39,480 nt of DNA from Planctomycetes bacterium HGW-Planctomycetes-1 (GTDB lineage Bacteria; Planctomycetota; Phycisphaerae; Sedimentisphaerales; UBA12454), in contig PGYD01000009.1 in NCBI GenBank assembly GCA_002839495.1, forward strand, positions 1 to 39,480. The letters run 5' to 3'. Numbering within the stretch: position 1 is the stretch's first letter; each line of letters opens with the position of its first letter. Of the stretch, positions 1 to 39,480 are shown piece by piece. The translations under genes and the position numbers were made by a program. The notes below the pieces were generated by a model. That model ran no database searches and was not told where the DNA came from. It saw only the letters and a program-made list of their open reading frames with translations.

Positions 1-40
1 CCATAGCGGCATCCTTTCGATAAAAGTTTGTAAAATCGTT

Positions 41-49
41 TGCTATAAT
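41..49 (+). promoter_or_regulatory. Possible extended -10 promoter before pgpA
   Basis: A TGC followed by a perfect TATAAT hexamer (44-49) lies about 75 bases before the pgpA start. This is the extended -10 pattern of a housekeeping sigma factor. No convincing -35 hexamer sits 16-18 bases upstream, so the call rests on the -10 alone. Confidence 0.35.
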
Positions 50-122
50 CAATCATCGGCATAACCTATGACTTAAATGTATTCTTTTCTACAGAGCAGA
101 TTGAATTTTAAAAAGGTGCGGG

Positions 123-617
123 ATGAATGCGAAAAAACTTATTTTATCGTGTTTCGGCATAGGGTTTTCGCCGTTCGCGCCAGGTACTCTGGCCAGTTTA
201 TTTACGTTGATTATTTTTCTGGCTGTTCATTATTATTATCCTGTGCCGATTATACGCGGAGCGGTTGTCGTTTTTATGATGGTATTATTCTCTATTTTGT
301 GTCTGCTTTTTGCGGGCGAGGCTGAAAAACAGTACGACGTCAAAGACCCCGGCTGGATAGTGATAGACGAAGTTGCAGGCCAGGCGATGGCGCTTTTGCC
401 GGCGGCTATAACGAGCCAAAAGGTATTCGTCTCGGCAATCGGAGCTTTTGTGCTGTTCAGGATTTTCGACATACTCAAACCGCCGCCGATACGTGAAATC
501 CAGCAGCTCGACGGCGGATTAGGCGTTCTTATCGACGATTTGGTCGCGGGAATTATGGCCGGGACGGTTCTGTGCATAATTACGTTTCTCGTTACACTGG
601 TGCAATTAAGTGATTGA
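123..617 (+). CDS. pgpA: Phosphatidylglycerophosphatase A
   Basis: Removes the phosphate from phosphatidylglycerophosphate to give phosphatidylglycerol, at the inner membrane. The 164-residue length is normal for the family. Seen: the N-terminal FGIGFSPFAPGTLASL block (residues 11-26), the acidic motif DPGWIVIDE (75-83), FRIFDILKPPPI (112-123) and GGLGVLIDDLVAG (131-143), which are the conserved PgpA segments carrying the metal-binding acidic residues, set among hydrophobic membrane helices. The ATG at 123 is chosen because AAGGTG lies a suitable distance upstream. It is followed after 57 bases by the large kinase-like membrane protein and is probably cotranscribed with it. Confidence 0.93.
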   Translation: MNAKKLILSCFGIGFSPFAPGTLASLFTLIIFLAVHYYYPVPIIRGAVVVFMMVLFSILCLLFAGEAEKQYDVKDPGWIVIDEVAGQAMALLPAAITSQKVFVSAIGAFVLFRIFDILKPPPIREIQQLDGGLGVLIDDLVAGIMAGTVLCIITFLVTLVQLSD

Positions 618-674
618 TAAATCACCTCTTACGGAGTATCATTTCAAAAACTTTAAGACTATACAAGAGACTTT

Positions 675-3149
675 ATGGCCTTGGATTACAATACGGAATT
701 TTGCAAAAGTTTAGATGCCCGCTATGAGCAGCTCGGCCTTGCAAGGCCGAAGAGCCCCGGCAGATACGAGCCGGGGACAGAGCTTGTCTATGATTTTGAG
801 CCTGTCGGCGCAAGTGAAAAAGTCAAAGTAAAACTGGCTGTCGAGCATTTTGTCGGCGGCGGATTCGCAGGGCAGGTTTACAAGGTGAAAATACTCGAAA
901 TCGACCCTTCGACTGCGCTCAGGGCAGGCAGTCCAAACATTTGTCCGGAATTGTCGGTTGGTCAAATTTGTGCGGTCAAAATTCTTATCCCGCCGTCAGG
1001 GTTCAGCAAACTGTTTCGTAATTTACTTTACTGGGTCGGTTTCGGCGGGCCTTTCCAGCTTCAGGTTAATCCGGCAGCAGCAAAATCCGGAGCACTGTGG
1101 CAGAAATTTATCCGCAGGTCGGCAAAAATAAAATTCAACGACGAAAGAAGCGTTGTCGATATTTACGGTACGTTTGTCGATAATCAGATGGGCAGCTGCG
1201 GGGAAATAAGCGAATGGATTGACGGACGAACGTGGCGGCTGGAAGTGGACGACCATATTGATTTGCTTAAAAAATGGCGCAGAGGGGAAAAACTTAACGC
1301 TGAAAAACTCGGTTCGGCGGAATATCGCACAAAACATATTTTTATGCACGAATTTGTAAATCTGCTGCACGAAGTCGGCGCACACGAATTCGCAAGGCAA
1401 TACGAATGGACGACACTGAAGAGCCAGCCGAACTGTCTCAAGCGTCTCGAAACGGGAAACGAGCCGGATAAAGGGCTTGTTGCGGTCGATTTCAGGGCAG
1501 GGCTTGCGCTGCTGCCGTTTCTGCCGATGAGTCCGGGCGATTTTAAACTGATTTGGCAGGGGCTGAATCGCGGCTCGCTTGTGCAGTTCGACAGGGGCGA
1601 TTTAAATAAACTGAAAAACTATATCGACGAGCATAAAGAACACTTCAGCGATATGCAGGGATTGTTCGGCAAACTCGCAGAGGCGGACGATATTTACAGG
1701 AATTCGATTCCGGATATAACGCATAATCATATTCGATTACTGTCATGCGGCAAATTGTGGTCAACTATTTTCAATAGCGCAGTCGTCGGCTGGAAGGTAA
1801 GAAATATTATCGACGAAAAAGGTTTTGAAAAACTGCTGATGAGCAGGTTCAGGACTTTCGGTTTCTTTTTGCTCGGTCTTTTGCCGATTTTGGGGCCGGT
1901 TTTACGGAAATTCTGGTGCCACGAAGATTGGCGAAAACATTATGTCGGTATTCTGACCGATTTCGGATATTTCAAAAAGGCCTTTAACGGCAAGGTAATT
2001 GAACTGCTTGCGGGCTGGCACAGGAAAGGCAGGATTTCACAGAGTAAAGGGGAATTACTTTTAAAACAGCCGTGGCGGATTTCGTATCATTTGCCGTTTC
2101 TGCTTTTGATTTTTCCGTCGCTGCACAGGCTTTTGACGGATTGGCAGTTCGCGAAAGAGAAACTTTATTATTTAACTGTCAGGCCGATTAAATTATATTT
2201 CAACGCAGACCTTCGCAAACAATGGCTCGGCGATATGGTCAAGCAAGGCCGGAAAAAACATATTCTCGCTGATGAAGATGCACAGACAATCTTGTCTCAA
2301 ATTAACGAGCCTTTCATCGACAAGTATTTAAAAAGCCTTGCGGTTCACGTCTGCACGCTGCCTGTAACACAGCTCGTTTCGGTTACGATTGCGATTATTT
2401 ATTGGCTTACACATAGGGATGAGCCGAATGCATGGGCGGTTGGGCTTGGAATAATAGCAATCTTTCAGGTGGTTCCGATTTCGCCCGGCTCGCTTGTGCG
2501 GGGTTTATATGTCGTTTATATGGTAATAAAGGACAAGAGTTTTAAGGATTATAATATCGCGGTCTTTTTGGGATTTTTCAAATATGTCGGCTATCTTGCG
2601 TTTCCGATACAGATGACATACCGCTATCCTGCACTTGCGAGATTTATGGCTGCGCACTGGGCGACCGATGCGGTGCATATCGTTCCTGTTTTCGGCGAAA
2701 GGGGAGCACTGTTCGAACACGCGGTATTCTGTATTTTTTATAACTGGCCGCTGACAATCCGCAGGCGTATGCGGGCAAGGGCGGCTTTGCGCGAAAAATT
2801 GTCCGCAAGATATTGGCATATACTTCCAATCGCTTTTGCCGCTGCGATGATACTGAAGTTTTTCGTACAGTGGCATTTTAATACGGCTGTCATTTTGATT
2901 TCTCTTATTGCAGGTGCTTTTACGACGATTTACTGCGGCAGGGCGGGACTTTTGAAAAGATTTACCGCCGCGGCGATAACCGGCTTTTTAACGGCGATTT
3001 TCTATACGCTTTTGGGCGTTCTGACCAACGGCCAAGCTGTTTCTGATATAATAGTTTCCGCGATTTGGCGATGTTTCGGGTTCACAATAGTGTCGGTTAT
3101 TGGAGCGGTTTTAACCGAAATGTTTCTGCCAGATGTCGAAAACCGTTGA
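675..3149 (+). CDS. Large membrane protein with degenerate protein-kinase-like N-terminal domain
   Basis: An 824-residue protein I do not recognise as a named family. The first 280 residues look like a kinase fold: a glycine-rich loop GGGFAGQVY (61-69), an AVK-type lysine at K102, a hinge-like SEWIDG (179-184), a catalytic-loop-like TTLKSQPN (246-253) and a DFG-like VDF (271-273). The Asp expected in the catalytic loop is Thr, so it may be a pseudokinase or an atypical kinase. From about residue 390 to the end there are many hydrophobic helices, so the C-terminal half is a polytopic membrane domain. Residues about 77-88 (DPSTALRAGSPN) between the first strands are encoded by a dispersed palindromic repeat. 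Function is unknown; kinase-like ancestry is inferred from motifs only. Confidence 0.72.
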   Translation: MALDYNTEFCKSLDARYEQLGLARPKSPGRYEPGTELVYDFEPVGASEKVKVKLAVEHFVGGGFAGQVYKVKILEIDPSTALRAGSPNICPELSVGQICAVKILIPPSGFSKLFRNLLYWVGFGGPFQLQVNPAAAKSGALWQKFIRRSAKIKFNDERSVVDIYGTFVDNQMGSCGEISEWIDGRTWRLEVDDHIDLLKKWRRGEKLNAEKLGSAEYRTKHIFMHEFVNLLHEVGAHEFARQYEWTTLKSQPNCLKRLETGNEPDKGLVAVDFRAGLALLPFLPMSPGDFKLIWQGLNRGSLVQFDRGDLNKLKNYIDEHKEHFSDMQGLFGKLAEADDIYRNSIPDITHNHIRLLSCGKLWSTIFNSAVVGWKVRNIIDEKGFEKLLMSRFRTFGFFLLGLLPILGPVLRKFWCHEDWRKHYVGILTDFGYFKKAFNGKVIELLAGWHRKGRISQSKGELLLKQPWRISYHLPFLLLIFPSLHRLLTDWQFAKEKLYYLTVRPIKLYFNADLRKQWLGDMVKQGRKKHILADEDAQTILSQINEPFIDKYLKSLAVHVCTLPVTQLVSVTIAIIYWLTHRDEPNAWAVGLGIIAIFQVVPISPGSLVRGLYVVYMVIKDKSFKDYNIAVFLGFFKYVGYLAFPIQMTYRYPALARFMAAHWATDAVHIVPVFGERGALFEHAVFCIFYNWPLTIRRRMRARAALREKLSARYWHILPIAFAAAMILKFFVQWHFNTAVILISLIAGAFTTIYCGRAGLLKRFTAAAITGFLTAIFYTLLGVLTNGQAVSDIIVSAIWRCFGFTIVSVIGAVLTEMFLPDVENR
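901..934. repeat. PERSRR-type dispersed palindromic repeat inside a coding region
   Basis: The segment with core CCTTCGACTGCGCTCAGGG matches the widely dispersed REP-like element whose - strand translation gives CPERSRR. Here that frame reads ACPERSRRVDF. It can fold as an imperfect hairpin (CCCT pairs AGGG, GA pairs TC). It stays in frame in the kinase-like gene, adding about 12 residues between predicted N-lobe strands. Confidence 0.7.
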
Positions 3150-3183
3150 AATTAAAAGAGTTAAGAATTTTATTTGTTTTTAT

Positions 3184-3327
3184 CGGCCTTTTATGGGAGA
3201 ATAAGGCCATAATGGGTTTTACGGAGTGAGTCCCGTTAGAAAATTGCAGGCTGACAGAAAGCCCTGCAGTGAGGTTTTTTTTAACAGGATTTGCCCATAG
3301 TTGTTTATTATTGTTTTTCTAACGGGA
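3184..3327 (+). other. Structured intergenic leader with nested inverted repeats
   Basis: Upstream of the gene at 3337 lies a perfect 13-bp inverted repeat, TCCCGTTAGAAAA (3231-3243) against TTTTCTAACGGGA (3315-3327). It encloses a second stem (GCAGG...CCCTGC, about 3246-3267) followed by a run of eight T (3275-3282). A further stem, GGCCTT..AAGGCC, spans about 3185-3207. The inner stem plus T-run resembles a terminator, and the outer repeat could compete with it, so an attenuator-like leader or a small structured RNA is possible. No known riboswitch class was recognised. Confidence 0.4.
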
Positions 3328-3336
3328 TGAGGCATT

Positions 3337-4086
3337 ATGTCGATAAGTTACAATTCATTTTGTGACGATTTTTATGTAGATATGTATATAAATACACGGT
3401 TTGACCTGCCTTCGGACAGGGATATTCTGCTTTCCTTTTTCGAGAGGATTAAAAAGCAGTTTCCGACGATGACGACGCTTGGCAGGGAAAGCACGGAGTT
3501 TTGTCTCGATGAGGCTCCCCTGTCGGGCCGGAACCGCTGGGTAAGTGTCGATATCGACCGTCTTGGCGCCGGCTGCGTTAATCCCGAATCTTTTCAGCAG
3601 GCATTCGAGCTGCCGAAGTTTGTCATTGAGCTTCTTCCTTATATGCTCGGCGTCCGCAGTCTGGATATCGAGTCTCTGGATTTGACCTTCGGAATGGATT
3701 TCGATTACGCGGGCAATCATAACGAGATAATCGCCGAGGCTCTTTTCGGCGGTTCGTCTTTTGCCAAGGTTTTCGATATGCCCGGTGCCGGGCCGCTGAA
3801 TCTTTCGCCATCGGTGATACTTTCTCTCGATAATGACTGCTCGACACGGGCAAGACTTGCCGTTGAGGCTCGAACCGACGAGGCCGAGATGCGGAGCGGA
3901 AAATTCGACTCCGACAAACCTATAAGTATGTATCTGACGGTCAGGCAGTATCCGCGGGCCGGACAGGATTTCGAAATGATACCTGTTTTTAACAGGCTCT
4001 GCGGACTGGCGGTCGAGATGATGGACGAAAAGGTGGTGCCGAACATTGTTATGCCGCTTACCAACGCGATAGCGCACAGGAGATAA
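3337..4086 (+). CDS. Conserved-looking hypothetical protein, 249 aa
   Basis: I do not recognise this protein. It is soluble (no membrane segment or signal peptide), acidic, and of mixed alpha/beta composition. The + strand frame is preferred over an equally long antisense frame because neighbours are co-directional, a GAGG precedes the ATG, and the antisense product is His/Arg-rich in a way typical of a shadow frame. It is followed after 39 bases by a small membrane protein and then purA. The upstream 187-base gap contains an unusual nested inverted repeat that may regulate it. Confidence 0.72.
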   Translation: MSISYNSFCDDFYVDMYINTRFDLPSDRDILLSFFERIKKQFPTMTTLGRESTEFCLDEAPLSGRNRWVSVDIDRLGAGCVNPESFQQAFELPKFVIELLPYMLGVRSLDIESLDLTFGMDFDYAGNHNEIIAEALFGGSSFAKVFDMPGAGPLNLSPSVILSLDNDCSTRARLAVEARTDEAEMRSGKFDSDKPISMYLTVRQYPRAGQDFEMIPVFNRLCGLAVEMMDEKVVPNIVMPLTNAIAHRR

Positions 4087-4125
4087 CAGGATTACTATTT
4101 TTAAAGGATTTTTTGGAGGTTAGAT

Positions 4126-4587
4126 ATGGCTGTTATTGCGCCGTTCAGTAAGTACAAGAGAACCAATCATAAAATTTATATCGTTATGCTGCTCGTTGCG
4201 GCGGGGTGGTTCGCCTACGACGGATATTTCAACGAAAAATTCAAAATCAAACATACCAAAAACGGCGCAGCCGACCATACGCTGGTTTTTCACCGTCAGA
4301 GCCCGCCTTATTTTCTGGCAGGCGCAGTCGCGATAGCCATATATTCGTGGAAAGCCAGGGACAGGAAAATCGTCGCCGACGAACAGGAGCTTGTCCTGAG
4401 CGCAAATGAAAAAATACCCTACAGTTCCATTGAGAGCATTGACAAGACAAATTACGATTCGAAGGGTTATTTTATTATTACATACAAAGACAGTGCCGGC
4501 AAAGAATCGCAAAAGAAGATAAGCGGCCGAACTTTTGATAATCTTGATGCAGTTGTTGAATTGCTTGTGTCGAAAATCACCGGCTGA
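4126..4587 (+). CDS. Small membrane protein with PH-like C-terminal domain (hypothetical)
   Basis: A 153-residue protein of unknown function. Seen: a hydrophobic helix at about residues 17-32, a second at about 64-75, and a C-terminal region of short beta strands (KIPYSSIESIDKTNYDSKGY, then ITYKDSAGKE) that resembles a bacterial PH-like domain reading back toward the membrane. The domain assignment is inference from pattern. A strong GGAGG lies 6 bases before the ATG. It follows the hypothetical protein at 3337 and precedes purA with a hairpin repeat in between. Confidence 0.68.
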   Translation: MAVIAPFSKYKRTNHKIYIVMLLVAAGWFAYDGYFNEKFKIKHTKNGAADHTLVFHRQSPPYFLAGAVAIAIYSWKARDRKIVADEQELVLSANEKIPYSSIESIDKTNYDSKGYFIITYKDSAGKESQKKISGRTFDNLDAVVELLVSKITG

Positions 4588-4610
4588 AGAGTAATTAACA
4601 TTCATTCGTG

Positions 4611-4641
4611 CCTGCCTTGCCGGAGCTTTAGCGAAGGCAGG
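4611..4641. repeat. Hairpin repeat upstream of purA
   Basis: CCTGCCTT (4611-4618) and AAGGCAGG (4634-4641) form a perfect 8-bp stem, with a small inner GC/TTTA/GC pairing in the loop. The sequence resembles a palindromic repeat (CCTGCC...GCTTTAGCGAAGGCAGG) that I recall being dispersed in many environmental bacterial genomes. It lies in the 84-base gap between the PH-like membrane protein and purA. There is no T-run after it, so a repeat is favoured over a terminator. Confidence 0.6.
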
Positions 4642-4671
4642 TTAGCTCATAATTTTTTATAAGGAAACAAT

Positions 4672-5949
4672 GTGAATACCTGTGTTGTTGGTTTGCAGTG
4701 GGGCGATGAAGGCAAGGGCAAAATTGTCGATATTCTTGCCGGAGAGAATGAAATCGTAGTCCGTTACGGCGGCGGGGCAAATGCCGGCCATACGGTAGTT
4801 ATCGGAGATACGAGATTTGCGCTGCATCTTTTGCCCAGCGGCTCTGTCAGGCCGAAAACAGCCTGCGTTATCGGAAACGGCGTCGTCGTTGACCCTGAAG
4901 TACTGCTCGGCGAAATTGATTCACTTGTGCAAAAGGGCATCAGTCTTGACGGCAGACTGTTTATCAGCGAAAGCGCACACGTCGTCCTCGATTATCACAA
5001 GGCCGAAGACAAGCTAAGAGAAGAGGCCCTCGGCAAAGACAAAATCGGCACAACTGTTCGCGGCATCGGCCCCTGTTATGCAGATAAAGTCGGCAGAAGC
5101 TTTGCGGTAAGAATGGCAGATTTGCTCGAGCCGGAAAAGCTAAAAGAAAAACTCGAAAAAATAGTCGCTTATAAAAACAAAGTTTTCGCTGCGCTGTATA
5201 ACGCCGAGCCAATGAGTGCGAAGGAGATTTTCGAGAAATGCAAAATGTATTCTCAAAAGATGTCGAAATACGTCTGCGACACGACGGCGTATCTGCACGA
5301 GCAAATCGAAGCGGGCAAAAATATCCTTTTCGAAGGCGCACAGGGTTCGCTGCTCGATATCGACCACGGGACATTTCCGTTCGTAACAAGCTCGAACTCG
5401 AGCTCTTTGGGAGTCGGGCCGGGCTGCGGAGTGCCGGCGGGAATGATTGGCAGATTTCTGGGCGTTGTAAAGGCTTATACGACCCGTGTCGGGGCAGGGC
5501 CGTTTCCGACGGAATTGGATAACGAAATCGGTCAGTATATAAGGGACAAAGGCCACGAATACGGCACAACGACAGGCAGGCCGCGGCGGTGCGGCTGGTT
5601 CGACGCGATGGCCGTCAGATATACCGTTAAAATCGGCGGAATAACCGAAATGGCGATGATGCACCTCGATACGCTGGCGGGACTCGACGAGCTTAAAATA
5701 TGTACGGGTTATACAATCGATGGAAAAGAGGTTAAAATGTTCCCCGTCAATATCGACAGGCTCGCGAAAGTTCAGTGCCGTTTCGAGACGCTGGAAGGAT
5801 TCGGTCAGGAAATAACCGATGTTGATAATTTCGACAAGCTTCCGGAGCAGGCGAAAATTTATCTCAAAGCCGTTGAAAAGGCCGTTGGAATACCAATTAC
5901 GATAATCGGCATAGGCCCGGCAAGGAAGCAGACAATTTTCAGGAAGTAG
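4672..5949 (+). CDS. purA: Adenylosuccinate synthetase
   Basis: Catalyses the GTP-dependent condensation of IMP with aspartate, the first committed step to AMP, in the cytoplasm. The 425-residue length is typical. Seen: the P-loop-like QWGDEGKGK (9-17) with the catalytic Asp, GGGANAGHTVV (33-43) with the catalytic His, GTTVRGIGPCY, FEGAQGSLLDIDHGTFP, the TTTGRPRRCGW base/aspartate loop and a C-terminal IIGIGPARKQTI. The start is GTG at 4672, preceded by AAGGA at 4661; the ATG overlapping at 4670 is in another frame. uppS follows after 4 bases. Confidence 0.97.
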   Translation: MNTCVVGLQWGDEGKGKIVDILAGENEIVVRYGGGANAGHTVVIGDTRFALHLLPSGSVRPKTACVIGNGVVVDPEVLLGEIDSLVQKGISLDGRLFISESAHVVLDYHKAEDKLREEALGKDKIGTTVRGIGPCYADKVGRSFAVRMADLLEPEKLKEKLEKIVAYKNKVFAALYNAEPMSAKEIFEKCKMYSQKMSKYVCDTTAYLHEQIEAGKNILFEGAQGSLLDIDHGTFPFVTSSNSSSLGVGPGCGVPAGMIGRFLGVVKAYTTRVGAGPFPTELDNEIGQYIRDKGHEYGTTTGRPRRCGWFDAMAVRYTVKIGGITEMAMMHLDTLAGLDELKICTGYTIDGKEVKMFPVNIDRLAKVQCRFETLEGFGQEITDVDNFDKLPEQAKIYLKAVEKAVGIPITIIGIGPARKQTIFRK

Positions 5950-5953
5950 GACT

Positions 5954-6739
5954 TTGACGCCGAAAAAAATACCGGATATCAAGGCGAACCGCATCGCGAC
6001 GGCAAAAAGGCTCGGCATCGAGCTCGAAAAGATTCCTCATCATATCGCGATTATAATGGACGGCAACGGCAGATGGGCGACTCAGCGGGGACTGCCGCGA
6101 TTTCAGGGACATCGCCAGGGCGCCAGAACGGTAGAAAAAATCGTCGATTACTGCGTCGATGTGGGAATCGAGTGCCTGACACTTTATTCGTTCAGTCTGC
6201 AGAACTGGAAAAGGCCGAAACTGGAGGTTGCATTTCTGATGCAGCTTTATACCCGCTATCTTGTCGGCATCAGAAAAACCCTCAAGGAACACAACGTAAG
6301 GCTGATTCATCTGGGCAGGACAGCAAAACTTCCGCCTAAACTTGTAAGAGAACTGAACAAAACGGTCGAAATCTCCTCGAAATATACAGGTATGGTTCTT
6401 GCTCTTGCGCTGAATTACGGCAGCAGGGAGGAAATCATCGATGGCGTAAAGAAAATCTGCCGCAAATGCGCCGATGGAAAGCTGGACATAGAAAAAATCG
6501 ATGAAAATCTTGTCAGCGGCAGCCTTTATACGGACGGTTTGCCCGACCCGGATTTGCTGATAAGGACTTCGGACGAAAAACGAATCAGCAATTTTCTCTT
6601 ATGGCAGCTTTCATATTCCGAATTTTATGTAACAGATACCCTTTGGCCGGATTTTACTCCCGAGGATATGGACAAGGCAATAGTTGAATATTCCAAACGC
6701 GCAAGACGTCTTGGCGATATAAAACCTTCTTTAGTGTGA
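5954..6739 (+). CDS. uppS: Isoprenyl transferase (undecaprenyl diphosphate synthase)
   Basis: Condenses isopentenyl diphosphate with farnesyl diphosphate to make undecaprenyl diphosphate, the lipid carrier of peptidoglycan and of the glycan made by the locus downstream. Seen: the signature HIAIIMDGNGRWA (30-42) with the catalytic Asp36, FQGHRQGA, YSFSLQNWKRP, ALALNYGSREEI, and the C-terminal LLIRTSDEKRISNFLLWQ. The last carries SDE where most members have GGE or SGE. The start is a TTG four bases after the purA stop. It overlaps none of its neighbours but is clearly in the same operon as cdsA, matching the usual uppS-cdsA order. Confidence 0.96.
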   Translation: MTPKKIPDIKANRIATAKRLGIELEKIPHHIAIIMDGNGRWATQRGLPRFQGHRQGARTVEKIVDYCVDVGIECLTLYSFSLQNWKRPKLEVAFLMQLYTRYLVGIRKTLKEHNVRLIHLGRTAKLPPKLVRELNKTVEISSKYTGMVLALALNYGSREEIIDGVKKICRKCADGKLDIEKIDENLVSGSLYTDGLPDPDLLIRTSDEKRISNFLLWQLSYSEFYVTDTLWPDFTPEDMDKAIVEYSKRARRLGDIKPSLV

Positions 6740-6748
6740 GATTCTTAA

Positions 6749-7612
6749 ATGCTTAAGTTCAGGCTTATATTCGGTACGTTGATGACGATAGCTTTTATCG
6801 GGTTGATGCTTTTTGATGGTTTACTTGATGGAAGTTTGAGTCAGCAAAAAGCCGATGCCGCCGTGCAGGCAACGCTGCTGACGATTTTTCTGATTGTCGT
6901 GGCTGTTCCCGCAAACATCGAATTATCGAAACTTATAAGCTCGAGCGGAGCGAAAATTTTCCTGCCCGTCACGATAGCAGGCAGTATTCTGCTTTCGAGC
7001 GGCTGGTACTGGTCGCAGTTTTTTGCCGACAGCAATCAATTTGCGGCCTTGTTTTTTATCCTTGTTATCTGTCTTTGCGTTCTTGCGATTTTTTCGTGGC
7101 AGGGTTTTCGCTATGCGGCCGTCGGGGCGTTCGCAAATATCGGGGCAAATCTGCTTGCGATTACTTATCTGGGGGCATTGACGAGTTTTATCGTTAAAAT
7201 GAGAATTGATTTTGGCCCTATTGTTTTTTTAACGTTTATTTTTGTCGTAAAGTGTTGTGATATAGGAGCTTATACGCTTGGCAGGCTTTCCGGAAAGCAC
7301 AAATTTTCGCCGGTTTTGAGCCCGAAAAAGACGTGGGAAGGTATGGCAGGCGGGGTGATTTTTGCCGTTATAGCCGCCTCGCTCTTTGCGAAGATTTTTG
7401 ATATAATGCCGCTCTGGCAGGCGGCGGTTTTCGGTGTTGTATTTGCCTTTATCGGCCAGCTCGGCGATTTGGCCGAGTCGGTACTGAAAAGGGCGGCTGA
7501 GCAAAAAGACGCTTCTGTCGCCATACCGGGCTTTGGCGGAATCCTCGACGTGATTGATTCGCCGCTGGCCGGTGCGGTTTTTGCTTACTTGTTTTTCCTG
7601 ATAATTTTTTAA
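6749..7612 (+). CDS. cdsA: Phosphatidate cytidylyltransferase
   Basis: Converts phosphatidic acid and CTP to CDP-diacylglycerol, the common precursor of bacterial phospholipids, in the inner membrane. Seen: 287 residues with about eight hydrophobic helices, the SPKKTWEG motif, and a C-terminal signature region KRAAEQKDASVAIPGFGGIL followed by DVIDS. Most members have PGHGG and DRxD; here the His is Phe and the Arg is Val. The surrounding K-D and D-x-x-D residues are kept, so activity is expected. It sits 9 bases after uppS and 9 bases before the PhoH-like gene. Confidence 0.93.
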   Translation: MLKFRLIFGTLMTIAFIGLMLFDGLLDGSLSQQKADAAVQATLLTIFLIVVAVPANIELSKLISSSGAKIFLPVTIAGSILLSSGWYWSQFFADSNQFAALFFILVICLCVLAIFSWQGFRYAAVGAFANIGANLLAITYLGALTSFIVKMRIDFGPIVFLTFIFVVKCCDIGAYTLGRLSGKHKFSPVLSPKKTWEGMAGGVIFAVIAASLFAKIFDIMPLWQAAVFGVVFAFIGQLGDLAESVLKRAAEQKDASVAIPGFGGILDVIDSPLAGAVFAYLFFLIIF

Positions 7613-7621
7613 GGCGAACGA

Positions 7622-8569
7622 TTGGAAATTACCGTTCGATTACTTTCGAGCAAGAGGCTTGAACTTTTCGGTCCCGCCGACGAGCATTTGCGAATGGTTC
7701 GCGCCCGATGCGGCGTAAATATCACGGCAAGAGACGATTCGGTTGTTATCTGTGGTCAGGAACAGGCCGTTCAAAAAGCCGAACGTGTTGTCGAGCTGAT
7801 GCAAAAACATCTTGGCAGGTTCGGCAAGCTCGATGCCAACGATGTAATCGGTCTGATGAGCAAGGTCGAGGTCGATGTCGAGCCCGACGAAGGTTTCGGC
7901 ATTTCGGTATATTCGCCCAAGAAGTTTATCAAACCTTTTACCCGCGGACAAAGGCGGTATGTCGAGGCGATGCTGAATCACGATTTGACTTTCTGCACGG
8001 GGCCGGCCGGAACAGGCAAAACATATCTTGCGGTGGCTGCGGCGGTCTCGATGCTGAAGAGAAAACAGATAAGAAAGATTGTTCTTGCCCGTCCTGCGGT
8101 CGAAGCGGGAGAAAAGCTCGGTTTTCTGCCGGGCGATATGCAGGCGAAGGTAAATCCATACCTTCGGCCTCTTTTCGACAGCCTTGAAGATATGATGGAA
8201 TTTTCTCAGATGCGAAAACTGATGGAAATGGACATTATCGAGGTTATTCCGCTTGCGTTTATGCGGGGCAGAACTCTCAACGAGGCCTGTATAATCTGCG
8301 ATGAGGCGCAAAATACATCACCGACGCAAATGCTGATGTTCCTTACCCGTATGGGCAGGGGCTCGAAAATGATAATCACCGGCGATATTACCCAGATTGA
8401 CCTCGAAAGAGGCGCAAAAAGCGGGATGCTCGATGCGATGGAAACCCTTGCCGGAGCGGAAGGAATATCATTAATAGGTCTTGACGACACGGATATTGTC
8501 CGTCACAATCTTGTCCAGAATATAGTGCAGGCGTACGAAGCTAAAAAGAAAAAACATACTCGGCAATAA
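7622..8569 (+). CDS. ybeZ: PhoH-like ATPase (YbeZ)
   Basis: A PhoH-family P-loop ATPase, the usual partner of YbeY in rRNA and RNA quality control. Seen: an N-terminal KH-like segment (residues about 1-65), Walker A GPAGTGKT (127-134), the PhoH motif ARPAVEAGEKLGFLPGDM, and Walker B ACIICDEAQNTSP with the sensor-like IITGDITQID. The 315-residue length is typical. The start is TTG at 7622 with AAGGCGA just upstream. Its stop TAA is directly followed by the ATG of the HD-domain gene, so the two are translationally linked. Confidence 0.94.
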   Translation: MEITVRLLSSKRLELFGPADEHLRMVRARCGVNITARDDSVVICGQEQAVQKAERVVELMQKHLGRFGKLDANDVIGLMSKVEVDVEPDEGFGISVYSPKKFIKPFTRGQRRYVEAMLNHDLTFCTGPAGTGKTYLAVAAAVSMLKRKQIRKIVLARPAVEAGEKLGFLPGDMQAKVNPYLRPLFDSLEDMMEFSQMRKLMEMDIIEVIPLAFMRGRTLNEACIICDEAQNTSPTQMLMFLTRMGRGSKMIITGDITQIDLERGAKSGMLDAMETLAGAEGISLIGLDDTDIVRHNLVQNIVQAYEAKKKKHTRQ

Positions 8570-10096
8570 ATGGCGATACTTAATAAAAAAAATATGAATC
8601 CGAGGCGTAAGCAAATCCGGGAGGCGATGGCCGCCGAGCGGTTCAGCAAACTCGTCGGGACAGTCAACAGCGGTATGCTGACGGCGATATCGATACTTGT
8701 CGTTTTTGCCGCGGCCTGTTCGCTGCTGCTGAGCCTTAAGACCGGCCGAGACGCCCTTGCCTGGCGGCCCTGGCATCAGATACTGGCCGTTGTTCTTTTT
8801 GTTGCCTCCCTGTCTTTTGCCGCTGCCGTTAAAATTTACCGCTATAATTACAGGCTTATCAAAACTCCTCTTCGGGCAGTGGCGCTGGGAGGCCTATTTT
8901 TAATCCTGCTTGCGATTACGAAACTCGGGACGTTTTTCGCCGGCAGCGTTTATATTGCGGTTGCCGCCGCGGTCGCCTGTTCGATAATTCTGACGATTGC
9001 CTATGACCAGCGATTCGCTTTATCTATGGGAATTGTGTACGCGATGCTGGCCTGTATTGCGGCCGGTTTCGAGACGGATTTCGGACTGTTTCTTACTATG
9101 GCCGCCGGTACGGTTTCGAGCTGCTTTCTGCTGCGGGAAATAAGGACGAGAATGAAGATTCTCGAAGTAGGGGTTTTTGCCGGCGCTGCGGTTTTTATAA
9201 TAAGTTTCGCGTCAGACCTTTTTGAATTAGGTTTTAACCGTCATATTTTTGTCGAGGCCGGTTTTGCGGCCACTGCGGTAATAGCCATAAGCATTGTCAT
9301 TCAGGCGCTGCTGCCGATAATCGAAAAAACGTTCTGCATCGCGACGAGTATGACGCTGCTGGATTACAGCGACGCCAACCAGCCTTTGCTGAAGAAGCTC
9401 GCGATGGAGGCGCCCGGCACTTACAGCCATAGTCTTTTAATAGGTTCCATCGCCGAGGCCGCGGCCGAATCAATCGGCGCAAACGGACTTCTGTGTCGGG
9501 TCGGCGCATACTATCATGACATCGGCAAAATCGGCAAACCTCGATATTTCGTCGAGAACCAGATGGGTACCGCCAGCAGGCACGAACAGCTTTCTCCGGC
9601 GATGAGCCAGCTCGTAATTGTCGGCCATGTCAAGGACGGCAAAGAGCTTGCCGAGGAATATAAACTGCCTGCGGTAATAAGACAATTTATCGAAACTCAT
9701 CACGGCACGACGCTGATTGAATATTTTTACGAGGAAGCCAAAAAGAAGGCCAACGGAACAGGCAATCCGCCCGCCGAATCGGAGTTCAGGTATCCCGGCC
9801 CGCGTCCGCAGACCAAAGAATCGGCGATAGTAATGCTGGCCGATGGGGTCGAAGGTGCGGTAAGGTCCCTGACGGAAATCACGCCGACGAAAATCGAAAC
9901 GGTTGTACACAATATGGCGATGAAACGGCTTCAGGACGGCCAGTTCGACGAGTGCGAGCTTACACTCAAGGAATTGAGCAAGATAGAAGAGGCGATTTCA
10001 AAGAGCCTTGCCGGCCATTATCACGGCCGAGTAGCATATCCGTCCACCGATAAGCTTCAGCATCTTGCCGCTGAACAAGAGACAAAAAATGCCTAA
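8570..10096 (+). CDS. 7TM-HD family phosphodiesterase, shortened (PgpH/YqfF-like)
   Basis: Homologue of the membrane HD-domain phosphodiesterases that degrade cyclic di-AMP (PgpH group). Seen: one N-terminal helix (about residues 35-55), then a run of further hydrophobic helices to about residue 240, then a cytoplasmic HD domain with H287 (TYSHSL) and the H316-D317 pair in YYHDIGKIGKP, and later ETHHGT. At 508 residues it lacks the large extracytoplasmic domain found between the first helix and the 7TM block in about 700-800-residue relatives. Position between the PhoH-like gene and ybeY matches the order in other bacteria. The cyclic di-AMP substrate is inferred from the family. Confidence 0.86.
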   Translation: MAILNKKNMNPRRKQIREAMAAERFSKLVGTVNSGMLTAISILVVFAAACSLLLSLKTGRDALAWRPWHQILAVVLFVASLSFAAAVKIYRYNYRLIKTPLRAVALGGLFLILLAITKLGTFFAGSVYIAVAAAVACSIILTIAYDQRFALSMGIVYAMLACIAAGFETDFGLFLTMAAGTVSSCFLLREIRTRMKILEVGVFAGAAVFIISFASDLFELGFNRHIFVEAGFAATAVIAISIVIQALLPIIEKTFCIATSMTLLDYSDANQPLLKKLAMEAPGTYSHSLLIGSIAEAAAESIGANGLLCRVGAYYHDIGKIGKPRYFVENQMGTASRHEQLSPAMSQLVIVGHVKDGKELAEEYKLPAVIRQFIETHHGTTLIEYFYEEAKKKANGTGNPPAESEFRYPGPRPQTKESAIVMLADGVEGAVRSLTEITPTKIETVVHNMAMKRLQDGQFDECELTLKELSKIEEAISKSLAGHYHGRVAYPSTDKLQHLAAEQETKNA

Positions 10097-10574
10097 AAAG
10101 AAAATCACCCTGTCATCATCAGGTATTAAGGTAAATATCTGTATAGAGTGCAAAACAGTCGCTTTCGACAGAAAAAAAATTACCGGTCTTGTCCGCCGAA
10201 CGGCGGGGCGTTTCGGTATTAAAAAAGCGAAGATAAATATCGCCGTTCTGACCGATAGACAAATCATAAATATGAACCGAAGATTTCTTGGCAGAAGAAA
10301 TACTACGGATGTTATCAGCTTCGATGTTTCTGACGACGGCGGCAAAGAGAAAATTTTCGATATCGCTGTAAACGCTCAGCTTGCGAAAAAGCAGGCCAAA
10401 ATTCGCGGCCACAGTCCGCAGGCCGAGCTTGCACTTTATATCCTGCACGGTCTGCTGCATAATTTCGGCTTTGACGATACGACGAGCCGAAAGGCCGTCA
10501 AAATGCACAAGACAGAGGACGAAATTCTGAAAAAATTCGGGTTCGGTGCTGTATATGACACTGAAAAAAGATAA
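10089..10574 (+). CDS. ybeY: Endoribonuclease YbeY, variant metal site
   Basis: YbeY is a metal-dependent RNase of 16S rRNA 3' maturation and ribosome quality control. Seen: 161 residues from the ATG at 10089, which overlaps the end of the HD gene (ATG..TAA); an in-frame ATG at 10065 is less likely because it lies deeper in that gene. The middle NRRFLGRRNTTDVISFDVSD segment is canonical. The metal motif reads HGLLHNFGFDD where the family has HGxLHLxGYDH, so the third His ligand is Asp here. It lies between the HD gene and recO, overlapping both. Confidence 0.9.
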   Translation: MPKKKITLSSSGIKVNICIECKTVAFDRKKITGLVRRTAGRFGIKKAKINIAVLTDRQIINMNRRFLGRRNTTDVISFDVSDDGGKEKIFDIAVNAQLAKKQAKIRGHSPQAELALYILHGLLHNFGFDDTTSRKAVKMHKTEDEILKKFGFGAVYDTEKR

Positions 10575-11298
10575 AGGAATTTGCATTCGCACAACGGATT
10601 ATTCCGAAAGTTCGCAGATACTGAATTTTTTCACCCGCGACAACGGCAAAATAGGCGTTATCGCAAAAGGCTCAAGACGGCCGAAATCGTCTTTTTTAGG
10701 CGCTATAGAAATCTGCACCATCGGCGATATGGTTTTTTCGCACAGGGACAACGAAAAACTCGGCACGCTGACGGAATTTAATCCGACTTTTCTCGGCCTT
10801 GATATCCGTAAAAAACTGCTTGCCCTTAACTGTGCGTATTTTGCCGCTGAGATGCTGAATCTGTTTACGAAAGAGCTCGACCCGCATCCCGTCCTTTTCG
10901 ACGAAGCGGAATCGTTTTTGCAAAAACTTGACCAAAGCCCGCCGGACAAAATTGTGCCGTTTTTGATACAGTTCGAATTTGCAATATTGGAACAAACAGG
11001 CTCGCAGCCGCTTTGCGACGGCTGCGCGAACTGCAAAAGAAAATTCGACGCCGGCTGGAAACAGTATTTTTTCAGTTTCTCCGCCGCAGGTCTTGTTTGC
11101 CGCGACTGTGAATCGGTCTTTGTCGATAAGAAAATGATTACTCCTGAAGGTGCGGCCTGTCTGAATCAGCCGGAGAAAATTTTAAACGCCAAACCTTCTG
11201 TGCTTGCGGATGTAGAAAAAATCCTGATTGAGTATATTACGAATGTGCTCGAAAGGCCGCTGAAAACGGCGCCGATGATTTTAAAGCTTATTAAATAA
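10555..11298 (+). CDS. recO: DNA repair protein RecO
   Basis: RecO helps load RecA on SSB-coated single-stranded DNA in the RecFOR pathway. Seen: an N-terminal OB-fold-like segment (IRTTDYSESSQILNFFTRDN, then GVIAKGSRRPKSSFLGA), a helical middle, and a four-cysteine zinc site C154-x2-C157 with C182-x2-C185, plus an extra C160. Length of 247 residues is usual. The ATG at 10555 is preferred; a GTG at 10546 in frame would add three residues. It overlaps ybeY by about 20 bases and ends the + strand housekeeping block, facing efp. Confidence 0.92.
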   Translation: MTLKKDKGICIRTTDYSESSQILNFFTRDNGKIGVIAKGSRRPKSSFLGAIEICTIGDMVFSHRDNEKLGTLTEFNPTFLGLDIRKKLLALNCAYFAAEMLNLFTKELDPHPVLFDEAESFLQKLDQSPPDKIVPFLIQFEFAILEQTGSQPLCDGCANCKRKFDAGWKQYFFSFSAAGLVCRDCESVFVDKKMITPEGAACLNQPEKILNAKPSVLADVEKILIEYITNVLERPLKTAPMILKLIK

Positions 11299-11311
11299 TT
11301 ATCTATTTACA

Positions 11312-11361
11312 GTGTTAATCTGTGTTAGTCCGCGTCTAAAAAAACCGTGTAAATCCGTGTC
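11312..11361. repeat. Ten-base-period repeats between recO and efp
   Basis: Units GTGTTAATCT and GTGTTAGTCC (11312-11331) followed by GCGTC, then GTGTAAATCC and GTGTC (11347-11361), repeat with a 10-base period. The type (TTAATCTGTGTTAGTCCGTGTC) resembles a short repeat family found scattered in many bacterial genomes. It fills most of the 61-base convergent gap and runs into the efp stop codon. No intrinsic terminator is visible here. Confidence 0.5.
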
Positions 11362-11917
11362 ATTTAGCTCTCGATAAATACGAACCGTTTTCCGTACTGA
11401 TTTTTATGACCTCGCCGACCTCTATAAAAGGCGGAACACGGGTTTTAAGGCCTGTTTCGAGCGTAGCGTCTTTCATTTGATTTGTCGCTGTTGCCCCTTT
11501 CGGCTGAGGCGTCGTTTCGGTAACGGTAAGTTCGACGATTTTTGGCAGTTCAATGGATACTACCTGCCCGTCGTGTACGAGGGTTGTAACAACTGTGTCG
11601 GGCTTAAGATAACCGATTTGTTCAGCGACCATTTCCTTCGGTACGGTAACCTGGTCGAATGTTTCGTTGTCCATCAGTACCAGTCCGTGGGCGTCCGAAT
11701 AGAGATATTGTTTATCGCGTCTATCGAGAAATGCCTGCTCGATGTCTTCGGTTGAGCGGAGTCTTTTTTCGAACATAACGCCGTCTTTAACGCTGCGAAG
11801 TTTTGCCTGCACAAACGCCCGTAAATTCCCCGGCGTAACGTGTGTCGATTGAACACAGATACAGAGTTTCCCGTCAAACATAACGCCCATACCGGGTCTT
11901 AATTCACTTGCCTTCAC
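11360..11917 (-). CDS. efp: Elongation factor P, Asn-tip variant
   Basis: EF-P binds stalled ribosomes between the P and E sites and relieves arrest at polyproline. Seen: 185 residues, N-terminal KOW-like domain, two OB domains, and the C-terminal VPPFIEVGEVIKISTENGSY signature. The loop that reaches the peptidyl-transferase centre is HVTPGNLRAF, so the tip residue is Asn31 where lysine (EpmA type) or arginine (EarP type) is modified in well-studied species. Start is GTG at 11917 with AGGGA upstream on the - strand. It stands alone, convergent with recO and divergent from gmd, with its own strong promoter. Confidence 0.95.
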   Translation of the reverse strand: MKASELRPGMGVMFDGKLCICVQSTHVTPGNLRAFVQAKLRSVKDGVMFEKRLRSTEDIEQAFLDRRDKQYLYSDAHGLVLMDNETFDQVTVPKEMVAEQIGYLKPDTVVTTLVHDGQVVSIELPKIVELTVTETTPQPKGATATNQMKDATLETGLKTRVPPFIEVGEVIKISTENGSYLSRAK

Positions 11918-11953
11918 AATTATTCCCTGAAAAATTTTTTAAACGAAACCCGT

Positions 11954-11983
11954 AGTATATATCCTTTATCATCTGCTCGTCAA
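11954..11983 (-). promoter_or_regulatory. Promoter of efp
   Basis: On the - strand TTGACG (11983-11978) is followed after 18 bases by TATACT (11959-11954), both five of six to the housekeeping consensus. Transcription would start near 11947, leaving a leader of about 30 bases before the GTG of efp. Confidence 0.7.
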
Positions 11984-12001
11984 TCGCAAATTTATAACAC
12001 T

Positions 12002-12030
12002 TTGGCAGTTAGTCGGTTAGGTCAGAGAAT
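12002..12030 (+). promoter_or_regulatory. Possible promoter of the glycan locus before gmd
   Basis: TTGGCA (12002-12007) and GAGAAT (12025-12030) are 17 bases apart, five and four matches to consensus. The resulting leader would be about 170 bases and includes two small adjacent hairpins (CCGAT/ATCGG at about 12074-12085, CACT/AGTG at about 12089-12100). Weak support; the 290-base gap between efp and gmd holds nothing else I can name besides the efp promoter and the mini reading frame at 12194. Confidence 0.3.
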
Positions 12031-12193
12031 ACGGATGTTTATGCAGGCAGTCTTGTTTTTAAAGTGAGAATCCCGATTTCATCGGTGGCACTCGCAGTGT
12101 CTTCTCTCTATATGGGCAAAAATAAACTTGAAAACAATAGGGAAAGGGGTTAATTATCAACAGATTAGCTTGTATTTTTCGCAGGAGTTATTT

Positions 12194-12211
12194 ATGGCGG
12201 TTGTAATATGA
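12194..12211 (+). promoter_or_regulatory. Five-codon upstream reading frame coupled to gmd
   Basis: The good ribosome-binding sequence CAGGAG (12182-12187) is 6 bases before an ATG at 12194, not before gmd, whose ATG is 20 bases away. That ATG starts MAVVI and ends at TGA 12209-12211, overlapping the gmd start as ATGA. Ribosomes may load on the mini frame and reinitiate at gmd. Confidence 0.45.
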
Positions 12212-13215
12212 AAACGGCGCTGATTACAGGCATAACCGGACAAGACGGCTCATATTTGACGGAGTTTCTGCTCAACAAAGACTATGAGGTTTGGGGCATA
12301 ACCAGAAGAAGTTCTTCGTTTAATACCGGCAGAATCGATTTTCTGTATAAAGACCCTCATGAGAAAAGCAGGCTTAGGCTTATTTATGGGGATATGACGG
12401 ACGGCGTTAATCTTTCGAGTATATTAAACGATATCAAGCCTGATGAAGTTTATAACCTTGCCGCCCAGAGCCATGTTCGGGTGAGTTTCGACCAGCCTAT
12501 ATATACGGCAAACGTCGATGGCATTGGAACGCTTCGATTGCTTGAAGCTATACGGAAAATGGGAAAACCGGCAAAATTTTATCAGGCTTCGAGCAGCGAA
12601 ATGTACGGCAAAGCTGTCGAGGTGCCTCAAAACGAGAAAACGCCTTTCTATCCGAGAAGTCCTTACGGCTGTGCAAAGGTATATAGTTTCTGGCAGACGG
12701 TAAATTATCGTGAAGCCTATAACATATTTGCCTGCAACGGCATACTGTTTAACCATGAGTCGCCCAGACGTGGAGAAACATTTGTAACAAGGAAAATAAC
12801 CCGAGCGGCGACAAGGATAAAATTAGGTCTGCAGGAGAAATTATTTCTCGGAAATCTGGATGCCAAGCGGGACTGGGGTTTTGCAGGGGATTATGTAGAG
12901 GCAATGTGGCTGATGCTTCAGCAGGACAGATCCGACGATTATGTCATTGCTACCGGTCAAACACATTCCGTCCGGGAATTTTTGGACGAAGTGTTCGGTC
13001 ACCTTGAGTTGGATTGGAGAAAATACGTTGAAAAAGATACACGATATTACCGTCCGACAGAGGTCGATATTTTGCAGGGCGACGCGAGTAAGGCCGAAAA
13101 ATATTTGAAATGGAAACCGAAAGTATCTTTTAAGCAGTTGGCAAAAATGATGACAGATGCCGATATGGAACTGGCGGAACAGGAAAAAATACTGAAAGAC
13201 CACGGACAAAAGTAA
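12208..13215 (+). CDS. gmd: GDP-mannose 4,6-dehydratase
   Basis: Converts GDP-D-mannose to GDP-4-dehydro-6-deoxy-D-mannose, the first step to GDP-L-fucose. Seen: the Rossmann loop [12 protein letters not shown] (6-17), [15 protein letters not shown], the catalytic SSSEMYGK and the Y153-x3-K157 pair in SPYGCAKVY, and the family-specific [16 protein letters not shown]. The 335-residue length is at the short end of the family. fcl follows with no gap (TAA then GTG), giving the classic gmd-fcl pair that opens the glycan locus. Translation probably depends on the upstream mini frame. Confidence 0.96.
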
Positions 13216-14166
<951 letters not shown>

Positions 14167-14237
14167 TAGCGGGATATATAGCGGGAGAGGATTGCATAAC
14201 ACGCAAAACGGATATTTGATGTCCTGAAAAATAATGG

Positions 14238-14266
14238 TTGATTTGGGGATGATAAACACGTATAAG
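14238..14266 (+). promoter_or_regulatory. Promoter before the Wzz-like gene
   Basis: TTGATT (14238-14243) and TATAAG (14261-14266) are separated by exactly 17 bases, four and five matches to the housekeeping consensus. It lies in the 183-base gap after fcl, about 85 bases before the Wzz start. A direct repeat of TAGCGGGA lies at about 14167-14185. This suggests the locus downstream of fcl has its own promoter. Confidence 0.5.
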
Positions 14267-14349
14267 AGTACTCTCAATTCAAGTGTTTTATAAGATGTTG
14301 AAAAAGCAATATCTCTCTTTTTTACTGTTATGGCAGGAGGCCAATAATT

Positions 14350-15558
14350 ATGGCAAATTCAGAAAATCACGATTTGGACAGTTTGTCTGCGAACGGGGGT
14401 ATTCACGAGGACGAAATTGATTTAATAGACTATTTTATGGTTCTGTGGAGGCGAAAATACTTTATCTTTCTTGCGACGGTTCTTCCTGCGCTGTTTGTTG
14501 CGGTTATCCTATTTTTTTGGCCGAGAAACTACAGGACGACTTATATTTATGACGTAAAAGGCGATACAAGAGATGATACAAGAGGATGGGGCCTGAATGA
14601 AAAAAATTATAATGTGCTGCTTGGTGTATTCTACAGCGATGAAAACTTGAAGAAAATAACCGAACGCTTGAGCGAGAGCGGTCTTGAAAAATATGCTAAA
14701 TTATTGGGCGGCAGGGGCAATAGACCTGAGAGATTTGTGGGATTTGAGGCAAAGCCGGCCTTTTTGGATTTGTCGAAATCGAATATTAACAATCCGGAAA
14801 TTCTTTCCCAAATTAGAAATATGGAGGCGTCGCTGCTGGAGGTAACGATTACCGGCAAACCGCTGGAAGATATATATAAAATGTCTTCGGTGGTCAGATA
14901 CAATATTGAGAATGTAATTCCTTTGTATATAGTTCAGCAGCAATTGCTGTCTCATATAAGAAACTGCAATAACATATTGGCAGATATAGAAAGCGGGATG
15001 TTCGGCTTAAGGCTTTCTCTCAAGAAGGATAATGAAATGTTGGAAGGGCTCAAAAAAGTAAACACGGGGATTTCCGAGGGTAAACAGGATAATATAATGC
15101 TTCAGTTCGACATCGGCAGGGATGCCCGATATTTACCTTTGAGCTATCAGATACAAGCGGCAGAGTCCCGGATAATAGAGCAGGAAACGCAGATTAGAAC
15201 AAATCAAGAGAGATATGAATATTACGAGGGTTTGCTGCGGCTGAATAATAAGATACTTGCCGAACTGAATGATAGGCTGGCGTCAGGCTATACAGTTGAG
15301 CAGTTTAAAATGTTTTTAGAGGGATTATCCGGCGGCTGCGAGGAACAGGCATTAAAGGAGTATCTGAACTCCTATATCAAGAGAATAGAAAACAGGCTGC
15401 TGGCCGGTGGCCCTATCGCGGAAAATCCCCAAGTACATCTTATAGCCAAAGGAACGGCAAAGAAAAGCAGTATTACCTTTGTTGCGGCATTACTGATGTC
15501 CATATTTGCAATTTTCTTATTTGAGAGCTTTTCGAAAGAAAAAGTCGGTATTTCGTAA
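14350..15558 (+). CDS. Wzz-like polysaccharide chain-length determinant / co-polymerase
   Basis: Probably sets the length of the polymer made by the Wzy-like enzyme, at the inner membrane. Seen in 402 residues: the Wzz N-terminal signature DEIDLIDYFMVLWRRKYFIF leading into a first membrane helix (about 36-55), a long periplasmic helical region, and a second helix near the C-terminus (SSITFVAALLMSIFAIFLFE). There is no C-terminal tyrosine kinase, so it belongs to the kinase-free type. An AGGAGG lies 9 bases before the ATG. It is the first gene after a predicted promoter. Confidence 0.82.
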   Translation: MANSENHDLDSLSANGGIHEDEIDLIDYFMVLWRRKYFIFLATVLPALFVAVILFFWPRNYRTTYIYDVKGDTRDDTRGWGLNEKNYNVLLGVFYSDENLKKITERLSESGLEKYAKLLGGRGNRPERFVGFEAKPAFLDLSKSNINNPEILSQIRNMEASLLEVTITGKPLEDIYKMSSVVRYNIENVIPLYIVQQQLLSHIRNCNNILADIESGMFGLRLSLKKDNEMLEGLKKVNTGISEGKQDNIMLQFDIGRDARYLPLSYQIQAAESRIIEQETQIRTNQERYEYYEGLLRLNNKILAELNDRLASGYTVEQFKMFLEGLSGGCEEQALKEYLNSYIKRIENRLLAGGPIAENPQVHLIAKGTAKKSSITFVAALLMSIFAIFLFESFSKEKVGIS

Positions 15559-15704
15559 AAACGAAAATATCTGTTAATAAATTGAAAATATATAGTGGTA
15601 ATGGGTTATGGATGGCGCACGCCGACGGGGACGGAGTGTATTCATAACAAGCATTTTTGTTGGTTTTTGAGAGGTTTTAGCAACAAGTCTTATAAATACG
15701 ATAG

Positions 15705-17216
15705 ATGAATCTGACACAAAAGACAATCAAGGCTGGGATGTGGCAGCTTACCTCTATGGCGATTAGATTTGTTGTTCAGTTGGTTGTTATAGCAATATTG
15801 GCACGCCGTATTCTGCCCAGTGCATTTGGACTCATCGCTTTGGCCAATATGGCACTGGTATTTACGGAGATGTTCGCCGAAGCAGGTATAGGGCCGGCCA
15901 TCATACAGAAAAAAGATTTGCGACAAGAACATATCAGAGCAGGGTTCACGCTGGCTGTAATATTAGGGACATTTTTTGTTGTCATTCTATGGATGGCTGC
16001 GCCTTTGCTTGCCGTGCTTTTTAAGTCAGAGACTCTGGAGGACATAATAAGATGGCTGAGCCTTTCGGTACTTGTCATTAAATTTGGAATGATATCGCGT
16101 TCTCTCATAGAACGAGAGATAAGATTTGACAAACTAATGTGGACGGATGCAGGGTCATATGTTTTCGGATATGCGCCAGTGGGTATTGCTATGGCAATAA
16201 TGGGCTACGGAGTATGGTCTATTGTTGCGGCCAAATTGGTTCAATGCTGTCTGCAAAGTATCGTACTATTTGCGTGGCAGCCTCATTCTGTAAAACCCGT
16301 GTTTTCCACCAGAGCTTATAAAGAAATAGGCATATATGGCGGCGGGCTTACGTTAGCACGCCTCTTCGACAATACAGCCTCACAGGGAGATGTTTTTATA
16401 ATTGGTCGATTTTGCAGTGTAACATTGTTGGGAATTTATGAAAGAGCTTCATCTATTATGGCAATGCCGGGGCAATACCTGGGATACTTATTAGATAAGA
16501 TTTTGTTTCCATCAATGTCTCAGATTCAGGATCAACCCAAGAGGCTGGAAGGTGCTTATTTAAAAGCTATAAATATAGTAAATGTAACACTGTTTCCACT
16601 TAGCGTTTTGATGTTTGTTGTCGCCCCCGAACTGATTACAGTTTTATTGGGCCCCAGATGGACCGATGCGGTTATTCCTTTGCGCATTTTACTGGTTACG
16701 TTAAATCTTAGGATTTGTATAAACCTGTCAGATACGCTGGTTCGTGCCACAGGAGCCGTCTATTCGAGTGCGGCAAGAAAAGCGGTTTTTGCGTTTCTCG
16801 TAATCTTTGGCAGTTGGGTTGGACAGCGTTGGGGAATAGCCGGGGTCGCAATTGCCGTAAGTTTGGCTGTAATAATTAACTATAGCCTGATGACACAACT
16901 AAGTATCAAACTTATAAACTGCAGTTTAAACAACTATCTTGGGAGATTAAAAGACGGGTATGTCGTCGGCGGAGTTTTGTTTTTAATTAGTTTTTTTTGT
17001 GTTAGTGTTTTGAGGTTGTGCACAGATTCGGCGTTGTTAACTTTGGTTATAACCGGAGTTTGCAGTTGTCTTTTGTCGGGGATAGCAGTTTTTTTATTCT
17101 TTCCTGGAGTATTGAACAGCTCAGTTTTCGAGCTTTTACCTCAACTTGTCGACGAAAAGTACCGGAAACATCCTTTCTTTTGCCGCTTGTCAGAGTTTAG
17201 GAAAAATAATTTGTGA
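15705..17216 (+). CDS. Wzx-like lipid-linked oligosaccharide flippase (MOP superfamily)
   Basis: Predicted to flip undecaprenyl-linked repeat units across the inner membrane. Seen: 503 residues with about 12-14 hydrophobic helices and the N-terminal pattern of the WzxC/MviN-like group (TIKAGMWQL, then ARRILPSAFGLIALANMALV, AEAGIGPAIIQ). The helix-14 end tails into a basic C-terminus. The 146-base gap before it holds no clear gene or promoter. Its stop overlaps a possible small GTG-started frame at 17213. Confidence 0.88.
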   Translation: MNLTQKTIKAGMWQLTSMAIRFVVQLVVIAILARRILPSAFGLIALANMALVFTEMFAEAGIGPAIIQKKDLRQEHIRAGFTLAVILGTFFVVILWMAAPLLAVLFKSETLEDIIRWLSLSVLVIKFGMISRSLIEREIRFDKLMWTDAGSYVFGYAPVGIAMAIMGYGVWSIVAAKLVQCCLQSIVLFAWQPHSVKPVFSTRAYKEIGIYGGGLTLARLFDNTASQGDVFIIGRFCSVTLLGIYERASSIMAMPGQYLGYLLDKILFPSMSQIQDQPKRLEGAYLKAINIVNVTLFPLSVLMFVVAPELITVLLGPRWTDAVIPLRILLVTLNLRICINLSDTLVRATGAVYSSAARKAVFAFLVIFGSWVGQRWGIAGVAIAVSLAVIINYSLMTQLSIKLINCSLNNYLGRLKDGYVVGGVLFLISFFCVSVLRLCTDSALLTLVITGVCSCLLSGIAVFLFFPGVLNSSVFELLPQLVDEKYRKHPFFCRLSEFRKNNL

Positions 17217-17341
17217 TTGGCGGGAATGTCTGGGTTTTTGACGAGTTGTTAAAGAGTGGTTTTGTACTGTGCTATGCTTTTTGTCGTAGGGATAGTTACG
17301 AAAGAGCAGATTCTTGCCTTCGTGAGGACGCTTTTATATAA
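17213..17341 (+). CDS. Possible 42-residue small protein
   Basis: An open frame fills the 138-base gap between flippase and phosphotransferase. A GTG overlaps the flippase stop as GTGA, and AGGA lies about 10 bases before it. The product would begin IGGNVWVFDELLKSGF and contain three cysteines. There is no recognisable domain. It could be a real coupled small gene, a decayed gene end, or chance. Confidence 0.28.
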   Translation: MIGGNVWVFDELLKSGFVLCYAFCRRDSYERADSCLREDAFI

Positions 17342-17354
17342 GAAAGGGGATTGA

Positions 17355-18092
17355 ATGCAATCAATCGAAGAAATTAGAAAAGTATGTCAGGAACCTGTAA
17401 TTGCAGAAAATGGCTGGTATATTCGAAACTTTGTGAGAAGAGTGTCTATATATTTTACGATGTTTTTTTTATGTACACCGGTAAGCGCTAATCGAATTAC
17501 TCTGTTAGCGATTTTTATGGGAATTATTGCGGGTGGTTTTTTATCAATAGGGGGGTACGCAAACGGGCTTATTGGAGTATTGTTTCTGCAATTATTTTTA
17601 ATTTTCGATTGCGCGGATGGAGAAATTGCGAGATATAAAAACCAAGGTTCCCTGAGAGGAAAATATCTCGACTTAATTGCTAACGATATTGTTCTCGTTG
17701 CTATATTCTTGGGTCTGTCCATTAGAATGCTTAACAGCAATTACAGGGTTCCTATTACTTTCTTGTCGCATAATAACGTTATTTTCGTATTCGGGCTCAG
17801 TGCCATAGTCTCTCATTTATTGTATAAATTATCAGTTTATTATGCACAGGAGATAAGCGGCAAATCTGTTGTGTTGACCGACTTGTTTTTGACCGGCAAG
17901 AAAAATATGCCATTGAAATCTTTTTTACAAGCATTGCCGCATTTGGTATCTATAATAAATATTACAACGATAGGTGCTATTTTTAATCTTTTACCCTATG
18001 TTCTCATCGGCTATGGAATTATTCTTCCATTGTGGTGGATAGTATCAACAATTCTTCGTTTGTATTTAAGTAAGGAGATAATAGATGACTGA
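17355..18092 (+). CDS. CDP-alcohol phosphatidyltransferase family protein
   Basis: Integral membrane enzyme family that transfers a phospho-alcohol from a CDP-alcohol. Seen: 245 residues, about six hydrophobic helices, and the signature D85-x2-D88-G89-x2-A92-R93-x8-G102-x3-D106. The fourth Asp expected at position 110 is Asn, with an Asp at 111. Some glycan-locus relatives also vary here. Because the neighbours are glycan genes, the product may be a polyol-phosphate or inositol-phosphate substituent rather than a bulk phospholipid; this is inference. AAAGGGG precedes the ATG. It overlaps the next methyltransferase by 8 bases. Confidence 0.85.
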   Translation: MQSIEEIRKVCQEPVIAENGWYIRNFVRRVSIYFTMFFLCTPVSANRITLLAIFMGIIAGGFLSIGGYANGLIGVLFLQLFLIFDCADGEIARYKNQGSLRGKYLDLIANDIVLVAIFLGLSIRMLNSNYRVPITFLSHNNVIFVFGLSAIVSHLLYKLSVYYAQEISGKSVVLTDLFLTGKKNMPLKSFLQALPHLVSIINITTIGAIFNLLPYVLIGYGIILPLWWIVSTILRLYLSKEIIDD

Positions 18093-19053
18093 CAGGCTGA
18101 AATTAGATGGCGAACGATTTCTTCCGTGGGAACAGAATCCTATAAATAATTACGAGCATCTGCATCGTTACAGATTTGCGAAGGAATTTGTTACGGGCAA
18201 GAGGGTGCTCGACCTTGCGTGCGGTGAAGGCTATGGCAGCGCTCTGCTTGCAGAAGCTGCTGAAAAAGTCGTGGGTATTGATATTGACGAAACTGCAATA
18301 CAGCATGCCTCTGCTAAGTATGTGAAAGATAATCTCGAATTCATAAAAAGCTCTATGGTTCAAATTGCTATAGCAGAGGGCAAACTTTTCGACGTCATTG
18401 TTTGTTTTGAAGCTTTAGAACATATAGGTGAACACGATGAATTGGTAGCTGAAGTGCGGAGACTCCTTAAAGACAACGGTGTATTTATAGTTTCAACGCC
18501 TAACAAATATAGTCATTCCGACCAGGGGTATTATTGTAAAAATCTCTGGCACAAAAAGGAGCTGTACATAGATGAATTTGAAACACTGCTTAGCGCTAAC
18601 TTTAAGTACCATGTGACGTTTGGTCAAAGGGTTTATTTATCATCAAATATTTTCCCACTTAGGAATATCTGCTCAGCCCTCAGGGAATACGTCATAGAAG
18701 AAAGAAAAGATCGTTTTGTATTTGTGCCGCCCGAAAAGAAAGAACCACTATATTACATTGGAATATGCTCGAATCTTCCACTACAAGAAATATTTGCTTC
18801 GTATTTAATTGATGTTACAGAAGAATCTTATAAAAACCTTGCGGTTATAAGTCGCATTCAAAACTCTAGTATATTGAAGGCTATTTCAAATTATTATACA
18901 ATGAGGGATAGAATATTCCAACCAGGAACTAAGAGGGCACATTTCGCTAAGCTCATTTGGGGTATTATTAAAAGAATTAGGTTGATCTCCAAAAGAATTT
19001 TTAATTTATCAAGTGATAGATCTTCTCGGAGGAAAGTCACTTCCCATAGATAA
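18085..19053 (+). CDS. Class I SAM-dependent methyltransferase
   Basis: Probably methylates a sugar of the surface glycan. Seen: motif I VLDLACGEGYGSALLA with the acidic partner VVGIDID two strands later, FDVIVCFEALEHI (motif IV/post region), and a C-terminal extension after about residue 240 ending in a basic amphipathic tail (FQPGTKRAHFAKLIW) common in glycan-locus transferases. Length 322. AAGGAG precedes the ATG, and the start overlaps the preceding gene (ATGACTGA). The last 20 residues overlap a different open frame that continues beyond the stop. Confidence 0.85.
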   Translation: MTDRLKLDGERFLPWEQNPINNYEHLHRYRFAKEFVTGKRVLDLACGEGYGSALLAEAAEKVVGIDIDETAIQHASAKYVKDNLEFIKSSMVQIAIAEGKLFDVIVCFEALEHIGEHDELVAEVRRLLKDNGVFIVSTPNKYSHSDQGYYCKNLWHKKELYIDEFETLLSANFKYHVTFGQRVYLSSNIFPLRNICSALREYVIEERKDRFVFVPPEKKEPLYYIGICSNLPLQEIFASYLIDVTEESYKNLAVISRIQNSSILKAISNYYTMRDRIFQPGTKRAHFAKLIWGIIKRIRLISKRIFNLSSDRSSRRKVTSHR

Positions 19054-19138
19054 TATCATTATTATAGCTCGAAAACTTGACAGTGAAGCAACCCCTGACA
19101 ATATAAGATTTATAAAAAATGTTGTGTACGAGTTTTAA
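18986..19138 (+). pseudogene. Possible remnant of a gene 3' end after the methyltransferase
   Basis: In another frame than the methyltransferase, 50 codons are open up to TAA at 19136-19138 and encode protein-like text, for example LGGKSLPIDNIIIIARKLDS and NIRFIKNVVYEF. No start codon with a ribosome-binding site is present. It looks like the tail of a lost gene or the natural end of a frameshifted one; I do not recognise the family. Chance is not excluded. Confidence 0.3.
19077..19107 (+). promoter_or_regulatory. Possible promoter before the GT2 gene at 19173
   Basis: A perfect TTGACA (19077-19082) is followed by TATAAG (19102-19107), five of six to consensus, but with a long 19-base spacer. 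It sits in the 119-base gap before the glycosyltransferase and inside the possible gene remnant. Confidence 0.35.
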
Positions 19139-19172
19139 ATTGAGATTTGTTTTTCTGCCGGATTAAACTGAA

Positions 19173-20075
19173 ATGCCGATATTATCAGTAGCAGTGATAT
19201 GCAATAGGAAAGCCGAGAAAGCACAAACGATTATTTCTCTAGTACAAGCCTTCAGGAATAATCCAACAGCTTTTAAAACATTTAAACTTGTTATTTATGA
19301 TAACAGTTTGGATAGTCAGGTATTGCCTTTAGACATACCGTTTCCATGCGAGTATAAACACGATCCAAAGAATGGCGGACTTGCCGCCGCTTATAATTAT
19401 GCGCTGCAGCGGGCCGTAGCGGATGGCTATGACTGGCTGTTGCTTTTTGACGACGATACTTCTGTTCCTGTTGATTTTATAGAGAAATTCGACAGAATCT
19501 CGTCTAAGGTGTCGGATGAGATTGCTGCAATAGTGCCGAAAGTTTATTATAAGGGACGTTATTTTTCTCCTTATAAGGTTTTGTTCGGAGATATTCACAG
19601 GCCGGTTGATGAAAATTCAACAGGGATATGCAATTACGAGATTTCCGCGGTTGGTTCAGGAACTATGCTGAAAACATCGTTTATGCAGAATATAGGCGGA
19701 TTTAATGAGACTTTTTGGCTGGACTGTCAGGACAGTTGGATTTTTCGTTCGATATATCTAAAAGGCAGGAAAGTTTATATTGCGCCCGTGAAGATAGAGC
19801 ACGAGCTTTCAATTTTTGATTATGACAAATTTATGTCGGCAGAGAGGTATCTCAATACTCTTAAATACGAAGCGTTATTTATTCGCTCTTACAAAACAAA
19901 ACTGGAAAATCTTTTTTATCCAATACGGCTTATCAAAAGAACAATAATACTATTTTTTACTGTGAAGAATAAAAGGTATTCCATGATGACATTTAAGCAT
20001 ATGTTGACCTGGATATTTAATCCGGACAAATGCTGTAAAGTTTTGAAAAAAAGTCCCTCTGTTCTAAAGCAATAA
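19173..20075 (+). CDS. GT2 family glycosyltransferase (rhamnosyltransferase-like)
   Basis: Transfers a sugar from a nucleotide donor to the growing lipid-linked unit, on the cytoplasmic face. Seen: a GT-A fold start with short strands (LSVAVICNRK, KLVIYDNS), the NGGLAAAYNYAL motif found in RfbF/WbbL-type enzymes, the metal-binding LLFDDDTS (D93-D95), and an acceptor-region SAVGSGTML followed by GFNETFWLDCQDSW. Length 300. No clear ribosome-binding site precedes the ATG. The sugar transferred cannot be read from sequence. Confidence 0.87.
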   Translation: MPILSVAVICNRKAEKAQTIISLVQAFRNNPTAFKTFKLVIYDNSLDSQVLPLDIPFPCEYKHDPKNGGLAAAYNYALQRAVADGYDWLLLFDDDTSVPVDFIEKFDRISSKVSDEIAAIVPKVYYKGRYFSPYKVLFGDIHRPVDENSTGICNYEISAVGSGTMLKTSFMQNIGGFNETFWLDCQDSWIFRSIYLKGRKVYIAPVKIEHELSIFDYDKFMSAERYLNTLKYEALFIRSYKTKLENLFYPIRLIKRTIILFFTVKNKRYSMMTFKHMLTWIFNPDKCCKVLKKSPSVLKQ

Positions 20076-20087
20076 AAGGTTTGTTAA

Positions 20088-21329
20088 ATGAGATTTATGA
20101 AAATAAAGAAATTATCCGGTTCAGATATCTTTCTTGTGATAGTGATGTTGGAGTTGTTTCTTATGGGCAGCGGCAGATTTCTTGAAATCGGCCCTGTAAC
20201 TTTAAGGATGTTGTTTTTTGCAATAGCAGTTTTTTACTCAATCACACTGGCAATTTATAGAAATCATATCAATAAACAGATTTTCCTGCTGGTGTGTACG
20301 TTCATTGTGGTGCATTTACTGGCTTTTTTAATCGGCTCTCTTAACAACGCCCGGATGTATTTGATGCTGAATGATATAAAGCCTTTGTTGTTTTTTTTCA
20401 TGCTCATCTTTTTCTGTACATTCATCAGAGATATGGAAGGCGTTAATCTAACGATAAAAACCATAAAAGCCGCAGCATTGATATTAGCTTTGCCGTATTT
20501 GTTGTTTCTTTTGTTTTTGCATCTTGGGATTATTCATCTTGACGCCCAAACGATAGCTATGATTGAGAATCACAAGGGCGGGGATATACGTTTTCAGCAG
20601 CATATAGGCGTTTTTTATAATGGTTTCTTTTATTTGGGTGTGGGTTTTTTCTTCTATGCCCTTGAAAAAGGTTTTCATGAAAGATTGATAGCATTGCTGT
20701 TATTCACAGCGATTGTTCTTACGTTTTCAAGAGGCCTCTTACTTGCAATGACTATGGTGTTTTTTTTATATCTGTTCTTCACATTTGCATTGCAGCGAAA
20801 ACCGATATTAAGTTTGTTGATAATATTGTTTGTTTCTGCGGCGGCGGTACTATTTCTGCGGCAGTATCTTAATATTGTCGGCAATAAATATCTTTCTAAT
20901 GTTATGCGTATAATAGTCTTTAATGAAGTAGTAGATTCTATAACACCGTTAAGTGTTTTCTTTGGTCATGGATTTGGTATAGGCACCGCCCAGAGGCCTA
21001 TACATATGGAAGTCTCTTTTCTTGAAATATTTCATAAACAGGGTATTATAGGTTTATTGTTTTGGGCAGTTGTTTTAATTGTTATTCTGAAAAACTACTC
21101 GAGAGCTTTCAAGGCTGGAAATGGCAAAGCGGCATTGCCGTTTGTGCTGTCTTGTTTATACGCATATGTACTGACAGCGACGAATAACTATATAAATAAT
21201 CCTGCGGGAATGTCTGTCTTGCTTATTTCCATTGTCGTATTGGATGTTCTTGGTAAAAACAGTATTGCTCCTCTAATAAGAAAAGTGAGTGTATATGAAA
21301 AAATGTCGAATATGCAAATCGCCGATTGA
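20088..21329 (+). CDS. Wzy-like O-antigen / polysaccharide polymerase
   Basis: Predicted to polymerise repeat units in the periplasm. Seen: 413 residues with about ten to twelve hydrophobic helices, the O-antigen ligase/polymerase-type segment LTFSRGLLLAMTMVFFLYLF, and a later periplasmic-loop motif FFGHGFGIGT leading to EVSFLEIFHKQGIIGLLFW. These polytopic proteins diverge strongly, so Wzy is chosen from the context (Wzx, Wzz and an initiating transferase in the locus). AAAGG lies about 9 bases before the ATG. The next gene begins inside its 3' end. Confidence 0.82.
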   Translation: MRFMKIKKLSGSDIFLVIVMLELFLMGSGRFLEIGPVTLRMLFFAIAVFYSITLAIYRNHINKQIFLLVCTFIVVHLLAFLIGSLNNARMYLMLNDIKPLLFFFMLIFFCTFIRDMEGVNLTIKTIKAAALILALPYLLFLLFLHLGIIHLDAQTIAMIENHKGGDIRFQQHIGVFYNGFFYLGVGFFFYALEKGFHERLIALLLFTAIVLTFSRGLLLAMTMVFFLYLFFTFALQRKPILSLLIILFVSAAAVLFLRQYLNIVGNKYLSNVMRIIVFNEVVDSITPLSVFFGHGFGIGTAQRPIHMEVSFLEIFHKQGIIGLLFWAVVLIVILKNYSRAFKAGNGKAALPFVLSCLYAYVLTATNNYINNPAGMSVLLISIVVLDVLGKNSIAPLIRKVSVYEKMSNMQIAD

Positions 21330-22512
21330 ACCGTTTATATCTTTTGGTCAAATGCCGATTGCAAACGGGTTTTTAACTCGTGAGCAGTTTGCAGATGAAT
21401 ACTTTTTTGAGCTTCAGGCGGCCTTTTGTGCAAACTGTACTATGGTTCAACTGATTGACCAACCGGAACCCCAAAAAATGTTTCACGAAAATTACGCTTT
21501 CTTTTCCAGCACATCTAAAAGAATGGCAGTTCATTTCGAGGAATTTGCCAATCACGTCAAAAAAGATTATCTGACATCATCGAATCCTTTTGTTGTAGAA
21601 CTTGGATGCAATGACGGCATTATGCTTCAGCATTTCGCCAATTCAGGCATAAAGCATCTTGGCATCGAACCTTCGGTGAATGTAGCCAGGGTAGCAAATG
21701 AAAAAGGCGTTCAGACAATTTCTGAGTTTTTTAACGAAAGTACGGCTAAAGATATTCTCGGTAAGTACGGACAAACAGATGCGTTTTTGGCGGCAAACGT
21801 AATGTGTCACATTGCCGATTTCAATTCGGTGATTGCGGGGATAAAGATGCTTGTCAATCCGGATGGAATCGTAATGTTTGAAGACCCGTATCTGGGAGAT
21901 GTCATTGAAAAAACTTCTTATGACCAGCTTTACGATGAACATGTTTTTTTGTTTTCGCTCTCTTCCATTAAATACGCGTTCGAACAGTATGATATGGAAC
22001 TGGTTGATATCGAACCGCAGGGTACCCACGGCGGCTCTATGCGGTATATCATAGCGCACAAGGGCGCCAGACTGGTATCGAAAAATGTATATACTCAACT
22101 GGAAAAAGAAAAAGAGATGAAATTGAATAAAGTGGAAACATATAATGTTTTCCGTAAGAATTGTGAAAAATCCCGAGACAGCTTAAAACAATTGCTGGTC
22201 GATATTAACAAACGCGGTAAACGTGTAGTCGGATATGCGGCAACATCGAAAAGTACGACAATCCTGAATTATTGCGGAATCGGTCCGGATTTAATAGAAT
22301 TTATCAGCGATACGACTCCGATTAAGCAGGGCAAATTCAGTCCCGGAATGCATATTCCAGTTCGTGCTTATGAAGAATTTATGGCAAAATACCCTGATTA
22401 TGCCGTACTCCTGGCGTGGAATCACGGGGAAGAAATTATGGACAAAGAAAAACAGTTTAAAGCGGCCGGCGGCAAATGGATTATCTTTGTGCCGGAAGTC
22501 AAGGTGGTATAA
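21295..22512 (+). CDS. Zinc-finger class I methyltransferase (sugar C-methyltransferase type)
   Basis: Resembles the NDP-sugar C-methyltransferases such as TylCIII/TcaB9, which methylate C-3 of a keto-sugar. Seen: an N-terminal Cys4 zinc site ([10 protein letters not shown], then FCANCTMVQ), a SAM-binding core [15 protein letters not shown], the family-typical [20 protein letters not shown] and HVFLFS stretch with the proposed catalytic residues, and a C-terminal Rossmann-like domain ([15 protein letters not shown]). Start taken at ATG 21295; a GTG two codons earlier is possible. It overlaps the polymerase by 35 bases and abuts the aminotransferase with TAATG. Confidence 0.87.
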
Positions 22513-23612
22513 TGACTATTTTATGTGCGAATCCTTTATTGCAATATCAGTCATATAAAGAGGAAATCGACGAGGCGATTGCACGTGTTTTGGCCGGCGG
22601 AAGATACGTTCTCGGTTCGGAAGTCAAGGCGTTCGAAGAAGAATTTGCCGATTATATAGGCGTCTCCTGCGGCGTTGGCGTCGGCAGCGGAACAGAGGCT
22701 CTTCATCTCGCATTGGCGGCGTGCGGTGTAACGGCAGGAGATGAGGTTATTACGGTTTCACATACAGCAGTTGCAACCGCAGCGGCAATTAGATTGGCCG
22801 GAGCTGTTCCCGTATTTGTAGATATCGAACCGAATTACTACACGCTTGACCCGGCAAAATTAGAGACTGCGGTCACCCCGAAAACCAAGGCCATTATTCC
22901 GGTTCATATTTACGGCCAGCCGGTTAATCTTGACCCGATTATCGAATGTGCGAAAAAGCATAAACTGTTTGTTATTGAGGATTGTGCACAGGCTCACGGA
23001 GCAGTGTATAAAAACAAGCGTGTCGGTTCTTATGGTGATATGGCCTGCTTTAGTTTTTATCCTACCAAAAATCTGGGAGCTATAGGCGATGGCGGAATGG
23101 TTGTAACAAATCAGCCGGAACTGGCGGGAAAAGTGAAACTGCTGCGGGAATACGGTTGGGCTCAGCGGTACGTCAGCCATACTGATGGCTGGAATAGCCG
23201 GCTGGACGAATTGCAGGCTTCGATATTACGTGTAAAGCTGCGTTATCTGGATGCGGATAATGCCAAACGTATAAAACTGGCAGGGCTGTATCATAAAGAA
23301 CTGTCAAAATTGAATGGTTTGTCTTTGCCGATAAAACGTGAAAATGCAACTCATATATTTCATCTCTATGTAGTAAGATTAAAAAAAAGAGATGAATTGC
23401 GGAATTACTTAAAGGAACATCAGATTAATACTTTGGTACATTATCCGGTGCCGATTCACCGGCAGCCGGCATATAACAAAGGTCAAAAACTTGCGGTGAC
23501 GGAAAGCATAGCAAAGGAAATTTTGTCTCTGCCGATGTATCCGGAACTTAAGCAATCAGAACTGGAAACTGTCGTTAGTGCAATACGAACCTATATGACG
23601 GAGAAATTATGA
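22512..23612 (+). CDS. DegT/DnrJ/EryC1 aminotransferase
   Basis: PLP-dependent sugar aminotransferase that puts an amino group on a keto-sugar nucleotide. Seen: 366 residues, [16 protein letters not shown] (PLP phosphate region), [24 protein letters not shown], and the Schiff-base lysine K186 in [15 protein letters not shown]. Start at ATG 22512 overlaps the previous stop (TAATG); an in-frame ATG 12 codons upstream lies inside that gene and is less likely. The stop overlaps the next ATG (ATGA). With its neighbours it points to an amino sugar. Confidence 0.94.
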
Positions 23613-24067
23613 TTGACGGAGTTATATTTAAGGACTTGACTACCTGGGGCGACCAGAGAGGCTTTTTCAGGGAAATCATTCGTTCTACGGACGATTTTTT
23701 TGACTGCGGATTTGGTCAATGGAGTCATTCGTTGATGTTTAACGGCGTTATAAAAGCCTGGCATTTTCATAATATTCAAACGGATTTTTTCTATGTGTGC
23801 AGCGGTGTGGCTCGTATCGGGTTATGCGATTTACGGCCAAAATCCCGAACATATAATGAAGTAATGGATTTTTTTATGGGAGACTATCAGCCTGCACGCA
23901 TTGTGAAGATACCGCCCGGTGTAGCGCATGGCGTAAAGGCGATACAGGGACCGGTTAATCTGTTTTATATTACCTCGCATATATATAATCCGCAGGACGA
24001 AATCCGTATCGCGTACGATGACCCGAAGATTGATTTTGACTGGCTCAAAGACGCTCCAATTAAGTAG
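23609..24067 (+). CDS. RmlC/WxcM-like cupin (NDP-sugar epimerase or isomerase family)
   Basis: A 152-residue cupin of the dTDP-4-dehydrorhamnose 3,5-epimerase superfamily. Seen: [12 protein letters not shown] near the N-terminus, the strand with [17 protein letters not shown], the [11 protein letters not shown] loop and a C-terminal acidic tail. It is shorter than typical RmlC (about 180). The first His motif reads WHFHNIQ instead of RGLHYQ, so simple 3,5-epimerase activity is uncertain. A 3,4-ketoisomerase or single-site epimerase is possible. It overlaps the aminotransferase by four bases and so is translated with it. Confidence 0.82.
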
Positions 24068-24083
24068 TTTAGAATTAACCGTT

Positions 24084-25073
24084 ATGACAGAACTCTTCGA
24101 AAGCAATATTATAAAGACTTTTAGCGGCAAACAGGTGCTGATTACCGGCGGTGCCGGTTATATTGCGACAAAACTGGTTCAATTACTCAGGAACGTGGAT
24201 TGCCGTATAATTCGTCTTGATAGGCCGGATGCAGTCTTTTCTGGTGTGGAAGGCAAAGCTCGGATTGACAATATCTCCGGCGATATTCGAGTCAGTGATG
24301 TATGGGGGAAGGTATTGGACAAAACGGATTTTGTTTTCCATTTTGCCGCTCAGACGAGTACCTATACTGCCAATGAAAATCCTGTCGCCGATGCGGAAAT
24401 CAATGTTTCTCCAATGCTTAATTTGCTCGAAACCTGCCGTAAAAAGAAGACAAAACCGATAGTATTATTTTCAAGTACGGTAACGGTAATAGGACTGCCG
24501 AGTAAATTACCGGTCGATGAAAATTGTACTGGCGAACCTGTTACTGTTTACGACCTTCATAAGCTGATTGCCGAAAAATATCTTAATTATTATATAAGTC
24601 AGGGTGCTGTGAGCGGGGCGATTTTGAGGCTTTCGAATGTTTACGGTCCCGGTCCGAAAAGCAGCAAATCCGACCGCGGCATACTGAATTTAATGATTCG
24701 CAAGGCATTGGCCGGAGAAACATTAACCGTCTATGGGCAGGGTGATTATCTGCGTGATTATGTTTACGTTGAGGATATTGCCCGTGCATTTATAATGGCT
24801 GCGATAAATATCAAAAATACTAACGGCAGATATTTTGTAATCGGCAGCGGACAAGGGCATACTATTACCGAAGCTGTTAATCTTGTCGCCGACCGGACAG
24901 CGATAAAAACAGGCCGACGCGTTGATGTAATACAGATTGAACCCCAATCACCGCAGTCTCCTATCGAGATGCGTAATTTTGTTGCGGATTCCGGACAGTT
25001 TTCAACCGCAACCGACTGGAAAGCCGATGTCTCTTTAATCGAAGGAATTGACCGTACAATAGAAAGTTATTAA
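24084..25073 (+). CDS. NAD-dependent epimerase/dehydratase (SDR), first of three
   Basis: Extended short-chain dehydrogenase acting on a nucleotide sugar. Seen: VLITGGAGYIATKLVQLL Rossmann loop, VFHFAAQTSTY, the Ser region LFSSTVTV, catalytic Y156-x3-K160 in YDLHK, RLSNVYGPGP, and the YGQGDYLRDYVYVED region typical of UDP-glucose 4-epimerase and dTDP-glucose 4,6-dehydratase relatives. Start is ATG 24084; an in-frame ATG at 24018 would overlap the cupin gene by 50 bases and add 22 residues before the Rossmann strand. Length 329. Exact reaction is not decidable from sequence. Confidence 0.87.
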   Translation: MTELFESNIIKTFSGKQVLITGGAGYIATKLVQLLRNVDCRIIRLDRPDAVFSGVEGKARIDNISGDIRVSDVWGKVLDKTDFVFHFAAQTSTYTANENPVADAEINVSPMLNLLETCRKKKTKPIVLFSSTVTVIGLPSKLPVDENCTGEPVTVYDLHKLIAEKYLNYYISQGAVSGAILRLSNVYGPGPKSSKSDRGILNLMIRKALAGETLTVYGQGDYLRDYVYVEDIARAFIMAAINIKNTNGRYFVIGSGQGHTITEAVNLVADRTAIKTGRRVDVIQIEPQSPQSPIEMRNFVADSGQFSTATDWKADVSLIEGIDRTIESY

Positions 25074-25085
25074 GGAATGCCTAAT

Positions 25086-26096
25086 ATGGAAACGATTTCT
25101 GCTCAAAAATTGCCGAGTTTAAAAGGGAAAAAGGTCTTGATTCCGGGAGGTTTGGGATTTATCGGGAGCAACCTTGCTCATAAATGTCTCGAACTCGGTG
25201 CGAAAGTTTCCATATATGATTGTCTGAATCCGCGTTCAGGGGGAAATTTGTATAATATCAGCGATATTCGTGATTCGGTCGAATTATGTTATCACGATAT
25301 AGAGGATTTCGACCGTTTGTGCCAGCACGTTTGCGGTAAAGATATCATTATTAATTGTGCGGCATCGACATCTCATCCTTTCTCTATGAGAGAACCATGG
25401 CTTGATATTGACGTTAATAGTACGGCGACGATTAATCTTCTGGAGGCGATAAGACGGTTCAATCGTGATGTTCGGCTTATCCATCTCGGTACAAGCACCC
25501 AGTTAGGCAAACTGCAATATCAGCCTGCGGACGAAAAGCATCCGGAATTTCCGACTGATATCTATTCAGCGAATAAGAGCGTATCTGAAAAATATGTACT
25601 GATTTACGCCAAAGCGCATAAACTTCGGGCTACCGTGGCAAGATTGTCTAATGTCTTCGGGCCAAGAGCGTGTATTAATAGTCCGGAATTTACCTTTAAT
25701 AATTATTTTATCGGGTTGGCATTGCAAGGCAAAGATATAACAGTATTTGGGAAAGGCAATCAGAAAAGAAATGTTATTTATATTGAAGATGTTTTGTCGG
25801 CACTTATCCTTTTATGCAGCCAGGATGATGGGACAGGGGAGACTTTTTTTGTGGTTGGCGACCAGCATTGGAGCGTTGCCCAGATTGCTGAAGCTACGGT
25901 CGAGTATATCGGTTCCGGAAAAGTTAAATTTATCGACTGGCCGAAAGAAAGAGAAGTTGTTGATTTCGGAGATGCTGTCATTAGTAACCAGAAGATTAAA
26001 AATGCGCTTAATTGGGCGCCGCAATATGACTTAAAGGCCGGTTTGTTGAAAACAAAAGAATATTATAAATCTTGCTTGAAAGAATATTTGAGGTAG
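25086..26096 (+). CDS. NAD-dependent epimerase/dehydratase (SDR), second of three
   Basis: Extended SDR paralogous to its neighbours. Seen: KVLIPGGLGFIGSNLAHK, INCAASTSHPFSMREPW, LGTSTQLGKL, catalytic Y160-x3-K164 in YSANKS, RLSNVFGPRA, and FGKGNQKRNVIYIEDV. The ATG at 25086 is chosen because AAGGA (25072-25076) lies 9 bases before it; the ATG at 25077 abuts that site too closely. Length 336. It follows the first SDR after 12 bases. It is likely a 4-epimerase, 4,6-dehydratase or 4-ketoreductase in the same sugar pathway; choice between these is inference. Confidence 0.87.
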   Translation: METISAQKLPSLKGKKVLIPGGLGFIGSNLAHKCLELGAKVSIYDCLNPRSGGNLYNISDIRDSVELCYHDIEDFDRLCQHVCGKDIIINCAASTSHPFSMREPWLDIDVNSTATINLLEAIRRFNRDVRLIHLGTSTQLGKLQYQPADEKHPEFPTDIYSANKSVSEKYVLIYAKAHKLRATVARLSNVFGPRACINSPEFTFNNYFIGLALQGKDITVFGKGNQKRNVIYIEDVLSALILLCSQDDGTGETFFVVGDQHWSVAQIAEATVEYIGSGKVKFIDWPKEREVVDFGDAVISNQKIKNALNWAPQYDLKAGLLKTKEYYKSCLKEYLR

Positions 26097-26100
26097 GAAT

Positions 26101-27051
26101 ATGAAACTCGTAGTTGCCGGCGCCTTGGGGCATATCGGTTCTGCAGTGATTCGGCAAGTGCCGCTGGAATTGGGCATAACTGAAATTGTAATGATTGATA
26201 ATATGATGACTCAGCGGTATTGTTCTTTGTTTAATCTTCCGGAAGGCGTGAAGTATCGGTTTATTGAAGCGGATTTACTGAATATAGACCTGCAATCTGT
26301 TTTTAGTGATGCCGATATAGTCATCCAGTTGGCTGCAATTACGGATGCTGCGGGAAGTTTTGCGAATAAAAAACAGGTTGAGCATAATAATTACAACACG
26401 ACCGTAAAAGTCGCCGAGGCGTGCAGTAAGGCCGGCTGCAGAATGGTACATTTATCTTCTACCAGTGTATATGGTACACAAAAAGAAATAGTTGATGAAA
26501 ATTGTTCACCCCAGGAGCTTTGTCCGCAGAGTCCTTATGCTGAAACCAAGCTTAAGGAAGAGCAATTTCTTCAGCAATTGGGAGTGTCGGAGAATCTGGA
26601 TTTTATAACTTTCCGGTTCGGGACCATTTGCGGGGTTTCTCCGGGAATGCGTTTTCATACCGCGGTCAATAAGTTTTGCTGGCAGGCTGTAATGGCTCAG
26701 CCAATAACCGTTTGGCGCACGGCTTTGAATCAGAAAAGGCCTTATCTTGACCTTGATGATGCTGTGGAAGCGATAAGATTTGTAATTGAGCGAAACTTAT
26801 TTGACAAGCGTATATATAATGTCTTAACGGAGAATTTAACAGTACACTCTATAGTCGAGGATATTCGAAAATATATTCCGCAGATAGACATTAAATATGT
26901 AGATTCAGAAATTATGAACCAACTGTCTTACAATGTTTCTGACCAGCGTTTCAGATCTATGGGATTTACACCTCAGGGAAGCATTAGCGAAAAAATCAGG
27001 GAAACGATTGATTTGCTCAAAGGCTGTACCGGCGGCAGATGCAAAATTTAA
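26101..27051 (+). CDS. NAD-dependent epimerase/dehydratase (SDR), third of three
   Basis: Extended SDR, more diverged than the other two. Seen: LVVAGALGHIGSAVI (a GxxGxxG variant), IVIQLAAITDAAGSF, HLSSTSVYG, catalytic Y146-x3-K150 in SPYAETK, FRFGTICGVSPGMRFH, and a PYLDLDDAV region. The segment CGVSPGMRFHTAVNKF resembles SDRs of the GDP-sugar or CDP-sugar reductase type. Length 316. It starts 4 bases after the second SDR and is followed by a probable terminator. Confidence 0.85.
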   Translation: MKLVVAGALGHIGSAVIRQVPLELGITEIVMIDNMMTQRYCSLFNLPEGVKYRFIEADLLNIDLQSVFSDADIVIQLAAITDAAGSFANKKQVEHNNYNTTVKVAEACSKAGCRMVHLSSTSVYGTQKEIVDENCSPQELCPQSPYAETKLKEEQFLQQLGVSENLDFITFRFGTICGVSPGMRFHTAVNKFCWQAVMAQPITVWRTALNQKRPYLDLDDAVEAIRFVIERNLFDKRIYNVLTENLTVHSIVEDIRKYIPQIDIKYVDSEIMNQLSYNVSDQRFRSMGFTPQGSISEKIRETIDLLKGCTGGRCKI

Positions 27052-27071
27052 TACTGTAAGGAAAGTTAATG

Positions 27072-27111
27072 GCGTGGAGGAAGAGCAAGTTTCGTTTTTT
27101 CCTCCGCTTTT
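27072..27111 (+). terminator. Probable intrinsic terminator after the SDR block
   Basis: GCG(T)GGAGGAA (27072-27082) pairs with TTCCTCCGC (27099-27107), a 9-bp stem with one bulged T and a 16-base loop. It is directly followed by TTTT. It lies in the 72-base gap between the third SDR and the next glycosyltransferase, which suggests a transcript end or processing point inside the locus. Confidence 0.5.
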
Positions 27112-27123
27112 GTCATAAAAGAT

Positions 27124-28194
27124 ATGGAATCCGAAACAAAAAAAGCTCCGTTTTTCTCTATCGGCATACCTACTTATAATCGGGTAGATATGCTAAAACA
27201 ATGTCTTTTGTCGATTTTAGGGCAGACATTTACGGATTTTGAAATTATTGTGGGTAATGATTATACGAAGCATACGCTTTCCGGCAGAGATTTTGGCATC
27301 GAAGATGCTCGGATTCAATTTGTCAATCATACTCGTAATCTTGGCGAAATCGAGAATATGAACTCTTTGCTGCAGGTTAGCCGCGGCCGTTATTTTACAT
27401 GGCAGTTTGATGATGATATATATTCACCGGATTTTCTCCAATCGGTTTATTTGTCACTGATGCAATTTGGCAAACCTAAATGTGTTTATACTACCTATGG
27501 CTATATTTGGGAGACTTCTTTTCCAAAGATTAATAGAAGAACTTTAGAAACAGGTAAGGTTCTTACCGGACGGAAATTTCTTCGGGAGTATTTGTCAGGT
27601 CGATTGAAAGTCCTGGGGTGCTGTGGTGTTTTTGACTCACAGTACCTTAAGCAGACAGGCGGAGTGCATAAACTTTGTGATAGCCCCGTAGGAGCTCATT
27701 CAGAGCATTTTATCGCTATTCGGATGGGATTATTAGATAAAATTGCATATATAAACAGGCCTCTGGTTCTGTATCGCAATCATGAAGAGTCATGGTCGTA
27801 TAAAACTAAGGATGCGGATATATATAAGCAGGCCGGGAAGAATTTTTTACGTGAGACTATTAACGTTTTGATACAGCCTGCACTGCGAGATGATTTTAAA
27901 CAGAATTTTTCCAGCGTTGTAAAGCTGTCTGTAAATATTATCCTTGGAAAAATGATTGTTCGTGATGGGTATCTCAAAAAAGACGAACTTCAACAATATA
28001 TTTTTTCGCTTAAGCGATTATTTGATGTTATAAAAGAACCTGTGCTTTACGAGATAGCGATGAGTTGTTTGCAGCGAGTTGAAAGGGGAAATAGGATATT
28101 GGCGGTGATAAAGGCAAAATTTAAGGCTTCTATGCCGTATTTTCTTGTAAAATTTGCGCATATAATTCGGGCCGTTGTTTCGCGATACAAATAA
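27124..28194 (+). CDS. GT2 family glycosyltransferase
   Basis: GT-A fold transferase of the glycan locus. Seen: FFSIGIPTYNRVDMLKQCLL at the N-terminus, QTFTDFEIIVGND, the metal-binding FDDD (D96-D98), and a downstream helical region to the C-terminus with a hydrophobic end (AHIIRAVV). Length 356. There is no obvious ribosome-binding site before the ATG, though the terminator-like hairpin lies just upstream. Twenty bases separate it from the anchored protein at 28215. Confidence 0.86.
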   Translation: MESETKKAPFFSIGIPTYNRVDMLKQCLLSILGQTFTDFEIIVGNDYTKHTLSGRDFGIEDARIQFVNHTRNLGEIENMNSLLQVSRGRYFTWQFDDDIYSPDFLQSVYLSLMQFGKPKCVYTTYGYIWETSFPKINRRTLETGKVLTGRKFLREYLSGRLKVLGCCGVFDSQYLKQTGGVHKLCDSPVGAHSEHFIAIRMGLLDKIAYINRPLVLYRNHEESWSYKTKDADIYKQAGKNFLRETINVLIQPALRDDFKQNFSSVVKLSVNIILGKMIVRDGYLKKDELQQYIFSLKRLFDVIKEPVLYEIAMSCLQRVERGNRILAVIKAKFKASMPYFLVKFAHIIRAVVSRYK

Positions 28195-28214
28195 TATTTG
28201 ATTGGTTTTCTTTT

Positions 28215-29702
28215 ATGAATTTTAATCACTTTTTTAAAATTTCAGCAAATGTTTGCAGGATATTGCTTCTGCTGATGTCTCTTATCGCTTTATTTACATT
28301 ATATGTTTGGTCTACCAAAAGCCCAAGGATTGATACATTTGGCGATTATTTTTTTATTAGATATTATAAACATTTTGACAGAAGATTCAGCAATGCCATT
28401 GATACTCTGAAAGTAAATGAAGATAAGGGTATTGCAATGCTTGAAAAGCTGATGAGCGACCTCGAATCTATTCAGAAATTAGACTGTCTGGACCATATAA
28501 AGCGAGAAGGAATGAAAATGCTGTCAGGAATTTTTGAAAAGCGAAGCAATCTGGATGGGGCGATGAAATGGGCAGACAAATGGGTAGATTTCGACGATAA
28601 AGACCTTTATGGTCAGGTGCATAAAGCGAGGTTAATGTGTCAAATTGCAGATAGTAGAAATGCAGGGAAACAGCTTTTGGCGAATCTTTACCAAAAAGTT
28701 CCTGAGGCAAAGGTTGTTGTAAATGCGTATTCGCAAATGCAAATAGCAGACGGCAATTCCGGCGAAGCACTCTGGGCGCAACTGCGATTGTTAAACTTTC
28801 AAAAAAGATTGATGTCGCAAAAATGGGAAATTTACTGGACGTTCTCTGATGTATTTACGCCGGAGGATAGCCGAAAGGTTATTCCTTCGGTGGATAATAA
28901 TAGTATTTTATCATTAGTTTTCGACGTTCCGCAGGGCATAAGAAAAATGCGTCTCGATATCCCGCCTTCTGCAGAATTTTTGATGTCATATCCGACTCTT
29001 ACGATTAAAAACGGAGAAGATTTTACAGAATTAGAACTTTGGAAGTTTAATTTGAAAATGTACGATATACTCCAAAATAATCATATTCTTGAGGTAATAC
29101 AGGGCGAAGATTCTTACTTTTACTGGGAGATGCCGGAAAGAACAATTGAAGCGTCAGGTTCTTTTATCTTTAAGACCAACGTATTTCATAAAATCAATAA
29201 AGTTTTGCTGCAGTTGTACACTTCGGAGTCCATAAGGTCACTGAAGAGAGAAATAGCTGACAGAGGCGACGCCGAGATTGCAGATATTTTTTCCAATATA
29301 AAACCGGACATTTTAGCCAATTCTTCAGTAGACATTTATTGGTCTTATCAACAGAATGTTTTTTCTGAGGTTCGAAAGAACTCGGTCCTTCTAAGTGGCA
29401 GGAGAAATTTAAATAGGTTGATATTTGATGTTAATCTGCCATTGAACGATAAAGTATCGGAGTTGCGTATTGATTTTCCCGATGTGGTAGATACTCAATA
29501 TACTTTAGAAAAAATAGAGTATGTAATAGAGAACGAGTTGTACGAAATAGATGCCAGCCAAGCGGTATTGGTATCAAATCATAACTTGAAAAAACAAGGG
29601 AACCGGTTTGTTGTAATCGGTCAGGACCCTTATTTTTCTTTTAAATTGCCCGAAGGCCAAAGTTATATAACATCAGTACGCCTTAAAGGACTGGCTCAAT
29701 GA
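28215..29702 (+). CDS. Membrane-anchored protein with helical repeats and a duplicated beta-rich domain
   Basis: I do not recognise this as a named family. Seen in 495 residues: one N-terminal membrane helix (about 14-32), a helical TPR-like region (about 55-195), then two copies of a beta-rich domain, at about 203-335 and 372-491. The copies align: WEIYW with VDIYW, LVFDV with LIFDV, MRLDIP with LRIDF, DSYFYWEMPE with DPYFSFKLPE. The pattern resembles beta-sandwich domains attached to bacterial glycan-processing proteins; glycan binding is inference. Its stop overlaps the start of the CotH-type gene (ATGA), so the two are made together. Confidence 0.75.
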   Translation: MNFNHFFKISANVCRILLLLMSLIALFTLYVWSTKSPRIDTFGDYFFIRYYKHFDRRFSNAIDTLKVNEDKGIAMLEKLMSDLESIQKLDCLDHIKREGMKMLSGIFEKRSNLDGAMKWADKWVDFDDKDLYGQVHKARLMCQIADSRNAGKQLLANLYQKVPEAKVVVNAYSQMQIADGNSGEALWAQLRLLNFQKRLMSQKWEIYWTFSDVFTPEDSRKVIPSVDNNSILSLVFDVPQGIRKMRLDIPPSAEFLMSYPTLTIKNGEDFTELELWKFNLKMYDILQNNHILEVIQGEDSYFYWEMPERTIEASGSFIFKTNVFHKINKVLLQLYTSESIRSLKREIADRGDAEIADIFSNIKPDILANSSVDIYWSYQQNVFSEVRKNSVLLSGRRNLNRLIFDVNLPLNDKVSELRIDFPDVVDTQYTLEKIEYVIENELYEIDASQAVLVSNHNLKKQGNRFVVIGQDPYFSFKLPEGQSYITSVRLKGLAQ

Positions 29703-32494
29703 GAAAATATCTCGCATTTTTGTGGAAATGGAGCTGGGTTGTAACAGCCGTTATAACAGTAGTTTTTCTATATTGGACTATTGCTACAGCTAAACGTTAT
29801 TATGTTTTTAGAATAAGGTACAAATCCAATCTCGGATTGCAGGAAAGCGGTATAACTGAATTTCGCCATATGATGCGGCAGCAAAAAAATTTGTTTTCAG
29901 CATCGAGAAAGCTCGACGAAGCTGTTACTAATGGCTTGAGAAACATAAATCTTTTTGTTTCGGAAACTGATTTAGCGAAACTGAATTCTCACCTTCCGCA
30001 GTCTGGTTTTAAAGAAGTTAAGGGAAAACTATGGAACGGAGATAAATTGCTGAAAGTAAAAGTTAGATATCGTGGTGATTTTATAGCCCATTGGGGCTAT
30101 CACAAAAAATCCCTACGAGTAAAAACCACGAAAGAATCGCTCTTTGAAGGAATGCGTAAATTTAATTTAATAGCGCCAAAATTTAAAGCACAAATTAATA
30201 GTTATCTGGGATATAGATTAGCCCAGAGTATGGGATTAGTGGTGCCGAAAACCGAGATGGTAAATGTCCTGATAAACGGCAGATTGCAAGGGGTTTATAT
30301 ATTAGTAGAGCAATTAGAAGAAATTACATTGCGTCGCAACAATCTTCTTCCAGGCGACTTATATGCGGGGGAACTTCTGGCAGGCGATGGTTATACAGGG
30401 ATTTCTACCGAAGTTTTTGACCATCCAGGTGTTTGGGAAAAACAAGCTTTCGATAATAAATATCCGCCGGATTTTTATAAACCTTTGGCAAAGTTAACTG
30501 AATTAATAAATGCCAAATTTTCGGACAAGGTGCAAGATGAGCTGATTAAAATGCTTGATTTAGACGTTTGGGGCAGATTTGCCGTCTTTGAGACGCTTTC
30601 GCAAACGTTTCATTATGATAATACGCATAACTGGCGACTATATTATGACCCGGCCAGAGGTGTGTTTATTCCGGTGGTATGGGACCCTGTAAGCTGGGCA
30701 TGGTTAGCAGAACAGAAATGCGAGACTCAATTAGATATTATGTCCAGCAGATTACATAGCGTTCTGTTTAGAAATTATGATTTTCTTCGTGCTCGTCATA
30801 AGGCGATTGAAGATTTCTTTGATTCCGGGAAAGATAAGGATTTTTTAAAGGAGACTGATATGGCAATTTCGGTTGTAACTGCTGCGATTGATGATGACCC
30901 CGGTATTCGTTTCAGTCAGTCTGATATTATTAAAGCTATGAAAGAACTAAGAGGGGCTATTGAAAAAATATTCTCCGATATAAAAGAAGAATATCTTGCT
31001 GATAATAGCCCAATAACCTATTTTTCTGATAGCAATAACTCTTTGACGGTTTCGTTATCGGGCCGATGCCCTGTGGAATGTTTATTATTGCATTATTTAT
31101 TGCCTCCAAGCAATCCTGTTTCTGTAAAGGTGCGATATTTTCAAAATGGACAGAGTGTAGAGAAAAATATCTCTGGTGCAGTTTCTGTTAATGGTAATTT
31201 TTTGGAGATTTCAACCGTTCTGCTCCCTCGATTTTCGGTAGCATTTAGACCAAGCCATTTTTTGATGTCAACTACTCTGGATGTACAACCGGCATCTTAT
31301 GAATTTTTGCTGACAGGACTATCTGATGACAACCGGCTTCTCGATGTATTTGCTGATAGAGGGAGTGTACGGCATCAAAAAGTACAAAAATCTCATACAA
31401 TAAAATTCTGTGAATTTAATGGGGTTTATAATATTATTTCTTCTAAACCGGTTAAGCAGGCTCAAATATGGCGAGAAGATGTGGAAATTGATGGTTTTAA
31501 AGAAGTGTATGATGATGTTATTATCGAACCCGGAACTACGATAAAGCTTAAAGCAGGAGCAACCCTTATTATTTACGGTCGTTTTTTAGCAGAAGGGACG
31601 TTGAAAAAACCTATATGTTTTATACCTTTTGAGCAACATCAGGAACCATGGGGTTCGGTAGTGCTGTTTGGAAGCGGAGCAAACGATTCAAAGTTAAGCT
31701 ATTGTGAGTTTGCAGGCGGGAGCGGGGTGGAAGGAGACTTGTTGGGATATTCCGCGATGTTTTCTTTGCGTAGTGTTTCAGGAATTGAAGTCAAACACTG
31801 TTTGTTTAGAGACAATAAAATTTTTGATGATATGGTACATTCAGTCTATTCAGAAGTTTATTTTTCAAATTGTAAATTTCTGCGAGCGGCATTTGATGCA
31901 TTTGATTCGGATATTGGTAAGAGTGTCATAGAAAATTGTCTATTTGTGGATAGTGGTAATGATGCTATAGATGCAATGACATCAGAAGTAGTGGTAATCA
32001 ATACCTTACTTCAAAATAGCGGCGATAAAGGCATATCTGTCGGCGAGAAAAGTAAGGTGTTGGCAATAAATACCCAGTTTGTTAATAATAATATTGGCCT
32101 TCAGTCTAAAGATGATTCAATTGCGGTGCTGTGTAACGTTGATATGAGAGATAACTTACAGGCATTGGATGCATATATGAAAAACTGGCGTTATGGCAGA
32201 GGCGGGGACATCTTTCTATATAAAGGCTGTCTTGTCGATAACAAACAGAAGATAACTGCGGATAAAAAATCAGGCATTTGGATTTATGATACCTATATGA
32301 CCAGTGATTTAACTTCTGCAAATGCAAATATTATTTTAGATTCCACTGTTGATTCAAAAGATGAGAGAAAAGCCGAGTCACCGCAGATGTGGCGTTTTCC
32401 CCGGGAAATAGACGTTATGAAAAAGTTCGATCCCTATTGGCGAGAAGCAGATGCCGCCAGAAGAGGAGCCGCTGGCCTTGCAGCCTTTAATTAA
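29699..32494 (+). CDS. Membrane-anchored CotH-type kinase fused to a right-handed beta-helix
   Basis: The CotH family includes spore-coat protein kinases with an atypical fold. Seen in 931 residues: a membrane helix at about 10-28, a CotH domain at about 60-400 (VKVRYRGDFIAHWGYHKKS, then VYILVEQLEEITLRRNNL, HYDNTHNWRLYYDP, FIPVVWDP), a linker with beta strands, and from about 620 to 870 short repeats such as FVDSGNDAIDAM, LQNSGDKGISVG and FVNNNIGLQSKD typical of a parallel beta-helix. The CotH active site should lie outside the cytoplasm given the N-terminal anchor. Its end overlaps the VTC gene by 44 bases. Substrate unknown. Confidence 0.88.
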   Translation: MRKYLAFLWKWSWVVTAVITVVFLYWTIATAKRYYVFRIRYKSNLGLQESGITEFRHMMRQQKNLFSASRKLDEAVTNGLRNINLFVSETDLAKLNSHLPQSGFKEVKGKLWNGDKLLKVKVRYRGDFIAHWGYHKKSLRVKTTKESLFEGMRKFNLIAPKFKAQINSYLGYRLAQSMGLVVPKTEMVNVLINGRLQGVYILVEQLEEITLRRNNLLPGDLYAGELLAGDGYTGISTEVFDHPGVWEKQAFDNKYPPDFYKPLAKLTELINAKFSDKVQDELIKMLDLDVWGRFAVFETLSQTFHYDNTHNWRLYYDPARGVFIPVVWDPVSWAWLAEQKCETQLDIMSSRLHSVLFRNYDFLRARHKAIEDFFDSGKDKDFLKETDMAISVVTAAIDDDPGIRFSQSDIIKAMKELRGAIEKIFSDIKEEYLADNSPITYFSDSNNSLTVSLSGRCPVECLLLHYLLPPSNPVSVKVRYFQNGQSVEKNISGAVSVNGNFLEISTVLLPRFSVAFRPSHFLMSTTLDVQPASYEFLLTGLSDDNRLLDVFADRGSVRHQKVQKSHTIKFCEFNGVYNIISSKPVKQAQIWREDVEIDGFKEVYDDVIIEPGTTIKLKAGATLIIYGRFLAEGTLKKPICFIPFEQHQEPWGSVVLFGSGANDSKLSYCEFAGGSGVEGDLLGYSAMFSLRSVSGIEVKHCLFRDNKIFDDMVHSVYSEVYFSNCKFLRAAFDAFDSDIGKSVIENCLFVDSGNDAIDAMTSEVVVINTLLQNSGDKGISVGEKSKVLAINTQFVNNNIGLQSKDDSIAVLCNVDMRDNLQALDAYMKNWRYGRGGDIFLYKGCLVDNKQKITADKKSGIWIYDTYMTSDLTSANANIILDSTVDSKDERKAESPQMWRFPREIDVMKKFDPYWREADAARRGAAGLAAFN

Positions 32495-33221
32495 TTTACA
32501 TTTTGCAAGATTCGAATTTAAGTATATTCTGCGGGAGCAATCCCGAAAGAGTGTGGAAAAAGAACTGCAGTATTTTATGGAACTGGACCCGTTTGTAAAT
32601 AATGAATTGAAACGCTGTTATTTTGTGCGCAGTTTATATTTTGACGATCCTTATTTTTCCTGTTATCATGATAAAATAGACGGTCTTCATAAAAGATATA
32701 AGTTTAGACTTAGAACTTATGCAAAAAATTATTATGAATCTGCTCAGGGTTTTGTGGAAATAAAAGGACGATTCGACCAGCTTGTATTTAAGCACCGTAC
32801 CCCGTATAAGTTGAGCAGTTCTGATGTGAATACGGATGCTTCACAACTTGCCTTAAAAATGCTGGAAACATCTCCTGAAACGGCTGTTACCAACCAGTTT
32901 TATTACGAACTTTATCGTAAACGGATTAGACCAGTAGTTTTGGTTGATTATTTTCGCAGGCCATATATAAGTAAATACGATTCGGAATTTAGATTAACAT
33001 TTGATGATAGAATAGAAGCAACGCCTTCTACAAGCCTGTTTCCCATAAACGGTTCGCCAAAAGCGGTTATTCCGGGTTATGTTGTTATGGAAGTCAAATT
33101 CCACCACAAATTACCGGCATGGTTTCACAGCATTATAAAGAATTATGAGCTGCAGAGAGTATCAGTTTCCAAGATGTGTAAAGGTGTTGAGGCATGCGAG
33201 TTGATAAAAAACGGAATGTAA
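32451..33221 (+). CDS. VTC-domain protein (polyphosphate polymerase family)
   Basis: Related to the catalytic tunnel domain of the yeast vacuolar transporter chaperone Vtc4, which makes polyphosphate from ATP. Seen: RFEFKYIL, VRSLYFDDPYF, KRYKFRLRTY, FVEIKGRF, VLVDYFRRPYIS, RLTFDDRI and VVMEVKFHHKLPAWF, which carry the basic tunnel residues and metal-binding Glu of the family. Length is 256 from the ATG at 32451, which lies inside the CotH gene. A TTG at 32478 with GAGGAG upstream is an alternative start. In many bacteria this domain is adjacent to CotH and DUF4956 genes, as here. Confidence 0.9.
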   Translation: MPPEEEPLALQPLINLHFARFEFKYILREQSRKSVEKELQYFMELDPFVNNELKRCYFVRSLYFDDPYFSCYHDKIDGLHKRYKFRLRTYAKNYYESAQGFVEIKGRFDQLVFKHRTPYKLSSSDVNTDASQLALKMLETSPETAVTNQFYYELYRKRIRPVVLVDYFRRPYISKYDSEFRLTFDDRIEATPSTSLFPINGSPKAVIPGYVVMEVKFHHKLPAWFHSIIKNYELQRVSVSKMCKGVEACELIKNGM

Positions 33222-33261
33222 ATTGGCTATTTAATTCATAATAAATTTAAGGAGACTAAAA

Positions 33262-33945
33262 TTGGATAGTAAAATAGTTGAAGCAGCTGGCAGCTTTTTA
33301 GTTTATAGTTATCCGGAGATTATAATTAATATGGTGCTTGCTCTGATTTTGGGTATTGTCATCTCCGTAGTATACCGTTTTACACATACTGGCTTATCGT
33401 ATTCCCAGGCTTTTAACCAGACCATTATACTTCTCTCCGTTATTGTTTCAATTGTTATGATGGTGATAGGCTCAAGCTTGGCGAGGGCATTTGCTTTAGT
33501 AGGTGCTCTTTCAATAATTAGATTCAGGACGGCCGTTAAAGATGCGAAAGATATGGCTTATGTCTTTGCTTCTCTTACGGTTGGCATTTCGGCAGGAACA
33601 TCCAATCATTTCCTTGCGGTAAGCGCGACAGTATTTGTGTCGATTGTCGCAGTTGTTTTGTACAAATTGAATTATGGTGCTCTGTATAAAAGCGACTTTT
33701 TAGTGCGTTTTAGATTTGATCAGGATTATGACAGCCATGCTTATATTGAGGAAATACAAAAATTCAGTAAGCGGTCTAATCTTTTGCATATCGAACCCTC
33801 GGGTGATGGTAAAACGTTGAAACTTACGTATAACATAACGCTCAAGGACAATGAAACTGTTAATCATTTGGCAAAGTCACTAGGACGAGTTGAAGGAATT
33901 TCAGAAGTAGTTTTAATAGCATCGAAAAATGATATAGATTATTAA
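33262..33945 (+). CDS. DUF4956 membrane protein
   Basis: Unknown function; a frequent neighbour of VTC-domain and CotH genes. Seen in 227 residues: three to four hydrophobic helices (about 18-36, 52-75, 85-105, 108-130), the family hallmark FALVGALSIIRFRTAVKDAK with a basic stretch between helices, and a soluble C-terminal ferredoxin-like or ACT-like domain (residues about 145-225). Start is TTG at 33262 with AAGGAG 7 bases upstream; no ATG fits. It may act as channel, anchor or regulator for the polymerase, which is inference. Confidence 0.9.
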   Translation: MDSKIVEAAGSFLVYSYPEIIINMVLALILGIVISVVYRFTHTGLSYSQAFNQTIILLSVIVSIVMMVIGSSLARAFALVGALSIIRFRTAVKDAKDMAYVFASLTVGISAGTSNHFLAVSATVFVSIVAVVLYKLNYGALYKSDFLVRFRFDQDYDSHAYIEEIQKFSKRSNLLHIEPSGDGKTLKLTYNITLKDNETVNHLAKSLGRVEGISEVVLIASKNDIDY

Positions 33946-34003
33946 AACGGGCTAATCAGATATGTTATTACCACGAAGAATGTATAAGTATTATTAGGTT
34001 CAA

Positions 34004-35485
34004 ATGAAAATTCTCCTGATAGATCCTCCTTTTTATAGAATCCTTGGTTTCTACAATCGGTATTTTCCTCTGGGCATAGTTACTATCGGCACTTTTCTTA
34101 AAGAAGCCGGATGTGAAGTTGTGCTTTACGATACCGATTATAATGAAAATCCCAAGTATATGGATTACTCACTTCTCCCGCAGTTTTATCCGGCATATCT
34201 TTCTTCTTTTAAGGATGAAAATCATCCTGTTTGGAAAGAAATCGCAGAAACTATCACACGTCTTTGTCCCGATATAATAGGCATATCTATCTGGACTACA
34301 TATGCAGCTTCTGCTTTTCATGTGGCCAAACTTAGCAAAGAGCTTGCTCCGGGTAGCTCTGTGGTTATGGGTGGGCCTCACGCTGCCGTTAAAGCCGATG
34401 AGATACTTAAAATATGTCCTGATGTTGACTATGTTGTACGGGGCGACGGGGAAGTGCCTATGCTTGAACTCGTGAGGCAGATTTCGTCGGGCCGGAGTGA
34501 TTTTTCATCAATAAAAGGATTATCATTTCGAGGAGAAAATTCAATAATACATAATCCCTCAGGTCAAACAATCAATGATTTGGAATTGCTTTCATTTCCA
34601 GATAGGTCGCTCCTGGTTAATGAGAGCAGATATACTGCGGAAGATATGGGACTTATTATGTCCAGCAGGGGGTGTCCATACGCCTGCTCGTATTGTGCCA
34701 CGCATACGCGTAGAGTAAATTATAGACCTATTGACAATGTAATAGATGAGATAAAGTTTGTGAAAGAAAAATATGGATCAGTATTGTTCTGTTTTAAGGA
34801 CGATTCTTTCACGGTAAATAAAAAAAGGGTCGAGCAATTTTGCGACAGACTTATTGCTGAAAAACTGAAAATTTGCTGGGAATGTAATACCCGAGTGGAT
34901 CTGATAGATAAGAATATTTTGCAAAAAATGGAAAAAGCAGGCTGCAGTAGTATTAAAGTCGGGATTGAGTCTGGAAGTGAGCGCATTTTGAAAAAGATGA
35001 ACAAGGGTATAACACTTAAACAGATTAAAATGGCTGCTGAATTGTTTAAAGAATCAGGAATTTTTTGGACAGGATATTTTATGATGGGAATTCCCGGTGA
35101 GACAGTCGATGAAATTTATCAAACACTAAACCTTATGTATGAAATTAAACCAGACTTTGCCTCTATTTCGGTATATGAACCTTTTCCGGGTACGGAAATC
35201 TTCTCCGAGGGGGTCGAAAGAGACCTGGTTAAACTGGAAATGACTTTGCAGGATTTTTATGTAACCCTGCCGAATGACTACTATAAACTGGATACGAAAA
35301 AACAGGTGGACACCATTGCTCAAGAGGAGTTCGCCGCTTTAGTGAAGATTATAAAAAATAAATTTCATATGCATAATAAAAATCTACAAAGAATTTGGCG
35401 AAGAGCTCAAAACAGGGTCGCTTTTTATGTTGTCCAACCCAAGATGCTTTGGTCAGATTTCAACAAGTATATGAGCTGGCGGTAA
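34004..35485 (+). CDS. B12-binding radical SAM protein
   Basis: Radical SAM enzyme with an N-terminal cobalamin-binding domain (class B type). Seen in 493 residues: the B12-domain segment with MGGPHAAVKADEIL and the DIIGISIWTT core, the iron-sulphur motif C224-x3-C228-x2-C231 (CPYACSYC), CFKDDSFTV, WECNTRVDLID, and IKVGIESGSERIL, typical of the family. These enzymes methylate or rearrange unactivated carbons. In this locus a methylated sugar or lipid is a reasonable guess, not shown. It follows DUF4956 after 58 bases. Confidence 0.9.
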   Translation: MKILLIDPPFYRILGFYNRYFPLGIVTIGTFLKEAGCEVVLYDTDYNENPKYMDYSLLPQFYPAYLSSFKDENHPVWKEIAETITRLCPDIIGISIWTTYAASAFHVAKLSKELAPGSSVVMGGPHAAVKADEILKICPDVDYVVRGDGEVPMLELVRQISSGRSDFSSIKGLSFRGENSIIHNPSGQTINDLELLSFPDRSLLVNESRYTAEDMGLIMSSRGCPYACSYCATHTRRVNYRPIDNVIDEIKFVKEKYGSVLFCFKDDSFTVNKKRVEQFCDRLIAEKLKICWECNTRVDLIDKNILQKMEKAGCSSIKVGIESGSERILKKMNKGITLKQIKMAAELFKESGIFWTGYFMMGIPGETVDEIYQTLNLMYEIKPDFASISVYEPFPGTEIFSEGVERDLVKLEMTLQDFYVTLPNDYYKLDTKKQVDTIAQEEFAALVKIIKNKFHMHNKNLQRIWRRAQNRVAFYVVQPKMLWSDFNKYMSWR

Positions 35486-35486
35486 T

Positions 35487-36374
35487 ATGATAACTCGTAA
35501 ACTTTCTATAATTGTTGTAAATTTCAATGCAGAAAAGTTTCTAAAAAAATGTCTCGCATCGATTTATGCAGAAACGAAGAACATATCTTTTGATGTTTGG
35601 GTCGTTGACAATAATTCATCGGATATGAGTGTGCCGATGGTACACCGTGATTTTTTGCAGGTCAATTTAATTGAAAACAAAGAGAATCTCGGTTTTGCGA
35701 AGGCCTGTAATCAAGCTATAATAAAATGTACTGGTGACTATATTCTTCTTTTAAATCCAGACACCTTGATTTTAGAAAGTGCGATTGAAAAAACGGTGAA
35801 ATTTATGGATGCCGACCCGACTATCGGGATTTGTGGTTGCAGAGTTCTAAATGAAGATATGACTCTGCAGCTTGCTTGTCGCAGAAGTATTCCAACTCCG
35901 GGTGTTGCTTTCTTTCGTCTTGCGGGGTTAAGCAAATTATTTCCGAAGAGTAAAATTATGGCAGAGTATAATTTGACATATTTAGACGAGGATAAAAATC
36001 AGCGGGTAGACGCTGTTTCTGGTGCTTTTTTGATGATGCGGAGAAATGTTATAGACAGCATTGGGTTGCTTGATGAAAGATTTTTTATGTACGGTGAAGA
36101 ATTAGATTACTGCATTAGAACGAAAGGAGCCGGCTGGAACATTATGTATTATTCAAACGCGAAAATTATTCATTACAAGGGCGAATGTAGTAAATATAAC
36201 AGCAGAAAAGCATTTTTGGAGTTTTATAGGTCTATGTATTTGTTTCATAAAAAGCATTTCGCCATTAATTATAACCCGATTATAAATATTATTATTTATA
36301 TCGGTATTGCCCTGAAAGCATTAACAGCACTCGGAGATTTTATATTTTTCGCTAAGGTAGGCTCTAAAAGATAA
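35487..36374 (+). CDS. GT2 family glycosyltransferase (WbbL-like)
   Basis: Resembles rhamnosyltransferases of the WbbL/RfbF group. Seen in 295 residues: LSIIVVNFNAEKFLKKCLAS, VWVVDNNSSDMSV, ENLGFAKACNQAI, the metal-binding LLLNPDTL, DAVSGAFLMMRR, and LDERFFMYGEELDYCIRTK. The start follows the radical SAM stop by one base (TAATATG). The hydrophobic C-terminus may attach it to the membrane. Donor sugar not readable. Confidence 0.92.
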   Translation: MITRKLSIIVVNFNAEKFLKKCLASIYAETKNISFDVWVVDNNSSDMSVPMVHRDFLQVNLIENKENLGFAKACNQAIIKCTGDYILLLNPDTLILESAIEKTVKFMDADPTIGICGCRVLNEDMTLQLACRRSIPTPGVAFFRLAGLSKLFPKSKIMAEYNLTYLDEDKNQRVDAVSGAFLMMRRNVIDSIGLLDERFFMYGEELDYCIRTKGAGWNIMYYSNAKIIHYKGECSKYNSRKAFLEFYRSMYLFHKKHFAINYNPIINIIIYIGIALKALTALGDFIFFAKVGSKR

Positions 36375-36382
36375 CTTTTAAT

Positions 36383-37639
36383 ATGCTTATACGAATAATC
36401 TTAATCTTAATAAATGCAATTCTGGTAAATGCCGGTTTTATTATTTCGTTTTTTGCGAGATATGGTATAAATATTCCATCGGTGGTCTTGCCACCATACA
36501 AAAGCAGTTTTGTGTTTTTGACACTTATAAATGTGTCAGCATTAGCTTTTTTTGGTGTTTATAAACACAGATTCAGATCTTCATGGGATTTATTCAGAAG
36601 AGTTTTCCTCGGTTTATTTTTTGGGACATTATTGAGCATTTCCTTCGTTTATGTATTCAGAGTCAAATGGGGAGCTTTCCCCACGACTATATTTATTATC
36701 TCCTTTTTTATTAATCTTCTTCTGATATTCAAGCTAAACCAGTCAATTTTAAAGGCCCGCAGGAGAATAAGAAAAAAAATCCTCGTTATAGGCGAAGGTG
36801 ATATAGAAGAAGTTATGATAACTCATGCCGATATGGAAAAATTCGGTATCGATAAGATTGAAAACCTCGCTAACTATACGGATGCTGATGAAATTGTCAT
36901 CTATGGGAAAATCCCAAACGAGAGAGACTTGGGATTTATAACCCATTTTGCACAAAAAATGAAGATAGAAGTGGTCTTTAGTCCTGCCTGTTATGTGAAA
37001 CTGCTGCCTGAAAGGATTAACGGCAATAATTTAACCCATTCATTAGCTACTTTTATCAGCCGAAAAAGAGAGGTTGAAGAAGTTGCAATGAGAAGCCTCG
37101 ACATCTTCGGCAGCATAATCATTGCGATTGTTTCTTTGCCGGCAACTATTCTTGCTGCCATATTGATTAAGCTCACTTCCACTGGTTCAATTTTTTACAA
37201 ACAGCAGCGTATCGGCAAAGATGGCAAAATTTTCACGCTCTATAAATTCAGAACGATGGCAAATGATGCCGAGAAGGAACTCGGACCTGTTCTGGCGACA
37301 GAGAACGACCCGCGAGTTACGAAAGTCGGCCGATTCCTGAGAGATACAAGACTCGACGAAATACCGCAATTGATAAATGTCCTGCTTGGTCAGATGAGTC
37401 TGGTTGGGCCAAGACCGGAGAGGCCATATTTTGTCAAACGCCATAACGTTCTTATGGGAATAAGGTTAGCTGTTAAGCCGGGGCTTACAGGGCTTGCACA
37501 GGTAAGAAATGCCTACGACTTACATCCCCAACACAAGATAAAATACGATTATTTATACATCCAGAGACGTTCTCTGTTTTTAAACCTCTATATTCTCGCA
37601 AAGACTATTCCGGTTATGCTGCTGAAAAAAGGGAGATAG
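36383..37639 (+). CDS. Undecaprenyl-phosphate sugar phosphotransferase (WbaP/WcaJ-like)
   Basis: Initiates repeat-unit assembly by moving a sugar-1-phosphate from a nucleotide sugar to undecaprenyl phosphate. Seen in 418 residues: an N-terminal block of about four membrane helices (residues 1-120), a Rossmann-like middle region (KILVIGEGDIEEV), a further helix, and the catalytic domain: GSIFYKQQRIGKDGKIFTLY, KFRTM, RDTRLDEIPQLINVL, MSLVGPRPERP, KPGLTGLAQV. The Asp-Glu pair of LDEIPQ is kept. It closes the + strand glycan locus and faces the GT39-like gene with only 23 bases between. Confidence 0.94.
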   Translation: MLIRIILILINAILVNAGFIISFFARYGINIPSVVLPPYKSSFVFLTLINVSALAFFGVYKHRFRSSWDLFRRVFLGLFFGTLLSISFVYVFRVKWGAFPTTIFIISFFINLLLIFKLNQSILKARRRIRKKILVIGEGDIEEVMITHADMEKFGIDKIENLANYTDADEIVIYGKIPNERDLGFITHFAQKMKIEVVFSPACYVKLLPERINGNNLTHSLATFISRKREVEEVAMRSLDIFGSIIIAIVSLPATILAAILIKLTSTGSIFYKQQRIGKDGKIFTLYKFRTMANDAEKELGPVLATENDPRVTKVGRFLRDTRLDEIPQLINVLLGQMSLVGPRPERPYFVKRHNVLMGIRLAVKPGLTGLAQVRNAYDLHPQHKIKYDYLYIQRRSLFLNLYILAKTIPVMLLKKGR

Positions 37640-37662
37640 TGCTCTTAATGTCCTAATCTTCG

Positions 37663-39228
37663 CTAATGACTTACTTTGTAAGTTGAGATTTTTAAATTTT
37701 TCTCACGTTTATTCATTAATGTTGAATATACTTCTTTTGTCTCTTTATTCAATTCCAGTTTCCCATTTTTGTTTTTAAAGACGATGTATCCAGCACCCCT
37801 CAACCCATTTTCCTGTACGGGGATTTTCTCATCATACTCTATATCTTGTCGCTGAGCGTAAAAAGTTATTCGACGGTCAGGTACAGCTATGATATCCGCA
37901 GGATCGGTGTTCTTGGTTAGCCATTCTGCAGTGTCCCTATAGCCTTGTTTGTCCCATCTTAAAGGTACTATTCTGATAAACTTCGCAGCACAGAGACTTA
38001 ATCCTGTCACTGTAAGTATAATAAACCATTTCTGCACATTTTTTCCAGTAACAGCGTTGATTTTGGAAGTTTTTTTATTTAGCCAGCTTGCAAGTATCTG
38101 CAGACCGAGAGGAACATAAAAAATAGCAAACACAATAAATGGCATATCGTGTCTTCTGCTTATATAGCCGTAATTGATATACAGCAACACTGCCATTACA
38201 AAATAAACTGCTAACAAGATTAGTATGAAAAACCACCCAGTGAATAACCATTGCTGAGTCCTGCGGTATTGTGTATAAAAACCAATCACCAGCGGCAGAA
38301 TAAAAAAATGCATCATATTATCACTTGTCATCTGGATAAATTTAACACTCGCTTTTGCCGTGTCAATTGGTACTGCCGAAGCTGTACAGGTTTCCCGGCC
38401 AGTCTGCTCAATATTGTTTAACTGACCGGGTATAGTGTTGCTGATAAGCTTTTTTAATTTAGGGGGCAAGATTTCCCCTTTTATCTTGAAATAAGGTATC
38501 GTCGGAATCATAAAACCGATTATAATCGCCGCTATTAAATAGATGCTTTTTAATCTGTTTATATTTGGCCTTGGTGAGAAAAGGTTAATTAAAAGCCATA
38601 CGCTTCCATATATTACTGTTTGTGCGCATTCCGGACGTATTAGATGTCCAAGCCCTGCGGTAAAACCAGTAATTGCAAACACCCACCATTTTCCGGATTT
38701 ACTGCCCAGTATCAGAAAAAGCAGGCTTGCAGCTAAAAACAGGATATGAGGCCATTCTCTTAACACATCACTGCCGGACGCAGCCGGATACGGCAAAATG
38801 ATAAGAATCAGTATTGCCCAGAAACTGTTTTTGTCGCCTATTAGAAGCTTGCCTATGAAATATAAAGGTATTATAGCTAACAATCTGCATAACAAACTCG
38901 TGCTTTGCGCACAATAACACCAACATTGTATCGATGTGCCGCAGCCGAATAGGGATGCAAATCTATGAGTAAGAAAAATGAGAAACGGATAACCGGGAGG
39001 ATGTTCTCTTATCGTATTGATAAGGTCATTTGAGAGATTCTGGGTTTGCTTAATATAAAAAATGCCGTCTTTTGAGATTAAAACAGTTGTAGCAATTAAA
39101 TACACACCGATTACAAGAGCAACTATTGTCAGAATTATTATGTATATAAAATCCTGTTTACTGATAAACCGTCCGGTTAGTTCACCGGCAGCACAATCGT
39201 TTTGTCCGCTGTCAGAGAATTTGTTCAT
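37663..39228 (-). CDS. GT39/ArnT-like membrane glycosyltransferase
   Basis: GT-C fold enzyme predicted to use a lipid-phosphate-linked sugar on the periplasmic side. Seen in 521 residues: about 11-12 hydrophobic helices, an early acidic motif in the first loop (ISKDGIFYIKQ), the HPPGYPFLIFLTHR motif and VLREWPHILFLAASL typical of ArnT/PMT relatives, and a soluble C-terminal tail. Start taken at ATG 39228. The reading frame stays open upstream to 39366, but those 46 codons are the translated tRNA-Leu gene (MAELADAQGLGPCV is the well-known tRNA artefact). It may serve the same glycan or protein glycosylation. Confidence 0.85.
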   Translation of the reverse strand: MNKFSDSGQNDCAAGELTGRFISKQDFIYIIILTIVALVIGVYLIATTVLISKDGIFYIKQTQNLSNDLINTIREHPPGYPFLIFLTHRFASLFGCGTSIQCWCYCAQSTSLLCRLLAIIPLYFIGKLLIGDKNSFWAILILIILPYPAASGSDVLREWPHILFLAASLLFLILGSKSGKWWVFAITGFTAGLGHLIRPECAQTVIYGSVWLLINLFSPRPNINRLKSIYLIAAIIIGFMIPTIPYFKIKGEILPPKLKKLISNTIPGQLNNIEQTGRETCTASAVPIDTAKASVKFIQMTSDNMMHFFILPLVIGFYTQYRRTQQWLFTGWFFILILLAVYFVMAVLLYINYGYISRRHDMPFIVFAIFYVPLGLQILASWLNKKTSKINAVTGKNVQKWFIILTVTGLSLCAAKFIRIVPLRWDKQGYRDTAEWLTKNTDPADIIAVPDRRITFYAQRQDIEYDEKIPVQENGLRGAGYIVFKNKNGKLELNKETKEVYSTLMNKREKNLKISTYKVSH

Positions 39229-39288
39229 AAAATTTACTCTCGTTTTTATGAGGCAAAATATCGCGTAACTATTTGTAGTATAAAGAAA

Positions 39289-39372
39289 TGCGAGCGGAGG
39301 GAGTCGAACCCACAAGCCCGTTAGGACACAAGGACCTAAACCTTGCGCGTCTGCCAGTTCCGCCACGCTCGC
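39289..39372 (-). tRNA. tRNA-Leu (anticodon UAG)
   Basis: The - strand folds as a class II tRNA: acceptor GCGAGCG pairing CGCTCGC, anticodon stem CAAGG/CCTTG with loop TTTAGGT giving anticodon TAG, a long variable arm GTCC/GGGC, and T loop TTCGACT. The T stem GTGGG/CCCTC has one T-T mismatch. Discriminator A is at 39289 and no CCA is encoded. It lies 60 bases upstream of the GT39-like gene on the same strand, at the right boundary of the glycan region. The remaining 108 bases to the window end hold nothing I can identify. Confidence 0.95.
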
Positions 39373-39480
39373 ATAACTAAAATCAAAAATTAAAATGCTC
39401 TGTAGAAAACATTAATAATAATATGTAAAAAAGCTCTTTTTGAAAAGTAAATAAAGGATCATCAGGTCGTAGGTCAGCAC

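Follow-up and report, generated by a model that had tools for sequence, protein, structure and literature searches.

The locus described here raises the question of what joins a CotH-type protein, a polyphosphate polymerase, and a membrane protein of the DUF4956 family in a single block amid glycan genes. It lies in a stretch of 39,480 nucleotides from Planctomycetes bacterium HGW-Planctomycetes-1 (contig PGYD01000009.1, positions 1-39,480, forward strand; assembly GCA_002839495.1), hereafter the window. All four open reading frames of the block recognized in the initial annotation were found exactly at 28215-33945 on the plus strand, in the order ORF1, CotH-beta-helix, VTC, and DUF4956 (Table 1), and the CotH, Beta_helix, VTC, and DUF4956 domains each scored above the Pfam cut-off. 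Both overlaps from which co-translation had been proposed are present, a stop-start overlap of ORF1 and the CotH gene at 29699-29702 and one of 44 bases between the CotH and VTC genes. The DUF4956 gene starts with TTG, preceded by GGAG, and its relatives likewise encode 227 amino acids. The module has a G+C content of 37.6%; values are 38-40% for the glycan genes flanking it and 46.8% for the housekeeping part upstream.

Table 1. Genes of the module and, as context outside the module, the two parts of the surrounding glycan locus
Feature	Coordinates	Strand	Domains or content
ORF1, 495 aa	28215..29702	+	membrane helix, TPR, two beta-sandwich domains; no Pfam/NCBIfam match
CotH-beta-helix, 931 aa	29699..32494	+	CotH PF08757 E 9e-24; Beta_helix PF13229 2e-8
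VTC-type polyphosphate polymerase, 256 aa	32451..33221	+	PF09359 E 4e-36
DUF4956 membrane protein, 227 aa	33262..33945	+	PF16316 E 2e-17
Glycan locus 5' part	14350..28194	+	Wzz-like, flippase, CDP-alcohol phosphotransferase, methyltransferases, GT2s, Wzy candidate, sugar-nucleotide enzymes
Glycan locus 3' part	34004..37639	+	B12-binding radical SAM protein, GT2, bacterial sugar transferase

The module is conserved. With the window VTC protein as query, GTDB contigs yielded 14 loci, among them ones of Desulfobacterales, Gammaproteobacteria, and Roseovarius, and profiles run on all open reading frames found the complete gene order in 10 of them, Proteobacteria included (L002-L006, L008, and L011-L014). 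Two genomes from other families of the window's phylum also carry the complete module (L024 and L025). Recurrence of the identical order in unrelated phyla puts the block far outside what chance would produce. Identity to the window proteins is 44-53% for VTC, 53-63% for DUF4956, and 30-49% for full-length CotH relatives. VTC was present in 103 of 392 genomes of the window's phylum; 60 regions fetched from this phylum, together with the scan loci, gave 68 VTC-DUF4956 loci, a sample in which the broad coverage is of one phylum, loci were partly chosen by score, and gene calls were mechanical.

Tree and distribution point to horizontal spread. In a tree of 74 VTC domains, the window-type VTCs form one clade (support 1.0), apart from the VTCs of the window's own order, which sit in a distant clade (L034, L035, L037, L041, L046, and L048); thus, the module was probably acquired horizontally. 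Vertical inheritance is unlikely, considering that only the window genome among seven genomes of its genus has VTC and that full-length relatives were found in only two other sampled genomes of its phylum. Variants of the arrangement occur within the window-type group. In L002 (5421-13726), CotH and VTC are separated by genes for a GT2, a NapC-type cytochrome, and a GMC oxidoreductase; downstream of DUF4956 come genes for a TPP enzyme and an Fe-alcohol dehydrogenase, which may be phosphonate-related. L015 (10031-10765) has a window-clade VTC with no CotH, ORF1, or DUF4956 gene within the surrounding 20 kb.

The window VTC protein is cytosolic, lacks a membrane helix, and is encoded by the sole VTC gene of the genome. 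Its profile matched yeast Vtc4 structures at 2e-5. The initial annotation had made its proposal depend on the basic residues of the VTC tunnel, and the alignment finds them in place: K24, R86, K105, R169, R181, D185, E214, K216, and K241 (window numbering) are invariant in 74/74 VTCs. By alignment, this set includes the equivalents of the Vtc4 active-site residues R264, R361, R373, E426, K428, and K458; window R88, equivalent to Vtc4 R266, is arginine or lysine in all 74 VTCs. Yeast VTC has been inactivated by mutation of R264, R266, and E426 (PMC9911596). Judged by these residues, the window protein is probably an intact polyphosphate polymerase that would synthesize polyphosphate from ATP. 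As no match to PPK1 or PPK2 was detected in the window genome (assembly ~94% complete), VTC may be the only polyphosphate polymerase of this bacterium. Yeast VTC couples synthesis to translocation, and basic residues line the channel through which the chain passes (PMC9911596). The bacterial system would share with this complex the polymerase domain, the catalytic residues, and the proposed coupling of synthesis to membrane passage, but it lacks both the SPX domain and the Vtc1-type membrane domain; the membrane part would here be DUF4956, for which no relation to Vtc1 is known.

The stable core of the module is the VTC-DUF4956 pair. Both genes co-occur in the 68 surveyed loci, usually ~100 bases apart by domain ends. 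In most loci DUF4956 comes immediately after VTC, on the same strand. Planococcus, Pseudobutyrivibrio, Paenibacillus, Acetoanaerobium, and Nonomuraea have the pair as well. DUF4956 consists of membrane helices and a cytosolic ACT-like C-terminal domain (AlphaFold2 pLDDT 73, moderate confidence), and an R87-F88-R89 motif is invariant in 65/65 sequences. Compared with the PDB, the model matched only in its ACT-like part, with no match below E 0.001. We propose that DUF4956 may be a polyphosphate translocase. Its weak profile match to MgtC and its ACT-like domain count against this and would suit a regulator. They would fit a control of phosphate status, in which polyphosphate synthesis is set by DUF4956 as an MgtC/ACT-type sensor, with CotH as a surface protein of separate function, as would the role in phosphate metabolism suggested for related genes in Streptococcus intermedius (PMC12345266). 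Such control leaves the direct association of DUF4956 with HlyD and TolC genes and the swapping of partner proteins, both described below, unexplained, and we consider it quite improbable. A DUF4956 gene also occurs on Sinorhizobium meliloti pSymA (L088, 6308-8678), 65 bases after a caspase-domain (Peptidase_C14) gene and with no VTC detected nearby.

The window CotH protein begins with a signal anchor, followed by a CotH-type domain (residues ~90-440) and a right-handed beta-helix (~600-870). The match of its profile to Bacillus cereus CotH (5jd9) at 1e-18 assigns it to the CotH fold. Asp228 of Bacillus subtilis CotH is catalytic, and the D228Q variant is inactive (PMC7821199). Depending on the alignment method, this residue aligns to H305, D307, or T303 of the window protein. 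The window protein itself has aspartate at 307, but no aspartate is conserved at these positions among beta-helix CotHs, in which His305 is conserved instead (13/15 window-type and 15/16 others). The likeness to the Bacillus spore-coat kinase (5jd9; PMC7821199) lies in the fold, the asparagine, and the second aspartate: Asn311 and Asp329 are kept in all window-type CotHs, with Asp329, the equivalent of Asp251, present in 15/15, and across beta-helix CotHs Asn311 is retained and Asp329 mostly so. Many secreted CotHs retain a D-[GS] motif at the site of the catalytic aspartate. Of the surface-facing, phosphorylating role suggested in the initial annotation, the extracytoplasmic placement of the CotH and beta-helix parts stood, whereas phosphorylation is in doubt owing to the missing canonical aspartate, and kinase activity of the window CotH should not be assumed.

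The loss of the catalytic aspartate would also suit an explanation in which CotH-beta-helix is a non-catalytic binder or adhesin and VTC is a triphosphate tunnel enzyme of other activity, for example, a tripolyphosphatase, given that the tunnel residues are shared across a wider superfamily. The VTC domain, however, matches Vtc4 in particular, and the retention of Asn311 and Asp329 throughout the window type speaks against a non-catalytic CotH. This combination appears very improbable to us.

For ORF1, a duplicated beta domain had been proposed. The duplication holds (residues 204-325 and 371-494), but the N-terminal membrane helix and the periplasmic TPR domain (~residues 36-200) had been missed as the conserved part: the N-terminal part is conserved in 10 loci, and the beta domain varies between zero, one, and two copies. 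An AlphaFold2 model (pLDDT 83) comprises a long N-terminal helix, the TPR domain, and two beta-sandwich domains, and its compact Foldseek matches are TPR proteins. Beta domains of this type are also inserted in the CotH proteins of L006, L014, and L007; none was found in the neighboring glycosyltransferases. We propose ORF1 as a putative periplasmic scaffold of the module.

Extracytoplasmic partners of the VTC-DUF4956 pair are exchanged between loci. They comprise the anchored beta-helix CotH (30 loci), secreted CotH without a beta-helix, and an HlyD-family adaptor (22 loci). In 22/53 VTC-DUF4956 loci of other than the window type, the HlyD gene directly follows DUF4956. The HlyD-containing similarity cluster was built without positional information, and all its members adjoin DUF4956; its identity as HlyD was confirmed by Pfam directly for four cluster proteins and, in the tally, for 8 of the 100 neighbors. 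HlyD was found in 0/30 loci with beta-helix CotH versus 22/38 others (Fisher 1e-7) and, leaving aside the window type, in 0/15 versus 22/38 (Fisher 9e-5), values that overstate the contrast, as related loci are counted as independent and HlyD loci mostly fall in one clade of the VTC tree. Where the N-terminus was readable, the CotHs of HlyD loci mostly carry a cleavable signal peptide; secreted CotHs without HlyD exist in some loci.

An OEP/TolC gene comes after HlyD in L034, L035, L037, L046, and L048, and a CotH gene then follows in L034 and L046. In L034, the five genes follow one another head to tail, overlapping or separated by <40 bases, and a giant protein combines CotH with lamin-tail domains. 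Tight VTC-DUF4956-HlyD-TolC operons span L034:1431-10492, L035:9619-14103, L046:9651-19901, and L048:5908-10402, and Hymenobacter has a DUF4956-TolC arrangement. As in tripartite HlyD-TolC exporters, adaptor and outer membrane channel genes are thus combined, here directly after DUF4956. Unlike in such exporters, no other inner membrane transporter (ABC, RND, or MFS pump) was encoded in the closest HlyD operons read, so that DUF4956 occupies the position of the transporter; the window module itself has neither HlyD nor TolC. A limited literature search retrieved no paper joining VTC domain, HlyD, and polyphosphate and no report of VTC-DUF4956-HlyD-TolC operons. In a further exchange of partner, in Paenibacillus cellulosilyticus (L089, 6174-9592), VTC-DUF4956 is followed by a Cthe_2159-type carbohydrate-binding surface protein replacing CotH.

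Does the module act on the glycan of the surrounding locus? That the surroundings are a glycan locus was borne out, with strong matches for flippase and sugar-phosphate transferase and Wzz above the cut-off; the Wzy candidate scored slightly under it (30.1 versus 31.7 bits). The module might be a glycan-modification set, in which CotH phosphorylates the surrounding Wzx/Wzy polymer or polyphosphate is grafted onto it. It is co-directional with the glycan genes, separated by 20 bases from the GT2 gene ahead of it and by 58 from the gene that follows, and beta-helices often bind linear polysaccharides. Glycosyltransferases flank the module in 4/15 relatives only (L002, L005, L006, and L007), and L012 has a Wzt-type ABC gene nearby. 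Gram-positive relatives are found in Pel loci (PMC7112168) and also, on Pseudobutyrivibrio and Planococcus plasmids, in an EPS-type cluster and near a glycosyltransferase, respectively. However, the check named in the initial annotation, whether related genomes carry the module away from glycan genes, went largely against the link: the neighborhood survey showed no regular association, most complete modules lacked such genes nearby, and complete modules stood away from them in L003, L008, L011, L013, L014, L024, and L025. The module adjoins a DEAD helicase and a sigma-54 regulator in L003, a chemoreceptor in L008, 5'-nucleotidase and LysR genes in L011, and GH3 and lytic transglycosylase genes in L014; in L013, a locus of the cultured Roseovarius aestuarii KCTC 22174, it adjoins genes for a TPP enzyme and an ABC transporter. 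Likewise, glycosyltransferase matches were few among 100 neighbors of other VTC loci, most of which lack them. A fixed link to Wzx/Wzy loci is therefore rejected as a general rule, and modules of this class are not bound to glycans. In addition, the module probably entered by horizontal transfer, and loci of the kind that received it exchange genes often. A role as a glycan-modification set thus appears unlikely to us, also in view of the Pel data discussed below. As Gram-positive sets recur beside polysaccharide genes, the substrate in this particular genome may nevertheless be the glycan of the surrounding locus.

Further features of the window were noted. The CDP-alcohol phosphotransferase encoded in the glycan locus (17355-18092) is a candidate enzyme for adding phosphodiesters to the glycan without the module. 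A tRNA-Leu gene (39288-39373) overlaps the listed N-terminus of a minus-strand PMT-type ORF (37663-39366), so that the true start of the latter lies further in. An 824-amino-acid ORF between PgpA and purA (675-3149) has no Pfam match.

CotH-VTC-DUF4956 sets are known from Gram-positive Pel loci (PMC7112168). These Pel accessory genes, cotH-polyphosphate polymerase-DUF4956(-DUF4832), have three adjacent families in common with the window (PMC7112168, PMC12345266), namely secreted CotH, the polymerase, and membrane DUF4956 with an ACT domain. Differences are the FN3 domain of the Pel-set CotH, as opposed to the beta-helix, the signal anchor, and the lack of a conserved catalytic aspartate in the window type, and the additional TPR/beta-sandwich gene ahead of CotH in the window module. 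PelF and PelG were sought in the window genome and not found; membership in a Pel locus is rejected for this genome, while the adjacency of CotH, VTC, and DUF4956 itself is the same. Synteny of the three genes was reported not to be found outside Pel loci (PMC12345266), to which the loci described here are counter-examples. In S. intermedius, single deletions still permitted Pel production, which increased upon loss of the DUF4956 gene and decreased upon loss of the CotH gene, and deletion of the VTC gene had no reported effect on Pel (PMC12345266). This independence of Pel production from the set speaks against glycan modification.

Taken together, we suggest that VTC-DUF4956 might be a polyphosphate synthase-translocase with exchangeable extracytoplasmic partners, a chain of steps modeled from sequence and gene order to which, as a whole, we give an even chance. 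In the cytosol, VTC would use ATP to polymerize polyphosphate; DUF4956 would guide the chain across the inner membrane, so that the chain or its phosphoryl groups would reach the periplasmic face. There, the CotH-beta-helix protein, anchored and associated with the TPR protein ORF1, would receive polyphosphate and modify a periplasmic or surface substrate. ATP is absent outside the cytosol, and polyphosphate would replace it there as donor. In HlyD-type loci, HlyD-TolC would carry the polymer out. In favor of this reading are the invariant tunnel residues matching Vtc4, the lack of a PPK1/PPK2 match in the genome, the position of DUF4956 immediately behind VTC in most loci, and its invariant RFR motif. 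Further points in favor are the HlyD(-TolC) genes directly after DUF4956, the Hymenobacter arrangement, the exclusion of HlyD from loci with anchored beta-helix CotH, the mostly cleavable signal peptides of HlyD-locus CotHs, and the Paenibacillus surface protein. Against the synthase-translocase stand the effects of the S. intermedius deletions on Pel (PMC12345266), the beta-helix CotHs without the canonical aspartate, the secreted CotHs without HlyD, the pSymA DUF4956 without a detected VTC, and a literature in which we found no biochemistry on these bacterial proteins as a complex.

It is tempting to speculate further that VTC and DUF4956 constitute a dedicated bacterial polyphosphate export, joined either to HlyD-TolC for release or to a periplasmic CotH-beta-helix protein using polyphosphate instead of ATP as phosphoryl donor, a possibility that we put forward tentatively. 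The ATP source of CotH was described as an unanswered question (PMC7821199), and, if true, one mechanism would explain both this source and the role of the bacterial VTC-DUF4956-CotH sets. Polyphosphate pushed out by VTC-DUF4956 would then energize extracellular phosphate chemistry, and the pair would be to bacteria what the VTC translocase is to eukaryotes, though with another membrane protein. On this reading, DUF4956 becomes accessible to direct tests as a polyanion channel.
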